A stretch of DNA of 64,000 nt from Dermatophilaceae bacterium Sec6.4. Its GTDB lineage: Bacteria > Actinomycetota > Actinomycetes > Actinomycetales > Dermatophilaceae. A model generated the notes under the pieces. It searched no databases, was not told the origin of the DNA, and saw only the letters and a list, made by a program, of their open reading frames with translations. Positions 1 through 64,000 of this stretch are shown here, piece after piece. Location of the stretch: assembly GCA_039636865.1 (NCBI GenBank), contig CP144172.1:1054001-1118000 (forward strand). The letters run 5' to 3'. A program made the position numbers and the translations under genes. Every line of letters starts with the position of its first letter. Position 1 is the first letter of the stretch.

Positions 1-2
1 TC

Positions 3-1109
3 CTCGCCTACTGCCAGACCGATCTCAAACGACTGCTGGCCTGGTCCACGGTGTCGCAGGTCGGTCTGATGCTGCTCGGATTGTCGGTGATGCCGATGGG
101 TGGCGGTCCGGATCTCGCGCTGGACCACCTGGTGTCGCACGCGATGTTCAAGGCGCTGCTGTTTTTGATGTTCGGTTGGCTCTCGGTGCTGGTCGGGGGC
201 ACGGTCGTCGCGCGGATGTCGGGCTCGACGCGGTTGCACCCTGCCACCCGGACTCTCGTGGCCATCGGGTTGCTGTCGCTCGCGGGGGTGCCGCCGATGG
301 CGGGTTTCATCAGCAAGGACCTGATCATCGATGAGGCGGCCACCCGAGCTGTCAACGGCGATGGCGTAGCCGGGATAGCCTTCGCCGCGCTCGTCCTGTC
401 CGTCGTACTCACCACTGCCTACTGCATGCGCGCCTGGCTGGTCATCGATCACCGCTCGATCGTGGAGCGGCATGCTGCGCTGGATGTGGTGGACGATTCG
501 CTGGACGTGCAGCAGGTCGGCATCGTCGAGATGTTCACGACCGGTGTCCAGGTGGACCGCAAGGGCAACGAGATCGACCCCGAACCGTCCCCAGCGCCGG
601 TCGTTGAGGTCGAGGAGCCGGCGGGTCCGCCGGCGCCCGATTCCGCCGCGCGGTTCGGCCTGCAGGTGTTGGCACTCCTGGCGGTGATCGGCGGCCTTGT
701 TGTCCTGACACCGCTGTTGGATGTCGACGTGCAGCACCCGACCTGGGCGTTGGTTGCGGCCACGCTGCTGCTGATGACCGCTGTTGCGATCGTCGTGCGG
801 GTGCAGTCGCTCGGGATGCCGTACGGCGACGCCGCCGGTCGGCTGAGCAAGCGCCTGCGGCTGTCCGCCGACCGCGGCTTCGGTGTCGACTCGGTCTACG
901 TCGCAATCGGTGGCTCGGTGTTGGCACTGGCCCGGCTGGTGGCCGACAGTGAGCACGCCCTGGACCGCGGCGTACGGTCCAGCGCGAGTGGCCTGCAACG
1001 CCTGGCCAGCGGTGGTGCGCGGCTGCAGAACGACACGCCCACCGCCGGGCTGATCGCTATTGCGCTCGGCGTCCTGCTCGTCGGTCTGGTGGGAATTTCA
1101 CTGTGGTAG
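3..1109 (+). CDS. nuoL: NADH-quinone oxidoreductase subunit L, 3' part (partial)
   Basis: The frame is open at the left edge of the window and ends at TAG 1107-1109, so the N-terminal part of the protein lies outside. NuoL is the distal antiporter-like proton-pumping membrane subunit of respiratory complex I. The visible part begins in the conserved Mrp-type helix with the motif QTDLKRLLAWSTVSQ and continues through several hydrophobic helices to a C-terminal membrane segment. Between helices there is a Pro/Glu-rich hydrophilic loop at about 570-640, a variable loop position in actinobacterial NuoL. The stop overlaps the GTG start of nuoM by 7 bp, which supports a nuoLMN operon. Identification rests on the conserved motif and on nuoM-nuoN downstream. 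Confidence 0.95.
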   Translation, partial: LAYCQTDLKRLLAWSTVSQVGLMLLGLSVMPMGGGPDLALDHLVSHAMFKALLFLMFGWLSVLVGGTVVARMSGSTRLHPATRTLVAIGLLSLAGVPPMAGFISKDLIIDEAATRAVNGDGVAGIAFAALVLSVVLTTAYCMRAWLVIDHRSIVERHAALDVVDDSLDVQQVGIVEMFTTGVQVDRKGNEIDPEPSPAPVVEVEEPAGPPAPDSAARFGLQVLALLAVIGGLVVLTPLLDVDVQHPTWALVAATLLLMTAVAIVVRVQSLGMPYGDAAGRLSKRLRLSADRGFGVDSVYVAIGGSVLALARLVADSEHALDRGVRSSASGLQRLASGGARLQNDTPTAGLIAIALGVLLVGLVGISLW

Positions 1110-2656
1110 CCGCTTTGCTCCTCGCGCCACTGCTGCCTCTGCTGGGCGGGATCGCCTTGCTCCTCGCCGGTCGCGCTGCGCCCCGGATATCGCGCCCGGT
1201 CACCTGGGGCATCGCGCTTGCGCTGGCCATTGCCGCGCTGGCTGCGGTGCTGCTCATCGCGACGCAGAGACCTACGTTGGACCGTCCGTGGGTGCCGGCC
1301 ATCGGGATGCGCCTGCATCTGAGCGCCGACGGTTTCAGCGTGCCGTTGCTGCTGCTCACTGCCGCGATCGGGGTCCTGGTCGTGCTGCACGCAGGGTGGA
1401 AGGATCACGGGCCCACCTACCTCGGGGCCTTGCTGATGGTCATCGGCGGAGCGATCGCGACATTCCTCGTGCAGGACGCGATTGCGTTCTTCCTCGCATT
1501 CGAGTCCGTGCTGATCCCGATGTGGCTGCTGATCGCCCGCTTCGGGGACACCCGGCAGCCCGGCGAGCGCGAGCGGGCTGCGCTGATGTTCCTGCTGTAT
1601 TCGGTGCTCGGGTCCACCTTGATGCTGCTCGGCATCCTGGTGCTCGTCATCTCGGCGGGCACGTCTGATTTCGCCGGGATTGCCCGCGCTAATCTGTCGG
1701 GCAGCACTCAGATCGTCGTGGCGACGTTGCTGATGGTCGGGATCGGGATGAAGATCCCGATCTGGCCGCTGCATTCCTGGCTGCCCGCAGCACACACCGC
1801 TGCGCCGACCGGTGGGTCCGTGCTGTTGGCTGCAGTGTTGCTCAAGATGGGCACGTATGCAGTGGTGCGGCTCGTCGTGGTGCCGCTCCCGCTCGGGCTG
1901 CACACCATTGCGCCGTACGTCGCGGTGTTCGCGGTGCTCGGCATCCTGATCGGCGGCCTGGTCTGTCTGGTCGAGCGCAGCCTCAAGCGTCTGGTCGCGT
2001 GGTCCTCGATCGCGCATATGGGTTTTGTCGTCCTCGCATTGATGACCGGCACGACCCTCGGTATTCAGGCCGCGCTCTACGCCAACGTCGCGCACGGCGT
2101 GATCTCGGCATTGCTCTTCCTCGTCGTCGGGGGCCTGAAGAGCCGGTGGGGCAACGACGACCTCGACACTGCGCGGCGCTCTCTGCGGGACGTGAGTCCG
2201 CGGCTCGGGTTCGCGTTGATCGTCGGTTTCGCCGGGTCACTCGCGCTACCGGGGCTGGCCGGCTTCTGGGGTGAGATTCTGACGCTGCTCGCAGCCTGGG
2301 GGCCGTCCTCCGACCGTCCCCAGGTGCTGTTCCGGGTGCTGGCATCGCTTGCGGCACTTGGCGCTGTGCTCGCGACGGCGTACGCGTTACGCGTCCTACG
2401 CATCGTCTGGGCGGGCGGATCGCCGACGGCTGCTGATGACTCGACAGGGGCCGACGGGGGGACGGGTCACTCCGGAATGGAGGATCCGTCGAGCGAGGCC
2501 GCCGCGGCGCGCGATGCGCACTCCGTGGAATGGGTCGCCATGGCGCTGCTGATAGCCGGCGTCGTCGCACTCGGTGTCTGGCCGATCGCGCTGATGGATC
2601 AGACGAGCGACGCGCTGCGCCTGGTGGCGTACGCGTTCACCGGAGGACAGCGATGA
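1103..2656 (+). CDS. nuoM: NADH-quinone oxidoreductase subunit M
   Basis: This 517-residue protein is an antiporter-like proton-translocating subunit in the membrane arm of complex I. It is almost entirely hydrophobic, about 13-14 helices. Family hallmarks are the FESVLIPMWLL segment near residue 133 and the LVAWSSIAHMGFV helix near residue 295. The GTG start lies inside the end of nuoL, and the stop TGA overlaps the nuoN ATG (ATGA). A hydrophilic Gly/Asp/Ser-rich loop precedes the last helix. The overlaps imply translational coupling within the nuo operon. The call is secure. Confidence 0.95.
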   Translation: MVAALLLAPLLPLLGGIALLLAGRAAPRISRPVTWGIALALAIAALAAVLLIATQRPTLDRPWVPAIGMRLHLSADGFSVPLLLLTAAIGVLVVLHAGWKDHGPTYLGALLMVIGGAIATFLVQDAIAFFLAFESVLIPMWLLIARFGDTRQPGERERAALMFLLYSVLGSTLMLLGILVLVISAGTSDFAGIARANLSGSTQIVVATLLMVGIGMKIPIWPLHSWLPAAHTAAPTGGSVLLAAVLLKMGTYAVVRLVVVPLPLGLHTIAPYVAVFAVLGILIGGLVCLVERSLKRLVAWSSIAHMGFVVLALMTGTTLGIQAALYANVAHGVISALLFLVVGGLKSRWGNDDLDTARRSLRDVSPRLGFALIVGFAGSLALPGLAGFWGEILTLLAAWGPSSDRPQVLFRVLASLAALGAVLATAYALRVLRIVWAGGSPTAADDSTGADGGTGHSGMEDPSSEAAAARDAHSVEWVAMALLIAGVVALGVWPIALMDQTSDALRLVAYAFTGGQR

Positions 2657-4149
2657 ATCCTGACTTCAATTTCCTCACCCTTGCTCCCGTGCTGATTCCC
2701 GCCCTCGGCACGATCCTGGTGCTGCTGCTGGACGCGGCCTTCCCGCGGTTGGGTCGGGCGCACTGGCTGATCGCCGCCCTGTTGCTGCTGGGGGGTGCTG
2801 CGACGACGGCGCCGATTCTGCTCGACAGTGCGCACCGGCCGCGGTCCACCCTGTGCACGGGCGGCAGCTGTTGGTACGCGGTCGATCACCTCGGCGCCGG
2901 CCTGCAGCTGTTGGCGCTGGTGTCGTCGTTGACGGTGGTCCTGCTGGCCTACCCGATCCGCGTCGTCGACGAGCGGGTTCCGATCCAGGTTGCTCTGGTG
3001 CTGACGAGCACGGCCGGCGCGGTGGGGGTGGCAGGAGCGCACGACCTGGCATCCCTACTGATCACACTGGAGATCTCGACGCTCCCGCTGATCGCGCTCG
3101 TCGTGCTGCGTGCGCGTCACTCGGCTGTCGATGCGGGTCTGAACCTGTTGACGACCTCGCTGGTGTCGTTCGCGATCCTGGCGATGGGTGCCGGGCTCTG
3201 GTTCGCCGCGACCGGCACCGCGCGACTGGACGTCCGCCCCGCCCTCGTTGCCGGCAACCAGCCGGACCTGCGGCGCATCCTGGTGCTGGCGGTCGTCTTC
3301 ATCGTCGCCGGTCTCGCCTTCAAGTTGTCGCTGGCGCCCTTCCATCTGTGGACAGCGCCGACTATCGGTGCGGCCTCGCTCCCGGTAGGCACCCTGCTCG
3401 CAACGACCTCCAAGGTGGCCGCGGTGGCCGGTCTGGTGGCGCTCCTACGTACCGTGACCGACCTCAGCAGCGCCTCGATCGCCTCGATAGGCGTCCTCGC
3501 CGTGCTCTCGATGACCGTGGGGAACATCATGGCGTTGCGCGAGCGCAATGCCCTGCGGTTCCTGGGCTGGTCGACCGTCGCGCAGTCGGGGTGGATCGTG
3601 CTGCCGTTCACCACAGTGAGCACCGACTCGGGTCGCCGCAGTGCCCAGTACCTCGCGATCTACGTGCTGGCCTCGCTCGTTGCCTTCGCGGTAGTGACAG
3701 CTATCGCGCATGCGCAGGGTCGCCAACACGTCACCCGGATCACGTCGTACGCCGGTCTGCTGCGACGGCGTCCGTTCCTGGGCGGAGCGCTGGCCCTCGC
3801 GCTCCTGACGTTCGCGGGCCTGCCGCCCGCCATTGCCGGCCTCGCCGCGAAAGTGGTTGCGTTGCAGTCGATCATCGGGGATCGCCTATGGGTGCTCGCG
3901 GTGCTCGCGGCCCTGAACGCCATGCTGGGCGTGGCGGTCTATCTGCGGTGGATAGCGATCATGCTGGCTCCGGTCAGGCAAGCGGATGCGGCAGAACCGG
4001 GCATGCCCGGCGAACACGACCACGAGCTCGCGGGTGCGCCGGACATGGATCCGGTACATCCGGCGCACATCGGCGTCGTGGTCGTGAGCACGGTCGCTCT
4101 GGTGGTCTGCAGCGTCCTGCCCCAGGCGGCATTTGCATTGTTCAACTGA
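2653..4149 (+). CDS. nuoN: NADH-quinone oxidoreductase subunit N
   Basis: This 498-residue polytopic protein is the third antiporter-like subunit of complex I. I chose ATG 2653 because it forms an ATGA overlap with the nuoM stop, has GGAGGACAG just upstream, and gives the short N-terminus (MNPDFNFLTLAP) normal for NuoN; longer in-frame starts would lie inside nuoM. The helix ALRFLGWSTVAQSGW carries the conserved NuoN region. A His/Asp/Glu-rich hydrophilic stretch (about residues 450-475) precedes the last transmembrane helix. It is the last nuo gene; htpX starts 76 bp downstream. Confidence 0.94.
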   Translation: MNPDFNFLTLAPVLIPALGTILVLLLDAAFPRLGRAHWLIAALLLLGGAATTAPILLDSAHRPRSTLCTGGSCWYAVDHLGAGLQLLALVSSLTVVLLAYPIRVVDERVPIQVALVLTSTAGAVGVAGAHDLASLLITLEISTLPLIALVVLRARHSAVDAGLNLLTTSLVSFAILAMGAGLWFAATGTARLDVRPALVAGNQPDLRRILVLAVVFIVAGLAFKLSLAPFHLWTAPTIGAASLPVGTLLATTSKVAAVAGLVALLRTVTDLSSASIASIGVLAVLSMTVGNIMALRERNALRFLGWSTVAQSGWIVLPFTTVSTDSGRRSAQYLAIYVLASLVAFAVVTAIAHAQGRQHVTRITSYAGLLRRRPFLGGALALALLTFAGLPPAIAGLAAKVVALQSIIGDRLWVLAVLAALNAMLGVAVYLRWIAIMLAPVRQADAAEPGMPGEHDHELAGAPDMDPVHPAHIGVVVVSTVALVVCSVLPQAAFALFN

Positions 4150-4225
4150 GCAGCTGTGTCGGGTCACCAGCACTGGCGACGGCCGGTCGTGGAACAAAGC
4201 GCTGGGCGTCGGTCGTTTCGCGGAT

Positions 4226-5104
4226 ATGCACAAGCACCACAACGGTCTGAAGACCACGCTGCTGTTCAGCAGTATCTGGGTCGTCCTACTCGGCGTCGGC
4301 GCACTCGTATCCGGTGGGAAGTACATCTGGATCTTCGCGCTGATCGGGGTCGGCACCACGTTCTACGGCTACTGGAACAGCGACAAGATGGCGATCAAAG
4401 CCATGCAGGCCTACCCGGTGAGCGAGGCTCAGGCACCGGCGATGTACCGGATCGTGGGTGAGCTCTCGACGGCCGCGGGCAAGCCGATGCCCGCTCTCTA
4501 CATCTCGCCCACCCAGGCACCGAACGCGTTCGCCACCGGTCGCAACCCCAGCCACGCGGCAGTGTGCTGCACCGAGGGCATTCTGTCGTTGCTGGACGAG
4601 CGTGAGCTGCGGGGAGTACTCGGCCACGAACTGATGCACGTCTACAACCGCGACATTCTGACGTCCTCCATCGCCGCCGCACTGGCCGGGATCATCACGT
4701 CGGTCGCGCAGATGATGATGTGGTTCGGCGCCTTCGGGGGAGGCGGCGGCAACGACGATGACCGCCCGAATCCGCTCGTCATGCTCGCGATGGCACTGCT
4801 GGCTCCGATCGCGGCCACCATGATCCAGTTGGCGATCAGCCGCACCCGCGAGTTCGACGCCGACGAGGACGGCTCGCGGCTGACCGGTGACCCGTTAGCG
4901 CTCGCCTCGGCGCTGCAGAAGCTGGAGGCAGGCATCGCTCGCTCCCCACTCGCGCCGGAACCCAAGGTCGTCAACGCCAGTCACATGATGATCGCCAACC
5001 CGTTCCGTAAGCAGGACGTGTCGCGCGCGATGTCGACTCATCCACCGACGGCAGAGCGCGTCAAGCGGCTGCAGGAGATGGCCTACGGCCCGACCGGCAG
5101 ATAG
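4226..5104 (+). CDS. htpX: Zinc metalloprotease HtpX homologue (M48)
   Basis: The protein has 292 residues from ATG 4226; the frame is open further upstream, but that extension is not HtpX-like. HtpX is a membrane-embedded zinc endopeptidase for quality control of membrane proteins. Two N-terminal hydrophobic segments (about residues 12-28 and 33-50) precede the catalytic motif HELMH at 134-138; a further hydrophobic pair follows, and the downstream EFDADEDG segment supplies the third zinc ligand of M48 enzymes. A Gly-rich stretch lies between helices 3 and 4. The ribosome-binding site is weak. A 20-bp perfect hairpin follows 12 bp after the stop. Confidence 0.93.
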   Translation: MHKHHNGLKTTLLFSSIWVVLLGVGALVSGGKYIWIFALIGVGTTFYGYWNSDKMAIKAMQAYPVSEAQAPAMYRIVGELSTAAGKPMPALYISPTQAPNAFATGRNPSHAAVCCTEGILSLLDERELRGVLGHELMHVYNRDILTSSIAAALAGIITSVAQMMMWFGAFGGGGGNDDDRPNPLVMLAMALLAPIAATMIQLAISRTREFDADEDGSRLTGDPLALASALQKLEAGIARSPLAPEPKVVNASHMMIANPFRKQDVSRAMSTHPPTAERVKRLQEMAYGPTGR

Positions 5105-5116
5105 TCGCGGGGCGAA

Positions 5117-5164
5117 AGTTGTGTGAACGGGTGCGCCCAAGAGAGCGCACCCGTTCACACAACT
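5117..5164. terminator. Perfect 20-bp hairpin downstream of htpX
   Basis: The arms 5117-5136 and 5145-5164 are exact inverted repeats (20 bp) with an 8-nt loop (ccaagaga). It starts 12 bp after the htpX stop and ends 49 bp before the pepN start. There is no U-tract, as is common for actinobacterial terminators. It probably ends the htpX transcript and insulates pepN. Confidence 0.7.
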
Positions 5165-5213
5165 ACGGCACCCGTGGGGCGACTACGCAGACTGGGCGTG
5201 GAATGGTGTCGGT

Positions 5214-7724
5214 ATGGCGATCCTGCAACGTACCGAGGCCGAAGCCCGCGCAGCACTGATCGAGGTCACGTCGTATGACGTGGACCTGGATCTGGACCAG
5301 GGCGCGACCGAGTTCGGGTCGACCACCACGGTCCGGTTCATTGCGCGGCGGCCGGGGGAGTCCACCTTTCTGGACCTTAAGGCCAAGCATGTCGAGTCGA
5401 TCACGCTGAACGGCAACGCCATCGACCCCGCCAGTGTCGATGATGAGCGAGTCACGCTTACCGATCTACGCGCCGATAACGAGGTCCGTGTCGTGGCGAC
5501 GATGAAGTACAGCCGCGACGGCGAGGGGCTGCACCGTGCAGTCGACCCGGAAGACGGCAACGCCTACATCTACGGCATGTCGTTCATGGACGCCGCTCCG
5601 CGGGTCTACGCGTGCTTCGATCAGCCGGACCTGAAGGCGCCGTACGACGTGCGTGTCCGGGCCCCGCAGGACTGGGTCGTGGCCGGCAACGGCGACGCGA
5701 CGCAGACGGCGCCGGGGCAGTGGACGCTGGGCACGACGCAGCCGATCGCGACCTACTTCTTCACCGTCTGCGGCGGCCCCTACGCGACCGTGACCGACGA
5801 GCACGACGGCATCGCGCTCGCGGTGCATGTGCGAGCGGCGCTCGCCAACGAGTTGCGCGAGCAGGCGCCCGATATCTTCGCGGTCACCAAGGCGTCCTTC
5901 GACTACTACCACCAGCTTTTCAGGGTGCGGTATCCATGGGGTGACTACCACCAGTTCTTCGTACCCGAGTTCAATGCCGGCGCGATGGAAAATCCCGGCT
6001 GCGTCACCTTCCGCGACGAGATGATCATGCGCGGCACCCTGGCTCCCCAGGCGCTGCAGTCGCGCGCCAACACGATCGCCCACGAGATGGCGCACATGTG
6101 GTTCGGCGACCTGGTCACGCTGGCCTGGTGGGACGACCTGTGGCTGAACGAGTCGTTCGCCGAATACATGGCCGGTCGCACCGTCGACGCCGCAACGATC
6201 TACGACGAGTCTCGGGTCGCCTTCAGTGCCGCGCGCAAAAGCTGGGGCTATGCCGCCGACCGCGCTCCCTCGACCCACCCCGTCGCCGGCTCGCCGGCTC
6301 CCGACGCGCTGTCGGCGCTGACGAATTTCGACGGCATCTCCTACGCCAAGGGCGCTTCGGCGCTGGGGCAGCTGGTGCTGTACGTCGGCGACGACGCCTT
6401 CATCGCGGGGGTCCGCGACTATCTGACCCGACACGCATTCGGTAACGCGACGCTGGCTGATTTCCTGGCGGCCATGGAGCGCTCGAGTGGGCGCGACCTC
6501 TCACAGTGGAGCCAGGAGTGGCTTCGTCGGTCCGGTGCGGACGAGCTGGCCGTGCAGGTCGTCGCAGACGGTGACCTGATCACCGGTGCGCAGCTGCGGC
6601 GTACCCCACCCGCGGACCACCCGGCCGACCGCACGCACGTGGTGGACGTTGCGGGGTACACCGATGGTGCCCAGATCTGGCGCGCTCAGGTCGAAGCAGA
6701 TGCATCGATGACTGAGCTCGCCGACCTCACCGGCGAGCGGGTGCCGCAGATTCTGTTGCCGAACGCGTCCGATGAGACCTGGGCTCAGGTGGTGCTGGAC
6801 CCCCGAACTCTGCAGGGGCTGCGGACCGGTCTGCGTACCCTGCCCGACGCTCGCACCCGTGCGGCGGCCTGGTCGGCGCTGCTGAACGGAATGCTGACGG
6901 GATCGGTCGATCCTCGGTTGGTGCGTGACACCGTGCTCGACTTCTGGCCCGTGGAGACCAGCTTCACGCTGCTCGCCTACGTCGGTGGTCAGGCTCGTTC
7001 CGCACTTCTCGGTGGTTACCTGCCGAGTGCTGAATCAGCCTCGGCTGCAGCAGTATTCGCCGAAGTCGGATTGTCGATGCTGGATGGCGACGATGTACCG
7101 CTGCCGGCAGGTATCGCGGCCGCAACGATGGTGGTGCACACCACGTCGGACCAGGAATTGTTGGCTGACTGGGCGGCCGGGCGACAGCTGCCCAGAGTGT
7201 TCGAGGGCGACCCCGACTTCCCGTGGTCAGCGGTGCGGCGTCTGGCCGGCCTGGGGGCGATGACCGCCGAGCAGATCGATGCTCAGCTCGGCAGCGACCG
7301 CTCGATGTCGGCAGCATTGGACGGGCTCGCGGCCAAGGCCTCGATCCCGACGATCGCTGCCAAGGAATGGGCCCTCGATCTGGTCTTCGGCGGGGGCGAC
7401 CTTTCCAACTACGAGGCTGCTGCGCTGCTCGGCTCGGTATTCCGACCCTCCCAGATCGACCTGGTCCGGCCCTACGTGGCGCGGTATTTCGAGCAGGTCG
7501 GTTCTCTCGCCGATCACTTCGGCGGGATGCCCGCAGAGCAGCTCACCCGCGCTGGATTCCCGCACGGCGTGGTCGAACCGGCAACTCTGCAGGCCGCCCA
7601 GCGGGCGATCGGGTCGCCAGGTCTGTCCGCAGGTATCCGGCGTGCGCTGATCGATCAGACGGCTGCGTTGCAGGAACGGATCACCTCGCGGCAGAAGTAC
7701 TTTCCCGAGATTTGGACATGCTGA
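5214..7724 (+). CDS. pepN: Aminopeptidase N (M1 family)
   Basis: This 836-residue cytosolic zinc aminopeptidase removes N-terminal residues from peptides. The exopeptidase motif GAMEN is at 256-260, the zinc motif HEMAH at 290-294, and the third ligand Glu is in LWLNESFAEY (E313). The length matches actinobacterial PepN, and the C-terminal ERAP1-like helical domain is present. The stop codon sits inside the left arm of a 24-bp hairpin (7709-7760). No other gene shares its transcript. The start ATG 5214 gives the expected N-terminus (MAILQRTEAEAR). Confidence 0.96.
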   Translation: MAILQRTEAEARAALIEVTSYDVDLDLDQGATEFGSTTTVRFIARRPGESTFLDLKAKHVESITLNGNAIDPASVDDERVTLTDLRADNEVRVVATMKYSRDGEGLHRAVDPEDGNAYIYGMSFMDAAPRVYACFDQPDLKAPYDVRVRAPQDWVVAGNGDATQTAPGQWTLGTTQPIATYFFTVCGGPYATVTDEHDGIALAVHVRAALANELREQAPDIFAVTKASFDYYHQLFRVRYPWGDYHQFFVPEFNAGAMENPGCVTFRDEMIMRGTLAPQALQSRANTIAHEMAHMWFGDLVTLAWWDDLWLNESFAEYMAGRTVDAATIYDESRVAFSAARKSWGYAADRAPSTHPVAGSPAPDALSALTNFDGISYAKGASALGQLVLYVGDDAFIAGVRDYLTRHAFGNATLADFLAAMERSSGRDLSQWSQEWLRRSGADELAVQVVADGDLITGAQLRRTPPADHPADRTHVVDVAGYTDGAQIWRAQVEADASMTELADLTGERVPQILLPNASDETWAQVVLDPRTLQGLRTGLRTLPDARTRAAAWSALLNGMLTGSVDPRLVRDTVLDFWPVETSFTLLAYVGGQARSALLGGYLPSAESASAAAVFAEVGLSMLDGDDVPLPAGIAAATMVVHTTSDQELLADWAAGRQLPRVFEGDPDFPWSAVRRLAGLGAMTAEQIDAQLGSDRSMSAALDGLAAKASIPTIAAKEWALDLVFGGGDLSNYEAAALLGSVFRPSQIDLVRPYVARYFEQVGSLADHFGGMPAEQLTRAGFPHGVVEPATLQAAQRAIGSPGLSAGIRRALIDQTAALQERITSRQKYFPEIWTC

Positions 7725-7760
7725 ACGGGGCACAGATGCCCCGTTCGGCATGTCCAAATC
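7709..7760. terminator. 24-bp hairpin overlapping the pepN stop codon
   Basis: Arms 7709-7732 and 7737-7760 pair over 24 positions with a single G-T wobble and a tetraloop (caga). The pepN stop codon (7722-7724) is embedded in the left arm. There is no T-tract. It probably terminates pepN; the serine-hydrolase gene is best started beyond it. Confidence 0.7.
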
Positions 7761-7768
7761 GCGAAACT

Positions 7769-8677
7769 GTGCGCTGGAGCATCCAGGTCGGGGTGATCGG
7801 CGCCAGTCCCTGGCTGGTCGAGCAGCCCGATGTGGCGCTGCCCACGGCTTCGGTCGGCAAATTGTTGCTGCTCGGAGCAGCGGCCGAGATGTTTGCGGAC
7901 GGGACTCTCTCCCGGGATGAGCCCCTGCAGCGCAGCAGCGGGAGCTTCGTGCGTGATTCCGGCGTCTGGCACGCGCTCGATCAGGACTGCTTGAGTGCTG
8001 TCGACGTGTGTCGGCTGATCGGCCTGGTGAGTGACAACCTGGCCACGAACGTTCTGCTGGAACACATCGGGCAGCGTGAGGTGCAGGCGTACGCGGACCG
8101 GCTGGGCCTCGCACCGATGGCGTTGCTGGACCAGGTGCGTGGATTGCGAGATCCCCACGATCCGGACATCCCGCCGACGCTTTCCGTGGCGAGCGCCACG
8201 TCACTGATCCGATTCATGGAGCTACTTGCGGACGGCACGGTCTCGCCCGAAGTAGGGCGGTGGCTCTCGCTGAATACAGACCTGTCGATGGTCGCCGACG
8301 CTTTCGGCCTCGATCCCCTGGCGCACAACGCGATTGGCGGTGGCGAGCCGGGTGGGTACACATTGATCAACAAGACAGGCACCAATGGAGGCACCCGTGC
8401 CGACGTGGGTCTGGTGCATGCTGGTGGTGCGCCGACGGCGTACGCGGTGATCGCCTTCTGGGACGAATCAACTGATGGTGACCGACTGCCTCAGGTCATC
8501 ACCCGGATGCGCGAGATAGGCGCCCAGATCCGCGAGCGGACAGTAAAACGCCACGAGCCAACTCGCCGAGCGGCGGGGTCCGCCGCCCAGCGGAGGGTCA
8601 ATAACCCCTCCGCTGGAGCGTGGACCCCGCCGCTCGATGGGCGAAGTGGTCAGTCCTTCGGGCCACCAGCGACGTAG
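7769..8677 (+). CDS. Serine hydrolase of the class A beta-lactamase fold
   Basis: The predicted protein has 302 residues from GTG 7769; an in-frame ATG at 7718 would lie inside the pepN terminator. The three active-site motifs of penicillin-recognising enzymes are present: SVGK (S28-K31, nucleophile and base), SDN (88-90) and KTG (202-204). There is no signal peptide and I see no class A omega-loop ExxLN motif. The product is therefore better called a cytoplasmic serine hydrolase of this fold than a beta-lactamase, and its substrate is unknown. The frame reads through the nested hairpin at 8567-8636 and overlaps the 3' end of the convergent reductase gene by 28 bp. The last 40 or so residues are low-complexity and may be a read-through tail. 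Confidence 0.75.
   Translation: MRWSIQVGVIGASPWLVEQPDVALPTASVGKLLLLGAAAEMFADGTLSRDEPLQRSSGSFVRDSGVWHALDQDCLSAVDVCRLIGLVSDNLATNVLLEHIGQREVQAYADRLGLAPMALLDQVRGLRDPHDPDIPPTLSVASATSLIRFMELLADGTVSPEVGRWLSLNTDLSMVADAFGLDPLAHNAIGGGEPGGYTLINKTGTNGGTRADVGLVHAGGAPTAYAVIAFWDESTDGDRLPQVITRMREIGAQIRERTVKRHEPTRRAAGSAAQRRVNNPSAGAWTPPLDGRSGQSFGPPAT
8567..8636. terminator. Nested double-stem bidirectional terminator
   Basis: The outer stem 8567-8581/8622-8636 is a perfect 15 bp. Inside it an inner stem 8587-8597/8606-8616 is a perfect 11 bp with an 8-nt loop (tcaataac). It lies between two convergent genes and is symmetric, so it can serve both strands. Confidence 0.7.
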
Positions 8678-9411
8678 AGCACCTGACCGCTCACGAACCC
8701 GGCCTCTTCACTGCAGAAGAACGATGCCGCCGCTGCGATGTCTTCCGGCTTGCCACCACGGCCCACAGGGATACCGGCGGCTGCAGCCTTCTTGAAGTCC
8801 TCGAAGTCCATCCCGACCCGCTCCGCGGTTGCCTTCGTCATGTCGGTCTCGATGAACCCCGGGGCGATCGCGTTGGCGGTGACACCGAATTTGCCGAGCT
8901 CGATCGCGAGAGTCTTGGTGAAGCCCTGCATCCCGGCCTTCGCGGCGGCGTAGTTGACCTGGCCGCGGTTCCCGAGCGCCGAGGTGCTCGACAGGTTGAC
9001 GATGCGGCCGTATTTCTCCTTGGTCATGTACGCCTGCACGGCGCGCGTCATCAGGAAGCTACCGCGCAGGTGCACGTTCATCACGGTGTCCCAGTCGTCG
9101 ACGGTCATCTTGAAGATGAGGTTGTCGCGCAGCACGCCCGCGTTGTTGACCAGCACTGTCGGCGCACCGAGCTCGGCAGCGACCTTCTCGACAGCGGCCT
9201 GCACGTCGCTCTCATCGGCAACGTTGCATGCCACGCCGATCGCATGGCCGCCGGAGGCGGTGATTCGCTCTGCTACAGCGGTGCACGCGTCCTGGTCCAG
9301 GTCGAGGATGGCCACGGCCATCCCGTCGGCGGCCAGCCGTTCCGCGACGGCAGCCCCGATCCCTCGGGCCGATCCGGTGACGATTGCGGTGCGGGTGCTC
9401 TGTGCTGACAT
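8650..9411 (-). CDS. Short-chain dehydrogenase, 3-oxoacyl-[ACP] reductase (FabG) type
   Basis: The protein has 253 residues and is an NAD(P)H-dependent reductase of the classical SDR family. Visible features are the nucleotide-binding TGSARGIG near the N-terminus, the NNAG motif, the catalytic Ser in LSSTSALG and the YAAAK active site. The C-terminus ends VLYVAGGPKD. The start at 9411 is set by an AAGGA box 8 nt upstream. It faces the serine-hydrolase gene across a terminator and has no operon partner. The family suggests reduction of a 3-oxoacyl thioester, but the actual substrate cannot be read from sequence. Confidence 0.88.
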   Translation of the reverse strand: MSAQSTRTAIVTGSARGIGAAVAERLAADGMAVAILDLDQDACTAVAERITASGGHAIGVACNVADESDVQAAVEKVAAELGAPTVLVNNAGVLRDNLIFKMTVDDWDTVMNVHLRGSFLMTRAVQAYMTKEKYGRIVNLSSTSALGNRGQVNYAAAKAGMQGFTKTLAIELGKFGVTANAIAPGFIETDMTKATAERVGMDFEDFKKAAAAGIPVGRGGKPEDIAAAASFFCSEEAGFVSGQVLYVAGGPKD

Positions 9412-9512
9412 GTGCAACATCCTTCGATTGGGGCATCGGTATGACGTACCGCACAACACGCCCGGAAGATCTGGCGCGCCGGGTCGGCACGGGGACTTCG
9501 CCCACTACGTTC

Positions 9513-10547
9513 TCACGTCTCGCTGGCGGCGAGCTCGCGTACTCCGGTGGCGAAGTCTTCGCGGGGTGACCAGCCGAGCTCCCGCCGGATGGCGGATGAA
9601 TCGGCGGTGATGTGTCGTACGTCGCCCAGCCGCCACTGGCCGGTCACCGTCGGAGCGGGGCCGGACAGTGCAGTGCTCAGCTCGTCGGCGAGGTCGCCAA
9701 CTGTCCTGGGTGTGCCGGACCCGACGTTGTAGGCCCGGAAACCTTCCCGTGGCTGCTCGGTCGCGGCAATCACCGCGCTCGCGATATCGCGCACATGTAC
9801 AAAATCTCGCCGCTGGCCGCCGTCCTCGAACACCCGTGGTGCCTGACCGCGACGCAGCGCAGCCGCGAACAATGACGCAACCCCTGCGTAGGGAGTATTG
9901 CGCGGCATACCTGGGCCGTAGACGTTGTGGAAACGCAGTGCGGTCGCCGAGGCCGCGGTCTCGCGCGCCCACGTCATCGCGTAGTGCTCCTGAGCGAGTT
10001 TGGAAACGGCGTAGGCGTTGCGGGGATCGGCGGGCGTCGCCTCGTCGACCAGCGCGGGGGTGAGCGAGCGGCCGCACAACATACAGTGCGGCTCGAAATC
10101 GCCCGATTGCAGGTCGGTGGCGGTGCGCGGCAGACCCTGGGTCAGGCCGTGCTCTGGGCACTCGCCGTGGCCCTCCCCGTAGACGACCATCGAGGCGGCC
10201 AGAACCAGGGAGTTCTGCCCGGCGGCGGCCATTCGCGCGAGCAGCACGGCGGTGCCCACGTCGTTGGACGAGGCGTAGTCCGGCAGGTCTGAGATGTTCA
10301 CTCCAAGGCCTACTTTGGCGGCCAGGTGGATCACGGACTCGACGCCGTCGAGCGCCTCATCGCAGATGTCAGGGTCGCGTACGTCGCCCTGCAGCAGCTG
10401 TACGCCGCTCGGCGGCTCCCAGGTCGAGGTTGGATGCACGTCTTCACGCAAGTTGTCCAGCACGAGCACGTCGTGACCGCCCGAGAGTGCCGCGGTCAGT
10501 ACGTGTTGACCGATGAACCCGGCGCCACCGGTCAGCAGGATGCGCAA
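9513..10547 (-). CDS. NAD-dependent nucleotide-sugar epimerase with a zinc-ribbon insertion
   Basis: This extended SDR has 344 residues from TTG 10547. That start is chosen because GAGG lies 5 nt upstream and the product begins directly with MRILLTGGAGFIG. It has the Rossmann motif TGGAGFIG, a catalytic YAVSK (Y179-K183) and a VYGPG segment. An insertion carries C130-x2-H133 and C155-x2-C158, which looks like a zinc ribbon. From memory, proteins annotated as dTDP-L-rhamnose 4-epimerase carry a similar insertion, but the substrate here is an inference. The start lies 7 nt after the histidine-kinase stop, so this is the third gene of a regulator-kinase-epimerase operon. That suggests the two-component system controls envelope glycan or a small glycoside. 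Confidence 0.85.
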   Translation of the reverse strand: MRILLTGGAGFIGQHVLTAALSGGHDVLVLDNLREDVHPTSTWEPPSGVQLLQGDVRDPDICDEALDGVESVIHLAAKVGLGVNISDLPDYASSNDVGTAVLLARMAAAGQNSLVLAASMVVYGEGHGECPEHGLTQGLPRTATDLQSGDFEPHCMLCGRSLTPALVDEATPADPRNAYAVSKLAQEHYAMTWARETAASATALRFHNVYGPGMPRNTPYAGVASLFAAALRRGQAPRVFEDGGQRRDFVHVRDIASAVIAATEQPREGFRAYNVGSGTPRTVGDLADELSTALSGPAPTVTGQWRLGDVRHITADSSAIRRELGWSPREDFATGVRELAASET

Positions 10548-10554
10548 GGGGACC

Positions 10555-11691
10555 TCAACTTGCCAGGGGAAGCACGATGGTGAAAGCGCATCCGTCGTCG
10601 GTGTTCTCGAAATGAATGGTGCCCTCGTGAGCGTCCACGATCTCACGGGTGATGGTCAGTCCGAGACCTCCGCCGGCGCCGAGTCCCGGATGCGGTGCGC
10701 GGTGCTGTTCGCCGCGGAAGCCGACGTCGAAGAGCCGCGGCACATCGGCGGCGGCCACCCCGCCGCATCCGTCGCTCACCCGCAGGCAGGCCCGCCCCGG
10801 CGCCTTGCTCGAGCTCAATTCGATCGTCACCGTCCCATGCTTGCCCGTGTGTTGGATCGCGTTGTGCACCAAGTTGGTCAGCGCCCTGTTGAGGCCGCTG
10901 GCGTCGCCCAGTACCTCGGTGCCGTCCGCGACTCCGGTGGTCGTGCCGAGGAGTCGGATCTGCTCGTCGTGCGCCACCGGTTCGAGGCTGCTGACGGTGT
11001 CCGAGACAAGGTCGGAGAGGCTGATCCGATCCTGACGGCGGACCCCCACCCCGACGTGTAGACGACTGAGTTGGAAGAGGTCATCGACCATCCCCGTGAG
11101 CCGGGTGACCTCGGTGCCGATCTGTGCGTGGTAGCGGGCCTCGTCGGTGACCACGCCGTCCTGCAACGCTTCGGCCATCGCCCGAAGACCCGCCAGCGGG
11201 GTCCTCAGATCGTGGGAGATCCAGGCGATCAGTTCACGCCGCGAGGACTCCAGTGCCTGCTCGCGCTCGCGGGCCAGGGTGAGGTTCTGCGCCAGGTCAC
11301 GCATCGCGTGGTGTACCTCGCGCAGCTCCCGCGACATGGGTTCGGTGTTGCCGGTCGGTACGACACCGAGCTTGATGGCGGCGATATCGCTGTGCAGGAA
11401 TGCGCTGTCGCGGCGAAAAGTGCGCGCGGTGACCAGAGCTGCGACGGCGGCAAGGACCCCGGCGATCGTCGCCGCCGCGATGGTCGCCTTTCCGTCACCG
11501 TCGCTGATCAGCATCGCCCGGGTATTTCCGATGACCGCGGCGATCGTGGCGAAGGTGGCGACCAGGGCGATAGAAACGTAACCACCGACCCAACCCTTGC
11601 TGCGGATCGGCCAACTGAGCAGCCAGGCGAGGCCGGCGCCGCCCGCGCCCCACAGCAGCGCCGTCGCCAGGATGCGCACGAGGTCGTTCAC
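10555..11691 (-). CDS. Sensor histidine kinase
   Basis: The protein has 378 residues from GTG 11691, which overlaps the response-regulator stop (GTGA). The N-terminal third has three hydrophobic segments (about 5-27, 37-56, 70-90) with almost no extracytoplasmic domain. A HAMP-like linker follows, then the phosphoacceptor H160 in the H-box SHDLRTPLAGLRAMAE, the N-box NLVHNAIQHT, and the G-boxes SDGCGG and GLGAGGGLGL of the HATPase domain. It autophosphorylates and passes phosphate to the partner regulator. The tiny periplasmic portion suggests it senses a signal in or at the membrane. Confidence 0.92.
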   Translation of the reverse strand: MNDLVRILATALLWGAGGAGLAWLLSWPIRSKGWVGGYVSIALVATFATIAAVIGNTRAMLISDGDGKATIAAATIAGVLAAVAALVTARTFRRDSAFLHSDIAAIKLGVVPTGNTEPMSRELREVHHAMRDLAQNLTLAREREQALESSRRELIAWISHDLRTPLAGLRAMAEALQDGVVTDEARYHAQIGTEVTRLTGMVDDLFQLSRLHVGVGVRRQDRISLSDLVSDTVSSLEPVAHDEQIRLLGTTTGVADGTEVLGDASGLNRALTNLVHNAIQHTGKHGTVTIELSSSKAPGRACLRVSDGCGGVAAADVPRLFDVGFRGEQHRAPHPGLGAGGGLGLTITREIVDAHEGTIHFENTDDGCAFTIVLPLAS

Positions 11692-12392
11692 GAGTCTGCC
11701 TCCAGCCGGTATCCGACTCCCCAGACCGTCTGGATCAGCGTGGGGTTGCCGGGATCGGCTTCCACCTTGGCGCGAATCCGTCGCACATGCACGGTGACCG
11801 TCGAGAGATCGCCGTAGGACCAGCCCCATACGTCGCGCAGCAGCTGCTCACGGCTGAGTGCCTCTCCAGGATGCCGCGCCAAATGTGCCAGCACGTCGAA
11901 CTCCCGGGCTGCCAGGGAGATCTCCAGCGGTTCGCCACCGTGTGGATCGGTCCGGGTGACGCGGCGTGCACGGACATCGATGGTGAGCGGACCGACTCGG
12001 ATCGGGGCGTGCGTGGGTGCCGGCCGGGTGCGGCGTAGCAGCGCCTCGACGCGGAGCATGAGCTCACGCGGAGAGAACGGTTTGGTGACGTAGTCGTCGG
12101 CGCCCAAAGTCAGCCCTGAGATGCGGTCCTCCTCCTGCGCAAGTGCGGTCAGGATGACGACCGGCAACTCCGGTCGGTCGGCGCGGATCTGAGCGCACAA
12201 CTGCCATCCGTCGACTCCCGGAAGCATGACGTCCAGAATGGCCAGATCGAATTCGTCGGTCGGGTCGCGCAGCACTGCTGCTGCGGTGTCGCCCCGACAC
12301 AGGTGGCGTACTTCGTGATGAGACCGCCGCAGATATTCGATGACGACCTCGGACATCGTCGGGTCGTCTTCGACGAACAACACCCGGGCCAC
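11688..12392 (-). CDS. OmpR/PhoB-family response regulator
   Basis: The protein has 234 residues from GTG 12392; an ATG at 12452 would add 20 unconserved residues. The receiver domain has the acidic pocket EDD (8-10), phosphoacceptor D54 in ILDVMLPG and the KPFSPREL lysine. The C-terminal winged helix has the recognition segment STVTVHVRRIRAKVE. Its stop is coupled to the kinase start by a 4-bp overlap. It is transcribed divergently from the GT2-DUF2064-methyltransferase operon, a likely target given the shared 185-bp intergenic region. Confidence 0.92.
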   Translation of the reverse strand: MARVLFVEDDPTMSEVVIEYLRRSHHEVRHLCRGDTAAAVLRDPTDEFDLAILDVMLPGVDGWQLCAQIRADRPELPVVILTALAQEEDRISGLTLGADDYVTKPFSPRELMLRVEALLRRTRPAPTHAPIRVGPLTIDVRARRVTRTDPHGGEPLEISLAAREFDVLAHLARHPGEALSREQLLRDVWGWSYGDLSTVTVHVRRIRAKVEADPGNPTLIQTVWGVGYRLEADS

Positions 12393-12483
12393 ACCAGGCA
12401 GCTTATTGTGCCCCGCAGGTCTCGGCTCGCAGTCGGACCGATCATGACCCATCCGAAGTTGTGGTGGGCTCAACCTACGCGAG

Positions 12484-12501
12484 CGCCTGCGCCTGCGCCT
12501 G
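12484..12501. repeat. 3 x CGCCTG microsatellite in a divergent promoter region
   Basis: Three exact copies of CGCCTG lie end to end in the 185-bp region between the response regulator and the GT2 gene. No clear promoter was recognised here. The repeat could change spacing by slippage or be incidental. Confidence 0.5.
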
Positions 12502-12577
12502 CGAGCGACATTGTTCCTGACTTCGTAATGGCGTTGGGTGCCCACATTCAGCCGCCGATGGGGCAGGCTTGGCCACG

Positions 12578-13222
12578 ATGATCGATATTGTCCTGCCCTG
12601 CCTCAACGAAGCTACGGCGCTGCCTCTGGTCCTGTGCGCCTTGCCCGAAGGTACCCGGGCGCTGGTCGTCGACAACGGAAGTACCGACGACAGCCCAGCC
12701 ATCGCGCAATCCCTTGGCGCGTCGGTCGTTACCGCTCAGCAGCGCGGGTACGGCGCGGCATGTCACGCGGGCCTGCTGGCTGCGACGGCCGACTACGTCG
12801 CGTTCATCGACTGCGATGCCTCCTTCGACCTGTCCGTGGTGCCGCAGCTGGCTGCACCCGTCATCTCCGGTGCAGCAGATCTGTGTGTGGGTCGCCGTCG
12901 CCCCGTGGCCAGGGGTGCTTGGCCACCGCATGCCCGCGTGGCCAACGGAGTGCTCGCGTGGCGGTTGCGACAGCTGGGCCTGCCCGTGCATGACGTGGGC
13001 GCGGTGCGGGTAGGCCGCCGGGAGGCGCTGCTGGGCCTCGGCCAGACCGATCGGCGCAGCGGATATCCACTGGAGACGATGGTGCTGGCGGCGAAGGCCG
13101 GCTGGCGGGTCGTTGAGACGGACGTCGACTACCACCCTCGTGAAGGTCGCTCCAAGGTGACCGGCACGGTGCGCGGCACCATTCAGGCGATGCAGGACAT
13201 GACCAGGGTGTTGGCCCGATGA
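12578..13222 (+). CDS. Glycosyltransferase family 2 (dolichol-phosphate-mannose-synthase-like)
   Basis: This 214-residue GT-A transferase starts at ATG 12578, preceded by GGGGCAGG. It begins IDIVLPCLNEATALP, has the nucleotide-sugar segment VVDNGSTDDS and an acidic metal motif FIDCDASFD, and lacks transmembrane helices. It probably moves a sugar from a nucleotide donor to a lipid or small-molecule acceptor. Its stop overlaps the next gene (ATGA), making a three-gene operon with a DUF2064 transferase and a methyltransferase. Confidence 0.88.
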   Translation: MIDIVLPCLNEATALPLVLCALPEGTRALVVDNGSTDDSPAIAQSLGASVVTAQQRGYGAACHAGLLAATADYVAFIDCDASFDLSVVPQLAAPVISGAADLCVGRRRPVARGAWPPHARVANGVLAWRLRQLGLPVHDVGAVRVGRREALLGLGQTDRRSGYPLETMVLAAKAGWRVVETDVDYHPREGRSKVTGTVRGTIQAMQDMTRVLAR

Positions 13223-13851
13223 GCAGCCTGAGCAGCGTGGTGGTCATTGCCAAGGAGCCGGTAGCCGGACGGGTCAAAACCCGCCTGACTGTGGCGATCT
13301 CACCCCAGCAGGCAGCCGACGTCGCGGTCGCGAGTCTGCGCGACACGCTGACGGCGATGCGTCAGGTGCCCGCCGAGCGTTACCTGCTGGCACTCGACGG
13401 GTCTGCAGGGGACTGGGTGCCGCGCGACTGGAGCGTGGTCGCGCAACCGGCCGGTGGCCTGGACCACCGACTCGCCACGGTCCTCGGTGAACTGCCGGCT
13501 GGGCCCTGCCTGCTCGTCGGCATGGACACCCCGCAGGTCACCCCCTCAGAGTGCGTGTTCGATACGAATTCTTACGATGCCTGTCTCGGGATGGCGACCG
13601 ATGGTGGCTACTGGGCCATTGGTTTCGTCGATCCTGCTCTCGCCCCCGAGGTGATCGAAGGAGTGCCCATGTCCACCGACCACACCGGCTCCGACCAGCT
13701 CCAGCGGATGCTCGCCGCCGGCCTGCGCGTGCAACACCTTGCGTCGCTGTTGGACGTGGACACCCCGCAGGATGCCGACGCTGTGGCGCAGTTGGCACCG
13801 CACACGTCGTTTGCGGGCGCCTGGTCTTCAGCCGTCGGAGCCCGGTTATGA
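13219..13851 (+). CDS. DUF2064 / TIGR04282-family nucleotidyl-/glycosyl-transferase-like protein
   Basis: The protein has 210 residues. The N-terminus VVVIAKEPVAGRVKTRL is the signature of the DUF2064/TIGR04282 family, a GT-A-like fold first named from arsenosugar-associated loci. Further family-like segments are LLVGMDTPQVTP and the ATDGGYWAIG block. The real reaction is not established for most members. It sits between a GT2 transferase and a SAM methyltransferase with 4-bp overlaps on both sides, so the three proteins very probably act in one pathway. Confidence 0.85.
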   Translation: MSSLSSVVVIAKEPVAGRVKTRLTVAISPQQAADVAVASLRDTLTAMRQVPAERYLLALDGSAGDWVPRDWSVVAQPAGGLDHRLATVLGELPAGPCLLVGMDTPQVTPSECVFDTNSYDACLGMATDGGYWAIGFVDPALAPEVIEGVPMSTDHTGSDQLQRMLAAGLRVQHLASLLDVDTPQDADAVAQLAPHTSFAGAWSSAVGARL

Positions 13852-14534
13852 GAGTCGGTGCGCTCGCGGCGTACGAGCAGGCCCTGCGTGACCGCGGACC
13901 GTTGGGTCTACGCACCAGCTCCGGGCAACGCGTCGAGCTCGACATGGCCAGGTATCTGGCCGATGCGGACGCCGCGGACCGTACGGTGCTCGAACGCTGC
14001 GTCGGTCCCGTCCTGGATGTCGGATGCGGGCCAGGTCGGATCGTCGGCGCGCTGACGGAGTCGGGAGTCTCCGCGCTCGGCGTCGACATCGCCGATGCCG
14101 CCGTCGAGTTCACTCTGCAGCGCGGGGCTCTTGCGCTGGCCCGCGACATCTTCTCCCGGCTTCCGGGCGAGGGGCGCTGGCGAACGGTGCTGGTCATGGA
14201 TGGCAACTGCGGCATCGGCGGTGACGTGCCCGCACTGCTACGGCGTCTGGTCGAACTCACCTCCGACGACGGCATCATGATCATCGAGGCGGCGACCACG
14301 GTGCCCGGCACCGATGATGTACTGACGGCCAGTTTCAGCACCGACGGTGAGGATGGTCCGACGTTCCCGTGGGCTATCGCGTCCGCAGATGTTCTGCAGC
14401 GCTACGCCGAGCAGGCCGGTCTGGCCCTGGTGCAACGGTGGAGTCACTCCGAGCGGGATTTCCTGATGCTGAGGAGCGAAGCCGCGTACCAGGTGCCGGT
14501 GACCACGACGACGACCCCGACGATGATCGCGTAA
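13848..14534 (+). CDS. Class I SAM-dependent methyltransferase
   Basis: The protein has 228 residues from ATG 13848, overlapping the DUF2064 stop (ATGA). The SAM-binding motif VLDVGCGPGRIVGAL is near residue 53, followed by LGVDIADAAVE and the acidic loop VLVMDGNCGIGGD. The acceptor is unknown. The last 30 or so codons overlap, on the opposite strand, the 3' end of the small membrane-protein gene (14444-14875) by 91 bp, so the two operons converge tightly. Confidence 0.88.
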   Translation: MRVGALAAYEQALRDRGPLGLRTSSGQRVELDMARYLADADAADRTVLERCVGPVLDVGCGPGRIVGALTESGVSALGVDIADAAVEFTLQRGALALARDIFSRLPGEGRWRTVLVMDGNCGIGGDVPALLRRLVELTSDDGIMIIEAATTVPGTDDVLTASFSTDGEDGPTFPWAIASADVLQRYAEQAGLALVQRWSHSERDFLMLRSEAAYQVPVTTTTTPTMIA

Positions 14535-14875
14535 TTGGCGATGTAGTTCTGCTCGAGCAGCGCCAATCCGGGGCTGGAGGCGGTGCCTTGTTTCCAGATC
14601 ACGAAGAAGGCCATCGAACCAGTCAGTCCGATCACGACCAGTGCACCTTGCACGAATCCGCGAATGCGCGCGGGTAAGGCCTTGACCAGGAGCCACCCGA
14701 TCAGGAGCAGCACATTGGCGATGACGATGTCGTGCAGCAGAACCCCACCGATCAGCCATTCGGCGAAGTTGATCGTCTTGATGTAGGGCCGCTCGTCCCA
14801 CAGCAGCCGGAATCCAAAGGCTGCAGCGAGGATGCCGACCCCGCCGATAACGAAGCGGACAGCGCGATCAGGCAT
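14444..14875 (-). CDS. Small membrane protein in the molybdoprotein operon
   Basis: The protein has 143 residues from ATG 14875, which overlaps the molybdoprotein stop by 8 nt. Four hydrophobic segments are visible (roughly residues 7-24, 37-60, 70-92, 107-130). The segment between the first and second carries a charged WDERPYIKTINF stretch. I do not recognise a named family. Tight coupling with the b561-like/molybdopterin protein suggests a membrane partner or electron-transfer accessory subunit. Longer in-frame starts upstream lie inside the molybdoprotein gene and look non-coding. Confidence 0.7.
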   Translation of the reverse strand: MPDRAVRFVIGGVGILAAAFGFRLLWDERPYIKTINFAEWLIGGVLLHDIVIANVLLLIGWLLVKALPARIRGFVQGALVVIGLTGSMAFFVIWKQGTASSPGLALLEQNYIANYAIIVGVVVVVTGTWYAASLLSIRKSRSE

Positions 14876-16022
14876 TCTTGACCTCCACTTTGCTGACCCA
14901 CTTTGTTTGCAATTCGCCCTTCCGGTCCGGCGCGATGAGGCGGATCGGATACCCGTGGTCCATCGACAGTCGCTCACCATGCAGGTGGGTGGCCAACAGG
15001 GCTGCCTTGAGCTGTCCCGCTGTGATGGTCGAGTGGTTGAAGCCACTCTTCTCCAGGGACGTGATCGTCACGAGGCTCTCGGAGTTTCCGCCGACCATCG
15101 TCACGATGTCCATCAGCGACGGGCCCGACCAGGTTGCTCCACGACTCCATCCCTCGACGCAGGCGATCGACAGGTCACGGGTCTGGCGCGGCAGTGCCTC
15201 CAGCTGCGCGGTGCTGAAGGTCTTGGTGCTCGTGCCGCTGACGGTGAGTTTGTAGTCGTCGGCCACGGCTGTCTTGCGGACGCCGGCTTGAGCCGCAGTT
15301 CGTTGAATCGGCAGATCCTGTTGGGGTGCCTGGTCGGGACGACGCGGGGCCAGGAGCGCTATTTTGGCCAACGGGCCGACTGACTGCCCGATGGTCGTCA
15401 CTCCGACGAGCCCGACTCCGATTCCGATTCCGGTCACGGCGCCACGCCGTGTCAGGCCGTGCTCGTCGATCATCGGCCCGGTCAGTTTGGTACTCAGACC
15501 TCGACGGATGATGGGCAGCTTGACGGCGATGTGCAGCAGTAGTGCGCCGATGACGATCCAGGACAGCGCGTAGTGCACGGTCACGAACGGCCACTTGAAC
15601 GGGTAGTACTGGATGACGTTGAGCACTCCGGAGACCAGTTGGACCAATGTTGCGGCAATGAGCACGAAAACGCTGAGTCGCTCCAGCACATGAACGATGG
15701 ACCGGGCCGGCGGCCACTGCACGAGCTTGTGCTGCACCGACCACAACTTCGCCAGAATCAGTGGGATCGTCATGAATCCGGTGATCATGTGCACGCCCTG
15801 GGTGAAGCGATACCCACCCGCGGGCGTTGCGGGCGGAGGGAGCCAACCCAACGCGTGGGACTGATAGTGACTGATCAACCCGGTCACGAAGCAGATTCCG
15901 AAAGCGATCCCGGCGGCCGCGCCGAGTCGTGCAGTGATCGACTCGTGGTGCAGCCTGCCCCGGTCCGCGCTCGGCCACCCCGGCGGCGGGTTCGCAGGCA
16001 GGCGCAGTTTCAACGAAGGCAT
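14868..16022 (-). CDS. Membrane-anchored sulfite-oxidase-type molybdopterin oxidoreductase
   Basis: From ATG 16022 the protein has 384 residues; an in-frame ATG at 16070 would add 16. The N-terminal half has about five helices with spaced histidines, like a cytochrome b561/DUF4405-type domain. The C-terminal half is the oxidoreductase molybdopterin-binding domain of the sulfite oxidase family. The likely molybdenum-ligating cysteine is in SIACVEGWSRG, and LSMDHGYPIRLIAP is also typical. It probably moves electrons between a periplasmic molybdenum site and membrane haem or quinone. It is transcribed away from a TetR gene, with a palindrome between the two. Confidence 0.85.
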   Translation of the reverse strand: MPSLKLRLPANPPPGWPSADRGRLHHESITARLGAAAGIAFGICFVTGLISHYQSHALGWLPPPATPAGGYRFTQGVHMITGFMTIPLILAKLWSVQHKLVQWPPARSIVHVLERLSVFVLIAATLVQLVSGVLNVIQYYPFKWPFVTVHYALSWIVIGALLLHIAVKLPIIRRGLSTKLTGPMIDEHGLTRRGAVTGIGIGVGLVGVTTIGQSVGPLAKIALLAPRRPDQAPQQDLPIQRTAAQAGVRKTAVADDYKLTVSGTSTKTFSTAQLEALPRQTRDLSIACVEGWSRGATWSGPSLMDIVTMVGGNSESLVTITSLEKSGFNHSTITAGQLKAALLATHLHGERLSMDHGYPIRLIAPDRKGELQTKWVSKVEVKNA

Positions 16023-16097
16023 GGGCTCATCATCCCCGGCCGGTTCGTGACGTGACACTTTCTGGCCCATTACGAAACACGGAACTACCCGACCTGA

Positions 16098-16113
16098 CTA
16101 AGCGCTTGCTTAG
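16098..16113. promoter_or_regulatory. Palindromic operator CTAAGC-N4-GCTTAG between molybdoprotein and TetR genes
   Basis: A perfect 6-4-6 inverted repeat (CTAAGC gctt-type centre GCTTAG) sits 76 bp from the molybdoprotein start and 30 bp from the TetR start. This is the expected place for a TetR dimer to repress both divergent genes. Its core TNAGCGNTTGCTNA recurs at 30771-30786. Confidence 0.65.
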
Positions 16114-16142
16114 CATCGCAAATCTGCGGCATGCTCGTCACC

Positions 16143-16736
16143 ATGCCGACTCCCGCGCCCGGATCCAGCCGGCCCGATGCGCGGGTGCGTTTGTTGGAAG
16201 CGGCTCGTGCAGCCTTTGCGGAGAAGGGTTTTCACGGCACCACCACACGGGATATCGCCGCAGCGGCGGGGATGAGTCCCGCAGCGATCTACGTGCATCA
16301 CCGCACCAAGGAGTCCCTGCTGCACGAGTTGTCCCTGGACGGGCACCGCGCCGCGGTCGAGGCTGTGCAGTTGGCCACCCGGGGCGTGGCCGACCCGGCC
16401 GAGGCGTTACGTGCCTGGGTGACGGCGTTCGTCACCGGGCAGGCCCTCGGTCACACCACGGCGCGCATCGTCAACTACGAGCTGGAGGCCTTGACCCCGC
16501 AGCACCGGTGCGATGTCGATCAGCTGCGCTCGCAGATCCAGGACTGCCTCATCAAAATTCTCGAACGAGGTTGTCAAGCTAGGGTTTTCGTTGTGGAAGA
16601 CACCCATATGGCAGCAAACGCGATCGCCGGGATGGGTGTCGACGTCTCGCGGTGGTTCCGCGACGACGCAGGCACGTCACCCACTCAACTGGCACGCGAG
16701 TTCGGCGATCTCGCGGTGCGGATGGTGCGCGCATGA
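16143..16736 (+). CDS. TetR/AcrR-family regulator
   Basis: The protein has 197 residues from ATG 16143 (ATG 16131 is also in frame). The N-terminal helix-turn-helix reads AFAEKGFHGTTTRDIAAAAGMSPAAIYVHHRTKESLL, split here only for description. The C-terminal ligand domain resembles TetR members near acyl-CoA genes. It is divergent from the molybdoprotein operon, with a palindrome in the spacer, and its stop overlaps the HAD-phosphatase start (ATGATG), so that gene is co-transcribed. It is probably an autorepressor; the ligand is unknown. Confidence 0.88.
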   Translation: MPTPAPGSSRPDARVRLLEAARAAFAEKGFHGTTTRDIAAAAGMSPAAIYVHHRTKESLLHELSLDGHRAAVEAVQLATRGVADPAEALRAWVTAFVTGQALGHTTARIVNYELEALTPQHRCDVDQLRSQIQDCLIKILERGCQARVFVVEDTHMAANAIAGMGVDVSRWFRDDAGTSPTQLAREFGDLAVRMVRA

Positions 16737-17398
16737 TGCCGTTCACCGGCCGCACCTTCCGCGCCGTGCTCTTCGACAACGACGGCACTCTCGTGAACTC
16801 GATGCCCTCGGCAATGCGCGCCTGGGCGGCCTGGGCGGCTGAGTACGAGGTGCCGCTGAGCGCCCTGGAAGGCATCGCTGGAATGCCGGCAGCGGCCATC
16901 ATCACCAAGGTTGCGCCGCACCTGGAACCCGTTGCAGCGCTGGCTCGGATCACCGCGCTCGAACTCGCCGACACCGATGGTGTGGTGCCGTTGCCCGGCG
17001 CCGTTGAGGCGGTACTGGCGACGCGGGACTGCTGCGCGATCGTCACCTCCGCGACGGCCGACCTCGCCGCGGCCCGGCTCCGCGCGGCCGGCATACCGTC
17101 ACCTACCCGACTGGTGACCGCCGACGACATCACCCGGGGCAAGCCGGACCCGCAGCCGTTCCTGGTCGCGGCGCAGCAGCTGGGGGTGGACCCCGCGCAG
17201 TGTCTGGTCGTCGAGGACGCACCGAGCGGTCTGGCCGCCGGACGGGCAGCGGGATGCGCAACCATCGGCCTCACGACCGAGCTGTCCGCCGATCAGCTGG
17301 ACGCCGACCTGGTCGTCGGGACGCTCGCTGACGTTGTCTTCGAGCGCACCCCGACCGGAATCCGGGTCCGCCGCATCGACGCTGCCCGATCCTCATAA
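16733..17398 (+). CDS. HAD-superfamily sugar-phosphatase-like hydrolase
   Basis: The protein has 221 residues. The catalytic motif I is FDNDGTLVNS (nucleophile and acid/base Asp), motif II is IVTSAT, and motif III/IV is GKPDPQPF with VVEDAPSG. The helical cap between motifs I and II is the small-molecule phosphatase type (2-deoxyglucose-6-phosphatase/beta-phosphoglucomutase group). It is coupled to the TetR gene by a 4-bp overlap. The substrate is unknown; a sugar phosphate is the family default. Confidence 0.88.
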   Translation: MMPFTGRTFRAVLFDNDGTLVNSMPSAMRAWAAWAAEYEVPLSALEGIAGMPAAAIITKVAPHLEPVAALARITALELADTDGVVPLPGAVEAVLATRDCCAIVTSATADLAAARLRAAGIPSPTRLVTADDITRGKPDPQPFLVAAQQLGVDPAQCLVVEDAPSGLAAGRAAGCATIGLTTELSADQLDADLVVGTLADVVFERTPTGIRVRRIDAARSS

Positions 17399-17416
17399 CC
17401 AAGGCCCCGTTGGCGA

Positions 17417-17914
17417 CTACCGGTAGTTGGTGAACTGCAGCGCGACGTCCAGGTCGGCCGTCTTCAGCAGCTGCTGAACTTCCTGCAAATCGTCGCGTGA
17501 CTTGGACGACACCCTGAGTTCATCGCCCTCGATGCGCGACTTGATCGACTTCGGGCCTTCGTCGCGGATCAGCTTGTTGATCTTCTTGGCGTCTTCCTGA
17601 CTGATGCCGTCCTTTACCGTGAGGGACAACCGGTATTCCTTGCCGGACAGCTTCGGCTCCCCGTCGTCGCTCTGCTCGAACGCCTTCAGCGACACGCCGC
17701 GACGTACCAGTTTGGTCTGCAGCACATCGAGCACCGCCAGCACCCGTTCGGCGGAATTGGCCTTCAACAAGATCGTCTCGCCACTCCACTCGCAGGAAGC
17801 GCCGACGTTGCGGAAGTCGTAGCGGGTGCCGATCTCCTTCGCAGCCTGGTTCATTGCATTGGCGACCTCCTGCTTGTCGGTCTTGCTGACGACGTCGAAC
17901 GAAGAGTCGGCCAC
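17417..17914 (-). CDS. YajQ-family nucleotide-binding protein
   Basis: The protein has 165 residues from GTG 17914, with AGGAG upstream. It starts [19 protein letters not shown], the YajQ signature, and ends LQFTNYR. Members bind cyclic di-GMP or nucleic acid and have two ferredoxin-like domains. It stands alone, convergent with the HAD gene, with 18 bp between the two stops. Confidence 0.93.
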
Positions 17915-18070
17915 GGGTGCTCCTAGGGGTGGGAAAAGGTTCGGGTACGGCGGCTTTCGAGTATGCCGGATCGGGCGTAGGTGCGCGGTCGGGCCGGGGC
18001 GGCGGCACTGTCAATGTGGGCTCGATTGGAGGCAGGGCCCGCCGATTGCTACCCTTGCGCACGCACTCCT

Positions 18071-18154
18071 GCCAGGTTGCCCGAGCGGCCAATGGGAGCG
18101 GACTGTAAATCCGCCGCGTAAGCTTCGAAGGTTCGAATCCTTCACCTGGCACCA
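18071..18154 (+). tRNA. tRNA-Tyr (GTA)
   Basis: The acceptor GCCAGGT (18071-18077) pairs with ACCTGGC (18144-18150); the anticodon stem-loop reads gactGTAaatc, giving anticodon GTA. A long variable arm, as expected for tRNA-Tyr, precedes the T-loop ttcgaat. Discriminator A is followed by an encoded CCA (18152-18154). Confidence 0.95.
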
Positions 18155-18171
18155 GCAGTGTGAGCACGACA

Positions 18172-18202
18172 CAGAAGGCGCGTCCAGCGGGCGCGCTTTC
18201 TG
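18172..18202. terminator. Hairpin after tRNA-Tyr
   Basis: The arms cagaaggcgcg and cgcgctttctg pair over 11 positions with one G-T wobble, 18 bp downstream of the tRNA. It lies between the tRNA (+) and the EamA transporter gene (-), so it may serve both. Confidence 0.55.
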
Positions 18203-18229
18203 CGTTCTGCCCGAACCTCCTGCCCCGCC

Positions 18230-19126
18230 TCACCCCACCGCAATGAGCGCAATGCCGACCACGACGATGGCGGCGCCCAGCAGACGGCGCACCGGTCGCG
18301 GCTCCTTGAAGAGCCACCACGCGAGCAGTGACCCCACCACGATGCTCGATTCGCGCACTGGTGCCACGAGCGCGACCGACGTGGTCTTCATCGCCTGCAG
18401 TACCAGCACGTAGGCGAACGGCGAGAGCAGCGCGATGACCGCGACTTCCCGCCAGTAGGCCCGCACCACCGGCGCCACCCGGTCGCGCCGACGCCAGGCA
18501 ACCGGGCTCATCGTCACGGCCTGCCAGAAAGCACTGATCGAGTAATACGACACAGCGCCCAGACCCAACGCGGTGACCGAGTGGTCATCGAAGAGGGTGT
18601 AAGTCGCGATCACCGCTCCGGTCAACGCGCCCCACCTCAGCCCCGCAACCCGTCGTCCGCGTGAGATCGCCGCGGTGTGCTCTGCACTGTCGGCGGTGGC
18701 CCGGGTGCTGGCGGTAGCGACCACGGCGACCCCGCCGATCACGACGAGGCCGCCGAGTACGGCTGCCCATCCTGGTCGCTGTGACAGCGCGGCGATCGCC
18801 ACGATCATCGTCAGCAGTGGCCCGGTGCCGCGGGCTACGGGGTAGACCACGCCCAGATCGGCCCGGTCGTATCCCGTCTGCAAGCTGACTCCGTATGCGA
18901 AGTGCACCAGCCCCGAGATCACCGGCGCCCACAGCAGCGACCAGCTCAGTGGGTCAGGGGAGCGGGCAAGCAGGATGACGCCGATGGGCAGCCACAGCAG
19001 CGCCGAGGCGGTCGCGTAACACCACACGAACACGGTGCCGTCGGACGTGACGCGCTTGGCGGCAATATTCCAGGTGGCGTGGCAGACGGCCGCGATCAGC
19101 ACGAGGGCTAATGCTGATCCGGACAC
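18230..19126 (-). CDS. EamA/DMT-superfamily permease
   Basis: The 298-residue protein has ten hydrophobic helices arranged as two EamA repeats. The N-terminus is typical of the drug/metabolite transporter family: ALVLIAAVCHATWNIAAKR. It ends in a terminal helix IVVVGIALIAVG. It probably exports a metabolite; the substrate cannot be predicted. It is divergent from an MFS exporter with about 110 bp between the two starts. Confidence 0.85.
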   Translation of the reverse strand: MSGSALALVLIAAVCHATWNIAAKRVTSDGTVFVWCYATASALLWLPIGVILLARSPDPLSWSLLWAPVISGLVHFAYGVSLQTGYDRADLGVVYPVARGTGPLLTMIVAIAALSQRPGWAAVLGGLVVIGGVAVVATASTRATADSAEHTAAISRGRRVAGLRWGALTGAVIATYTLFDDHSVTALGLGAVSYYSISAFWQAVTMSPVAWRRRDRVAPVVRAYWREVAVIALLSPFAYVLVLQAMKTTSVALVAPVRESSIVVGSLLAWWLFKEPRPVRRLLGAAIVVVGIALIAVG

Positions 19127-19146
19127 CTGGCTATCCCATCACCAAC

Positions 19147-19168
19147 GGACCGGCCAACTCGCCGGTCC
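19147..19168. repeat. 8-bp inverted repeat between divergent transporter genes
   Basis: GGACCGGC and GCCGGTCC are exact inverted repeats with a 6-nt spacer (caactc). They sit in the region between the EamA (-) and MFS (+) genes. It could be an operator or a hairpin in a leader; no cognate regulator is adjacent. Confidence 0.4.
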
Positions 19169-19237
19169 GGAGTCGGGTTGCAGCGCGAGTGTCGGGATTC
19201 CGCCGCAGACTCGCCGGTCGAGTGGCGGGAAACTGTA

Positions 19238-20689
19238 GTGGGTGAACTGGAATGTCGGTCGGGTGACCTTCGTTCCATAGCTGTGAATGATGGCGTGCCC
19301 TTGCTGCGGATGGGCGACGCGGCCGGGCGCCGGTTGCTGGCCACCGCAATTCTCGGGTCCGGCATGGCGTTCCTGGATGGGACGATCGCGAACGTCGCGC
19401 TGCCGAAGATCGGCCGCGAGCTGCACACCGAGCTTGCCGGTCTGCAGTGGGTCGTGAACGGCTACACGCTGACGCTCGCTTCCCTGATTCTTGTCGGCGG
19501 ATCCTTCGGTGACCGCTTCGGCCGGAAAAAGGTCTTCGGGGTCGGTGTCGCGGCTTTCATGCTCACCTCTGCCCTTGCCGCGATCAGTCCCACGATCGGG
19601 GTGTTGGTGGGCGCGCGAATGTTGCAGGGTGTTGCTGCCGCCCTGCTGACCCCCGGGTCGCTGGCCATGCTGCAGGCCTCCTTCGTGAAGGAGGATCGGA
19701 TGCGAGCCATCGGCGCATGGACCGGCATGCTCGGGATAGCGACGGCGGGCGGTCCGATCCTCGGTGGCTGGCTGGTCGGTATCGACTGGCGCCTCGCCTT
19801 CTGGATCAACGTGCCGCTCGGCGTTGTCGTGCTGTGGTTGTTGAGGTCGGCCCCGGAGTCCAAGGATGCGCACGCCAGCACCGACCTCGATGTGCCTGCT
19901 CTCGTGCTGGCGCCGGTGGCGCTGGCCGGCCTGACCTGGAGCCTGACTGCCTGGCCCGATCGCGGTGCCGAGGTGAGTACCGTCGGACCACTGGTCATCG
20001 CGGTGATCGCGGCCGTTGCCTTCGTGGTGATCGAGCGGCGTTCACAGCATCCGATGGTGGCGCCTGAGTTGTTCGCGAATCGGGTGTTCACCGTCATCAA
20101 CCTGGTAACGCTCGCGGTCTACGCGGCGTTGTCCGGCAGCTTCTTCTTCCTTGCCGTCTATCTGCAGATCAGCGCCGGTTGGAGCCCTCTGGAGGCCGGA
20201 GCTGCAACGGTGCCGATCTCGGGCATCATGCTGGTGCTCGCATCCCGGTTCGGCGCCGTGGCGACACGGTACGGCGCCCGCGCGCCGATGCTCGCCGGTA
20301 CCGCGCTGCTCACGACCGGGTTGGCGTGGCTGGCGATGGCGCCGGACCACCCCGCGTACCTGACCCAGGTGCTCCCCGGCATCGTGACGATGGGGCTGGG
20401 CCTGTCGATGGTGGTGGCCCCGCTGACCGGCACCGTGCTCGCGGCTGCTCCCGACCACGAGGCGGGGCTGGCCAGCGGCATCAACAACGCCGTCTCGCGG
20501 ACAGCGGGCCTGATCGCCATCGCCGCGCTGCCACTGGCCGTGGGTCTGAGCGGCAGGCAGTACCGCATCGGGCATGAGGTAGCGAGCGCCTACCGGTCCT
20601 CGATGTGGATCTGCGCGGGGCTGGTCGCAATCGGCTTCCTACTGACCCTCGCGGTCGGTGGGCTCAGCGCCGCTGAGGACCCCGAGTAG
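19238..20689 (+). CDS. MFS transporter, DHA2 (14-helix) drug-exporter type
   Basis: From GTG 19238 the protein has 483 residues; GTG 19283 and ATG 19310 are equally possible starts, and the first helix begins after residue 30. Motifs are the DHA2 motif C-like region MAFLDGTIANVALP in helix 1, the motif A loop GSFGDRFGRKKVF, and GGPILGGWLVG. The length fits 14 helices. These proton antiporters export drugs or dyes. Its 3' end overlaps the convergent AAA+ gene by 51 bp, so the two transcripts are antisense at their ends. Confidence 0.85.
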   Translation: MGELECRSGDLRSIAVNDGVPLLRMGDAAGRRLLATAILGSGMAFLDGTIANVALPKIGRELHTELAGLQWVVNGYTLTLASLILVGGSFGDRFGRKKVFGVGVAAFMLTSALAAISPTIGVLVGARMLQGVAAALLTPGSLAMLQASFVKEDRMRAIGAWTGMLGIATAGGPILGGWLVGIDWRLAFWINVPLGVVVLWLLRSAPESKDAHASTDLDVPALVLAPVALAGLTWSLTAWPDRGAEVSTVGPLVIAVIAAVAFVVIERRSQHPMVAPELFANRVFTVINLVTLAVYAALSGSFFFLAVYLQISAGWSPLEAGAATVPISGIMLVLASRFGAVATRYGARAPMLAGTALLTTGLAWLAMAPDHPAYLTQVLPGIVTMGLGLSMVVAPLTGTVLAAAPDHEAGLASGINNAVSRTAGLIAIAALPLAVGLSGRQYRIGHEVASAYRSSMWICAGLVAIGFLLTLAVGGLSAAEDPE

Positions 20690-22057
20690 TGATCTGGTCA
20701 CGCTCTGCGTCTGGTCGAGCAGGTCGTCCAACGCTTCGCGTAGGTCATCCGCCCGCACTCGGGAATGGCGTCCGTCAGCGAGCGCGGTCAGCACTGCACG
20801 ACGGATCAGCTCCTTGAGGAAGGAGGCGGTCACCCCCTCGGTCCGCCCCACGGCGGCATCGATATCGCCGCCCGTCAGATCGTCGAGCACGTCGGCTCCG
20901 TACAGCCGCAGCAGCGCCGTCCGGGCGGCCACATCCGGGCGCCCCACCTCGACCGCGACATCGACCCTGCCGGGACGTTGGACGAGCGCTCGTTCCAGCA
21001 CTTCGGCCCGGTTGGTGGTCAGCACGAACAACAGATCCGCGTCGGGTGCCGAACCGTCCATTGCGTCCAGCAGCTCGAACAGCACCGGGTTGACGTCGCC
21101 GTAGGAACGGTCCTCTGCGACGAGGTCCACGTCCTCCAGAACCACGATGCCGGGCGCAAGCTCCCGTGCGAGGGAGGCGATCTGTCCGACCGCGCGCAGC
21201 GATTCACCTTGCAGCAGCACCCGGGTGGCATCGGTGCGGGCGCCGACCAGGTAGCGGACGGTATGGGTCTTGCCGGTGCCGGGTGGTCCGTAGAGCAGCA
21301 GACCGCGCTTGAGGTGCTGTCCGGAGGCGGTCAGCTGGACCGCGTGCTGGGAGACCCCGAGCGCGTGCCGTTCGATGCGGGCGATCACCGGCTCAGGCAG
21401 GATCACGTCGTTGCGTTCGACAGGCTCGAGCGTCGCGAAGGTGAGCGCCACCGCTCCCATCGCGTTCATCGACGCGGTCACGACCTGGCCGCGGTAGACG
21501 TTCAGTCGGTTCCGCAGCCGTTCGATCTCGGCAAACACGGCCTGCGCATCGGGCACGGGTAGCCCGGCCACCTCGATGGAGACGCTCGGTTCCTGATGCT
21601 CCTGCGGTCCGCTGATCAGGACTGCGAACGCACCCGCCGGCCCGTGCACCAGGAGCAGCGCACAGTTCCAGCACGCGAGCGTCCGCCCCGGTCCGGCCGG
21701 CAGGTCGGTGATGTCCGGCGTCGACATGCGAACCGGCGGGAGGTGCTCCCCGTCCAGGAGCTGACCCAACGAGATTTCGGAGAAATGCGGCGGGACGGAC
21801 AACCCCTGTACGCGTACATCGCGGGACTCTTCATCGATCCAGTGGTCCAGCGCCCGCTGCACGTTGACCTGTTCGAAGGCACTCCACTGTCGTCGCACGG
21901 CGGGCTGGTCGACACGCTCGCCGAGATGCTCACGAAGCATCGAGGTCACCGGTTGTTGCGCCGATCCGCCGAACGTGTGGGCCCACTGGATGAACTCGCT
22001 GAAGCGCCGCCCGAAGTCTCGGATTTCATCGCCCTGCTCTTCGTCGGTCCCGCTCAT
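20639..22057 (-). CDS. AAA+ ATPase with a long N-terminal domain
   Basis: The protein has 472 residues from ATG 22057, set by a strong GAGAGGGG box 6 nt upstream. Residues 1-240 are an unrecognised, mostly hydrophilic domain. The AAA module follows, with Walker A GPPGTGKT (257-264), Walker B VVLEDVD (about 305-311), sensor-1 TTN (347-349) and arginine region RPGR (361-364), then a C-terminal helical lid. It resembles single-domain classical-type AAA ATPases of unknown client. It stands alone, 84 bp downstream of the acyl-CoA oxidase stop on the same side but with its own RBS. Confidence 0.8.
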   Translation of the reverse strand: MSGTDEEQGDEIRDFGRRFSEFIQWAHTFGGSAQQPVTSMLREHLGERVDQPAVRRQWSAFEQVNVQRALDHWIDEESRDVRVQGLSVPPHFSEISLGQLLDGEHLPPVRMSTPDITDLPAGPGRTLACWNCALLLVHGPAGAFAVLISGPQEHQEPSVSIEVAGLPVPDAQAVFAEIERLRNRLNVYRGQVVTASMNAMGAVALTFATLEPVERNDVILPEPVIARIERHALGVSQHAVQLTASGQHLKRGLLLYGPPGTGKTHTVRYLVGARTDATRVLLQGESLRAVGQIASLARELAPGIVVLEDVDLVAEDRSYGDVNPVLFELLDAMDGSAPDADLLFVLTTNRAEVLERALVQRPGRVDVAVEVGRPDVAARTALLRLYGADVLDDLTGGDIDAAVGRTEGVTASFLKELIRRAVLTALADGRHSRVRADDLREALDDLLDQTQSVTRSLLGVLSGAEPTDREGQ

Positions 22058-22141
22058 GCCGACCCCTCTCGTCAGGTGCAGCGTAGGGGCAGATACCGAC
22101 AGTCTCTGGCCGCTGAGCGCGGCCTGCTCAGGACTGCCCAC

Positions 22142-24178
22142 TCAGCGTTGCGCGATCGGCGCCGTGATCAGATCATCGGGAATTCCGAGGGCGTCCACCA
22201 GATCGGTGACGTGCCCACGTAGCTCGCGGCACAGCTCGTTGACCGTCGCGGTAACCAGCCGCGACCGGGTGGTGTTCAGCCGGCCGTGCTCGATGAACCA
22301 GGCCTTGTCGGCCTCGATCGAACTCAGCGCGTACAAGCTGAGCGTGGTTCCGAGCAGGTCCTTGGCCGGACCGTCGGCCAGCTGTGCGTGTGCGGCCTGC
22401 GACTCCTCCAGGACGATCGCGTCGATGTGTGTGCGCGCCGCGAAGAGCACGTGGTCCTGAGCGTTGTTGAACAGCTCGAAGCCGTTCTCCTTGTTCGCTT
22501 TACGTAGCCGCATGCCCAGCGTCGACAGGGCGTGGTCGGCGCGCTGCTCGAACATGGACAGCTGCCAACCGTGGTCGTCCATGGCGCTCTCGCTGTCGCG
22601 TCCTTTCGCGAGATCAACCAGGCGCTGGATGCCGATCCGTCCAGTCGTGCGCTCCAACACGCCGCTGGCGATCTGCTTGCTCACCTTGGCCACAAGTTCC
22701 GGGCCGCCCAGGCCACCCCAGACCTCGGCGTACTCGGTCAGCAGGCCTTTGGCGACCAGCTGCATCAGGACGGTGTTGTCACCCTCGAACGTCGCGAAGA
22801 CATCGACGTCGGCGCGCATCTGACCGAGCTGGTTGTCTGCGAGGTAGCCAGCGCCGCCGCAAGCCTCGCGACAGGTCTGGATCGTGTCCACGGCATGCCA
22901 GGTGGTGACTGCCTTCAGCCCCGCGACGCGTGCTTCCAGCTCGCGTCCGGCGTCCTCGTCGCGCTCCTGCCCGTCCACCGGCGCAGTGCCGTGCAGCTCC
23001 TGCAGCATCTCCGTCACGGCGTTCTGGGCAAAGCTCAACGCATACGACTTGGCCAGGCGGGGCAGCAGTTTGCGCTGGTGCGCGAGGTAGTCCAGCACGA
23101 TGGTCTCCTGCTCGGCGCCGGGTGCCTCGAACTGGCGACGGACCTGGCCGTACCGGATGGCAATGGCGAGGGCCTTCTTGGCGGCTGCCCCGGAGCCGCC
23201 GCCGACGCAGATCCGACCTCGCACGAGCGTGCCGAGCATGGTGAAGAACCGACGGTTGGGGTTCTCGATGTCGGAGACATAGTGCCCGGCGTCGTCGATA
23301 TCGCCGAACGCGTTGAGCAGGTTTGCCTTGGGCACCCGCACACCGTGGAAGGCGAGGGTCCCGTTGTCGACGCCGGGCAACCCGGCCTTGTCGCCGTTGT
23401 CGCCGATGACGACACCGGGCATCGGCCCTCCGTCCACATCGCGGATCGGCACCATCATGGCGTGCACGCCGTGTTCTGTGCGGCCATTTTTCTCGGTGCT
23501 CAGCTGCGCGAAGACGACGGCCATCCGGCCATCGCGCGCAGCGTTGCCGATGTAGGTCTTCACGGACGATTCGGTAGGGGAGTCCAGCACGATCTCACCG
23601 GTGGCGTGGTCGTAGCGGGCGAGCGTTTCCAGGTGTTGCACGTTGCTGCCGTGCCCGACCTCCGTCATCGCAAAGCAACCGAGCAGCTTCGCAGTCATGA
23701 TGTCTTCGAGGTATGCCTCGAAGTGCCGGTGGGTGCCCAGACGCGTCACCGCTCCGCCGAACAGCCCGAACTGCACGCCCGTCTTGACCAGTAGCGACAG
23801 ATCCCCGAAGGCCTGCATCTCGAACAGCACGCAGGAGGCGCCGTAGTCGTAGATGCCGCCGTATTCGACGGGGAAGCCGATCCTGCCATAGCCCTGGTCG
23901 GCCACGCGGAGCAACTGCGCGAGCACACGCTCGCGCTGCTGCTCCACCGGCTGACCGGGTTCGCCGAGCAGGTCCTCGGGCTGCAGCTCTGCGCGAGCCT
24001 TCTCGCGCAGTTCGAACCACGCGCCGTCCAGGGCGCGACGGATCTGCTGCGCCACCGGGGAAACTCCGGGGGCAGGTGCGACTGCCGAAGGGCTGGCCAA
24101 CGCCGTGGTCGTGTCCTGTGCGACATCCGTCGCCTGCGGTGGCTCGGATTCGGATTGCGGTGGCGAAGTGGTGCTCAT
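22142..24178 (-). CDS. Acyl-CoA oxidase/dehydrogenase family protein
   Basis: The 678-residue flavoprotein starts at ATG 24178, which overlaps the TetR stop (ATGA) and follows GAGGGAGAG. The length and architecture match the acyl-CoA oxidase branch (two-domain ACAD plus C-terminal ACOX helical domain). Visible are the FAD/substrate loop CFAMTEVGHGSNVQ and the conserved FATFEGDNTVLMQLVAKGLL with the catalytic-type Glu. The first step of beta-oxidation is the expected role. It is co-transcribed with its TetR regulator and divergent from the thiolase operon, so one regulator may govern the whole fatty-acid block. Confidence 0.9.
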   Translation of the reverse strand: MSTTSPPQSESEPPQATDVAQDTTTALASPSAVAPAPGVSPVAQQIRRALDGAWFELREKARAELQPEDLLGEPGQPVEQQRERVLAQLLRVADQGYGRIGFPVEYGGIYDYGASCVLFEMQAFGDLSLLVKTGVQFGLFGGAVTRLGTHRHFEAYLEDIMTAKLLGCFAMTEVGHGSNVQHLETLARYDHATGEIVLDSPTESSVKTYIGNAARDGRMAVVFAQLSTEKNGRTEHGVHAMMVPIRDVDGGPMPGVVIGDNGDKAGLPGVDNGTLAFHGVRVPKANLLNAFGDIDDAGHYVSDIENPNRRFFTMLGTLVRGRICVGGGSGAAAKKALAIAIRYGQVRRQFEAPGAEQETIVLDYLAHQRKLLPRLAKSYALSFAQNAVTEMLQELHGTAPVDGQERDEDAGRELEARVAGLKAVTTWHAVDTIQTCREACGGAGYLADNQLGQMRADVDVFATFEGDNTVLMQLVAKGLLTEYAEVWGGLGGPELVAKVSKQIASGVLERTTGRIGIQRLVDLAKGRDSESAMDDHGWQLSMFEQRADHALSTLGMRLRKANKENGFELFNNAQDHVLFAARTHIDAIVLEESQAAHAQLADGPAKDLLGTTLSLYALSSIEADKAWFIEHGRLNTTRSRLVTATVNELCRELRGHVTDLVDALGIPDDLITAPIAQR

Positions 24179-24906
24179 TGCGACTCTCCCTCGTGGTGGT
24201 GCAGTAGTCCGTTCAGCCCGATCGCTGCGAATTCGGCCAGTTGCGCGACGATCACGCTTCGTGGTGCCCGATCGGGGTCGGTCATCCACCGGTCTGCCGA
24301 CTCGCGGACGAGTCCGACCAGTCCGTGCGCCAGGATCGGCGCGAAGGTTTCGTCCCGGCCGGTCTCGCGCAGGTCTACGGCGAGTAACTCGGTGAGTCGA
24401 TGGGCGATGGTGGCCGACAGACCGATGACCGGGTCGGCGTCGCGCGGCACATCCACCTGGGGTGGGCGGGTCACGAAGCGGTACACCTCCGGGTCGTGTT
24501 CCACGAGCGCGAGGTAGCTGTCGATGGCGGCAACCACCACGGCCTGTGGGTTGTTGGTCCGCACCCGGTGGGTGGCTCCTGATGTCTGCAGCGCGGCGCC
24601 GAAGTTGGCGAGGATCAGCCGGTCCACCGACGCGCATACTGCGAGATACATACCGAGGCGGTCCCCGAGATGGCGGTAGATGACCGTTTTGCTGGTTCCC
24701 GCGACGGCCGCGATCTCGTCCATCCCGACCTGCGCGCCGTGTTGCCGAATGGCTCGGATCGCGTCCTCGGTCAACTGCGCCCTGCGCTCCTCGCGGTGCG
24801 CTCGCCAGCGGGCGTCACGGCCATCGACGCGGTGGCTCCCAACGGGGTGGCTCTCAACAGGATGGCTCTCGACGGTGATATCCGTCGAATGTTCAGTGGC
24901 CGTCAT
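24175..24906 (-). CDS. TetR-family regulator of the acyl-CoA oxidase/thiolase block
   Basis: The protein has 243 residues. The helix-turn-helix GMDEIAAVAGTSKTVIYRH lies near residues 60-80, after an unusual polar N-terminus containing three repeats of a V/E-S-H-P/R-V pentad encoded by a 15-bp tandem repeat. The C-terminal domain is long and all-helical. The stop is coupled to the acyl-CoA oxidase start. By analogy with fatty-acid TetR repressors the ligand may be an acyl-CoA; this is inference. Confidence 0.88.
   Translation of the reverse strand: MTATEHSTDITVESHPVESHPVGSHRVDGRDARWRAHREERRAQLTEDAIRAIRQHGAQVGMDEIAAVAGTSKTVIYRHLGDRLGMYLAVCASVDRLILANFGAALQTSGATHRVRTNNPQAVVVAAIDSYLALVEHDPEVYRFVTRPPQVDVPRDADPVIGLSATIAHRLTELLAVDLRETGRDETFAPILAHGLVGLVRESADRWMTDPDRAPRSVIVAQLAEFAAIGLNGLLHHHEGESQ
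24831..24875. repeat. 3 x 15-bp tandem repeat inside the TetR gene
   Basis: Three imperfect 15-bp units (24831-24845, 24846-24860, 24861-24875), each built on G[GA]TGGCTC[CT]C, encode a repeated SHPVE/SHRVD-like pentad in the N-terminus. Because the unit is in frame, copy number could vary without breaking the gene. Confidence 0.7.
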
Positions 24907-24913
24907 TCCGGCA

Positions 24914-24952
24914 GAGTATCCGACACTCGGTGTATCTGCTACTTTGAGTATC
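24914..24952. promoter_or_regulatory. Three G(A/T)GTATC direct repeats at 16-bp spacing in the TetR/thiolase promoter region
   Basis: GAGTATC at 24914-24920, GTGTATC at 24930-24936 and GAGTATC at 24946-24952 are each exactly 16 bp apart in the AT-richer 92-bp spacer between the divergent TetR and thiolase genes. They are candidate regulator-binding sites. No clean palindrome of the usual TetR kind was seen here. Confidence 0.5.
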
Positions 24953-24998
24953 AGTTATTTTCCCGATATCCGGGACCCCACCCCCAGGAGACGAATCG

Positions 24999-26279
24999 AT
25001 GAGTCCACGCGATGTTTTCGTGCTCGGCGGCAACCGCATCCCCTTCGCCCGATCGGGTAGCAAATACCTGAAGGCTTCCAATCAGGACATGTTGACTGCT
25101 GCGATCGACGGCCTGGTCGCGCGCTACCACCTGCAGGGTGAGCGGCTGGGTGAAGTAGCAGCCGGGGCCGTCATCAAGCACTCGCGTGACTTCAATCTGA
25201 CGCGGGAGTGCGTGCTCGGTTCGCACCTGTCGCCGACCACCCCGGCTTATGACCTGCAGCAAGCCTGCGGAACCGGTCTTGAAGCCACGGTGCTCGTCGC
25301 CAACAAGATCGCGCTCGGCCAGATCGAGTCGGGGATTGCGGGCGGTTCTGACACGACGTCGGATGCGCCGCTCGCCGTCAACGACAACCTGCGTAGGACG
25401 CTGATGAAGGTCAACTACGCGAAGACTCCCCAGCAGCGGGTGTCGGCCCTGCTCAAGATCCGCCCTTCGCAACTTTTACCGGAGCAGCCCCGCAACGGCG
25501 AGCCGCGCACCGGCCTCTCCATGGGTGACCACATGGCGATCACGACCCAGGCGTGGCACATCACCCGTGAGGCGCAGGACGAACTCACGGTGGCCAGTCA
25601 TCAGCACCTGGCGGCGGCATACGACCGCGGATTCTTCGACGACCTGGTGACGCCTTACCTCGGTGTGACTCGCGATCAGAACCTGCGCCCGGACAGTTCG
25701 GTGCAGAAGTTGTCCACTCTGAAACCGGTCTTCGGTCGGGGCGAGGGCGCCACGATGACAGCAGGCAACTCCACGCCACTCTCCGACGGCGCATCGACGG
25801 TGCTCCTCGGATCGGGGGACTGGGCGAAGGAGCGCAACCTGACTCCGCTGGCCCGGTTCGTCGATGCCGAGACGGCGGCGGTCGATTACGTCTTCGGTGA
25901 CGAAGGCCTGCTGATGGCGCCGCCGTATGCCATCGCCCGATTGCTCGCGCGTAACAATCTTTCACTTCAGGACTTCGACTTCTACGAAATCCATGAAGCG
26001 TTCGCATCGACCGTGTTGTGTCATCTTGCTGCTATGGCGGACCCGGCATTCTGTAAGGACCGGTTGGGTCTGGACGAGCCGCTCGGCGCGATCGACCGCA
26101 GCAAGCTCAACGTCGTGGGCTCCTCGCTCGCGGTCGGCCACCCGTTCGCGGCTACCGGGGCCCGCATTGTGGCGACGCTTGCGAAGCTGTTGCACGAGAG
26201 GGGTTCCGGGCGTGGGCTGATCTCGATTTGCGCAGCGGGCGGTCTCGGCATCGTCGCAATCCTGGAGGCAGCGGAATGA
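24999..26279 (+). CDS. Acetyl-CoA C-acyltransferase (thiolase), FadI/FadA2-like
   Basis: The protein has 426 residues from ATG 24999, with AGGAG 9 nt upstream. The acyl-accepting C90 is in QQACGTGLEA, the catalytic His in the HEAF motif, the second His in GHPF, and the proton-transfer Cys in ICAAGG. It carries out the terminal thiolytic step of beta-oxidation or its reverse. Its stop overlaps the start of the long FabG gene (ATGA). The order thiolase - long FabG - MaoC dehydratase matches the mycobacterial fadA2-fabG4-htdX cluster. Confidence 0.94.
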   Translation: MSPRDVFVLGGNRIPFARSGSKYLKASNQDMLTAAIDGLVARYHLQGERLGEVAAGAVIKHSRDFNLTRECVLGSHLSPTTPAYDLQQACGTGLEATVLVANKIALGQIESGIAGGSDTTSDAPLAVNDNLRRTLMKVNYAKTPQQRVSALLKIRPSQLLPEQPRNGEPRTGLSMGDHMAITTQAWHITREAQDELTVASHQHLAAAYDRGFFDDLVTPYLGVTRDQNLRPDSSVQKLSTLKPVFGRGEGATMTAGNSTPLSDGASTVLLGSGDWAKERNLTPLARFVDAETAAVDYVFGDEGLLMAPPYAIARLLARNNLSLQDFDFYEIHEAFASTVLCHLAAMADPAFCKDRLGLDEPLGAIDRSKLNVVGSSLAVGHPFAATGARIVATLAKLLHERGSGRGLISICAAGGLGIVAILEAAE

Positions 26280-27649
26280 CCGACACCCTGACGAATCTGG
26301 TCAATCAAGGCATCGGCAAGAAGATCGCGGTCCAGCTCGGGCTGCCACGTCCGACGATCCTGCGCCGATACGAGCCGGGCCAGCCGCTGGTCGAGGGCAG
26401 CATCGCGGTGGGCGGTATCCCGGTCGACGGCGCGGCACCGAACATCGCTGCTTTGCAGAGCATCCTGACCGAAGCGAAGGCTGTCCACGTCCGGGCGACA
26501 GCCGACACGACCTACGACGGAAAGCTCGCCGGGGTCGTCTTCGACGCCTCTGATGCACGCACATTGGACCAGTTGGAGCAGTTACGCGCCGTACTCGGTC
26601 CGGCGTTGAAGGCGCTGGGCAAGAACGGCCGGTTGGTGATGCTCGGTACCCCGCCGGCCGAGTTGAATGACAGCGAAGCGGCTGCCACCCAGCAGGCGTT
26701 GGACGGCATCACCCGCTCGCTCGGTAAAGAGATGCGCGCCGGAGGCACCGCAAATCTGCTGTGGGTGGCGCAGGATGCGCATGGGGACCAGGCCGTGCTC
26801 GACGCGCCGGTGCGGTTCCTGCTGTCCAGCCGCTCGGCCTACGTGTCCGGTCAACCGATCCGGGTGCTCGCAGCACCAGCGGGAGCGTCGGTCGATCCGC
26901 ATGCGCCACTCACCGGTCAGGTGGCGGTCATCACGGGTGCTGCTCGCGGTATCGGCGCTCAGATCGCCCGTGTCTTTGCCCGGGCAGGTGCCGACGTGAT
27001 CGCTGTGGACGTTCCCGCCGCGGGCGACGCACTCGCCACGATCGCCAACGAGATCGGTGGCACGGCACTGCAGCTGGACGTCACGGCGGTCGACGCCGGT
27101 CAGCGCATCGCAGCAGCCGTCAGTCGCCGCGGTGGCACGCTCGACGTGATGGTCCACAACGCCGGAATTACCCGGGACAAGCTTTTCGTCAACACCGACG
27201 CCGCCCGCTGGGGCAGCGTGCTGGACGTTAATCTCCGCAGCCAGTTCCGGATGAACAAAGTGTTGCTGGACCCGGCGACAGAGGGTGGTCTGCGCGATGG
27301 CGGCCGCATCGTCAGTGTCGCGTCCATCAGTGGCATCGGCGGGAACCGTGGTCAGTCCAACTATGCAGCCTCCAAGGCCGGTGTGATCGGGATGGTGCGG
27401 CAGCTGTCGCAGGAGCTTGCGCCCCGGAACATCACCGTCAATGCGGTGGCGCCGGGCTTCATCGAGACCGAGATGACGGCCAGGATCCCTGTGGCGACCC
27501 GTGAGGTCGGGCGCCGGTTGAATTCGTTGCTGCAGGGTGGTCAGCCGGTCGACGTGGCCGAGGCAATTGCGTTCTTCGCCGAACCCGGCGCCTGTGGCGT
27601 GACCGGGCAGGTGCTGCGGGTGTGCGGCCAGAGTCAGTTGGGGGCCTGA
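26276..27649 (+). CDS. High-molecular-weight FabG (FabG4-like 3-oxoacyl reductase)
   Basis: The protein has 457 residues, about twice a normal FabG. The N-terminal half (1-210) is a degenerate flavodoxin-like/Rossmann domain; the C-terminal half is a complete SDR with ITGAARGIGAQIARVFARAG, HNAG, the catalytic Ser in VASISGIGG and YAASK. This two-domain form is known as HMwFabG (Mycobacterium FabG4), an NADH-dependent 3-oxoacyl-CoA reductase. It is coupled to the thiolase by a 4-bp overlap and followed after 2 nt by the dehydratase. Confidence 0.92.
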   Translation: MTDTLTNLVNQGIGKKIAVQLGLPRPTILRRYEPGQPLVEGSIAVGGIPVDGAAPNIAALQSILTEAKAVHVRATADTTYDGKLAGVVFDASDARTLDQLEQLRAVLGPALKALGKNGRLVMLGTPPAELNDSEAAATQQALDGITRSLGKEMRAGGTANLLWVAQDAHGDQAVLDAPVRFLLSSRSAYVSGQPIRVLAAPAGASVDPHAPLTGQVAVITGAARGIGAQIARVFARAGADVIAVDVPAAGDALATIANEIGGTALQLDVTAVDAGQRIAAAVSRRGGTLDVMVHNAGITRDKLFVNTDAARWGSVLDVNLRSQFRMNKVLLDPATEGGLRDGGRIVSVASISGIGGNRGQSNYAASKAGVIGMVRQLSQELAPRNITVNAVAPGFIETEMTARIPVATREVGRRLNSLLQGGQPVDVAEAIAFFAEPGACGVTGQVLRVCGQSQLGA

Positions 27650-27651
27650 GT

Positions 27652-28524
27652 GTGTCGAGGGTCATCGAGGTGTCGAGAGCGCCGTCGCTCGGGCCGCTCT
27701 TCGTCAAAGCGGTCCTGCGCGCGCCGTTGCGCAAGGGCGGGCAGCTGCCCGATCTGCTCGTACGTCAACGCGACGCGGTCGCGGATCGGGAGCAACTCGC
27801 GGAGTATGCCCACGTATGTGGTTTCGATCTGGGAGACGTACTTCCCGCGGCGTTCATCCACCTGCTGGTCTTCCCGCTGCAGACCCGAATCATGGCGGAT
27901 GCGGCATTTCCCTTCCCGCTGGTGGGCAGCGTGCACCTGAGTAACTCCATCACGTCTCACCGACCGGTATACGCCGATGACATCATGCAGATCGAGGTGC
28001 GGGCCGCGAATCTGCGTCCGCACTTCCGTGGCGCGCAGGCCGACCTCCTGGCCGAGGTGCGCATCCGCGGCGAGCTCGTCTGGCAGGAGCGCAGCATCTA
28101 CCTCTTCCGCGGCGCCGACGCGCCCGGTGCGGTGCCCCAGAAGCCGGCCGAGCCCGCACCGCCGATCGGGCCGGGTGCGATCTGGCGGGTGCCCACAGAC
28201 ATCGGACGGCGGTACGCCGCGGTGTCCGGCGACGTGAATCCGATCCATCTGCATCCGCTTGGTGCGAAGGCGCTCGGATTCCCGACAACCATCGCGCACG
28301 GCATGTGGAGCGTTTCCAAGGTGTTGGGCGCGTTGGCGAACAGGGTTCCGACGGCTTTCATCTACGACGTTGAGTTCAAGAAGCCGATCCTGCTGCCTGC
28401 AACGATCAGATTCGTTGCGGAAGAGCACGACTCGGTGTGGGATCTGGCCCTGATCAACGCCAGGGAGGGTGGCGTGCATCTGGTCGGATCGATCCGGCCC
28501 GCGGTTCCTGCCGCGATTTCATGA
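27652..28524 (+). CDS. MaoC-family (R)-specific enoyl-CoA hydratase, HtdX-like
   Basis: The protein has 290 residues from GTG 27652. It has two hot-dog halves; the C-terminal one carries the hydratase-2 motif with YAAVSGDVNPIHLHP (catalytic Asp and His) followed by IAHGMWS. With the thiolase and FabG4-like reductase it completes a three-enzyme set for interconverting enoyl-, hydroxy-, keto- and shortened acyl-CoA. The acyl-CoA oxidase is the fourth step and is encoded divergently. Confidence 0.9.
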   Translation: MSRVIEVSRAPSLGPLFVKAVLRAPLRKGGQLPDLLVRQRDAVADREQLAEYAHVCGFDLGDVLPAAFIHLLVFPLQTRIMADAAFPFPLVGSVHLSNSITSHRPVYADDIMQIEVRAANLRPHFRGAQADLLAEVRIRGELVWQERSIYLFRGADAPGAVPQKPAEPAPPIGPGAIWRVPTDIGRRYAAVSGDVNPIHLHPLGAKALGFPTTIAHGMWSVSKVLGALANRVPTAFIYDVEFKKPILLPATIRFVAEEHDSVWDLALINAREGGVHLVGSIRPAVPAAIS

Positions 28525-28586
28525 TCGGCGAGGCTCTGAGGTAGCCTCTTCGCTGCGCTCCCGGGACGTCAGACCCATGCGCGCAG

Positions 28587-28659
28587 GCCCCCATAGCTCA
28601 GTCGGTAGAGCGTCTCCATGGTAAGGAGAAGGTCAACGGTTCGATTCCGTTTGGGGGCC
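28587..28659 (+). tRNA. tRNA-Thr (GGT)
   Basis: The acceptor GCCCCCA (28587-28593) pairs with TGGGGGC (28652-28658). The anticodon loop ATGGTAA gives anticodon GGT. The T-arm acgg-ttcgatt-ccgt is canonical. The discriminator position reads C (28659), and no CCA is encoded. Confidence 0.93.
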
Positions 28660-28708
28660 CGGTACGGCGTACGTCGGGAAGAAATATCCCGGCACCGCTG
28701 TTCTCCCT

Positions 28709-28782
28709 GGCGGGGTAGCTCAGCTGGTTAGAGCGCACGACTCATAATCGTGAGGTCGCGGGATCGAGCCCCGCTCCCGCTA
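28709..28782 (+). tRNA. tRNA-Met (CAT), elongator type
   Basis: The acceptor GGCGGGG (28709-28715) pairs with TCCCGCT (28775-28781), with G-T pairs at both ends. The anticodon loop CTCATAA gives CAT. The D-arm GCTC-agctggtta-GAGC and the 5-bp T-stem gcggg/cccgc are present. The first base pair is paired (G1-U72), which argues against an initiator tRNA. CCA is not encoded. Confidence 0.92.
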
Positions 28783-28821
28783 CGACAAATGTCCAAGCAC
28801 CACCCGAGAGCAGGTAGCCCA

Positions 28822-28992
28822 GTGGCTAGCAAGAGCGGCGACATTCGCCCGAAGATCACGTTGGCATGCACCGACTGCAAAGAGCGCAACTACATCACGA
28901 AGAAGAACAAGCGCAACAACCCTGACCGGTTGGAAATGGCGAAGTTCTGCCCGCGTTGCAGCAAGCACACATCGCACCGCGAGACCCGCTGA
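28822..28992 (+). CDS. rpmG: 50S ribosomal protein L33
   Basis: The 56-residue protein starts at GTG 28822 with CAGGTAG upstream. It begins [18 protein letters not shown] and carries both zinc-ribbon pairs (CTDC and CPRC), so it is the zinc-binding form of L33. It lies just downstream of tRNA-Thr and tRNA-Met, as in other actinobacteria. Unlike in mycobacteria, the dehydratase pair does not follow directly; a terminator-like hairpin and about 5.2 kb intervene. Confidence 0.95.
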
Positions 28993-29029
28993 CCTCAGCA
29001 GGGAGCACGCGAGCACGACATTCTTGACG

Positions 29030-29075
29030 ACCGGTCGTCGAGGGCAACCACTGGCTGTCCGCGACGGCCGGTTTT
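29030..29075 (+). terminator. Rho-independent-type terminator after rpmG
   Basis: The arms accggtcgtcg (29030-29040) and cgacggccggt (29062-29072) pair over 11 positions with one wobble, and are followed directly by TTTT. It lies 37 bp past the rpmG stop and probably ends the tRNA-tRNA-rpmG transcript. Confidence 0.65.
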
Positions 29076-29411
29076 CTTGCGTCCCGGCGGCGAGCAGCTG
29101 AACCACGTGGGTCGAGTAACCCGCCGCTGTGCCATTTTCATCAAAGTACAGAACAGTGAGTGCAATGCCTGTGGCGATCGTCAGTAGCGCGGCGGGCCTC
29201 GGTGATCGGGTGCGATGGACCATCACCACAGCGTGTCATCGAACCCGCAACGGCGGTCTGCCTCGAACTATCTGACCGCCTGCTTCACCGCTCCGACTCA
29301 CGACGGTCAGTGCTCCAGGGGATCGCTGACCGGTGAGCTTGTCTCCGACACCCAACCGCCTTCGTTGCCTCGGAATGAAGGCATGCCCTGGTCGTCGGTC
29401 AGACTGGGGCC
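29076..29411. other. Intergenic stretch without a supported gene
   Basis: I see no convincing coding frame or RNA here. A minus-strand frame covering 28780-29229 has a hydrophobic N-terminus but runs antisense through rpmG and lacks family features. Promoter elements for the small gene at 29412 are presumably in the last 100 bp. Confidence 0.4.
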
Positions 29412-29717
29412 GTGACGAATCTGGTCGTGTCGTTTAAGCCGAATTGGGTCAATGGTTGGTGGCTACGCGCGTTCACGGATCCATACGCGGAGGTTGACCG
29501 GGCGGTCACGAAGTGCTCATGGCCGACACCCACCACGATCGTCACGGCGCCCGGTGTACATCACGTTCGCACGTTCGTACGGTATCGACGGCTGATTCCA
29601 GGAGACGGCGGCTCAGGCGAAACCACTGTGGACCTGGCCCCCGGAGAAGACCTCAGCATCACCTCGTCAAACGGGATCGCCAATCAGAGCCCCTTCGTGC
29701 CGCGGGCGTCAGGCTGA
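29412..29717 (+). CDS. Small hypothetical beta-rich protein
   Basis: The 101-residue frame starts at GTG 29412 (TNLVVSFKPNWVNGWWLRAF) and has an amphipathic beta-strand pattern. It contains the segments APGVHHVRTFVRYRR and TTVDLAPGEDLSI, which resemble small beta-sandwich proteins with PEGA-like turns. I do not recognise a family. Regular hydrophobic alternation suggests it is expressed. It has no operon partner. Confidence 0.5.
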   Translation: MTNLVVSFKPNWVNGWWLRAFTDPYAEVDRAVTKCSWPTPTTIVTAPGVHHVRTFVRYRRLIPGDGGSGETTVDLAPGEDLSITSSNGIANQSPFVPRASG

Positions 29718-29963
29718 CCAGCCGTCCTCGACCACGTTGATTTCTGGCCTGGGTGATCTGGTCGAACCGGTACTCGGTGCGGGCGGGCACAACGGCCGTT
29801 CCGACGGCCGCCGATTGGGAAGCTCTGAGCATTGCTCCCAACGACCTTGAGCAGCGATCTGGCGGTTGCCCGTGTCGACCCAGACCACGCAAGCTCTTCC
29901 GGCTGCTCTCCAGTCGTTGTAGGTTGAAACCACGTCCAGGTGTCAGACGGAAGGACCTACAGG

Positions 29964-30515
29964 ATGACTGTCACCGGTTCTGACGATGTTCTGCAACAGC
30001 TACCCCCAGGCACGTACCGGGTCGACCCGACTCGTTCGAATGTTCGTTACACCGGACGACATATGTTCGGACTGGGCGGTGTACAGGCAACCTTCGCCGT
30101 CGCCGCGGGCCTGCTCGAGGTTGCCGAACCGGCCTCCGGCTCGTCGATCCAACTCACGGTTGACCCGGCGACGTTCACATCGGACAAGACGCGGCGAGAC
30201 CTGCACGTCAGGTCCAAGACGCTGCTGGACGTCGAGCAGTACCCGGAAATCTCGTTTCACAGCACCGCCGTGCGCGCGGACGGTGACCAATGGGTGGTGA
30301 TCGGGGATGTCACGGCACACGGCAGCACCCAACCGGTCGAGATCACCGTCGATCGAGTCACCGCCTCCGGGACCGACGTAACCGTCCACGCCGTCGCAAC
30401 GCTGGACAGATACGCCTTCGGCGTGACCGGGGTCAAGGGTATGGCCGGCCGGCAGGTGGCCCTGGAGTTCGATCTCACCGCTGCAAGGACGTCGACGTCT
30501 GCGGAGAGCTCGTAA
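29964..30515 (+). CDS. YceI-family lipid-binding protein
   Basis: The protein has 183 residues from ATG 29964, with GGAAGGAC upstream. YceI proteins form a lipocalin-like barrel that binds polyisoprenoid or amphiphilic ligands. Family features are the opening GTYRVDPTRSNVRYTGRHMF, the DVEQYPEISFHS segment and the VTAHGSTQPVEITV strand. There is no signal peptide, so the protein is probably cytosolic, as is frequent in actinobacteria. It is a stand-alone gene in the accessory stretch. Confidence 0.9.
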   Translation: MTVTGSDDVLQQLPPGTYRVDPTRSNVRYTGRHMFGLGGVQATFAVAAGLLEVAEPASGSSIQLTVDPATFTSDKTRRDLHVRSKTLLDVEQYPEISFHSTAVRADGDQWVVIGDVTAHGSTQPVEITVDRVTASGTDVTVHAVATLDRYAFGVTGVKGMAGRQVALEFDLTAARTSTSAESS

Positions 30516-30770
30516 CCACGCGTCATCCATGCCACTCTCAACGTCCCCGATCGGCGACCCCGTCCCGGTCTACGGGTGCTGAGGATCGCCCGAGCACGTA
30601 TACGAGTCGATTCGCAGTCGATCTGTGCCCGGTGGATGACCTGCCATGAACGTATTCTGGGGAATCCTTCGGTGGTGGCCCACGCTGCTGTCTCGCGCAG
30701 CGAACTCCATCTCAGCGACGGCACGGCGTGGCGGGAAACGGGCGTGGCCGCAGGACCTGTTGACTACCAG
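30516..30770. other. Non-coding spacer upstream of an operator-like palindrome
   Basis: I could not support any gene here. The region has no hairpin with a U-tract and no recognisable coding frame. Its composition is somewhat more AT-rich toward 30770, where a palindrome begins. Confidence 0.4.
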
Positions 30771-30786
30771 TTGAGCGTTTGCTCAA
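30771..30786. promoter_or_regulatory. Orphan operator-like palindrome TTGAGC-N4-GCTCAA
   Basis: A perfect 6-4-6 inverted repeat (TTGAGC gttt GCTCAA) lies 54 bp before the membrane-protein start at 30840. It has the TetR-operator layout and shares TNAGCGNTTGCTNA with the site at 16098-16113. No regulator gene is adjacent. Confidence 0.5.
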
Positions 30787-30839
30787 AAGTGTGCGAGATG
30801 GGTGTCAAGCAGTTGCTCCGCACAAATTTGGAGTCTGAC

Positions 30840-31151
30840 ATGGACGCGATCCGCCCGGCCCCGCCACAGCCCAGCCCGCGGCAACGCTCGGCGCGGGTAC
30901 CCGCATTGTCTGTTTCCGTAGGAGTGGGGGCCTTATTAGTTGGACTGGTGGCTTCGGCTGCGGGACTGCAAGAGCTCACGGCCTTCCGCCACCTGAAACC
31001 TGGCTGGATCCGATACCAACCACCTTGGACTGTTCCGGTATTTGTTGGGGGCCTGGTGCTGACCCTCGTCGGCCTCGGAACACTCGCCGTTACCGCATCA
31101 TGTCCCGACGAGAACGCTGATCTGGTCATTGCGCGACCGGCGCAGGGCTGA
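30840..31151 (+). CDS. Small two-helix membrane protein, unknown
   Basis: From ATG 30840 (GGAG 6 nt upstream) the protein has 103 residues: a Pro/Arg-rich cytoplasmic N-terminus, a first hydrophobic segment (about 24-45), a short loop with PGWIRYQPPW, and a second segment (about 63-85), then a polar tail. The frame is open upstream but without family features, so the RBS-supported start is preferred. I do not recognise a family. Confidence 0.6.
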   Translation: MDAIRPAPPQPSPRQRSARVPALSVSVGVGALLVGLVASAAGLQELTAFRHLKPGWIRYQPPWTVPVFVGGLVLTLVGLGTLAVTASCPDENADLVIARPAQG

Positions 31152-31344
31152 CGCCACAACGTCCCGGTATCACCCCCGCTTCACTCCCGGCGGGATGCCC
31201 AGCGCTCGACATCCGTCAGCCCATTGCTGACCGATCTCGTCCCGGTCCTCGATCGTGAAGTGAGCTGCTGGTTTGGAAACTCACAGCTCGAGCCGCATGC
31301 GCGTCCGAGGCATCTGGACGGCTGTCTCATCGATACTGTGCCCT

Positions 31345-31588
31345 ATGTCCACGGCAGAACCAGGCGAGATGATCCCGTTCAGGCCGTACGCACACGACGA
31401 AGTCGTCGACCCTCCTCTTACCGCGCCGCTGCGGTGGTTGGAAGGTCGGTGTGCTGCGCTATCGAGCAGGACGTATCGGCGGACTGATCCGAGTGGTTCA
31501 CCGGGAGCCGCTAGCTGCAGCGACGGACCCCACAGCCCGGATCGCCGAATTAGTTGCCGATGTCGAAACTGGCCACTTCGACTCCTGA
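31345..31588 (+). pseudogene. Possible frameshifted small gene
   Basis: The frame from ATG 31345 encodes an ordinary-looking start (MSTAEPGEMIPFRPYAHDEV ...) up to about 31446. In the next frame, from about 31451 to the TGA at 31586-31588, the sequence encodes a protein-like tail containing LRYRAGRIGGLIRVVHREPL. Joined by one base change near 31445-31452 they would give a protein of about 80 residues. This could be chance. No family is recognised. Confidence 0.3.
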
Positions 31589-31636
31589 CGATCGCGTAGT
31601 GGCCCCGAGCTGCGAGTACGACAACATGTTGGTCGC

Positions 31637-32890
31637 TCACGGAGCGCGCGGGACCGGGAGGTTGTCCACCAAGGCGCCCAGGGCCCGCATCGTGGCACCG
31701 CCGGAGTTCTGACGCGCATCGGGCTCCAGTGAGGTCTGGATCCGCTGGTAGGTGACGGCCTGAAATGCGAAGTCCGCCACATCTGCGAGTTGTAGAGCCC
31801 GGCGCAGGACGGACTCCGGGTAACCCACGCGCCACGGCTTCAGGTAGGCCTGCACCCAGGGTGCATCCCAGTCCAGTTCGGACCGCGCAGGGCGGACTGT
31901 GCGGGGTTGGCGCGCGCACAGGTGCGCCAGGTCGAGCATCGGGTGCCCGAGGCAGGCATCCGACCAGTCGAACACCACCGCTCCGTCGACGCTGACCACC
32001 ACGTTGGCGGGGTACAGATCGCCGTGCACCAGTACGTCGGGCAGCCCGCACGCCGCCAGCCCATCGAGCAGACCGAGAGCCCGGTCCAGGCCGTCTTTCA
32101 GCTCCCGGTGGCGCCTGCCTTCCAGCTGTTCGGCGGGGATACCGGTGCTCAGCATGTCGCTGAGCTCGAGCCCGGTACCGGTCAGTCCGCGCTCTGGTGC
32201 ACCGGTGGCGCGCAGCTCGTCGTTCCTCCCCGCGACGGCCACCTGCAGGCGCGCCATGGCAGTACACGTCGCCATTCGCTTCTGCTCTGGCGTCAGCGCC
32301 GGTTGTGCGGGAGGCAGGGCCTGCATGAGCAGGCAGGACCGCGCCTCATCGAGCGCCAGTACGCCAGGCACCAGGCCCGGAGCGAGATCGGCGAGCCACG
32401 CGGCGATGGCCGGCTCATGGGCGAACAGAGCGGATGAGGCCTTGAGGTAGCGGACGCCCTCGCTGGTGGGGATCTGCTCCACGTGTGAAAGACCCCACGA
32501 CTTCACGACCGTCGACTCTCCCGTGCGGTGCGCTCCACGCTGCGCGAGGACCTCCTCGAGCCATGCTGCGGTCTGCTGCGACCACCCCTGGCGACACCAC
32601 GGGGCGCGTGCGCCCGGGATGGGCCCACCGTGCTCCTGCTGGAGCGCAGTCGACACCACCCGCGTCAGCTCTTCAGGAATCGTGGACGAAGGGCCCGACA
32701 CCCGGCCGCGCACCCGATGCACCACGTGACCGGGCGCTCGCAGCGGCGGACCAGCCGGGTCGGCGTTGCGCCCGGGGCCGAGGACTGCGACGAGCTCGGC
32801 GAAACAGGTGGGGTCCATCACCGGGCCCGGCAGGGCGATGCATTCGTGAGCACCGGCCGGGTCGATCACGAGCAGATGGTGGATCTCCAC
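31637..32890 (-). CDS. Aminoglycoside-phosphotransferase-fold kinase (APH family)
   Basis: The protein has 417 residues. The catalytic Brenner motif is LVHGDLYPANVVV and the metal motif is VFDWSDACLGHPMLDLAHL. The N-terminal 180 residues are less conserved and contain the segment VVKSWGLSHVEQIPTSEGVRYLKAS, probably a divergent N-lobe. Members of this fold phosphorylate antibiotics, sugars or other small alcohols, or act as generic kinases; nothing here shows real aminoglycoside resistance. It has no partner genes. Confidence 0.85.
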   Translation of the reverse strand: MEIHHLLVIDPAGAHECIALPGPVMDPTCFAELVAVLGPGRNADPAGPPLRAPGHVVHRVRGRVSGPSSTIPEELTRVVSTALQQEHGGPIPGARAPWCRQGWSQQTAAWLEEVLAQRGAHRTGESTVVKSWGLSHVEQIPTSEGVRYLKASSALFAHEPAIAAWLADLAPGLVPGVLALDEARSCLLMQALPPAQPALTPEQKRMATCTAMARLQVAVAGRNDELRATGAPERGLTGTGLELSDMLSTGIPAEQLEGRRHRELKDGLDRALGLLDGLAACGLPDVLVHGDLYPANVVVSVDGAVVFDWSDACLGHPMLDLAHLCARQPRTVRPARSELDWDAPWVQAYLKPWRVGYPESVLRRALQLADVADFAFQAVTYQRIQTSLEPDARQNSGGATMRALGALVDNLPVPRAP

Positions 32891-33287
32891 GTGCGCACCG
32901 TGTCACACCATCCGGCTGCACTTCACGACCAGTCTGGGACCCCTGCCGTCACCGCGTCGCCGAAACCCCTCGGGCGTTACTGCCATGACCATCTGTGGTC
33001 CAGGGCAGCTGACGGCGAGTTCGCGTCCATCAGGCACCTCGGGCGCTGGATCCGGGCCGTCCCATCCACCGGGGCGGTGGCTGCGAATACCCCGTGAGAC
33101 GCAGAACACCGGGCAGAATCCCGGATGCATGACATCAGTGCATCGCCACTGCACGTCACAGCGAAGATCCGATGACGCGATTGCCATCTCGGCATCGATC
33201 GGGCTTAGTGGAAGGGTGCCCGATGTCCACCAGGAAAACCCTCGCGCTGATCGCGACCAGGGCAGTGCCGTGTGGGCATCCGGTTGA
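32891..33287. other. Spacer without a supported gene
   Basis: Open frames on both strands here have shadow-like composition (Arg/Pro/Ser-rich) and no RBS with family features. The last 60 bp includes an ATG at 33223 opening a short frame MSTRKTLALIATRAVP that might be the broken N-terminus of the sortase partner described next. Confidence 0.35.
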
Positions 33288-33455
33288 CCACTGTGCGGAG
33301 GACAGCCCCTACGACGATGCGCCCAGGACACATCTGGACCGAACCCGCCGGAGGCGGCTACTGACCCGGCAGTCGGCGCGGTGGCCGTCGGTACCGCGGC
33401 AGCCGCCGTCGGCGCCGTAATCCTGCTGCATCGCCGTCAGCACACCGACAACTGA
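33288..33455 (+). pseudogene. Truncated C-terminal fragment of a cell-wall/sortase-partner-like protein
   Basis: This frame is open from just after TGA 33285-33287 to TGA 33453-33455 and has no good start codon. It encodes a Pro-rich stretch (SGPNPPEAATDP), one hydrophobic helix AVGAVAVGTAAAAVGAVILL and a positively charged end HRRQHTDN. That is the layout of a C-terminal sorting or membrane-anchor signal, 21 bp before a sortase gene. I infer it is the remnant of a surface protein or sortase partner that lost its N-terminal part. Confidence 0.4.
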
Positions 33456-33476
33456 TCCACGGGTAGGAACTTCCCC

Positions 33477-34166
33477 ATGAATGAGCAGAGACGTCTACGT
33501 AGTCGCAGTATCGGTATCGGGCTTTTGTGCGCATGCCTGGTTCTGGCCGGAGCTGTCGCGATCGTGTGGGGCCTGCACCGGCCCCCGCACAACGGGCCCA
33601 TTGCCTTGCCCACCTCGACGGCCACCACTGCTTCGACGGTGCCCGAAACGAGCAACGGCGGCACGCCGAACTCAACACCGGCTCCCACCAGCGCCACGAC
33701 GACACCGGCAGTGGCCCCGTCGCTACCGACGAAGGTCGACATCCCCAGCATCACCGAGGGGTCACCCCTGCTGCGGTTGGGCACCACGACTGCCGGGGAG
33801 ATCGCCGTACCGACCGACAAACTGGCTGATGATGCCGGGTGGTACACCGGGTCGCCGATGCCCGGCGCGGATGGGCCAGCCGTGATCGTGGGGCACTCCA
33901 CCAGCTCCCGCGGTGCAGCGGTGTTCTACAAGTTGGCGCAAGTCAAGGTCGGTGCTGAGGTGCGCGTCACGACCAAGAACGGGAAGGTGCTGGTGTTCAC
34001 CGTGTACAAGGTGGCCAGCTACCCCAAGACCAACTTCCCGACCAACACCGTTTACGCGAACACGACCGGCCCCGAACTACGTGTGGTCACCTGTGGGGGC
34101 ACCTTCGATACCCAGACAGGTCATCTCCGTAACAACACCGTCGTCTACGCCAAACTGACCGCCTGA
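33477..34166 (+). CDS. Class F sortase
   Basis: The protein has 229 residues from ATG 33477 with TAGGAAC upstream. A signal-anchor helix (about 11-31) is followed by a Thr/Pro/Ser-rich linker (45-82) and the sortase beta-barrel. The catalytic triad is visible as H140 (VGHSTS), C206 (VVTCGG) and R218 (GHLRNN). Class F sortases are membrane-anchored transpeptidases of actinobacteria. No intact LPXTG-type substrate is adjacent; only a truncated C-terminal anchor lies upstream. Confidence 0.9.
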   Translation: MNEQRRLRSRSIGIGLLCACLVLAGAVAIVWGLHRPPHNGPIALPTSTATTASTVPETSNGGTPNSTPAPTSATTTPAVAPSLPTKVDIPSITEGSPLLRLGTTTAGEIAVPTDKLADDAGWYTGSPMPGADGPAVIVGHSTSSRGAAVFYKLAQVKVGAEVRVTTKNGKVLVFTVYKVASYPKTNFPTNTVYANTTGPELRVVTCGGTFDTQTGHLRNNTVVYAKLTA

Positions 34167-34270
34167 CGTCCTGATCCAGGCCGCCATCAGGGGCTGCCGC
34201 TGCAGCGCAGGCGATGCTGACATCGGCAGGAGGACGTGCGCCGGCACCGGTTCGATTACGCTCGCGTCTC

Positions 34271-34759
34271 ATGGCTGTGAATCCTGCGGTGCAGGGCAAG
34301 ACCTATCCGAGTATCGCGCCCTACGTCGTCTCGCGCGCCAAGATCGCCGAGTTCGCGATGGCGATCGGCGCGACCGACGCGGTGCATACCGATCCCCGGA
34401 TTGCCCGGGCGCGCGGCTATGCCGACGTGATCGCGCCGCCGACGTATGCCATCAGCATCGCCCAACGCGCCGAGTACGCCGTCGTCGCGGACCCCGCAGC
34501 CGCGATCGACTACTCACGCGTCGTGCATGGTGAGCAGAAGTTCGACCATCACCGGCCGCTGGTCGCCGGCGACGAGATCATCGCGGCGACCACCGTGACC
34601 AAGGTGCGCTCGGCCGGTGGTCACTCCATGGTGACGTTGCAGACGGTCATCACCACGGTTGACGGCGAGCCCACCACGACTGCTACCTCGTTGCTGGTTG
34701 TTCGAGGCAGTGACGGCAAGGACACCGAGGGCAAGGACGACGCAGGGGAGCGCGCATGA
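34271..34759 (+). CDS. MaoC-like N-terminal (FAS1-type) dehydratase, HadA-like subunit
   Basis: The protein has 162 residues with the hot-dog fold. Its opening (MAVNPAVQGKTYPSIAPYVVSRAKIAEFA) and the segment ARGYADVIAPPTYAI are typical of the non-catalytic, substrate-channel subunit of heterodimeric (R)-hydroxyacyl dehydratases (HadA/HadC). It overlaps the catalytic partner by 4 bp. In mycobacteria the orthologous position holds hadABC for mycolate synthesis; here a general acyl-CoA/ACP role is more cautious. Confidence 0.88.
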   Translation: MAVNPAVQGKTYPSIAPYVVSRAKIAEFAMAIGATDAVHTDPRIARARGYADVIAPPTYAISIAQRAEYAVVADPAAAIDYSRVVHGEQKFDHHRPLVAGDEIIAATTVTKVRSAGGHSMVTLQTVITTVDGEPTTTATSLLVVRGSDGKDTEGKDDAGERA

Positions 34760-35187
34760 GTACCGAGGATGGACGGCTGCAGTTGCCAACTGTCGGGGCA
34801 CAGCTGCCCGCACGGGTCATTCACCTGGACCGGGCCACCCTCGTCCGGTATGCCGGTGCCAGCGGTGACTTCAACACCATCCACTGGGACCAGCAGTCCG
34901 CAACGGCCGTGGGGCTGCCCGACGTCATCGCGCACGGCATGCTCACGATGGGCAGCGCGGTACAGGTGGTCGTTGACTGGGTTGGCGACGCGGGGCGGGT
35001 GACGCACTACTCGGTGCGGTTCAGCGCTCCGGTCCCGGTCCCGCACGACAGTGGCGCGGACCTGCTGGTCGAGGCGGCGGTGAAGTCGGTGGATGAAGCC
35101 GCCGTGAGTGCTGTCGTCGAGCTGATGGTGACGTGCGGTGGGGCGAAGGTCCTGACCCGCGCGCTCGCAACCGTCTCGTTTGCCTGA
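34756..35187 (+). CDS. MaoC-family dehydratase, HadB-like catalytic subunit
   Basis: The protein has 143 residues. The hydratase-2 motif YAGASGDFNTIHWDQ carries the catalytic Asp and His, followed by VIAHGMLTMGSA. It pairs with the HadA-like protein upstream, with which it is translationally coupled (ATGA). The murB start follows after 66 bp. Confidence 0.9.
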   Translation: MSTEDGRLQLPTVGAQLPARVIHLDRATLVRYAGASGDFNTIHWDQQSATAVGLPDVIAHGMLTMGSAVQVVVDWVGDAGRVTHYSVRFSAPVPVPHDSGADLLVEAAVKSVDEAAVSAVVELMVTCGGAKVLTRALATVSFA

Positions 35188-35253
35188 CCCGCGCGACATG
35201 CAGGAACCGGCGTGCAGGAAGCGGCGCGAGGAAGCCCTCGAGAAGGATTGCGT

Positions 35254-36324
35254 GTGAAGGAACTGCAGGACATCCCGCTGGCTGCGTTGACCACGATGCG
35301 CGTCGGCGGACCGGCACGCAGACTCGTGATCGCCGAGAGCATCGACGAGATCGTCGATACGGTCCGTGAATGTGACGATGCGGACGAACCGTTGCTCGTG
35401 CTCTCCGGTGGCTCCAACCTGGTGATAGCGGACGAGGGTTTTGCGGGCAGTGTCCTGCGCATCGCGACGACCGGAATCACGGTCGAATCGAACGACGCAT
35501 GCGGCGGGGTGTTCGTGCGGGTCGCGGCCGGTGAATCCTGGGATGACTTCGTGGCCTACGCCTGCAGACAGGGTTGGTCCGGAATTGAGGCCCTGTCCGG
35601 AATTCCGGGCCTCACCGGAGCGACCCCGGTGCAGAACGTCGGCGCTTACGGCCAGGACGTTTCCCAGACGATTGCCTCGGTACGGGTCTGGGATCGGCGT
35701 GAGGAATGTGTGCGCACCATCGTCAACGCCGACGCCCGGTTTTCCTACCGGCATTCGATGTTCAAGGACACCGATCGGTACGTCGTGCTCGATGTGCTCT
35801 TCCAGCTGCGTCCGGCCGACCGGTCCCAGCCGATTGCCTACGCCGATCTGGCGACCGAGTTGGGGGTGCAGGTGGGGGACCGGGTCTTGCTGGATGAAGC
35901 CCGTACCGCGGTACTTGCCCAACGGGCCCGGCGGGGAATGGTGCTGGACGAGGCCGACCACGACACCTGGTCGTGCGGATCATTTTTTACCAACCCGATC
36001 CTCAGTGCGCGGGCGTTCGAGATATTCGAGCGCCGCGCTGCGCAGGTTCTCGGCCCGGATGGTCCGACCCCGCCGAGGTTCACCGCCGATGAGGGCATCA
36101 AGACGGCAGCCGCCTGGCTGATCGACAAGGCCGGTTTCGGTAAGAGTTATGCCATGCCCGGCCCCGCCGCGTTGTCGACCAAGCACACGCTCGCTATCAC
36201 CAACCGAGGCACCGCCACCGCCGCCGATATCACTGCGCTGGCCCGTGAGATCCGCGACGGAGTCCACGATGCGTTCGGAATCACGCTGGTCGCCGAACCG
36301 GTGATGGTCGGCCACACCATCTGA
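35254..36324 (+). CDS. murB: UDP-N-acetylenolpyruvoylglucosamine reductase
   Basis: The protein has 356 residues from GTG 35254 (GAGAAGGA upstream). MurB is an FAD-dependent NADPH reductase in peptidoglycan precursor synthesis. Family features are TTMRVGGPA, the FAD-binding LSGGSNLVIAD, GIPGLTGATPVQNVGAYGQ, the YRHSMFK segment and the SCGSFFTNP motif with the catalytic Ser. The C-terminal AAWLIDKAG block is also present. The length and motif set mark it as complete. Confidence 0.96.
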   Translation: MKELQDIPLAALTTMRVGGPARRLVIAESIDEIVDTVRECDDADEPLLVLSGGSNLVIADEGFAGSVLRIATTGITVESNDACGGVFVRVAAGESWDDFVAYACRQGWSGIEALSGIPGLTGATPVQNVGAYGQDVSQTIASVRVWDRREECVRTIVNADARFSYRHSMFKDTDRYVVLDVLFQLRPADRSQPIAYADLATELGVQVGDRVLLDEARTAVLAQRARRGMVLDEADHDTWSCGSFFTNPILSARAFEIFERRAAQVLGPDGPTPPRFTADEGIKTAAAWLIDKAGFGKSYAMPGPAALSTKHTLAITNRGTATAADITALAREIRDGVHDAFGITLVAEPVMVGHTI

Positions 36325-36397
36325 ACATGAGACCCGTTGTGCGCTGCCCGCCGCTGCTCAGCTGTAAGAAAATGTGTCGGCAAATGCGCGCCTGACC

Positions 36398-37237
36398 CTA
36401 GCCTGGGGATCCTGCCAGGACGGTGTATGCCACGTTTGCAGGATCCTTGAAGAACTGGCCCATGCGTCCGCTTTCTTGAAATATCCCGTAGGTATTGGGC
36501 GCCGAACCTTGATTGAAGGCGGCCACGTCGCTGGGTGCAGGGCGGCGTCCTTCGTCCAGCGCGCGGCGGATGAGTTCGCCGTGCTTCAGGTCGAGGCCGG
36601 AGCGGGAACCGCCGCCACCGCGGGGATCGGAGGCGAACACGAGTCCTGGATATCTCCCCGACATACCAGTCGACACCACTGTCGAGAACACTTTTCCTTT
36701 CCCGCCGGCAGGATCCAGGAATGAGATATTTCTGTTTAGTCCGGCCGGAACATTTTCGAGGGCATCCTGCATCGAGACATCCCCAAGATGACCGAGCTCA
36801 TTACCGAGCCACGACATCGGTGGCGTGATCTCGCCACTCTTGAGGGTCACGAGGTACATGACAAGTTGGTCGTTTTCGAACACTGCGCGCACTACGAGAT
36901 TCGGCTTCTCACTGACGTACATCTGTAGGTGAGTCGGCTTCGGATTGGTGCAGGGCTGCTCCAGGCCACAAAGATCCACAATTTTCTGAGGATCGAACAT
37001 CTTGTCGAAAACCGTGGGGCGGATCCCCAACTCAAGGGAGGCGATGCGCTCGTACTCGGCCTTGTTCGGGTGCAACCTCGCTTCGGACCAGGCCCGTAAG
37101 TCCTCGAATGCACCCAGGAAACCGGCGAGAGCTACAACGGACATCACGAACGCTCCGAGCGGCCAGACGAATTTATGACGCTTCATCCGCTCTGCTGATA
37201 CCGCCAGCTTCGATTCGTTACCCGGCCCAGGATTCAT
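36398..37237 (-). CDS. Lower-GC orphan membrane-anchored protein
   Basis: The protein has 279 residues with one N-terminal hydrophobic helix (about 24-46), then a soluble domain containing LHPNKAEYERIASLELG and QMYVSEKPNLVVRAVF. The AYERIASLxLG pattern reminds me of the ETEC_3214 domain family, but this is a memory-based guess. Base and codon use are visibly richer in A/T than the neighbours, which suggests horizontal acquisition. It has no operon partner; function is unknown. Confidence 0.6.
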   Translation of the reverse strand: MNPGPGNESKLAVSAERMKRHKFVWPLGAFVMSVVALAGFLGAFEDLRAWSEARLHPNKAEYERIASLELGIRPTVFDKMFDPQKIVDLCGLEQPCTNPKPTHLQMYVSEKPNLVVRAVFENDQLVMYLVTLKSGEITPPMSWLGNELGHLGDVSMQDALENVPAGLNRNISFLDPAGGKGKVFSTVVSTGMSGRYPGLVFASDPRGGGGSRSGLDLKHGELIRRALDEGRRPAPSDVAAFNQGSAPNTYGIFQESGRMGQFFKDPANVAYTVLAGSPG

Positions 37238-37404
37238 TCTGCAGGTATACCAGTGCAGCAGGCGGCGGAACGGATTTTTGACCGATCACCAGCCACCGCT
37301 CGTTCATCGGGCGAGTGCCGGCCCCGTTGGTGACACGAATCCGAAAACTGTGATGCGGGGGTGACCCGAAATCCAGAGAGTGACGCGAAAGCTGAGTTCC
37401 TGCC

Positions 37405-38556
37405 TCAGCGCGACACGGACCGGCGCCGTGAGGTGGACAAGGGTCCTCCGGTGCGCATGGCCCGGGCCCGTGCGTAGAGGTTTGTCTCGGCCCGTACCGC
37501 GTCCTGCGGGCTGACTCCGGGTGGGAGTGCTGCTGCATTCGTGCGTAGTCGATCCAGTTCCTGCGGGTCGTTGACGAGCGTGACGATCGCCTCGACCATC
37601 GCTGCGGCGTCGGTGACGAGCAGCCCGTCCACCCCGTCGGTGATGAAATCGGACAGTCCGTTGCGGCGGTATCCGAGCACGGGCAGCCCCGCCGAGCGGG
37701 CCTCCAGCGCGGCGATCCCGAAGGCTTCCTGCCGTGAGGAGGCGACGAACACGTCGGCGTCGTGGCAGATCGCCCGGATCTCCTCGGACGGGTGATACCC
37801 GAGGAGGCTGACCCAGTCGGACAGGCCCAGTCGTTCAACTTGCTTCTGCAGGTCTTTCTGCCGCGGTCCGTCGCCCAGGATGCTGACCTTCACCCGCGTG
37901 CCGACCGGGACCCGCTGCCGCACCTGTGGGAGGACGTCGATGAACTCGTCCACGTGTTTGCGTTTCTTCAATCGACCGACCAGCACCATCCGGATCTCGC
38001 CGTCTGCGACGCGCATCGGTCCCTGGTTCTTCCACCATGGCGTGTCGATCAGATTGGGAAGGACAGATACCTCATCGACCCCGCGAAGCGTCCGATGCAC
38101 ATGTTGCGCGGCAACCGAGCTCACCGCGGACCACGCTGCCCGCATCCGGCCCCACCCGAACGGCAGGGTCGATACGCGCGTCGCGATGGCCACCTTCCAC
38201 CACAGGGAATGCACGGTGACCGCGACGGGAATGCCCCGGCGTGATGCTTCGCGGGTGACGAAGATCGCCAGCGGCGAGATCACGGTGAAGTGGGCATGCA
38301 CGATGTCGACATCGCCACGGTCGAGGATCTGCGTCACCATCGCGTGGTTGCGCCAGGGAAAGGCCACGGTGAGCCAGCGCCCGGATGCAGCGCGCGCGAC
38401 CGGGATATCGCTGTCGACCGGACCCGTATCTGCGACCGCGGTGATGACCGTGACGTCATGGCCCTCGGAGAGCTGTCGGCGTGCCAGTGTCTCCACCTGC
38501 CGCTCGATCCCGCCGACGTCCGGTGGGAAGGAGTCTGCGACGTGGACGATTCTCAT
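37405..38556 (-). CDS. Glycosyltransferase family 4 (GT-B)
   Basis: The protein has 383 residues. The N-terminal acceptor domain opens RIVHVADSFPPDVGGIERQVE; the C-terminal donor domain has VGRLKKRKHVDEFI, the ILGDGP segment and the E-x7-E motif in SRQEAFGIAALEA. It transfers a sugar from an activated donor to a lipid, protein or small-molecule acceptor. It starts 10 nt after the cytochrome P450 stop, so the two form a P450-glycosyltransferase operon. Confidence 0.92.
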   Translation of the reverse strand: MRIVHVADSFPPDVGGIERQVETLARRQLSEGHDVTVITAVADTGPVDSDIPVARAASGRWLTVAFPWRNHAMVTQILDRGDVDIVHAHFTVISPLAIFVTREASRRGIPVAVTVHSLWWKVAIATRVSTLPFGWGRMRAAWSAVSSVAAQHVHRTLRGVDEVSVLPNLIDTPWWKNQGPMRVADGEIRMVLVGRLKKRKHVDEFIDVLPQVRQRVPVGTRVKVSILGDGPRQKDLQKQVERLGLSDWVSLLGYHPSEEIRAICHDADVFVASSRQEAFGIAALEARSAGLPVLGYRRNGLSDFITDGVDGLLVTDAAAMVEAIVTLVNDPQELDRLRTNAAALPPGVSPQDAVRAETNLYARARAMRTGGPLSTSRRRSVSR

Positions 38557-38566
38557 TGCGCCGTCC

Positions 38567-39850
38567 TCAGACTTGGTACGCAGCGGGAGAGGTGACGTTC
38601 AGCTGCACAGGCAGGGACCGGACGCCGTACACGATTGACAGGTCATGGAAGTCCAGAGTGCCCACCTCGGTGGCCAACTCGGCGTGCGGAAAACGGCGAG
38701 CGAAGGCGCGAAATGCCACCCGCATCTCCATCCGGGCGAGTTCGGCGCCGATGCACCGGTGCATGCCCCGCCCGAAAGCAAGGTGGGGTTGACGGTCGCG
38801 GTCGCTGCTGAACGCCTCTGAGTCCGTTCCGAACACGGGGTCACGATTCGCCCCGCTGAGCGAGCAGATCACGACATCACCCTTTTTGACGACATGCTCG
38901 AACAAGGTCATGTCCTGCAGCGCGAAACGCGGAAAGGCGATCTGTACGACGCTGAGGTACCGCAACAGCTCCTCTATCAGCGCGTCCAGCCCATCGTCCT
39001 CGCGGACGCGGGCGGCTGCTTCCGGGCGCTGTAGAAGCACCATCGTGCCCAGGGCCAACATGCTGGCCGATGTTTCGTAACCACCGGTGAACACGCCGTC
39101 GCACAGCCCCGCGAGCGCGATGTCGTCGATCTGGTCACCGTGCGCACGGATCATGTTGCCGATCAGCCCGGGGCCGGGCTGCGAGCGCTGCCTGTGCACT
39201 TCCTGCATCAGGAATTCCTGAGTGTCCGACATTGCCCCGAATGCCCCCTGCCCCCCGCCGTTGACGTCGAAGCGAGCCCGGCCCAAGTCTTGGAATCGTC
39301 GCCGCTCATCGACCGGTAGTCCGAGCAGCTCACAGATCACCGCAAACGGGATAGGAAATGCGAACTCGGACACGAGGTCGACCGGCCCGCCCTGGGCCTC
39401 GAGCCGATCCAACTGCTCTTCCACGATGCGCTCGACGTCGGGCACGAACGAGGCGAGCCTGCGAGCGGTGAACTCCGGGACGAGCATTCTGCGCAGGCGG
39501 GTGTGTTCGGGTGCGTCGGTGAATCCGAGGCCGGCGATGTCGGTGGAGGACTGCGCACCCATGAACGGCCGGATGTCGGTGCTGAAACTGTTGCGGTCCT
39601 CCAGGACATGACGGGTCTGTTCGTATCCGGTGACGAGCCACAGGGTGATGCCGAACACCCGGCCGAGTTTGGTCACCGGCGCTGCGGCGCGTTTGTCAGC
39701 CAGCTCGCTGACCGGATCCAGGCCGACGCGCCGTAATGGCATGGTGACCTTTTTCGGCAGCACCGTCACAGCCGAAAGTCCATGCCGCCGGGACGCCGAC
39801 GTCGCGAGTAGTCTGCGAGCGATCGTGCGTCGCAGCCACCCGGGCATCAA
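38567..39850 (-). CDS. Cytochrome P450
   Basis: The protein has 427 residues, a soluble bacterial (class I) P450. The I-helix motif is GGYETSAS, the K-helix ExxR is EELLR, and the haem loop is FGRGMHRCIGAEL with the axial Cys. It needs a ferredoxin/reductase pair, and none is encoded nearby. It is the first gene of a two-gene operon with the GT4 glycosyltransferase, which hints at hydroxylation then glycosylation of one substrate. Confidence 0.95.
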   Translation of the reverse strand: MMPGWLRRTIARRLLATSASRRHGLSAVTVLPKKVTMPLRRVGLDPVSELADKRAAAPVTKLGRVFGITLWLVTGYEQTRHVLEDRNSFSTDIRPFMGAQSSTDIAGLGFTDAPEHTRLRRMLVPEFTARRLASFVPDVERIVEEQLDRLEAQGGPVDLVSEFAFPIPFAVICELLGLPVDERRRFQDLGRARFDVNGGGQGAFGAMSDTQEFLMQEVHRQRSQPGPGLIGNMIRAHGDQIDDIALAGLCDGVFTGGYETSASMLALGTMVLLQRPEAAARVREDDGLDALIEELLRYLSVVQIAFPRFALQDMTLFEHVVKKGDVVICSLSGANRDPVFGTDSEAFSSDRDRQPHLAFGRGMHRCIGAELARMEMRVAFRAFARRFPHAELATEVGTLDFHDLSIVYGVRSLPVQLNVTSPAAYQV

Positions 39851-40067
39851 CAGCCTGGCCTCCTGTCGACATCATCTGCGCTTACCACTACCGCTGCGGT
39901 AGTCGCCGTTGATCTAAGCAGGACTTTAGGCGTTCCATGCCATGGACCCCGCCAGGACCTGATCCGCGGCGGCAAAAATTGAGTGTTCTACGGAGTCGGG
40001 CCCCGCTGTCCTCGACGTAGTCACCAGGGCCTTGAACTGCCGTGAGCCGCGCAGCGGCGGGAATTCA

Positions 40068-40988
40068 TCAGAGGCGGCTCGCGCTGTGCTCGAGGTCGGT
40101 CCGGACCGACTCCTCAATGGTGATCGGTGCAATTGCGAAATATTCCTGTGCGCGTGTCGAGTCCATGACGTAGGGCCTGCGGAACTGGCACTGCGTCTCG
40201 CGCAGCTCTTTGACGAACGGGTTGAACACCCCACCCATCCACACCGCGGCGTACGGCATCGAGCGGACCTTCGGTGCTACGCCCAGCCGGCTCGCGGCGA
40301 GCCGCGTCAGCTCGCGTAGCGTGATCGGCGGCGCGCTCGGCGCATGCCAGACGGTGCCCCAACTGCCCTCGTCGGCTGCCGCTGCCACCAGGGTTGCGGC
40401 CATGTCGCGGACATTGGTGAAGGTGTGCGGCAGATCCAGATCGGCGGGCACCCAGGCGGTACGTCCCTTGCGGTAGGCGGGCGTCACCACTGCGTCGAGG
40501 TAGGAGTTGCCGCCGAGGTAGTCGCTACCGCGCACCTCGACAGCCCGGAGCCGCCCAGCCCGGTGCGCGTCCATGGCCTCCCGTGTCATGACTGCGCGCA
40601 CGACTGCTTTGGTGCCGGTGCCGAGGTCCGGCATGCCCTGTGTCATCGGCCCGTTCAGCGGCCCGTACGGATAGAGGTTGCCGGCCGTCGCGAGCACGGC
40701 TACCGAGGCTGCCGCCGCAGACAGCAGTGCCCGCGCGATCGGTGGCCAGCTCTGCGGCCACGTGTCGTACGGCGGGTTGACGCAGTTGTAGATCGCGACG
40801 GAGCCTGCGCAGATCTCCGTCAACCGCGCGCCATCGCACGCATCTGCCACCACCGGTAGGGCCCCGGCCACGGTTGTTCCGCTGCGGGTGACCACGTGTA
40901 CGTCGTGGCCCGTCGCGCATAGTGCGGTAGTCGAAGGGCGCACCAGCACTCGCGAGCGCATCCGTGCCGAAATGACCGAAGACATCAA
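40068..40988 (-). pseudogene. NAD-dependent epimerase-like gene, N-terminus broken
   Basis: Most of an atypical extended-SDR protein is intact from the segment ATGHDVHVVTRSG to the C-terminus, including YNCVNPPY, NLYPYG and the RGSDYLG block. The expected N-terminal Rossmann loop (G-x-G-x-x-G before RALxATGHDV) is missing. The frame instead begins MMSSVISARMRSRVLV, which is antisense to the start of a TetR gene. The nucleotide-binding site should therefore be lost. A deletion covering the divergent promoter and both N-termini is the simplest explanation. Confidence 0.65.
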
Positions 40989-41560
40989 GCGGGTCGCTCG
41001 TGCGCACCTGGCATCACGATGAGCGGATCTCTCGCTGCGGGCCGTCGCCAGGGACGTCGGAGTTGTCTCCTCGGCGGTCTATCGCTACTTCGCCAGCCGG
41101 GATGAGCTGCTCACCACGTTGGTGGTCGATGCGTACGACGAGCTCGCCGACGCTGCCGAGAGCGCAGAGCTCGCCCACCCCCACGAGTACGCATTGCTCT
41201 ACGGCAGCCCCGTTCCCGGATATCAGGCGCCGCAGGACACCGTCGGACCTGCCAGTCGTCCGCAGCGGGTGTTCGCGCAGATCGTCCATGATGCGGCGTC
41301 GACCACCCGCAGCAACGCTGCAGCGGACGATCCGATGGCCGCGAGCCTGCGCGCCGATACCGACGGCGTCGCATAGTTCTTGCAACTCACAGATGTCCCG
41401 GCAACGATCATCGTGCGGGCACGTGGCGTGGACTCAGCTTTTCGGGGCACTCAGTTTCGAGATGTTCGGCAGGTTCGAGGGCGGAATCACCGACGCCGGG
41501 GCGCTCTTCGACTTCGAGGTGACCGCAATGAGTGACTATCTGGGGTTGCGCGCCACCTGA
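40942..41560 (+). pseudogene. Decayed TetR (WHG/TetR_C_33-type) regulator
   Basis: In one frame the sequence reads TSTRERIRAEMTEDIKRVARAHLAS, then a TGA at 41020-41022, then DLSLRAVARDVGVVSSAVYR with a full helix-turn-helix. It continues to a TAG at 41374-41376 and on through FLQLTDVPATIIVRA. After a frameshift near 41420 the C-terminus VAWTQLFGALSFEMFGRF and the end YLGLRAT follow in another frame. There is also no start codon. Two nonsense changes, one frameshift and a lost start make this a clear pseudogene, probably the former divergent regulator of the broken epimerase. Confidence 0.8.
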
Positions 41561-41611
41561 CCTGTTCACTGCTTCCGGGTAGCCCTGGTCTGGTCGTTCT
41601 GCCGGTTTGCG

Positions 41612-42637
41612 TTACCCCGGGGCGGCGAGCCATGTGTCGATGTCCGCGAGCGCCTTTTTCTTGATCTGCGCCGGTGCCCTGGAGGCATACAGCGAACGAC
41701 GGGCAAGCTCGGCGAGTTCGGCATCGCTGAAACCCAGATCATCCCGGGCGATGTCGTACTGGGCCGTCAGCCGGCTGCCGAACAGCAGCGGATCGTCGGC
41801 GCCGAGGGCGATTTGGGCGCCGGCGTCGTAGAGCCGGCGCAGCGGGATCTGGTCCGGCGTCGGGTAGACCCCGAGTGCGATGTTGGAACCGGGGCACACC
41901 TCGAAGGCGACGCCAGCTTCGAGTGCGCGCTCCAGCACCGCGTCGGACTCGACCGCGCGCACGCCATGGCCGAGGCGGTCGGGCGCAAGCGCGTCGAGGG
42001 TTTGGCTGACGGCCTGCGGTCCCAGTAGCTCGCCGGCATGCGGCACGGAGGCCAGGCCGGCGGCGCGGGCAATAGCGAAAGCCGGCGCGAACTCGGCGGT
42101 GTCACCGCGGCGTTCGTCGTTACTGAGGCCGAACCCCACGACGCGCCCGTGGCCCTGGCCAGCGTGTCGGGATGCCAGTCGGGCCAGTGTCCGGGCCTCG
42201 AACGGATGCCTCATCCGGGATGCGGCGACGATCAGGCCGACACCCACGCCGGCGTCGGTGCCCGCGGCGGTCGCCTCGTCCAGGACGATCTCCAGCGTGG
42301 GCGTGATTCCACCGAGCGGGCCTGCGTAAGAGGTCGGGTCCACCTGCAGCTCCAGCCACCGCGAACCTTCTGCGGCGTCGTCCTGCACTGCTTCGCGCAC
42401 CAGGCGGCGCAGGTCGGACTCGTCACGAACGCAGGCCCGAGCAGCGTCGTACAGGCGCTGGAAACGAAACCAGCCACGCTCATCGGCCCCGCTCAAAGTG
42501 GGTGGCCAGTCGGCGCGCAGCGAGTCCGGCAGGCGTAGGTGATGGCGGTGCGCGAGGTCGTGCAACGTCTGGATGCGCAGCGAACCGGTGAAATGCAGGT
42601 GCAGATGCGCTTTGGGTAGGTGCGCCGTGGATCGCAT
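41612..42637 (-). CDS. Adenosine deaminase-family metal hydrolase
   Basis: The protein has 341 residues from ATG 42637. The zinc-binding HLHLHFTGS opens the TIM barrel; HAGE, the GHGVRA segment and GADDPLLFGS complete the metal site. It deaminates adenosine or a related purine (adenine deaminase or a modified nucleoside remain possible). Longer in-frame starts (ATG 42709 and others) add a Cys-rich stretch without homology, so the start beside MRSTAHLPKAHLH is preferred. Confidence 0.9.
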   Translation of the reverse strand: MRSTAHLPKAHLHLHFTGSLRIQTLHDLAHRHHLRLPDSLRADWPPTLSGADERGWFRFQRLYDAARACVRDESDLRRLVREAVQDDAAEGSRWLELQVDPTSYAGPLGGITPTLEIVLDEATAAGTDAGVGVGLIVAASRMRHPFEARTLARLASRHAGQGHGRVVGFGLSNDERRGDTAEFAPAFAIARAAGLASVPHAGELLGPQAVSQTLDALAPDRLGHGVRAVESDAVLERALEAGVAFEVCPGSNIALGVYPTPDQIPLRRLYDAGAQIALGADDPLLFGSRLTAQYDIARDDLGFSDAELAELARRSLYASRAPAQIKKKALADIDTWLAAPG

Positions 42638-42872
42638 GATGGGCCGACCGTACTGCGCCAGGGTGATCGGACGATTCAGGCACCTGGCGCACTGCGCGGG
42701 GCAGGTCATCGGTTCGCGCCTCGTCGCCGCAGTCGCGTACACTTGAGCGCTGATGGTTGACGATCGCCACGCTGACTGCTGTCCTTTTGCGGAGCATGCC
42801 TGACACCCCGCATGAAGGCAGGTCGCTCGGCGGACGTTGTCTATCAGTTGAGTCGCGCAGGTAGCGGCTCGA

Positions 42873-42945
42873 AGGGCACTAGCTCAATTGGTAGAGCACC
42901 GGTCTCCAAAACCGGGGGTTGGGGGTTCAAGTCCCTCGTGCCCTG
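42873..42945 (+). tRNA. tRNA-Trp (CCA)
   Basis: The acceptor AGGGCAC (42873-42879) pairs with GTGCCCT (42938-42944); the anticodon loop CTCCAAA gives CCA; the T-loop is ttcaagt; discriminator G. The 3' CCA is not encoded. It lies just upstream of secE, the standard actinobacterial position. Confidence 0.95.
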
Positions 42946-43033
42946 CGTTGACCCACCGGTCGATGCGGACATCAGTTCGTGTTGCGGTGAGCCAGTCAGA
43001 AGCAAGTACATACGACGAAGAGGAGCCTCGCCC

Positions 43034-43291
43034 GTGACGAACATCAGCACGACCGCCGCGCGCCGCGGTTCGAGCAAGCCCGGCGATCCGGGTCGGCAGG
43101 GATTCGTCGCCAGGATCATCTTGTTCATCCGTCAGGTGCTGGACGAGATCCGCAAGGTGGTGCGTCCCACGCAGAGCGAGCTGGTCAACTACACCGGCGT
43201 CGTCGTCGTCTTCATTTGTTTCATCATGGCGTTCGTGGTCGGTCTGGACAGACTGTTCGAGCGGCTCGTCTCCTTTGTGCTCGGCACCTGA
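43034..43291 (+). CDS. secE: Preprotein translocase subunit SecE
   Basis: The 85-residue protein starts at GTG 43034 with AGGAG upstream. A basic N-terminus leads to the conserved FIRQVLDEIRKVVRPTQSELVNYT amphipathic segment, then the single transmembrane helix. It is part of the SecYEG channel. It is the first gene of the secE-nusG-rplK-rplA cluster. Confidence 0.95.
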   Translation: MTNISTTAARRGSSKPGDPGRQGFVARIILFIRQVLDEIRKVVRPTQSELVNYTGVVVVFICFIMAFVVGLDRLFERLVSFVLGT

Positions 43292-43393
43292 CCCGGAGTC
43301 GTTAAGACCTATGCGTCTCGCTGTTGACACCCTCTGCAGACGCGCCCCGCACGAATCATGCATGACGCACTGAAGGAAGCAGGAAGCAGTTCA

Positions 43394-44371
43394 ATGACGG
43401 ACGAATGGACGCCCGAGAGCTCTGACACCGACATGGTGGATTCCGTATCTGTCGACGCAGGCTCCGGCGAGACGGTTTCGGCCGACGACACCCTGGCTGC
43501 CGAGCTCGACGCGGAGAACGCCGACGGGGATATCGATTCCCGACAGCGCGCAATGGCCGATCCCGGAGATGCCGCCACCGACGCCACTGACTTCAGCAAT
43601 GCCGATGACACAGACACCGAAGAGGTCGATCTGTCCGGGATCCCCGATGCCCCTGAGGTCGCCGAGGGCAGTCAGGCGGAGCTCGACGCGGAAGCAGATG
43701 AAGCTGATGTCGCCGCCGAGGTGGAAGCCGCCGAAGACGCGCCACCATCTGCTGCGCAGCAGCGCGAGGCCTACCTCACAGACCTGCGCGCGCAATTCGG
43801 AGACTGGTACGTCCTGCACTCCTACGCCGGTTATGAGAAGCGGGTCAAGGCGAACCTGGAGACCCGTATCTCCAACCTCAATATGGAGGAGTTCATCTAC
43901 GCCGTCGAGGTGCCGATGGAGGAGTTCACCGAGATCAAGAACTCCCAGCGCAAGCTCGGCACCCGGGTCCGGATGCCCGGATACGTCCTGGTCCGGATGG
44001 ATCTGACCGACGAGAGCTGGGGTGCGGTTCGCCACACTCCAGGTGTCACGGGCTTTGTCGGCAACTCCCACCAGCCCTCACCGTTGATGCTCGACGAGGT
44101 CGTCACGATGCTCAACCCGGTCTTCGAGGAGCCCGAAGGCACCGCAGATGGCGGTTCAGGAGCAGGCGGCGCAAGCAAGAAGCGCGCCGAGGTCGCCGAG
44201 GTCGACTTCGTGATCGGCGAGTCGGTCACCGTCATGGAGGGTCCGTTCGAGACGCTGCCCGCGACGGTGTCCGAGATCAACCCCGATACCCAGAAGCTCA
44301 AGGTTCTGGTTTCCATCTTCGGCCGGGAGACCCCGGTCGAGTTGTCCTTCGAGCAGGTCTCCAAGCTCTGA
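43394..44371 (+). CDS. nusG: Transcription termination/antitermination factor NusG with acidic N-terminal extension
   Basis: The protein has 325 residues from ATG 43394. Residues 1-125 are an Asp/Glu/Ala/Ser-rich, probably disordered extension. The NGN domain then starts at [19 protein letters not shown] and contains [15 protein letters not shown] and TPGVTGFVG. The KOW domain near the end has [22 protein letters not shown] 30-residue Gly/Ser/Lys linker separates them. NusG links RNA polymerase with ribosome or Rho; the extension makes this protein about 1.8 times the E. coli length. Confidence 0.96.
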
Positions 44372-44484
44372 TCGACGGACGCGTTTGAACACAGCCGCCT
44401 GCCCGATACGTTCGGATCAGCGGTGTGCAACCGGGTCATCGCCCACGGCGTAGTCCCACCACCACAACAGGAAGTAACAACGAC

Positions 44485-44919
44485 ATGCCCCCCAAGAAGA
44501 AAAAGGTCTCCGGCTTCATCAAGCTGCAGATCCAGGCCGGCGCCGCGACGCCAGCACCTCCCGTCGGCCCCGCGCTGGGTCAGCACGGTGTCAACATCAT
44601 GGAGTTCGTCAAGGCCTACAACGCCGCGACGGAAGCCCAGCGTGGCAACGTCATCCCCGTGGAGATCACGGTCTACGAAGACCGTTCGTTCACCTTCGTC
44701 ACCAAGACGCCCCCGGCAGCCGAGCTGATCAAAAAGGCCGCCGGTGTCGCCAAGGGCTCTGGCGAGCCGCACAAGACCAAGGTCGCCAAGCTGTCCAAAG
44801 AGCAGGTTCGCGAGATCGCCGAGCAGAAGATGGTCGACCTCAACGCTCACAGCATCGAGCAGGCCAGCAAGATCATCGCCGGTACCGCCCGGTCGATGGG
44901 TATCGACACCGAAGTGTGA
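44485..44919 (+). CDS. rplK: 50S ribosomal protein L11
   Basis: The 144-residue protein opens [19 protein letters not shown] and contains the conserved [17 protein letters not shown] and the C-terminal rRNA-binding domain ending RSMGIDTEV. It forms the GTPase-associated centre with 23S rRNA. It lies between nusG and rplA. Confidence 0.97.
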
Positions 44920-44924
44920 TCCCC

Positions 44925-44977
44925 GGTATGCCGACCCAGCCGGGTCGGCATACCCGTGGCAGGGCCGGCTTCGGCCC
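44925..44977 (+). promoter_or_regulatory. Two tandem hairpins between rplK and rplA
   Basis: The first is a perfect 13-bp stem (44925-44937/44942-44954) with a 4-nt loop. The second is a 6-bp stem gggccg/cggccc (44962-44967/44972-44977) with loop gctt. They start 6 bp past the rplK stop and end 43 bp before rplA. The pair could be a partial terminator, an mRNA-processing site, or an L1-responsive structure. Confidence 0.55.
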
Positions 44978-45020
44978 GTGGACCACAACTCCCACGCATC
45001 ACCACTGAAGGAGCAGCACC

Positions 45021-45740
45021 ATGAAGCGCAGCAAGTCCTACCGCGCCGCAGTCGAGAAGATCGACGGCGACGCCCTCTACGCCCCGCTGGACGCAGTTCA
45101 ACTGGCCAAGGAAACCTCCACGACGAAGTACGACGCCACCGTCGAGGTTGCTTTCCGCCTCAGCGTCGACCCCCGCAAGGCGGACCAGATGGTCCGCGGC
45201 ACCGTCAACCTGCCGCATGGCACCGGTAAGACGGCCCGCGTGCTGGTCTTCGCCAATGGCGACAAGGCAGCTGCGGCTGAAGCAGCAGGCGCCGACTACG
45301 TCGGCTCCGATGAGCTGCTGGAGCGCGTCGCAGGCGGCTGGACCGACTTCGACTCCGTTGTCGCCACTCCGGACATGATGGGCAAGGTCGGGCGCCTGGG
45401 CAAGGTGCTGGGCCCGCGCGGGTTGATGCCCAACCCGAAGACCGGCACCGTGACGATGGATGTGGCGAAGGCAGTCACCGAAATCAAGGGCGGCAAGATC
45501 GAATTCCGCGTCGACAAGCACTCCAACCTGCACTTCATCATCGGCAAGGTGTCATTCGATGACGTCAAGCTGGTGGAGAACTACGGCGCAGCGCTGGAAG
45601 AGATCCTGCGTCTGAAGCCCTCGGCATCAAAGGGCCGTTACATCAGCAAGGCCACCATGTCGACCACGATGGGCCCGGGCATTCCGCTGGACTCCTCGCG
45701 GACCCGCAACCTCATGGGCGATGACAACGGCGAGAACTGA
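45021..45740 (+). CDS. rplA: 50S ribosomal protein L1
   Basis: This 239-residue protein opens [15 protein letters not shown] and contains the conserved [35 protein letters not shown] and the terminal [14 protein letters not shown]. It binds the L1 stalk of 23S rRNA and, in many bacteria, represses its own operon. It is the last gene before a strong terminator. Confidence 0.97.
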
Positions 45741-45757
45741 CTCCCGCACCTTTCACC

Positions 45758-45794
45758 GAACCGCCCCGCGCCGATCCTCGGCGCGGGGCGGTTC
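45758..45794. terminator. Perfect 17-bp GC-rich terminator after rplA
   Basis: Arms 45758-45774 and 45778-45794 are exact inverted repeats (17 bp) with a 3-nt loop (tcc), 17 bp past the rplA stop. It separates rplKA from the lipoprotein gene. No T-run is present. Confidence 0.75.
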
Positions 45795-45896
45795 GCTGTC
45801 CGCAGTGTCCAGTCGACTCCCAGGTGGGCCGCATAAATTCCCCTCCAGCCGCGGTGTCCGTTGTGCTGGTGTTCGTTCTGTCAAAGGGGAGTTTTC

Positions 45897-46694
45897 ATGC
45901 AGGTCCGCAAGAACGTCACGTGTGTCGGGGCGGTGGTCACCGGCGCGCTGCTGATTGCCGGTTGCGGTTCCAACTCCGGTACGGCGGCTCCAGCAGTATC
46001 CAACCCGCCTTCCGTGACCAAGGGTGCGAGTTCACCGTCCGGAGCGTCCACCAGCGCACCGTCCTCGTCGACCAGTACGGGGTCGTCAACCTCGAGCGTT
46101 GCCGGTACTGCGAAGACATTCACCAAGGGCCAGAAAGTCGAATCCCAGAAGCTTCAGCGGGTCGTGAAGGCGGCGGTGGCTGCTTCAGGCGGGTCGTACG
46201 CCGTCAGGTTGACAGCGGCTGGGCTGGCGGCGGTCGGACACATCAAGCTCGTTCACGGCGCCACGCAGGGAAGCGTGCAGGAGACCGCGGGCGAAACAAA
46301 GATCTCCATCATCATCATTGGCGGGGTTGCCTACCTGAAAGGCCTGGGCGTCGGATCAAAGCCTTGGGTGAAGATCACGGACAAGAGCACCGGCACGCTC
46401 GCCGAGGCCTTCAAGCCGCTGCTCCAGATCGCCGACGGGGCTGCCGTGAGCGACTCGGTGCAATGGACTGTCACCTCGGCGACTGCGTCAGGAACAACCC
46501 TCACCTCCTCGCCGGCAACGGGTATCACCGTGACCGATCAACTCGACGCCAAGAACCGTCCCGTCCTGACGGTCGTCACCTCACCGGCGGGAACCAGACG
46601 CGAGACCTACTCCGACTACGGGACACCGGTAAATGTGCAGGCGCCCCCGGCCTCCCAGGTCGCAGCCATTCCCGGAGACAGCTCAGCCACCTGA
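45897..46694 (+). CDS. LppX/LprG-like lipoprotein
   Basis: The protein has 265 residues from ATG 45897, with AAGGGGAG upstream. The signal peptide ends in the lipobox LIAGC (Cys23). A Ser/Thr/Ala-rich linker (25-80) precedes a beta-rich domain resembling the LppX_LprAFG lipid-carrier fold, with IIIGGVAYLKG and SKPWVKIT. It is exported and tethered to the outer face of the membrane. It has its own transcription unit between rplA and the L10 leader. Confidence 0.75.
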   Translation: MQVRKNVTCVGAVVTGALLIAGCGSNSGTAAPAVSNPPSVTKGASSPSGASTSAPSSSTSTGSSTSSVAGTAKTFTKGQKVESQKLQRVVKAAVAASGGSYAVRLTAAGLAAVGHIKLVHGATQGSVQETAGETKISIIIIGGVAYLKGLGVGSKPWVKITDKSTGTLAEAFKPLLQIADGAAVSDSVQWTVTSATASGTTLTSSPATGITVTDQLDAKNRPVLTVVTSPAGTRRETYSDYGTPVNVQAPPASQVAAIPGDSSAT

Positions 46695-46764
46695 GTTCCT
46701 CCGGTGAACACCGCAGGACAAGTGCCGATTAGGTGCTGACCCGGCCGTCCTCCTATGCTGGCAT

Positions 46765-46960
46765 CACCGAAGACCGCCGGTTGCAAGCTCACCCGAGCTC
46801 GCCGAAGGTCCCGCCATTCGAGGCAGGGCAACCAGCGCAGGTGAGCAAAAGGCAACGTCAGCATCAAGTTGACGTGTGCGTCCAGCCGATGAGGCCGAGC
46901 GCATCTGGGAGCCCCGCGCCACTGCGCCGGGGCTCTTTTCGTATGTCGGGGCTTCACCCC
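46765..46960 (+). promoter_or_regulatory. L10 leader with attenuator hairpin upstream of rplJ
   Basis: The roughly 200-nt untranslated region before rplJ has the layout of a ribosomal protein L10/L7-L12 leader. It ends in a terminator-like hairpin: gagcccc (46909-46915) pairs with ggggctc (46929-46935), with an inner gcgc/gcgc extension, and is followed by TTTT (46936-46939). Excess L10-L12 complex would be expected to bind and stop transcription. The exact 5' end and the L10-binding kink-turn were not resolved. Confidence 0.7.
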
Positions 46961-46988
46961 GGTGGCCACACCATCGAAGGAGGCCCGC

Positions 46989-47564
46989 ATGGCGAAACCT
47001 GACAAGGCTGCTGCCATCGCCGAACTGACGGAGAAATTCCGCCAGTCCGATGCGGCCGTTCTCACGGAGTACCGCGGCTTGTCCGTGGCGCAGCTGACCC
47101 AGTTGCGATCAGATCTTCGTGAGCACGCGACCTATGTCGTGGTGAAGAACACGCTGACCATGCGTGCTGCTGCCGATGCGGGCGTTACCGCCTTCGACGG
47201 CCAGCTGCAGGGTCCGTCCGCGATCGCCTTCATTACCGGGGAACCGGTTGAGGCGGCCAAGGGCTTGCGTGACTTCGCCAAGGCCAACCCGCTGTTGGTG
47301 ATCAAGGCTGGCGTCCTGGACGGCAAGCCTCTCACCGCAGACGAGATCAACAAGCTCGCGGCTCTCGAGTCGCGCGAAACCCTGCTCGCCAAGTTCGCCG
47401 GAGCGATGAACGCATCGCTCAGCGGTGCAGCAGCGCTGTTCGCGGCGCCGCTTGCCCAGACGGCTCGCGTGGTCGAGGCGCTGCGCGCCAAGACCGAGCA
47501 GGAGGGTCCGGCCACCGCGCCGGCACCCGAGACCGACGTCGCCGAGGGTGGCGACGAAAGCTGA
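46989..47564 (+). CDS. rplJ: 50S ribosomal protein L10
   Basis: The 191-residue protein starts at ATG 46989 with GGAGG upstream. It opens [20 protein letters not shown] and contains [15 protein letters not shown] and [10 protein letters not shown], typical of L10. The acidic Ala/Pro tail is common in actinobacteria. L10 anchors L7/L12 dimers and autoregulates through the leader. Confidence 0.97.
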
Positions 47565-47648
47565 GACCTGTGGACACCACAGATTCAGTGCACACATCAC
47601 ATCCCGCCACTCATTGGCAGCACGACCAACAGAAAGGACGCCACCATC

Positions 47649-48026
47649 ATGGCGAAGCTCAGCACTGACGAGCTCCTTGACGCGTTCAAGGAAATGACCC
47701 TCATCGAGCTCTCCGAGTTCGTTTCACAGTTCGAAGAGACCTTCAACGTCACCGCAGCCGCTCCGGTTGCAGCTGCCGCTGCAGGCGCTGCCGCCCCTGA
47801 GGCAGAGGCCGAGCAGGACGAGTTCGACGTCATCCTGACCGGTGCCGGCGAAAAGAAGATCCAGGTCATCAAGGAGGTCCGCTCGTTGACTTCTTTGGGT
47901 CTGAAGGAAGCCAAGGACCTCGTTGACAGCGCCCCCAAGGCGATTCTGGAGAAGGTCGACAAGGCTGCGGCCGAGAAGGCCAAGGAGCAGCTCGAAGGAG
48001 CCGGCGCAAGCGTCGAGCTCAAGTGA
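47649..48026 (+). CDS. rplL: 50S ribosomal protein L7/L12
   Basis: The 125-residue protein has the N-terminal dimerisation domain ([21 protein letters not shown]), an Ala/Pro hinge, and the C-terminal factor-binding domain ([30 protein letters not shown]). It is co-transcribed with rplJ and preceded by AAAGGA. Confidence 0.97.
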
Positions 48027-48040
48027 TCTCCCGGGTGTGA

Positions 48041-48134
48041 GCAGGTCTTTCGACCTGCCCCACCCACCCCGCGGTTTCCGCGGACCCGCAGGACGACGGC
48101 GGGCCAGACCTCTCAGAGGCCAGGCCCGCCGTTT
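48041..48134. terminator. Two hairpins ending the rplJL operon
   Basis: First hairpin: gcaggtc (48041-48047) and gacctgc (48052-48058), loop tttc. Second hairpin: acggcgggcc (48096-48105) and ggcccgccgt (48123-48132) with an inner cctct/agagg stem, followed by TTT. It lies between rplL (+) and the convergent TPP-enzyme gene (-), so it may act on both strands. Confidence 0.7.
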
Positions 48135-48208
48135 CGCTGTCTGCGGCCTTCCTAGATCACCCTCGCGGGTCCGGTGTCGGGTTACCTACGGATGGGCGGG
48201 GGCCGCGG

Positions 48209-49834
48209 TTACTGGCTGGCGCGGCTGTGTTCGCTGATGTGCAGGACCGTCGGTCGGTCGGCGCCCCAGGCCGTGCTGATCTCGGCTGCCAGGTCCTCCG
48301 GGCGTTGCACTGTGATGCCGTGGCAACCCATTGCGCGCGCGATGGCGGCGAAGTCGATACCACCCAGCCGCACCGAGTGGACAGTGTCGCCACGGTCATC
48401 CATCTCGTTGCGGATTTCTCCATATCCGCCGTTGTCCACGATGACGATCGGCAGCGCCAACCCCAGGGCGGCAGCCGTCGCGAGTTCGGGCAGGGTGAAC
48501 ATCGCGCCGCCGTCGCCGATCAGGGCCAGTACCCGCTGGGTACGGCCGCTCAGTGATGCGCCGATCGCGGCCGGTAGCCCGTAGCCGAGTGTTCCCACGC
48601 CGGTCGGGTAGAGGAATCCACCGGGCCGGCGTACCCGCAGTCCGCTGAGCGCGCCGTAGTAGCAGACCATCGTGCTGTCCCCGGCAAGCACCATGTCCTG
48701 GTCCACGACAGAAGCCAGCGCGGCCACGATGTCGACCCACGGTGCACCTTCGGTCCGGGCGTCGCCCGCCAGGGCCTCGCGGGCCGCTCGGGCCCGGTCA
48801 TCCTCCCGCGGCGCGCCCGCGTCATGGTCGCCGATGTCCACCAGCAGCTGCTCCAGCACCGTGTCAGCGGCACCGACCAGGCGTACCCGTGGATCGGCGT
48901 TGGTGACCACGGACATCGCGTCGATGTCGATGCGCACCAGTCGGTCGTCCAGGTCCAGCGGACCGTTCCACAGGTCGGACGGGGCGAGTTCGGTCCCGAT
49001 CGCGAGGATGACATCGCTGTCGGCGAGCAGCTGGGCCACTGACGGGTGATGCAGGCCCGCGCCGACGCTGAGCGGGTGTTCCTCATCGAAGACACCTTTG
49101 CCATTGGCGGTGCTGAGCACGGGCGCTGCCAGCCGCTCGGCAATCCGCAGCACCTCGGGTGCAGCCCCGCGGGCTCCGCCGCCGACAATCACAGTCGGCC
49201 GTCGGGCGGAGCGGAGCAGGTCCGTCGCAGTAGCCACAGCTGCGGTGTCGGCGCTCGCGACCGGTCGCATGACGGGAGCGAGCATGCGGACCGGCCCAGA
49301 CTGCTCGAAGAGGTCTATGGGGATTTCTATGTGCACCGGGCGCGGCCGGCCCGTCTGCATCGCACTGAACGCGTAGGCGACCGCCGAGGGAATCTCCTGG
49401 ACGCTGGTGACGCGGTGGCTGTAGGCGACTACCGCATCCAGCGCGGCGTGCTGATCTTTCACCTCGTGCAGGTATCCGTTGCCCCGACCCGGGTGGGTGA
49501 GCGGCATACCGGGGGAGATGAACAGCACCGGCACCGAGTCCGACCATGCCTGAGCGGCCGCGGCCACGGCATTGAGTATCGCGGGACCGGTCGTGGTGAG
49601 AACGACGCCGGGACGGCCGGTGACCCGGGCGTAGCCGTCGGCCGCGTAGCCCGCACCCTGCTCGTGTCGGGTCAGGACGGACCGAATGGGGGAGTCGGCC
49701 AGTGCGGCGTACGCGGCGAGATTATGCGTGCCGGGAATGCCGAAGACGGTGTCCACACCGTGTTGCTCCAGTGCGCGGATCAGCGCGGCACCTCCCGTCA
49801 TCTCGATCGGCGTCGCATTCGAGGTGATATTCAT
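48209..49834 (-). CDS. TPP-dependent 2-oxoacid decarboxylase-like enzyme (AruI/acetolactate-synthase family)
   Basis: The protein has 541 residues. The TPP-activating Glu is in TRHEQGAGYAADGYARVTG, and the TPP/Mg motif begins GDGGAMF and ends in DNGGYGEIR. The segments VFGIPGTHNLAAY, GRGNGYLHEVKDQ and RPRPVHIEIPIDLF resemble 5-guanidino-2-oxopentanoate decarboxylase (AruI) more than biosynthetic acetolactate synthase. No small regulatory subunit is nearby. It lies 46 bp downstream of the acyl-CoA dehydrogenase and is the last gene of a four-gene operon. Predicted role: decarboxylation of a 2-oxo acid to an aldehyde; the substrate is inferred only. Confidence 0.82.
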   Translation of the reverse strand: MNITSNATPIEMTGGAALIRALEQHGVDTVFGIPGTHNLAAYAALADSPIRSVLTRHEQGAGYAADGYARVTGRPGVVLTTTGPAILNAVAAAAQAWSDSVPVLFISPGMPLTHPGRGNGYLHEVKDQHAALDAVVAYSHRVTSVQEIPSAVAYAFSAMQTGRPRPVHIEIPIDLFEQSGPVRMLAPVMRPVASADTAAVATATDLLRSARRPTVIVGGGARGAAPEVLRIAERLAAPVLSTANGKGVFDEEHPLSVGAGLHHPSVAQLLADSDVILAIGTELAPSDLWNGPLDLDDRLVRIDIDAMSVVTNADPRVRLVGAADTVLEQLLVDIGDHDAGAPREDDRARAAREALAGDARTEGAPWVDIVAALASVVDQDMVLAGDSTMVCYYGALSGLRVRRPGGFLYPTGVGTLGYGLPAAIGASLSGRTQRVLALIGDGGAMFTLPELATAAALGLALPIVIVDNGGYGEIRNEMDDRGDTVHSVRLGGIDFAAIARAMGCHGITVQRPEDLAAEISTAWGADRPTVLHISEHSRASQ

Positions 49835-49880
49835 GGGGTCCTTCGAGGTGGTGTCAGATGCCGGTCGGGTGCAGGAGTCT

Positions 49881-51071
49881 TCAGCCGAGATTGCGGGAGA
49901 TCACCAGGCGCATGATGTCGGAGGTGCCTTCCTCGATCTCCTCGAGTTTGACGTCCCGCATCCACTGCTCGACGGGGAACTCCCGCGAATAGCCCCACCC
50001 GCCGAGGGTCTGCACGGCGGCATGAGTCACGAACATGGCGGTTTCGGACGCGGTCAGCTTCGCCATCGCAGCGAGACCAGGTGCGGACACACCGGCGTCC
50101 AGGGTGCGAGCAGCGTGATGCACCAGCAGCCGGGCGGCCTCGATGCGGGTCGCCATATCGGCGAGCCGGAACGCGACGGCCTGATGTTCGATGATCGGCT
50201 TGCCGAACTGCTCCCGCGTCTTCGCGTAATCGAGCGCGAACTCGTACGCCGCCCGCGCCGCACCGAGTGCGGCAGCGCCCAGGACCACCCGTGAGACGTC
50301 GAAGGTGCCCATCAGCCCGTAGAAGCCCTGACCTTCCTCGCCGAGCCGATCGGCATCAGGGACGAAGACATCGTCCAGGAACACCTCGCGGCAGACGATG
50401 GCGCGCTGACCCATCTTGCGCATCGGCTCGCCCCAGCTCAGGCCCTCGGCGTTTCCGTCGACCACGAAAGCAGTCACCCCACCCGAGCGTTTCGTGCGGT
50501 CCGTCTTGGCGAAGACGACGTAGAGCTTGGCGGCACCGGCGTTGGAGATCCAGGCCTTCTGCCCGTTGAGGCGGTAGCCACCCTCGACCCGGGTCGCAGT
50601 GGTGATGATCGATGCCGCATCCGACCCAGAGCCGGGCTCGGTGGTCGCCAGGGCGGTCATCGGTGCGTTCGGTCCGGTCACCATGCTCAGCCAGCGCTTC
50701 TTCTGCTCGGCAGTACCGGCCAGCATGATGGGGTCGGAGAAGAACCCGTTGGAACATACGAGGTTGCCGATGCCGGGGTCGCCCCAGCACAGCTCCTCCT
50801 GGACCAGGCACTGGGTGAACACGTCGGTGAACCCGCCGCCGCCGTACTCACTCGGGATCATGAAATCGGCAATTCCACACCGGGCGGCTTCGGCAAAGAT
50901 GTCGACGGGTGTCACCACGTCCGCTTCGTCGACCTCCCTGCCGCGCGGTCGGATGATGCGCCGCGCGAAGTCGCGAGCCAACCCGATGAGCTCGAGCTGA
51001 TCCTCGCTGAGCGGCCATGGGGTGGGCATGGTCGTGGGGGTGGCGGTCTTGGGGGTGAGGGTCGTGGTCAT
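49881..51071 (-). CDS. Acyl-CoA dehydrogenase
   Basis: The 396-residue flavoprotein is full length. FAD/substrate-loop motifs are ALATTEPGSGSDAA and KAWISNAG; the C-terminal VQTLGGWGYSREFPVEQWMRD and the EEIEEGTSDIMRLV segment (catalytic-base region) are typical of short/medium-chain ACADs. It oxidises an acyl-CoA to the enoyl-CoA, passing electrons to ETF. Its start overlaps the acyl-CoA synthetase stop by 4 bp. Confidence 0.93.
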   Translation of the reverse strand: MTTTLTPKTATPTTMPTPWPLSEDQLELIGLARDFARRIIRPRGREVDEADVVTPVDIFAEAARCGIADFMIPSEYGGGGFTDVFTQCLVQEELCWGDPGIGNLVCSNGFFSDPIMLAGTAEQKKRWLSMVTGPNAPMTALATTEPGSGSDAASIITTATRVEGGYRLNGQKAWISNAGAAKLYVVFAKTDRTKRSGGVTAFVVDGNAEGLSWGEPMRKMGQRAIVCREVFLDDVFVPDADRLGEEGQGFYGLMGTFDVSRVVLGAAALGAARAAYEFALDYAKTREQFGKPIIEHQAVAFRLADMATRIEAARLLVHHAARTLDAGVSAPGLAAMAKLTASETAMFVTHAAVQTLGGWGYSREFPVEQWMRDVKLEEIEEGTSDIMRLVISRNLG

Positions 51072-53236
51072 CGCGGTGAATCCTCCATAGCGTGCTCAGG
51101 TGTGGTCATCAGGGGTGGGGTGGCCGACGGTTGCGGGGGGTCCGGCAGGTGCGGGTGGTCGTTCGCAACGACGGTGTGCAGGGTCCATGGGGCGGCAGGC
51201 ACCAGGAGTGCATCGACGGCGACCGCTCCCTGTGGTCCGACTCGCACAGGGTTGAGTTCGATCTCCGCAATGTCGACGCGGGCGCACACCAGTCGGGACA
51301 GCGCGGCTGCCACGGCTGCTAGGGCCCCGATGTCACAGGCCGGTCGGCCACGCCAACCGTGCAGCAGCGGGGCGCACCGCAGCCTGTTGATCATCGCGAG
51401 GGCACCCGGTTCGTCGATGGGTGCGCACTCGATGGCGATGTCGCGCCAGACCTCGGCATCGGTGCCGCCCATACCGAGCACGATCACGGGTCCCAGGGAC
51501 GGATCGCGCCGTGCGCCGACGATGATCTCCAGGCAGTGCTCGCGAGTGTCCTGTTCTTCCACGACGTACTCGCCCTCGCCGAGTCGATCGCTCATCAGGT
51601 CGTAGGCCGCGACGAGCTGGGCCTCATCGAGCAGTCCGAGAATCACGCCGTCGGCCTCGGTCTTGTGCTCGATCCACCCGGCTTTCAGGACGTACGGCGG
51701 GTGCAGTGTCCGTGCTGCATCTCGGATCTCGCTGCGGTCCCGCGCGGCCCGGGCGTCGGGCATGGTTATGCCGGCGGCGGTCAGGAGCTGTTGGGCCGCG
51801 AGGTAGCCCGGTGAGGTGGGGGTTTCGTCGTTCGAGGATGAGGTCGGTGAAGGGGCAACCGGTTCGGCGTGCAGGACCGAAAGCCCGCGGATCATCCGGA
51901 CGGCCTTCTCGATGCTGGCGACGACGGGTATCCCGCTGTTCCACAGGTGACGAGCAACGGGTCCGTCCGGTGCCATCGAGTGCACCACGATGGCCTTACC
52001 GGTCTCTTGGGCAATCTCGCCGATGCGTTGGGCAACCTGCAGTTCGCGGTCCGCCAGGGGTGGGGTGTCCTCGCTGTACCTGCCGAAGTATCCGGTGAGT
52101 ACGGCAGCGTCGATCCCGGGGTCAGCGAGCATCGATTCGATGACTGTGGCGTATGCCGTGAGGTCCGCCTCGCCGCTACCGGCCAGGTCGACGGGGTTCT
52201 CCCGAGCGGCGCCTTCCGGCACCACCTGCGCGAGTCCCTGCTCGACGTTGTCGTCGAACGGAGCCACGATGAGGCCGGCATCTGTCGCGACGTCCGCTGC
52301 GATGCCGCACTGACCTCCGCTGTCGCCGGCGATACCTACCCGCAGGCCACTGGTGCCGCGCACGGTGAGGAAACCTTCCGCCACATCTACGAGCTCGGCG
52401 GGGGTCCGCACGCGTAGGACGCCTGCGGCTCGACAGGCCGCGTCGATCAGATCTGTGGCTGCGGTGAGTGAGCCGGTGTGCGATCGGGCCAGCCGGGCGC
52501 TCGCGGCACTGGAACCCACGGTCAGCAGCAGGGTCGGTTTGCCCGTGGCGCGCAACAGTCGCAGGGTCTCGAAAAGTTGCACACCGCTGGCGAAACCCTC
52601 GAGATAGAGGGCGATGACCTCGGTACTTCGGTGCTTCCGCAGTTGGTCGAGTATCTCGGCCGCGTCGATGTCGCTCTGGTTGCCGACGGATACGAAGCGG
52701 GATACGCCGATTCCCCTGCGGGCAAACCTGATCGCCAGCTCGGAGCCGAGCTGGCCGCTCTGCGTGACAATCGCGACGGGACCGGGGCGGAAGTGACCCC
52801 ACGCCAACTGCAACTCTGTCTCCGCGTCGTACACGCCGAGGCTGTTCGCGCCGAGCAGTCGTGCTCCGCCGTCCCTGATGCGCCGGGCCAGGTCGGCTTC
52901 CTGCGCGACGTGGGCGGTGACGCCGAGGAATCCGCGGACCCCGAGGGCCAGTCCCTCCGCGACGACGGCCGATACGGCCGCGGCCGGGACGGCCAGCGCC
53001 ACCAGCTCCGGCGGATGATCCAGCTCGGACAAGGAGCGGGCGCTGGGTTGCCCGAGGACGGTGTCGTGGGTGTGATTGACAAGGTCCACCGAACGTCGAT
53101 GCCGGCCCTCGAGCGCGCCACGGGCCAGCCAAAAACCCCACTTGGCCGGGTTGTCCGATGCGCCGACGACCGCCACTGAGGCCGGGTCATTGAAGACGCG
53201 CAGGGTGTCATGCGCGTTCGTGGGTCCAGCGGTCAC
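51068..53236 (-). CDS. NDP-forming acyl-CoA synthetase (acetate-CoA ligase, ADP-forming, fused subunits)
   Basis: The protein has 722 residues from GTG 53236; longer in-frame starts add a non-conserved stretch. The N-terminal CoA-binding domain has ASVAVVGASDNPAKWG, the ligase domain has IVTQSGQLGSELA and the phospho-His region RSHTGSLT, and the C-terminal part is an ATP-grasp domain (YVLKAGWIEHKTEADGV, GMGGTDAEVWRD). This is the fused alpha-beta form that makes acyl-CoA from acid, CoA and NTP, or the reverse with ATP gain. Its operon neighbours are an SDR upstream and an ACAD downstream. Confidence 0.9.
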   Translation of the reverse strand: MTAGPTNAHDTLRVFNDPASVAVVGASDNPAKWGFWLARGALEGRHRRSVDLVNHTHDTVLGQPSARSLSELDHPPELVALAVPAAAVSAVVAEGLALGVRGFLGVTAHVAQEADLARRIRDGGARLLGANSLGVYDAETELQLAWGHFRPGPVAIVTQSGQLGSELAIRFARRGIGVSRFVSVGNQSDIDAAEILDQLRKHRSTEVIALYLEGFASGVQLFETLRLLRATGKPTLLLTVGSSAASARLARSHTGSLTAATDLIDAACRAAGVLRVRTPAELVDVAEGFLTVRGTSGLRVGIAGDSGGQCGIAADVATDAGLIVAPFDDNVEQGLAQVVPEGAARENPVDLAGSGEADLTAYATVIESMLADPGIDAAVLTGYFGRYSEDTPPLADRELQVAQRIGEIAQETGKAIVVHSMAPDGPVARHLWNSGIPVVASIEKAVRMIRGLSVLHAEPVAPSPTSSSNDETPTSPGYLAAQQLLTAAGITMPDARAARDRSEIRDAARTLHPPYVLKAGWIEHKTEADGVILGLLDEAQLVAAYDLMSDRLGEGEYVVEEQDTREHCLEIIVGARRDPSLGPVIVLGMGGTDAEVWRDIAIECAPIDEPGALAMINRLRCAPLLHGWRGRPACDIGALAAVAAALSRLVCARVDIAEIELNPVRVGPQGAVAVDALLVPAAPWTLHTVVANDHPHLPDPPQPSATPPLMTTPEHAMEDSPR

Positions 53237-53301
53237 GGGTGATGCTTCTCCTTTACATTGTTCAAGGGGGAGGCAGAGGGGTAGGCCTGGTGGGCCAGCG
53301 C

Positions 53302-54111
53302 TCAGGAGCGCGCTCGTTCGTCGGTATAGATCGATTTGCCGAGCCACTGTCCACCGTCAACGACCAGAACCTCACCGGTGACATATGAGGCTCGGCCACT
53401 CAGCAGGTAGCACGCCGATTCGGCGATTTCGTCGGGGCTCGCGAAACGGCCTGCAGGAACCCCTGACTGGACGCGGGCCCGTGCTTCGTCGGTGCCCCAG
53501 AGCGCTGCTCCGGCCCCTTCGGTCTCCGTGGGACCGGGTGCAATCGCGTTGACCCGGACCCCGCGCCCTGCCCATTCCACCGCCAGGGTGCGGGTCATCG
53601 CCACGACGCCGCCCTTCGCGGCAGCGCTGTGGACTGTCCCCGGGTGGCCGTGCCAGGCGTAGGTTGCGATGACGTTGAGGATCGATCCTGAGCCGGCCGC
53701 CAACATATGCGGAGCAGCAGCGCGCGCGGCGTAGAAAGAGCCGTTGAGCACGATGTCGATAACGGCCTTCCAACCGTTCGGGCTCAGCTTCTCTGCCGGG
53801 GAGACGAAGTTCCCGGCGGCATTGTTTACGAGCGCGTCTAAACGACCTTCACGTTGCACGACGTCGTCGATTGTTTTCAGGACCGCTGCTGCATCGCGCA
53901 TATCGCAGCAGGCGAAGTCGGCGAGACCACCTGCGGCCGTGATGCGGTCGACGGTTTCGCGCAGCGGGGCCTCGCGGCGACCAAGGACGATGGCCTTGCC
54001 GCCTGCGGCGCTGTATCGTTCGGCGATCGCGCGACCGATCCCGCTACCGCCTCCTGTTACGACGACGACCTGACCGCTGAACTCGCGGGAGATGTCTGGG
54101 ACGGTCACCAT
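53302..54111 (-). CDS. SDR-family oxidoreductase, 2,4-dienoyl-CoA-reductase-like
   Basis: The protein has 269 residues, starting at ATG 54111 with AAGGA upstream. It has TGGGSGIGRAIAERYSAAGG, the LVNNAAGNFVSPAEKLSPNG block that resembles 2,4-dienoyl-CoA reductases, and the VNAIAPGPTETEG loop. The usual YxxxK is replaced by HSAAAKGG, as in dienoyl-CoA reductases that lack the classical Tyr. It is the first gene of the operon, and its start lies 37 bp from a palindromic operator. Confidence 0.85.
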   Translation of the reverse strand: MVTVPDISREFSGQVVVVTGGGSGIGRAIAERYSAAGGKAIVLGRREAPLRETVDRITAAGGLADFACCDMRDAAAVLKTIDDVVQREGRLDALVNNAAGNFVSPAEKLSPNGWKAVIDIVLNGSFYAARAAAPHMLAAGSGSILNVIATYAWHGHPGTVHSAAAKGGVVAMTRTLAVEWAGRGVRVNAIAPGPTETEGAGAALWGTDEARARVQSGVPAGRFASPDEIAESACYLLSGRASYVTGEVLVVDGGQWLGKSIYTDERARS

Positions 54112-54147
54112 GTCAGTCCTTGGGTGTGAGGATCGGCGATTCAGCTA

Positions 54148-54163
54148 CTGAACCATGGTTCAG
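54148..54163. promoter_or_regulatory. Perfect 16-bp palindromic operator before the SDR-ACS-ACAD-TPP operon
   Basis: CTGAACCATGGTTCAG is an exact palindrome located 37 bp upstream of the SDR start and 126 bp upstream of the divergent TetR gene. The same core recurs before the Glu/Leu dehydrogenase gene at 54971-54996. It is the likely TetR-binding site. Confidence 0.75.
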
Positions 54164-54289
54164 CATGACTGGAGGCTCAGGGCGCTGTCAAGACCCCGGA
54201 AGCGGTCATTACCGGGCTGCACATAGGCGAGCATCACCCTGTGCATTTCCGACCGCAGAGCTGGTCGTTGGCTGTATTCGTCACGCCTC

Positions 54290-54922
54290 GTGGCTTACCC
54301 TCCAGAAGTGGTCAGAAAGCGAATGGATGCAGATGTTCGACGTGCGGAGATCTTGCGCGCCACGATGCGTCAGATCGAGGAGCACGGCACCGCACTGTTG
54401 CGGATCGCCGATGTGGCAGCAGACCTGGATGTTTCCGCGGCGCTGATCGTCTATCACTTCCAGACCAAAGAGCAGCTGATCGTCGATACTTTCGCTTCCG
54501 CCGCGCAGCGCGACCTGGACAAGCTCGCGGAGCTCACCTCAGGTAGCGGCACGGCCCGGGAGCGGTTACGGGTCGCACTCAGCTGGTACGCGCCGACCGG
54601 GCGGGCCAATGGCTGGCGCCTGTGGATCGAAGGATGGGCTGAGGGAATGCGTCAGCCGATGCTGCAGAAGGTCGGCAGCGAATTCGATCTCGCCTGGCGC
54701 GCAGCATTGATTGCGATCATCGAGGAGGGGGTCGCTGCCGGTGAGTTCGTGACGGGCGATGCCAGGGGTGCGGCATGGCGGATCACCGCATTACTCGACG
54801 GTTTGGCGGTGCAGGTCATTGTGCACAACGGACTGATCACCCGGACCGAGCTACTGGATTGGACAATGGCGATCGTCACGCACGAGCTGGGGCTGGAGCC
54901 GCAGGCTGCGTTATCCGGCTGA
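54290..54922 (+). CDS. TetR-family regulator (BetI/TetR_C_6-like)
   Basis: The protein has 210 residues from GTG 54290. The helix-turn-helix region is RIADVAADLDVSAALIVYHFQTKEQ, with the degraded first helix typical of BetI-like regulators. The C-terminal domain contains the RLWIEGWAEGMRQPMLQ and ITALLDGLAVQ segments of TetR_C_6. It is divergent from the SDR operon and followed by the dehydrogenase gene, and near-identical palindromes precede both units. I infer that it represses both; the ligand may be an acyl-CoA or 2-oxo acid. Confidence 0.85.
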   Translation: MAYPPEVVRKRMDADVRRAEILRATMRQIEEHGTALLRIADVAADLDVSAALIVYHFQTKEQLIVDTFASAAQRDLDKLAELTSGSGTARERLRVALSWYAPTGRANGWRLWIEGWAEGMRQPMLQKVGSEFDLAWRAALIAIIEEGVAAGEFVTGDARGAAWRITALLDGLAVQVIVHNGLITRTELLDWTMAIVTHELGLEPQAALSG

Positions 54923-54970
54923 GCTGCCAACTGCCCGGCGGACCATCCCTCCCGGTTGACCGACCACCTC

Positions 54971-54996
54971 TTTTACTGCACCATGGTTCAGTAAAA
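54971..54996. promoter_or_regulatory. Near-perfect 26-bp palindromic operator before the dehydrogenase gene
   Basis: The left half TTTTACTG plus the core ACCATGGT plus the right half CAGTAAAA form a 26-bp palindrome with one mismatched pair. It shares ACTG-N-ACCATGGTTCAG with the operator at 54148-54163 and ends 17 bp before the dehydrogenase start. It probably overlaps the promoter. Confidence 0.75.
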
Positions 54997-55013
54997 ACAA
55001 CGGGAGGACCCTC

Positions 55014-56231
55014 ATGTCAGTCGCTGTACCCACCATTTCAGGTGTGAGCACCAGATCGCCCACCATGCAGGTGATCTGGACCGACCCGGTAACGGGTCGA
55101 CAAGGTTTTGTCGTCATTGACAAGCTGGTGCGAGGGGTATCGAGCGGTGGCCTCCGAATGCGCGCCGGCTGCACGCTGAACGAAGTGGCCGGGTTAGCGG
55201 CGGGAATGACCCGCAAGGAAGCGCTGCACTACCTGCCCGACAACAAGTACGTGCCGCTGGGCGGCGCCAAGGGCGGCATCGACTGCGACCCCACCGACCC
55301 CGACGCTTTCGGCATGCTGACCCGCTTTCTGGACGGTGTCCGGTCCATCCTCGCGGAGCACTGGACGACGGGAGAGGATCTGGGAGTCCGCCAGGACACC
55401 ATCGATGAAGCAATTCAGGCCGCTGGACTGGTCAACTCGATCCAGGCGATCTACCCGCTGCTGGACGACCCGGACGAAGCCCGCACCCGGCTCTCGGACG
55501 CCTTCGCAGTGATGGTCGACGGTGTCAGCCTGCCGGAGCTGATGGGCGGACTCGGTGTCGCCCAGGCCGCTCTGACCACGCTCGCGGTGCGGGGTGTTGA
55601 TCCTGTCGGAACCCGGGCCGTGATCCAGGGCTTCGGCTCGATGGGCGGGGCGACTGCGCGGTATCTCGCGCGGGCCGGCGTCCGCGTCGTTGCGCTGTCC
55701 GACGTGCACGGCACGGTGGTCAACCCGGAGGGGCTGGACGTCGAACGGCTGTTGCTCTCCCGCGACCCATCGGGCGGGATCGACCGCGCGCAGCTTGCTG
55801 AGGGTGATCAGGATCTTGACGTCGGCGCCTGGATCGATGTGGACTGCGACGTCCTGATCCCTGCCGCCGTCTCGTACTGCATCACCCCGGCGAACCAGGG
55901 CCGGGTGAGCGCGACGTACATCGTCGAGGCTGCGAATATGCCCACCCTGCCCGAGGCAGAGGTCGAACTCCAGGCGCGTGGGGTGGAAGTCATCCCCGAC
56001 TTCGTCGCGAACTCCGCGACCAACGCCTGGTGGTGGTGGACCCTTTTCGGCGATGTCGGCGCCGATGCCGAAGACGCCTCCAACCAGGTACGTAGCTCGA
56101 TGACCCGCCTGGTCACCGCAATGTTGGAGCAGGCCGATGCCGAGCACATCACCCCGCGCGCAGCAGCGCAGCGGGTTGTAGAGGCGAACCTGACGGCGAT
56201 CGACGAGCGCTTCGGCACCTCGGTCGGCTGA
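55014..56231 (+). CDS. Glu/Leu/Phe/Val-type amino-acid dehydrogenase
   Basis: The protein has 405 residues with GGGAGGAC upstream. It is an NAD(P)-dependent oxidative deaminase. The catalytic Lys is in PLGGAKGGIDCDP, the dinucleotide-binding loop is VIQGFGSMGGATARYLA, and PDFVANSATNAWWWWTLFGD closes the domain. An unusual WWWW run lies near the C-terminus. The substrate cannot be fixed: Glu, Leu, Phe or Val are all in the family. It is controlled by the same operator type as the SDR operon, so it may feed a 2-oxo acid to the TPP decarboxylase. Confidence 0.88.
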   Translation: MSVAVPTISGVSTRSPTMQVIWTDPVTGRQGFVVIDKLVRGVSSGGLRMRAGCTLNEVAGLAAGMTRKEALHYLPDNKYVPLGGAKGGIDCDPTDPDAFGMLTRFLDGVRSILAEHWTTGEDLGVRQDTIDEAIQAAGLVNSIQAIYPLLDDPDEARTRLSDAFAVMVDGVSLPELMGGLGVAQAALTTLAVRGVDPVGTRAVIQGFGSMGGATARYLARAGVRVVALSDVHGTVVNPEGLDVERLLLSRDPSGGIDRAQLAEGDQDLDVGAWIDVDCDVLIPAAVSYCITPANQGRVSATYIVEAANMPTLPEAEVELQARGVEVIPDFVANSATNAWWWWTLFGDVGADAEDASNQVRSSMTRLVTAMLEQADAEHITPRAAAQRVVEANLTAIDERFGTSVG

Positions 56232-56246
56232 CCTCATCCCCATGAA

Positions 56247-56294
56247 GCCAGAAGGCGGGTACCACGGGAAGTCCCGTGGTACCCGCCTTCTGGC
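56247..56294. terminator. Perfect 22-bp bidirectional terminator
   Basis: Arms 56247-56268 and 56273-56294 are exact inverted repeats with a 4-nt loop (aagt). It lies between the dehydrogenase (+) and the ABC ATPase (-), both of which end toward it. No T-tract is present. Confidence 0.8.
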
Positions 56295-56309
56295 GTTGGT
56301 CGGAAGTAG

Positions 56310-57053
56310 TTACAACCGACCGGCCTGCACGACTCGGGACAGGAACTGTTGGGTTCGCTCTTCCTGAGGGTTCTCAAAGATCTGCTGAGCGGTGCCGTTC
56401 TCGCAGATTTCGCCCTGGTCCAGGAAGCACACCTGACTGGCGACTTCCCTGGCGAAGCTCATCTCGTGAGTGGCCAACAGCATCGTCAGCCCTTCTTTCG
56501 CGAGCTCGCGGACAATCTCCAGCACATCTCCGACCAGTTCGGGGTCCAGCGCCGCCGTGATCTCGTCCAACAGCATCACGCGCGGCTCCATAGCCAGTGC
56601 GCGCACGATCGCGACCCGCTGCTGCTGACCACCGGAGAGCATGTCGGGGTAGGCCTTCGCCTTCATCCCCATGTTCACCGATTCGAGCAGGGCCATGCCC
56701 TTTTCAATGGCCACCTTTTTCTTGACCCCGCCGAGCATCGTGGGCGCCAGAATCACGTTCTCCAGCACGCTCATGTGCGGGAAGAGGTTGTAACTCTGGA
56801 AGACGATGCCCACGTCTTTGCGTAGCGCATTCAGGTCCACGCCTGTTCCGGTGACAGTGTCGCCCTCGATTCGGATTTCACCACCATTCACCTGTTCCAA
56901 CTGGTTCACGCAGCGCAACAGTGTTGACTTCCCCGAGCCGGAGGCACCGATCAGGCAGACGACCTCGTGGCGCTCGACATTGAGCGTGACCCCTTTGAGG
57001 ACCTGGTTCGAGCCAAAGGACTTCTTGACATTGTCGATCTCCAAAAATGACAT
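56310..57053 (-). CDS. Polar-amino-acid ABC transporter, ATP-binding subunit
   Basis: The protein has 247 residues. Walker A is GASGSGKST, the Q-loop is VFQSYNLFPHMSV, the signature is LSGGQQQR, Walker B is VMLLDEIT, and the H-loop His is in ATHEMSFA. The sequence is the GlnQ/GluA type. It starts 3 nt after the permease stop, third in the operon SBP-permease-ATPase. Confidence 0.94.
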   Translation of the reverse strand: MSFLEIDNVKKSFGSNQVLKGVTLNVERHEVVCLIGASGSGKSTLLRCVNQLEQVNGGEIRIEGDTVTGTGVDLNALRKDVGIVFQSYNLFPHMSVLENVILAPTMLGGVKKKVAIEKGMALLESVNMGMKAKAYPDMLSGGQQQRVAIVRALAMEPRVMLLDEITAALDPELVGDVLEIVRELAKEGLTMLLATHEMSFAREVASQVCFLDQGEICENGTAQQIFENPQEERTQQFLSRVVQAGRL

Positions 57054-57056
57054 CGA

Positions 57057-58151
57057 TCAACCTCCTGCCTTGCGACTGGCGTCGCGATCGATGAGCCAAT
57101 CAACGAACCGCGCCTGCGGAATGGTGATCAGGATGAAGAGGCCCGCGACGAGCATCACCGGTGAGAGATTGGCGAGTTTCGACTGCCAAAGCGTTGCAAT
57201 CAAGAAGGCTTCAGGTACTGCTGCGATCGCCAGCAGTGCAGTGTCCTTCTGCAAGCTGATGAAGTCGTTCAGCAACGGGGGGATGACCCGACGCACAGCC
57301 TGCGGCACCAGCACTTTGCGCAGTGTCTGGACGTAGCTGAGGCCGAGTGAGCGCGCTGCCGCACTCTGACTCGGGTGGATCGAGGACAGACCCGCCCGGT
57401 AGACCTCTGCGACATACGCCGAGTAGGTCAACGTCAGCGCCACGATGCCCAGATAGGTAACGGGCCAACTAGTCATAGCGGGAATGGCCAATGGCAGGCC
57501 GAAGATGATCAGGTAGATCGTGACGATTGCGGGAATGGCCCGGAAGATATCGCAATACATGATTGCGATGAACCTCAGGGGCGCACCCGCTCGACCTGGC
57601 AGCATCCGCATAATCGCGAGAATCAGCCCGAAGATCAGAACGAAGACCTGTGCCACCAACGCTACCCAGATGTTGATCCAGAAACCATGGATAATTTCCG
57701 AGAAGGACATCCGAAAGGCACGCTGCTGAAAGAAGGTAATCGCGACGCTGCCATTATTGGCGAGTGCCAGGAATAGAACTCCAGAAGCGATCAGCGCCGC
57801 TGCTGCATATCCGATACCGATGAACGCTTCCTCGCGCCCACCCGCTGCTGCGCGCCGCGCCGACACAAGCTTCTTATCCCGCAGCAGCGAAGATCGCTGC
57901 GCATTGGCGCCGAATGCTTTGACCGTCGGCAGGAACGGATACAACGCGAGAACAATGAATACGATGGCAAAGATCGTTGATTTGATCCCGCCGTGGTTGA
58001 ACTCACGGAGCTTGTAACTCACGAAAGCCGTGAACGCCAGACCAGCTGCGGACGCTAGGAGCGCGATCACGGCAAGGGGGAGTACGGGCTGTGGCGGGCT
58101 GGGCGTCGGAGGCGACTGGGTGTCTTCCCTGATCAGGTTTGCTGTACTCAT
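57057..58151 (-). CDS. Polar-amino-acid ABC transporter permease
   Basis: The 364-residue protein has a long N-terminal region with two hydrophobic segments (about 28-46 and 60-78) and a cytoplasmic loop, then the HisM-type core of five or more helices. The coupling-helix EAA motif is AARSLGLSYVQTLRKVLVPQAVRRVIPPLLN, and EVYRAGLSSI precedes it. It forms the channel, probably as a homodimer because no second permease gene is present. Confidence 0.92.
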   Translation of the reverse strand: MSTANLIREDTQSPPTPSPPQPVLPLAVIALLASAAGLAFTAFVSYKLREFNHGGIKSTIFAIVFIVLALYPFLPTVKAFGANAQRSSLLRDKKLVSARRAAAGGREEAFIGIGYAAAALIASGVLFLALANNGSVAITFFQQRAFRMSFSEIIHGFWINIWVALVAQVFVLIFGLILAIMRMLPGRAGAPLRFIAIMYCDIFRAIPAIVTIYLIIFGLPLAIPAMTSWPVTYLGIVALTLTYSAYVAEVYRAGLSSIHPSQSAAARSLGLSYVQTLRKVLVPQAVRRVIPPLLNDFISLQKDTALLAIAAVPEAFLIATLWQSKLANLSPVMLVAGLFILITIPQARFVDWLIDRDASRKAGG

Positions 58152-58185
58152 ATCGCAACTTCAGCTGGTCGGGGAACGACGGTGA

Positions 58186-59076
58186 TCATTTAATTGCCCA
58201 CACCGGGACGGTCGACGGGTCGCCACCGAATGCCGGGCCGAGGTAGTCCGTCGTGAGCGTCTTGAGTACGCCATCGGACATCAATGTCTTGATGCCCTTG
58301 TCCAGCTCGGTCTTGTTCTTGGATGCCTTGGGGTAGATCGCGCCGTACTTCTCGCCGGTCTTGAACTGCCCAACGACTTTCAGCGCCGGGACTGCCTTTG
58401 CCTCGGCCAGCACAATGGCGGTGTCCAGGAAGGCGGCGTCGATCTGACCGGAGATGACGGCCTGGTACAGCGTCTGTGAGTTGGGGTAGATCTTGGCGCT
58501 CTTGCACTTCAAGGTGTCCTGGATGAACGGCACAGAGGTGGTGCCGGCGTAGGCGCCGCAGCGCTTGTCCTTGATGTTGGCTTCGGTGACACCGCCGGTC
58601 TTCTTGGCGAGCACGCCGACGTTCGAGTCGTAGTAGGGGGTGGAGAAGTCGACGACCTTCTGGCGCTCCGGCGTGATCGAAATCTCGGCAAGAGCAATGT
58701 CGTAGTTCTGCGTGCTACCCGCAACGAGTTGGGCGAACGCGACATTCTTGACGGTGATGGACTTCAGACCGGCCATATTCGCCAGCTCGGCGCCCATGCA
58801 GTACTCGTAACCATCTTTGATCGATGCGGCGGTGGTTCCGTTCCACCAGCCCTGCGCCGGCAGCGTGGTCTCCACGGTGAGAGTGCCTGCAACGGCGGGA
58901 GTCAGCTTGATGGAGTTGGCCTTGCTGGTGATCTTGCAGTTGCCGAAGTCGGCTTTGCCACCTCCGCCTCCGCTCGCGCCGGAGCTCTTGGTCGAGCCGG
59001 AGCTACTGCCACAGGCTGCGAGCGTGGCCGAGGTTGCCAGCACGCTGACGATGGTGATGGTGCGCTTGAGGGCCAT
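58186..59076 (-). CDS. Amino-acid ABC transporter substrate-binding lipoprotein
   Basis: The protein has 296 residues. The signal peptide ends in the lipobox LAAC (Cys22), followed by a Gly/Ser linker. The SBP_bac_3 domain contains the segments YDIALAEISITPERQKVVDFSTPYY and VISGQIDAAFLDTAIV. It binds the amino acid outside the membrane and passes it to the permease encoded 34 bp downstream. The ligand is not readable; the family covers polar and basic amino acids. Confidence 0.93.
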   Translation of the reverse strand: MALKRTITIVSVLATSATLAACGSSSGSTKSSGASGGGGGKADFGNCKITSKANSIKLTPAVAGTLTVETTLPAQGWWNGTTAASIKDGYEYCMGAELANMAGLKSITVKNVAFAQLVAGSTQNYDIALAEISITPERQKVVDFSTPYYDSNVGVLAKKTGGVTEANIKDKRCGAYAGTTSVPFIQDTLKCKSAKIYPNSQTLYQAVISGQIDAAFLDTAIVLAEAKAVPALKVVGQFKTGEKYGAIYPKASKNKTELDKGIKTLMSDGVLKTLTTDYLGPAFGGDPSTVPVWAIK

Positions 59077-59599
59077 CTGATGATTCCTAACCGTTGGTTC
59101 AGGAGGGCGGAGGTTCTGGGAAGCGTGGCCCGGATGGGGAACAGAGTCAAGGATTTCGCAGCTATATGCAGGTTTCGATCAGGTATCGGTTCGCTGAGCC
59201 GCGGGTTCCGGGCGATGTCTGCGTGCGGGCAGGTGACAAGGCCTGCCGGAAATGGACACGCCGGCCGAAAATATCCGGCGAGGTTCTTGACCGGCCTGCG
59301 TCAAAGGTGCACGCTCGTGGCTAGCAAGTGGCGAGTAGGACAGGAACGGAGCGATCGCGTGCCCGGGTGGACGTAACTGTCCCTGTACGTGTAACGTAGA
59401 CCTTTGTGCTGCCTTCCGTCAGCTCAAATCTTCTGTGTCAGCAAATTTCTCGCGCGACGCGCGGCAGCCGAATGGTTGCCGGGTGCGGTGTTTGATTGAA
59501 AGAGTTGGCTCGGCGTCTCAAGCGTCGCGGCAGGGGTGGTGCCGGCGGGGGAAAGCGTGACCGTACCGCCCTCCCGTTAGGCCTGTGGAAGGAATCTCC
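59077..59599. promoter_or_regulatory. Long leader/promoter region between the ABC operon and rpoB
   Basis: No gene is supported in this 523-bp stretch. It must hold the promoters of both divergent units. AT-richer motifs such as GTGTAACGTAGACC near 59388-59402 could be promoter parts. A purine-rich run ending AAGGA (59589-59593) is the rpoB ribosome-binding site. No clear hairpin or riboswitch was recognised. Confidence 0.45.
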
Positions 59600-63094
<3,495 letters not shown>

Positions 63095-63195
63095 ACACCC
63101 CACGAACTTCCTCGCCTAGCGGTTCGGATACTTCGCGGGGGCCTCGAAAGGGCCTCCGCGGGGTACCCGGGACCGCATCACGTAGCTCTTGTTAG

Positions 63196-64000
<805 letters not shown>

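Follow-up and report, generated by a model that had tools for sequence, protein, structure and literature searches.

A putative TetR-controlled amino-acid catabolic regulon between rplL and rpoB in Dermatophilaceae bacterium Sec6.4

Introduction

In Pseudomonas aeruginosa the AruH-AruI route starts with the transamination of arginine, after which the resulting 2-oxo acid is decarboxylated. Like the arginine transamination network of Sinorhizobium meliloti (PMC7268258), this pathway proceeds through deamination to a 2-oxo acid, which a TPP enzyme of the NF005712 profile converts to an aldehyde for an aldehyde dehydrogenase (ALDH), in the same order as we propose here for a gene cluster of an actinomycete. 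An initial interpretation made from the letters alone (the sequence-only reading) had described this cluster as a TetR regulon that could carry an amino acid from uptake to acyl-CoA.

Results

Organization of the locus

The window, i.e., the whole 64,000-nucleotide stretch of DNA analysed, contains nine ORFs between positions 48209 and 59076, and their positions and families agree with those given by the sequence-only reading. The ORF coordinates also bear out its claim that the cluster is inserted between rplL and rpoB. What that reading had observed (genes, palindromes and the absence of an ALDH gene) was confirmed, and its interpretation was supported in part. The features are as follows.

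47649-48026, rplL, one flank of the cluster
48209-49834, minus strand, predicted AruI-like TPP-dependent 2-oxo-acid decarboxylase (NF005712 and TIGR00118 scores; GYGEIR replacing RQWQ)
49881-51071, minus strand, acyl-CoA dehydrogenase (ACAD; PF00441, PF02770 and PF02771 above cut-off)
51068-53347, minus strand, NDP-forming acyl-CoA synthetase (ACS), single chain (PF13380, PF13607, PF19045 and PF13549 above cut-off)
53302-54111, minus strand, SDR oxidoreductase, dienoyl-CoA-reductase-like (2,4-dienoyl-CoA reductase profile NF005811, 281.2 bits, below the cut-off of 318)
54147-54164, unstranded, predicted operator 1, ACTGAACCATGGTTCAGC, between the starts of the divergently oriented genes for SDR and TetR
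54290-54922, plus strand, TetR regulator with a BetI-type C-terminal domain (PF00440, PF13977)
54971-54996, unstranded, predicted operator 2, a 26-bp palindrome 17 bp 5' of the dehydrogenase start codon
55014-56231, plus strand, ELFV-family amino-acid dehydrogenase, TNAWWWW subtype (PF00208, PF02812; conserved columns)
56310-57053, minus strand, polar amino-acid ABC transporter, ATPase (PF00005 above cut-off)
57057-58151, minus strand, polar amino-acid ABC transporter, permease (PF00528; HEQRo-type domain TIGR01726, 57.7, cut-off 42.2)
58186-59076, minus strand, polar amino-acid ABC transporter, substrate-binding protein (SBP; family-3 binding protein PF00497, 60.5, cut-off 26.4)
59585 onwards, rpoB, the other flank

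The regulator and its predicted operators

The TetR protein matched PF00440 (TetR_N; 38.2, cut-off 24) and PF13977 (71.5, cut-off 27), and it reached the cut-off of neither BetI equivalog (TIGR03384, 58.8 against 201.3; NF001978, 58.8 against 118). The sequence-only reading had placed matching palindromes before the SDR operon and the dehydrogenase gene, with the TetR gene between them, and both the sequence and the genome scan agree with this. CTGAACCATGGTTCAG (54148-54163) is a perfect 16-bp palindrome, whereas a single pair is mismatched in the 26-bp palindrome TTTTACTGCACCATGGTTCAGTAAAA (54971-54996). When the 3.79-Mb genome was scanned for ACTGNACCATGGTTCAG, as that reading had suggested for defining the regulon, exact matches were found at these two places flanking the TetR gene only, and no other place matched with one or two mismatches, the two rows with one mismatch being reverse-strand readings of the same two sites. 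At three mismatches the scan gave 19 other rows compared to 15 rows with the reversed control pattern, and such matches are therefore at chance level.

Comparison with Streptomyces yielded a general 18-bp operator, ACTGA-N8-TCAGT, from which each of the window sites is one base off. In 80 named relatives this site was present in exact form in 63 and with at most one mismatch in 71, when searched for up to 350 bp upstream of the dehydrogenase gene or of a plus-strand ACAD, TPP or solA gene, while the control (random points, reversed sequence) gave 0.3 and 0.9 loci out of 80, respectively. Phylogenetic footprinting thus backs the proposed TetR regulon with two operators. The TetR gene was near the dehydrogenase gene in 78 of the 80 named loci. 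In a set of 103 loci, TetR matches reached 100 bits or more in 83, and 77 of these had the site beside a cluster gene, compared to 3 of the other 20. The palindromic operator sits before the genes that it would control and is conserved along with its regulator.

Several other motif searches were evaluated and rejected. The core TGAACCATGGTTCA, scanned with up to three mismatches, missed most relatives because conservation covers the outer bases of the arms but not the middle. A wider regulon in this genome was not adopted, ACTG-N9-TCAGT giving 9 forward and 8 reverse matches versus 10 and 9 in the control. The genome also has three further full ACTGA-N8-TCAGT palindromes (C2:362494, 1425349 and 2447362), and their neighbouring genes, considered with no family search, are not suggestive of the pathway; we treated these sites as chance occurrences, and the one at 1425349, which lies in a gap, may differ.

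The enzymes

The dehydrogenase matched PF00208 (119.2 bits) and PF02812 (43.8 bits) above their cut-offs and has the catalytic lysine motif GGAKGG; among the NCBIfam profiles it reached no cut-off. In glutamate dehydrogenase the side-chain carboxylate of glutamate is bound by a lysine, and the HMMER alignment places serine 44 of the window enzyme in that column, where serine is invariant in all 13 aligned relatives. Moreover, the pocket stretch GGVTVSYF of glutamate dehydrogenase reads ATNAWWWW here. The enzyme has lost glutamate-binding residues, and its specificity is probably new.

The best match of the TPP enzyme was the AruI-type profile NF005712, at 494.3 bits narrowly under the cut-off of 500. 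Its orthologues on Streptomyces plasmids are 59-60% identical and are named AruI (5-guanidino-2-oxopentanoate decarboxylase) in RefSeq. The identification as an acetolactate synthase was rejected, and the possibility raised in the sequence-only reading that it acts solely as such is disfavoured: the AHAS profile TIGR00118 was missed (302.3, cut-off 538.35), the RQWQ stretch of this genome's AHAS is replaced by GYGEIR, and that separate AHAS, encoded elsewhere in the genome, scores 1020.4 against a cut-off of 881.

The ACS combines CoA-binding, ligase and ATP-grasp domains in one chain, and its closest solved relatives are ADP-forming ligases. It reached the cut-off of none of the substrate-class profiles for acetate (271.9 of 1200), 3-hydroxypropionate (241.5 of 1300) and 4-hydroxybutyrate (228.4 of 1300). 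Read from its first GTG, the ACS frame shares 46 bases with the SDR gene, and its true start may therefore be further downstream. The ACAD reached no cut-off among the NCBIfam equivalogs. The closest solved sequence to the SDR is 3imf, named short chain dehydrogenase. Of the dienoyl-reductase-like step postulated earlier, the resemblance to NF005811 stands; however, the cut-off was missed, and the SDR was not found in loci L027, L165 and L166.

Conservation of the gene set

Near the dehydrogenase gene of the 80 named loci we observed the TPP gene in 24, ACS in 22, ACAD in 20, SDR in 14 and all four in 13, while 54 had none of the four nearby; in 17 of the 80 loci the sequence on one side was shorter than 8.5 kb, and some enzyme genes may have been cut off there. 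Among 296 sampled Actinomycetota genomes the dehydrogenase family occurred in 17 and the TPP clade in 5. All five TPP-clade genomes carried the dehydrogenase family, with the two genes adjacent by coordinates in each, and the clade accompanied the TNAWWWW subtype only (5 of 9 genomes, compared to 0 of 8 with other members of the dehydrogenase family). The TPP, ACAD, ACS and SDR genes also recur with the dehydrogenase gene on two Streptomyces plasmids, and in Streptomyces loci such as L044, L064 (S. viridiviolaceus) and L094 (S. carpinensis) the TPP, dehydrogenase and ACS genes are neighbours on the same strand. As the deamination, decarboxylation, CoA-activation and ACAD set recurs together in other genomes, the earlier proposal of such a route is supported at the family level.

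The idea that the minimal Streptomyces loci are full clusters in hiding was dismissed, as the whole genomes G023, G193, G161 and G128 contained no TPP-clade gene elsewhere and only relatives with 35-37% identity. This implies that the dehydrogenase can work without the TPP enzyme. The flanks of one minimal Streptomyces locus (L105) look unrelated to the pathway (histidine-kinase ATPase domain, lactamase fold, GDSL lipase and M23 peptidase). In L167 a TPP gene was present with no dehydrogenase gene within the stretch retrieved.

Transport and aldehyde oxidation

The sequence-only reading had included the adjacent ABC operon, and two other loci, L027 (Leekyejoonella) and L168, in which ABC genes again adjoin the TPP gene, favour this. 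However, at up to one mismatch to ACTGA-N8-TCAGT the window has only the two sites flanking the TetR gene, and thus no such site upstream of the ABC operon. The closest solved sequence to the SBP is a glutamine-binding protein. Transporters beside the module vary widely in type among relatives, and this variety does not single out one substrate.

A genome search for Aldedh (PF00171) yielded 15 matches, of which 11 are near full length; all lie outside the window, in agreement with the sequence-only reading. The suggestion that this step is missing or encoded elsewhere holds in part: two distant relatives (L115 and L119) have an ALDH gene next to the dehydrogenase-TPP pair, the best profiles of these ALDHs being aminobutyraldehyde and betaine-aldehyde dehydrogenase, both below cut-off; however, we could link none of this genome's own ALDHs to the regulon. 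The one at C2:2575115 is the closest to the L119 ALDH (56%) and was rejected as a member. Inspection by eye placed its motif-like site about 490 bp off, inside a neighbouring acetyltransferase-like frame, and the gene adjoins an apparent ABC transporter of the betaine type. No operator was found at the ALDH genes of this genome where examined, namely in the C2:2575115 region.

Discussion

The gene families, the operators and the conserved linkage were established by computation, and the locus is, on balance, probably a regulon for amino-acid catabolism that is induced by its substrate and repressed by a TetR protein of the BetI type. We infer the repression, its ligand, the order of the steps and the supply of an ALDH from elsewhere as follows. 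Without substrate, the TetR protein on the two 18-bp operators would repress both the SDR-ACS-ACAD-TPP operon and the dehydrogenase gene, and it probably also represses itself. Binding of the amino acid or a product (2-oxo acid or acyl-CoA) to TetR would allow transcription to start. The dehydrogenase would then deaminate the substrate using NAD(P)+, the TPP enzyme would decarboxylate the 2-oxo acid to an aldehyde, an ALDH encoded elsewhere would oxidise it, the NDP-forming synthetase would produce the acyl-CoA, and the ACAD, together with the SDR in some genomes, would begin a beta-oxidation-like breakdown. Within this scheme we guess that the side chain of the substrate is long and either polar or cationic, as in amino acids of the arginine, ornithine or lysine type and their N-methylated forms, a plausible choice that falls somewhat short of an even chance.

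It is unlikely that the locus consists of two modules sharing a regulator, with a deamination unit of TetR, operator and dehydrogenase beside a TPP-ACAD-ACS-SDR operon that degrades something else. The 54 of 80 named loci devoid of the four enzymes and the four dehydrogenase genomes lacking the TPP clade are in line with it, but the TPP clade always accompanied the dehydrogenase family (5 of 5 in 296 genomes), the two being adjacent, and in Streptomyces loci such as those named above these genes and ACS are same-strand neighbours. That the palindromes arose by chance or serve another regulator, the genes not being co-regulated, is scarcely credible: this genome has only two sites, both of which depart from the general operator at one base, and in 6 of the 83 TetR-bearing loci no cluster gene has a site beside it, yet the footprint covers 71 of 80 loci versus 0.9 in the control and the presence of a site follows that of the TetR gene.

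A strict arginine (or ornithine) pathway would be a special case of the regulon that we favour, with a true AruI converting 2-ketoarginine, derived from arginine, to 4-guanidinobutyraldehyde on the way to 4-guanidinobutyrate, and with this last compound being either CoA-activated or hydrolysed by the genome's one ureohydrolase; we regard it as unlikely. The AruI-type best match, the RefSeq name of the plasmid orthologues, the profiles preferred by the L115 and L119 ALDHs and the one ureohydrolase-family gene elsewhere in the genome argue for this pathway. However, the window enzyme is under the NF005712 cut-off, the SBP is most like glutamine-binding proteins, and ACS and ACAD are superfluous to the known pathway. 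In addition, a homologue named by its similarity to AruI prefers 5-amino-2-oxopentanoate sevenfold (PMC7268258). Less probable still is a methionine route through 4-methylthio-2-oxobutanoate, methional and 3-methylthiopropionate to its CoA ester and dehydrogenation. Its step order fits, the last two steps resemble those of DmdB and DmdC, and 3-methylthiopropionate has the beta hydrogen required by an ACAD, but there is no DmdD-like hydratase in the cluster and no sulfur hint in the neighbourhoods.

Titles and abstract starts of the open-access literature contained, among the matches listed, no description of the cluster or operator, which does not imply its absence from print. We tentatively suggest, as a possibility more doubtful than the regulon itself, an undescribed mobile Actinomycetota pathway of amino-acid degradation. 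It would join an ELFV dehydrogenase for a new substrate class (TNAWWWW) to an AruI-like decarboxylase, with the skeleton CoA-activated and desaturated rather than left as free acid and with the TetR/operator pair kept across genera; the variants on Streptomyces plasmids might be fed from N-alkylated (e.g., N-methyl) amino acids, which an Xaa-Pro-type dipeptidase would release from peptides and SolA-like oxidases would demethylate. Some sources label these relatives as glutamate dehydrogenase and acetolactate synthase, which is probably wrong, and generic names such as these and acyl-CoA dehydrogenase become one testable regulon with a defined operator and enzyme set.

The window dehydrogenase shares the fold family, the catalytic lysines and the GEDLG stretch with the ELFV dehydrogenases (glutamate, leucine, phenylalanine, tryptophan) and differs in the serine replacing the glutamate lysine, TNAWWWW in the pocket region and an additional loop roughly six residues long. 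As in BetI and other TetR repressors that govern the catabolism of acyl-CoA or amino acids, a BetI-type C-terminal domain is combined with a palindromic operator by divergent genes, whereas the BetI cut-off is missed and the gene set and operator differ. The ACS has the same single-chain domain set as the NDP-forming (ADP-forming) acyl-CoA synthetases but reaches no equivalog cut-off. Finally, compared to the AruH-AruI systems, the locus has a dehydrogenase instead of a transaminase, is under TetR control, and neighbours a CoA synthetase and an ACAD rather than a ureohydrolase.

Organization of the locus and its operators

The positions of all nine genes and both palindromes named in the sequence-only reading were confirmed. 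The SDR, ACS, ACAD and TPP genes run leftward in that order; the first two junctions overlap by 46 and 4 bases and the third is a gap of 46, so the four can form a single operon. The genes for TetR and the dehydrogenase run rightward, and the ABC operon comes next after the dehydrogenase on the minus strand. The predicted operators are:

54147-54164: operator 1, in the interval that separates the starts of the divergent SDR and TetR genes
54971-54996: operator 2, immediately 5' of the dehydrogenase start

The genome scan proposed in the same reading found exact matches to ACTGNACCATGGTTCAG only at these two window palindromes, with none elsewhere in the 3.79-Mb genome at one or two mismatches; at three mismatches there were 19 other rows versus 15 with the reversed pattern. 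One more operator-form palindrome, ACTGATCAATCATTCAGT (G000:C2:1425349; L170:7349), which lies about 180 bp 5' of a gene reading like a secreted protein, was treated as chance.

Conservation of the operator

The general form ACTGA-N8-TCAGT came from a comparison between the window and the Streptomyces sites encountered first (L037, L044 and L064). From 486 confirmed stretches with relatives of the dehydrogenase, the best 80 (these three included) were searched with the window proteins, and 20 further genome loci and three plasmid-record loci brought the set to 103 (1.96 Mb). We observed 99 exact and 56 one-mismatch sites, 139 of the 155 preceding a searched gene by at most 350 bp, whereas a base-shuffled copy contained 0 and 16; these counts take overlapping sites offset by 4 bp twice and include some redundancy (L162 duplicates L027, and further repeats among the added 20 are possible). 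When only sites preceding the dehydrogenase or a plus-strand ACAD, TPP or solA gene by at most 350 bp were counted, an exact site was present in 63 of the best 80 loci and one with at most one mismatch in 71, compared with 0.3 and 0.9 of 80 for random points in reversed sequence. Since most of the 80 are Streptomyces, the locus counts are not independent; sites are also present in Segeticoccus, Leekyejoonella, Kutzneria and Streptacidiphilus.

Across the 103 loci the site accompanied the regulator: of the 83 in which TetR matched at 100 bits or more, 77 had one near a cluster gene, versus 3 of the 20 lacking such a match (L065 and the plasmids L112 and L113). TetR occurred without a counted site in L029, L035, L048, L051, L070 and L090; in L090 the dehydrogenase match itself contains an exact site, 8 bases in from its start. 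Streptomyces loci further have the site in the interval separating TetR from an APC permease (a gene present in 14 of the best 80 loci); among the sites listed, 10 of these 14 had one within 350 bp of the permease. The ABC operon, proposed as the uptake arm, carries no operator, although similar ABC genes adjoin TPP in Leekyejoonella and L168.

Co-occurrence of the enzyme genes

Of the best 80 of 486 loci, 78 contained TetR, among them every one of the 63 that extend 8.5 kb or more to each side. The enzymes were less constant (TPP in 24, ACS in 22, ACAD in 20 and SDR in 14): four of them were nearby in 13 loci, three in 7, two in 1, one in 5 and none in 54, and as 17 of the 80 loci are short on one side, an absence may reflect a contig end. 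Many Streptomyces loci (among L038-L105) have the minimal form of TetR, dehydrogenase and predicted operator only, and a genome-wide search of four Streptomyces-type genomes did not detect the TPP clade.

In an evenly drawn sample of 296 genomes of the phylum, the dehydrogenase family (E <=1e-60) was present in 17 and the TPP clade (E <=1e-120) in 5, all 5 falling among the 17 with the two genes adjacent by coordinates. With the own genome excluded, 4 of 4 fall among 16 of 295 (hypergeometric probability about 6e-6, kinship ignored). Among nearer relatives, 9 of 117 have the TPP clade, the own genome counted. Seven of the eight other TPP genomes were fetched; the dehydrogenase lies beside TPP in five (L162-L166), it was not found within the stretch from L167, and the L168 stretch is truncated by a contig end. 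The search for SDR gave no match in L027, L165 or L166.

Properties of the enzymes

Although GEDLG and the catalytic lysine motifs are conserved in the dehydrogenase, the column of the glutamate-side-chain lysine holds serine, and ATNAWWWW takes the place of GGVTVSYF. TNAWWWW occurs in 78 of the best 80 of 486 loci. Nine of the 17 phylum-sample dehydrogenases carry it, and eight have another motif and a shorter loop; the TPP clade accompanies the TNAWWWW subtype only (5/9 versus 0/8). The sister subtype (L018-L025; for example L117 and L124) lacks this TetR, TPP and the operator. Its L117 neighbourhood includes an amidase and a gene resembling creatinase, and a class-III aminotransferase and ABC genes flank it in L124.

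The TPP enzyme scored 494.3 with the AruI-type profile (cut-off 500) and 302.3 with the AHAS profile (cut-off 538.35), and the genome encodes a separate AHAS (1020.4, cut-off 881). RQWQ, a motif that carries weight for AHAS, is present in that AHAS (L107) and its paralog L108, and is replaced by GYGEI in the window enzyme and eight of nine compared relatives and by GYAEI in the ninth (L127). HEQG, the activating-glutamate stretch, is retained in all ten. Resemblance to AruI leaves the substrate unfixed: the S. meliloti homologue is reported to be sevenfold more active on 5-amino-oxopentanoate (PMC7268258). ACS, ACAD and SDR were clear as to family, with no finer class defined.

The aldehyde step, which the sequence-only reading had found missing, is filled in two relatives, but no ALDH of the own genome is linked to the regulon. 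In L119 a betaine-aldehyde-dehydrogenase-like gene (630.3, cut-off 668.6) is divergent from TPP-dehydrogenase. The other relative and the plasmid modules are arranged as follows:

L115 (G075; same phylum, outside the class): single-strand run of polyamine-type ABC genes, ACAD, ACS, SDR, TPP, dehydrogenase and ALDH
L115, same run past ALDH: 2-hydroxyacid dehydrogenase, EamA transporter and a TetR of weak similarity (84 bits)
L112, Streptomyces plasmid: module at 13677-23422
L113, Streptomyces plasmid: module at 13736-20899

A D-2-hydroxyacid-dehydrogenase-like gene is close to TPP in L114, L115 and L127 and possibly feeds the same 2-oxo acid. In Segeticoccus (L026:3093-7099), the dehydrogenase is followed by an SDR, a BoxD-type aldehyde dehydrogenase and the benzoyl-CoA epoxidase BoxB. 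The two plasmids were the only matches among 72,556 plasmid records; TetR of this kind was not found in them, though one-mismatch sites are present. Their modules adjoin N-methyl-L-tryptophan-oxidase-like (SolA-like) genes (NF008425, 287.6, cut-off 257) and an Xaa-Pro-dipeptidase-like amidohydrolase (437.6, cut-off 500). A flavin amine oxidoreductase also adjoins both, and L113 has an oligopeptide-type binding protein; together these neighbours hint at N-alkylated peptides as the feed.

Genomic position

In the own genome the cluster lies between rplL and rpoB. The stretch 5' of rpoB was fetched from 16 of 37 other genomes (L138-L153); in 15 of them rplL preceded rpoB by 0.36 to 9.05 kb, and in L151 it was not found within 10 kb. 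None of the 16 gave a dehydrogenase, TPP, ACS, SDR or TetR match (E <=1e-8), and the ABC-ATPase (27-30%) and ACAD (25%) matches were weak. In two same-genus genomes, neither of which has the TPP clade, the gap measures 1.6 and 2.9 kb, and in Leekyejoonella, of the same family, the cluster and rpoB are on different contigs. These data indicate a variable slot, with either acquisition of the cluster here or its loss from the sister genomes. The cargo differs among the relatives, one same-genus gap seeming, by eye, to hold a secreted trypsin-type protease. GC content is 66.8% in the enzyme genes, 59.7% in the ABC genes and 65.5% in the window.

Interpretation

The locus is a real, conserved TetR regulon, its families, predicted operators and linkage established by computation, and it most likely serves the breakdown of an amino acid. 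Most likely TetR acts as a repressor and the reactions follow the proposed order, with an ALDH presumably supplied from elsewhere; for the substrate, a basic or polar side chain is our guess. Against this reading stand the lack of the full enzyme set near most of the 80 relatives, the absence of the TPP clade from four Streptomyces-type genomes, the ABC operon without an operator, the gaps in SDR and the absence of a tied ALDH in the own genome. As read here, the pathway is a variation on already known pathways.
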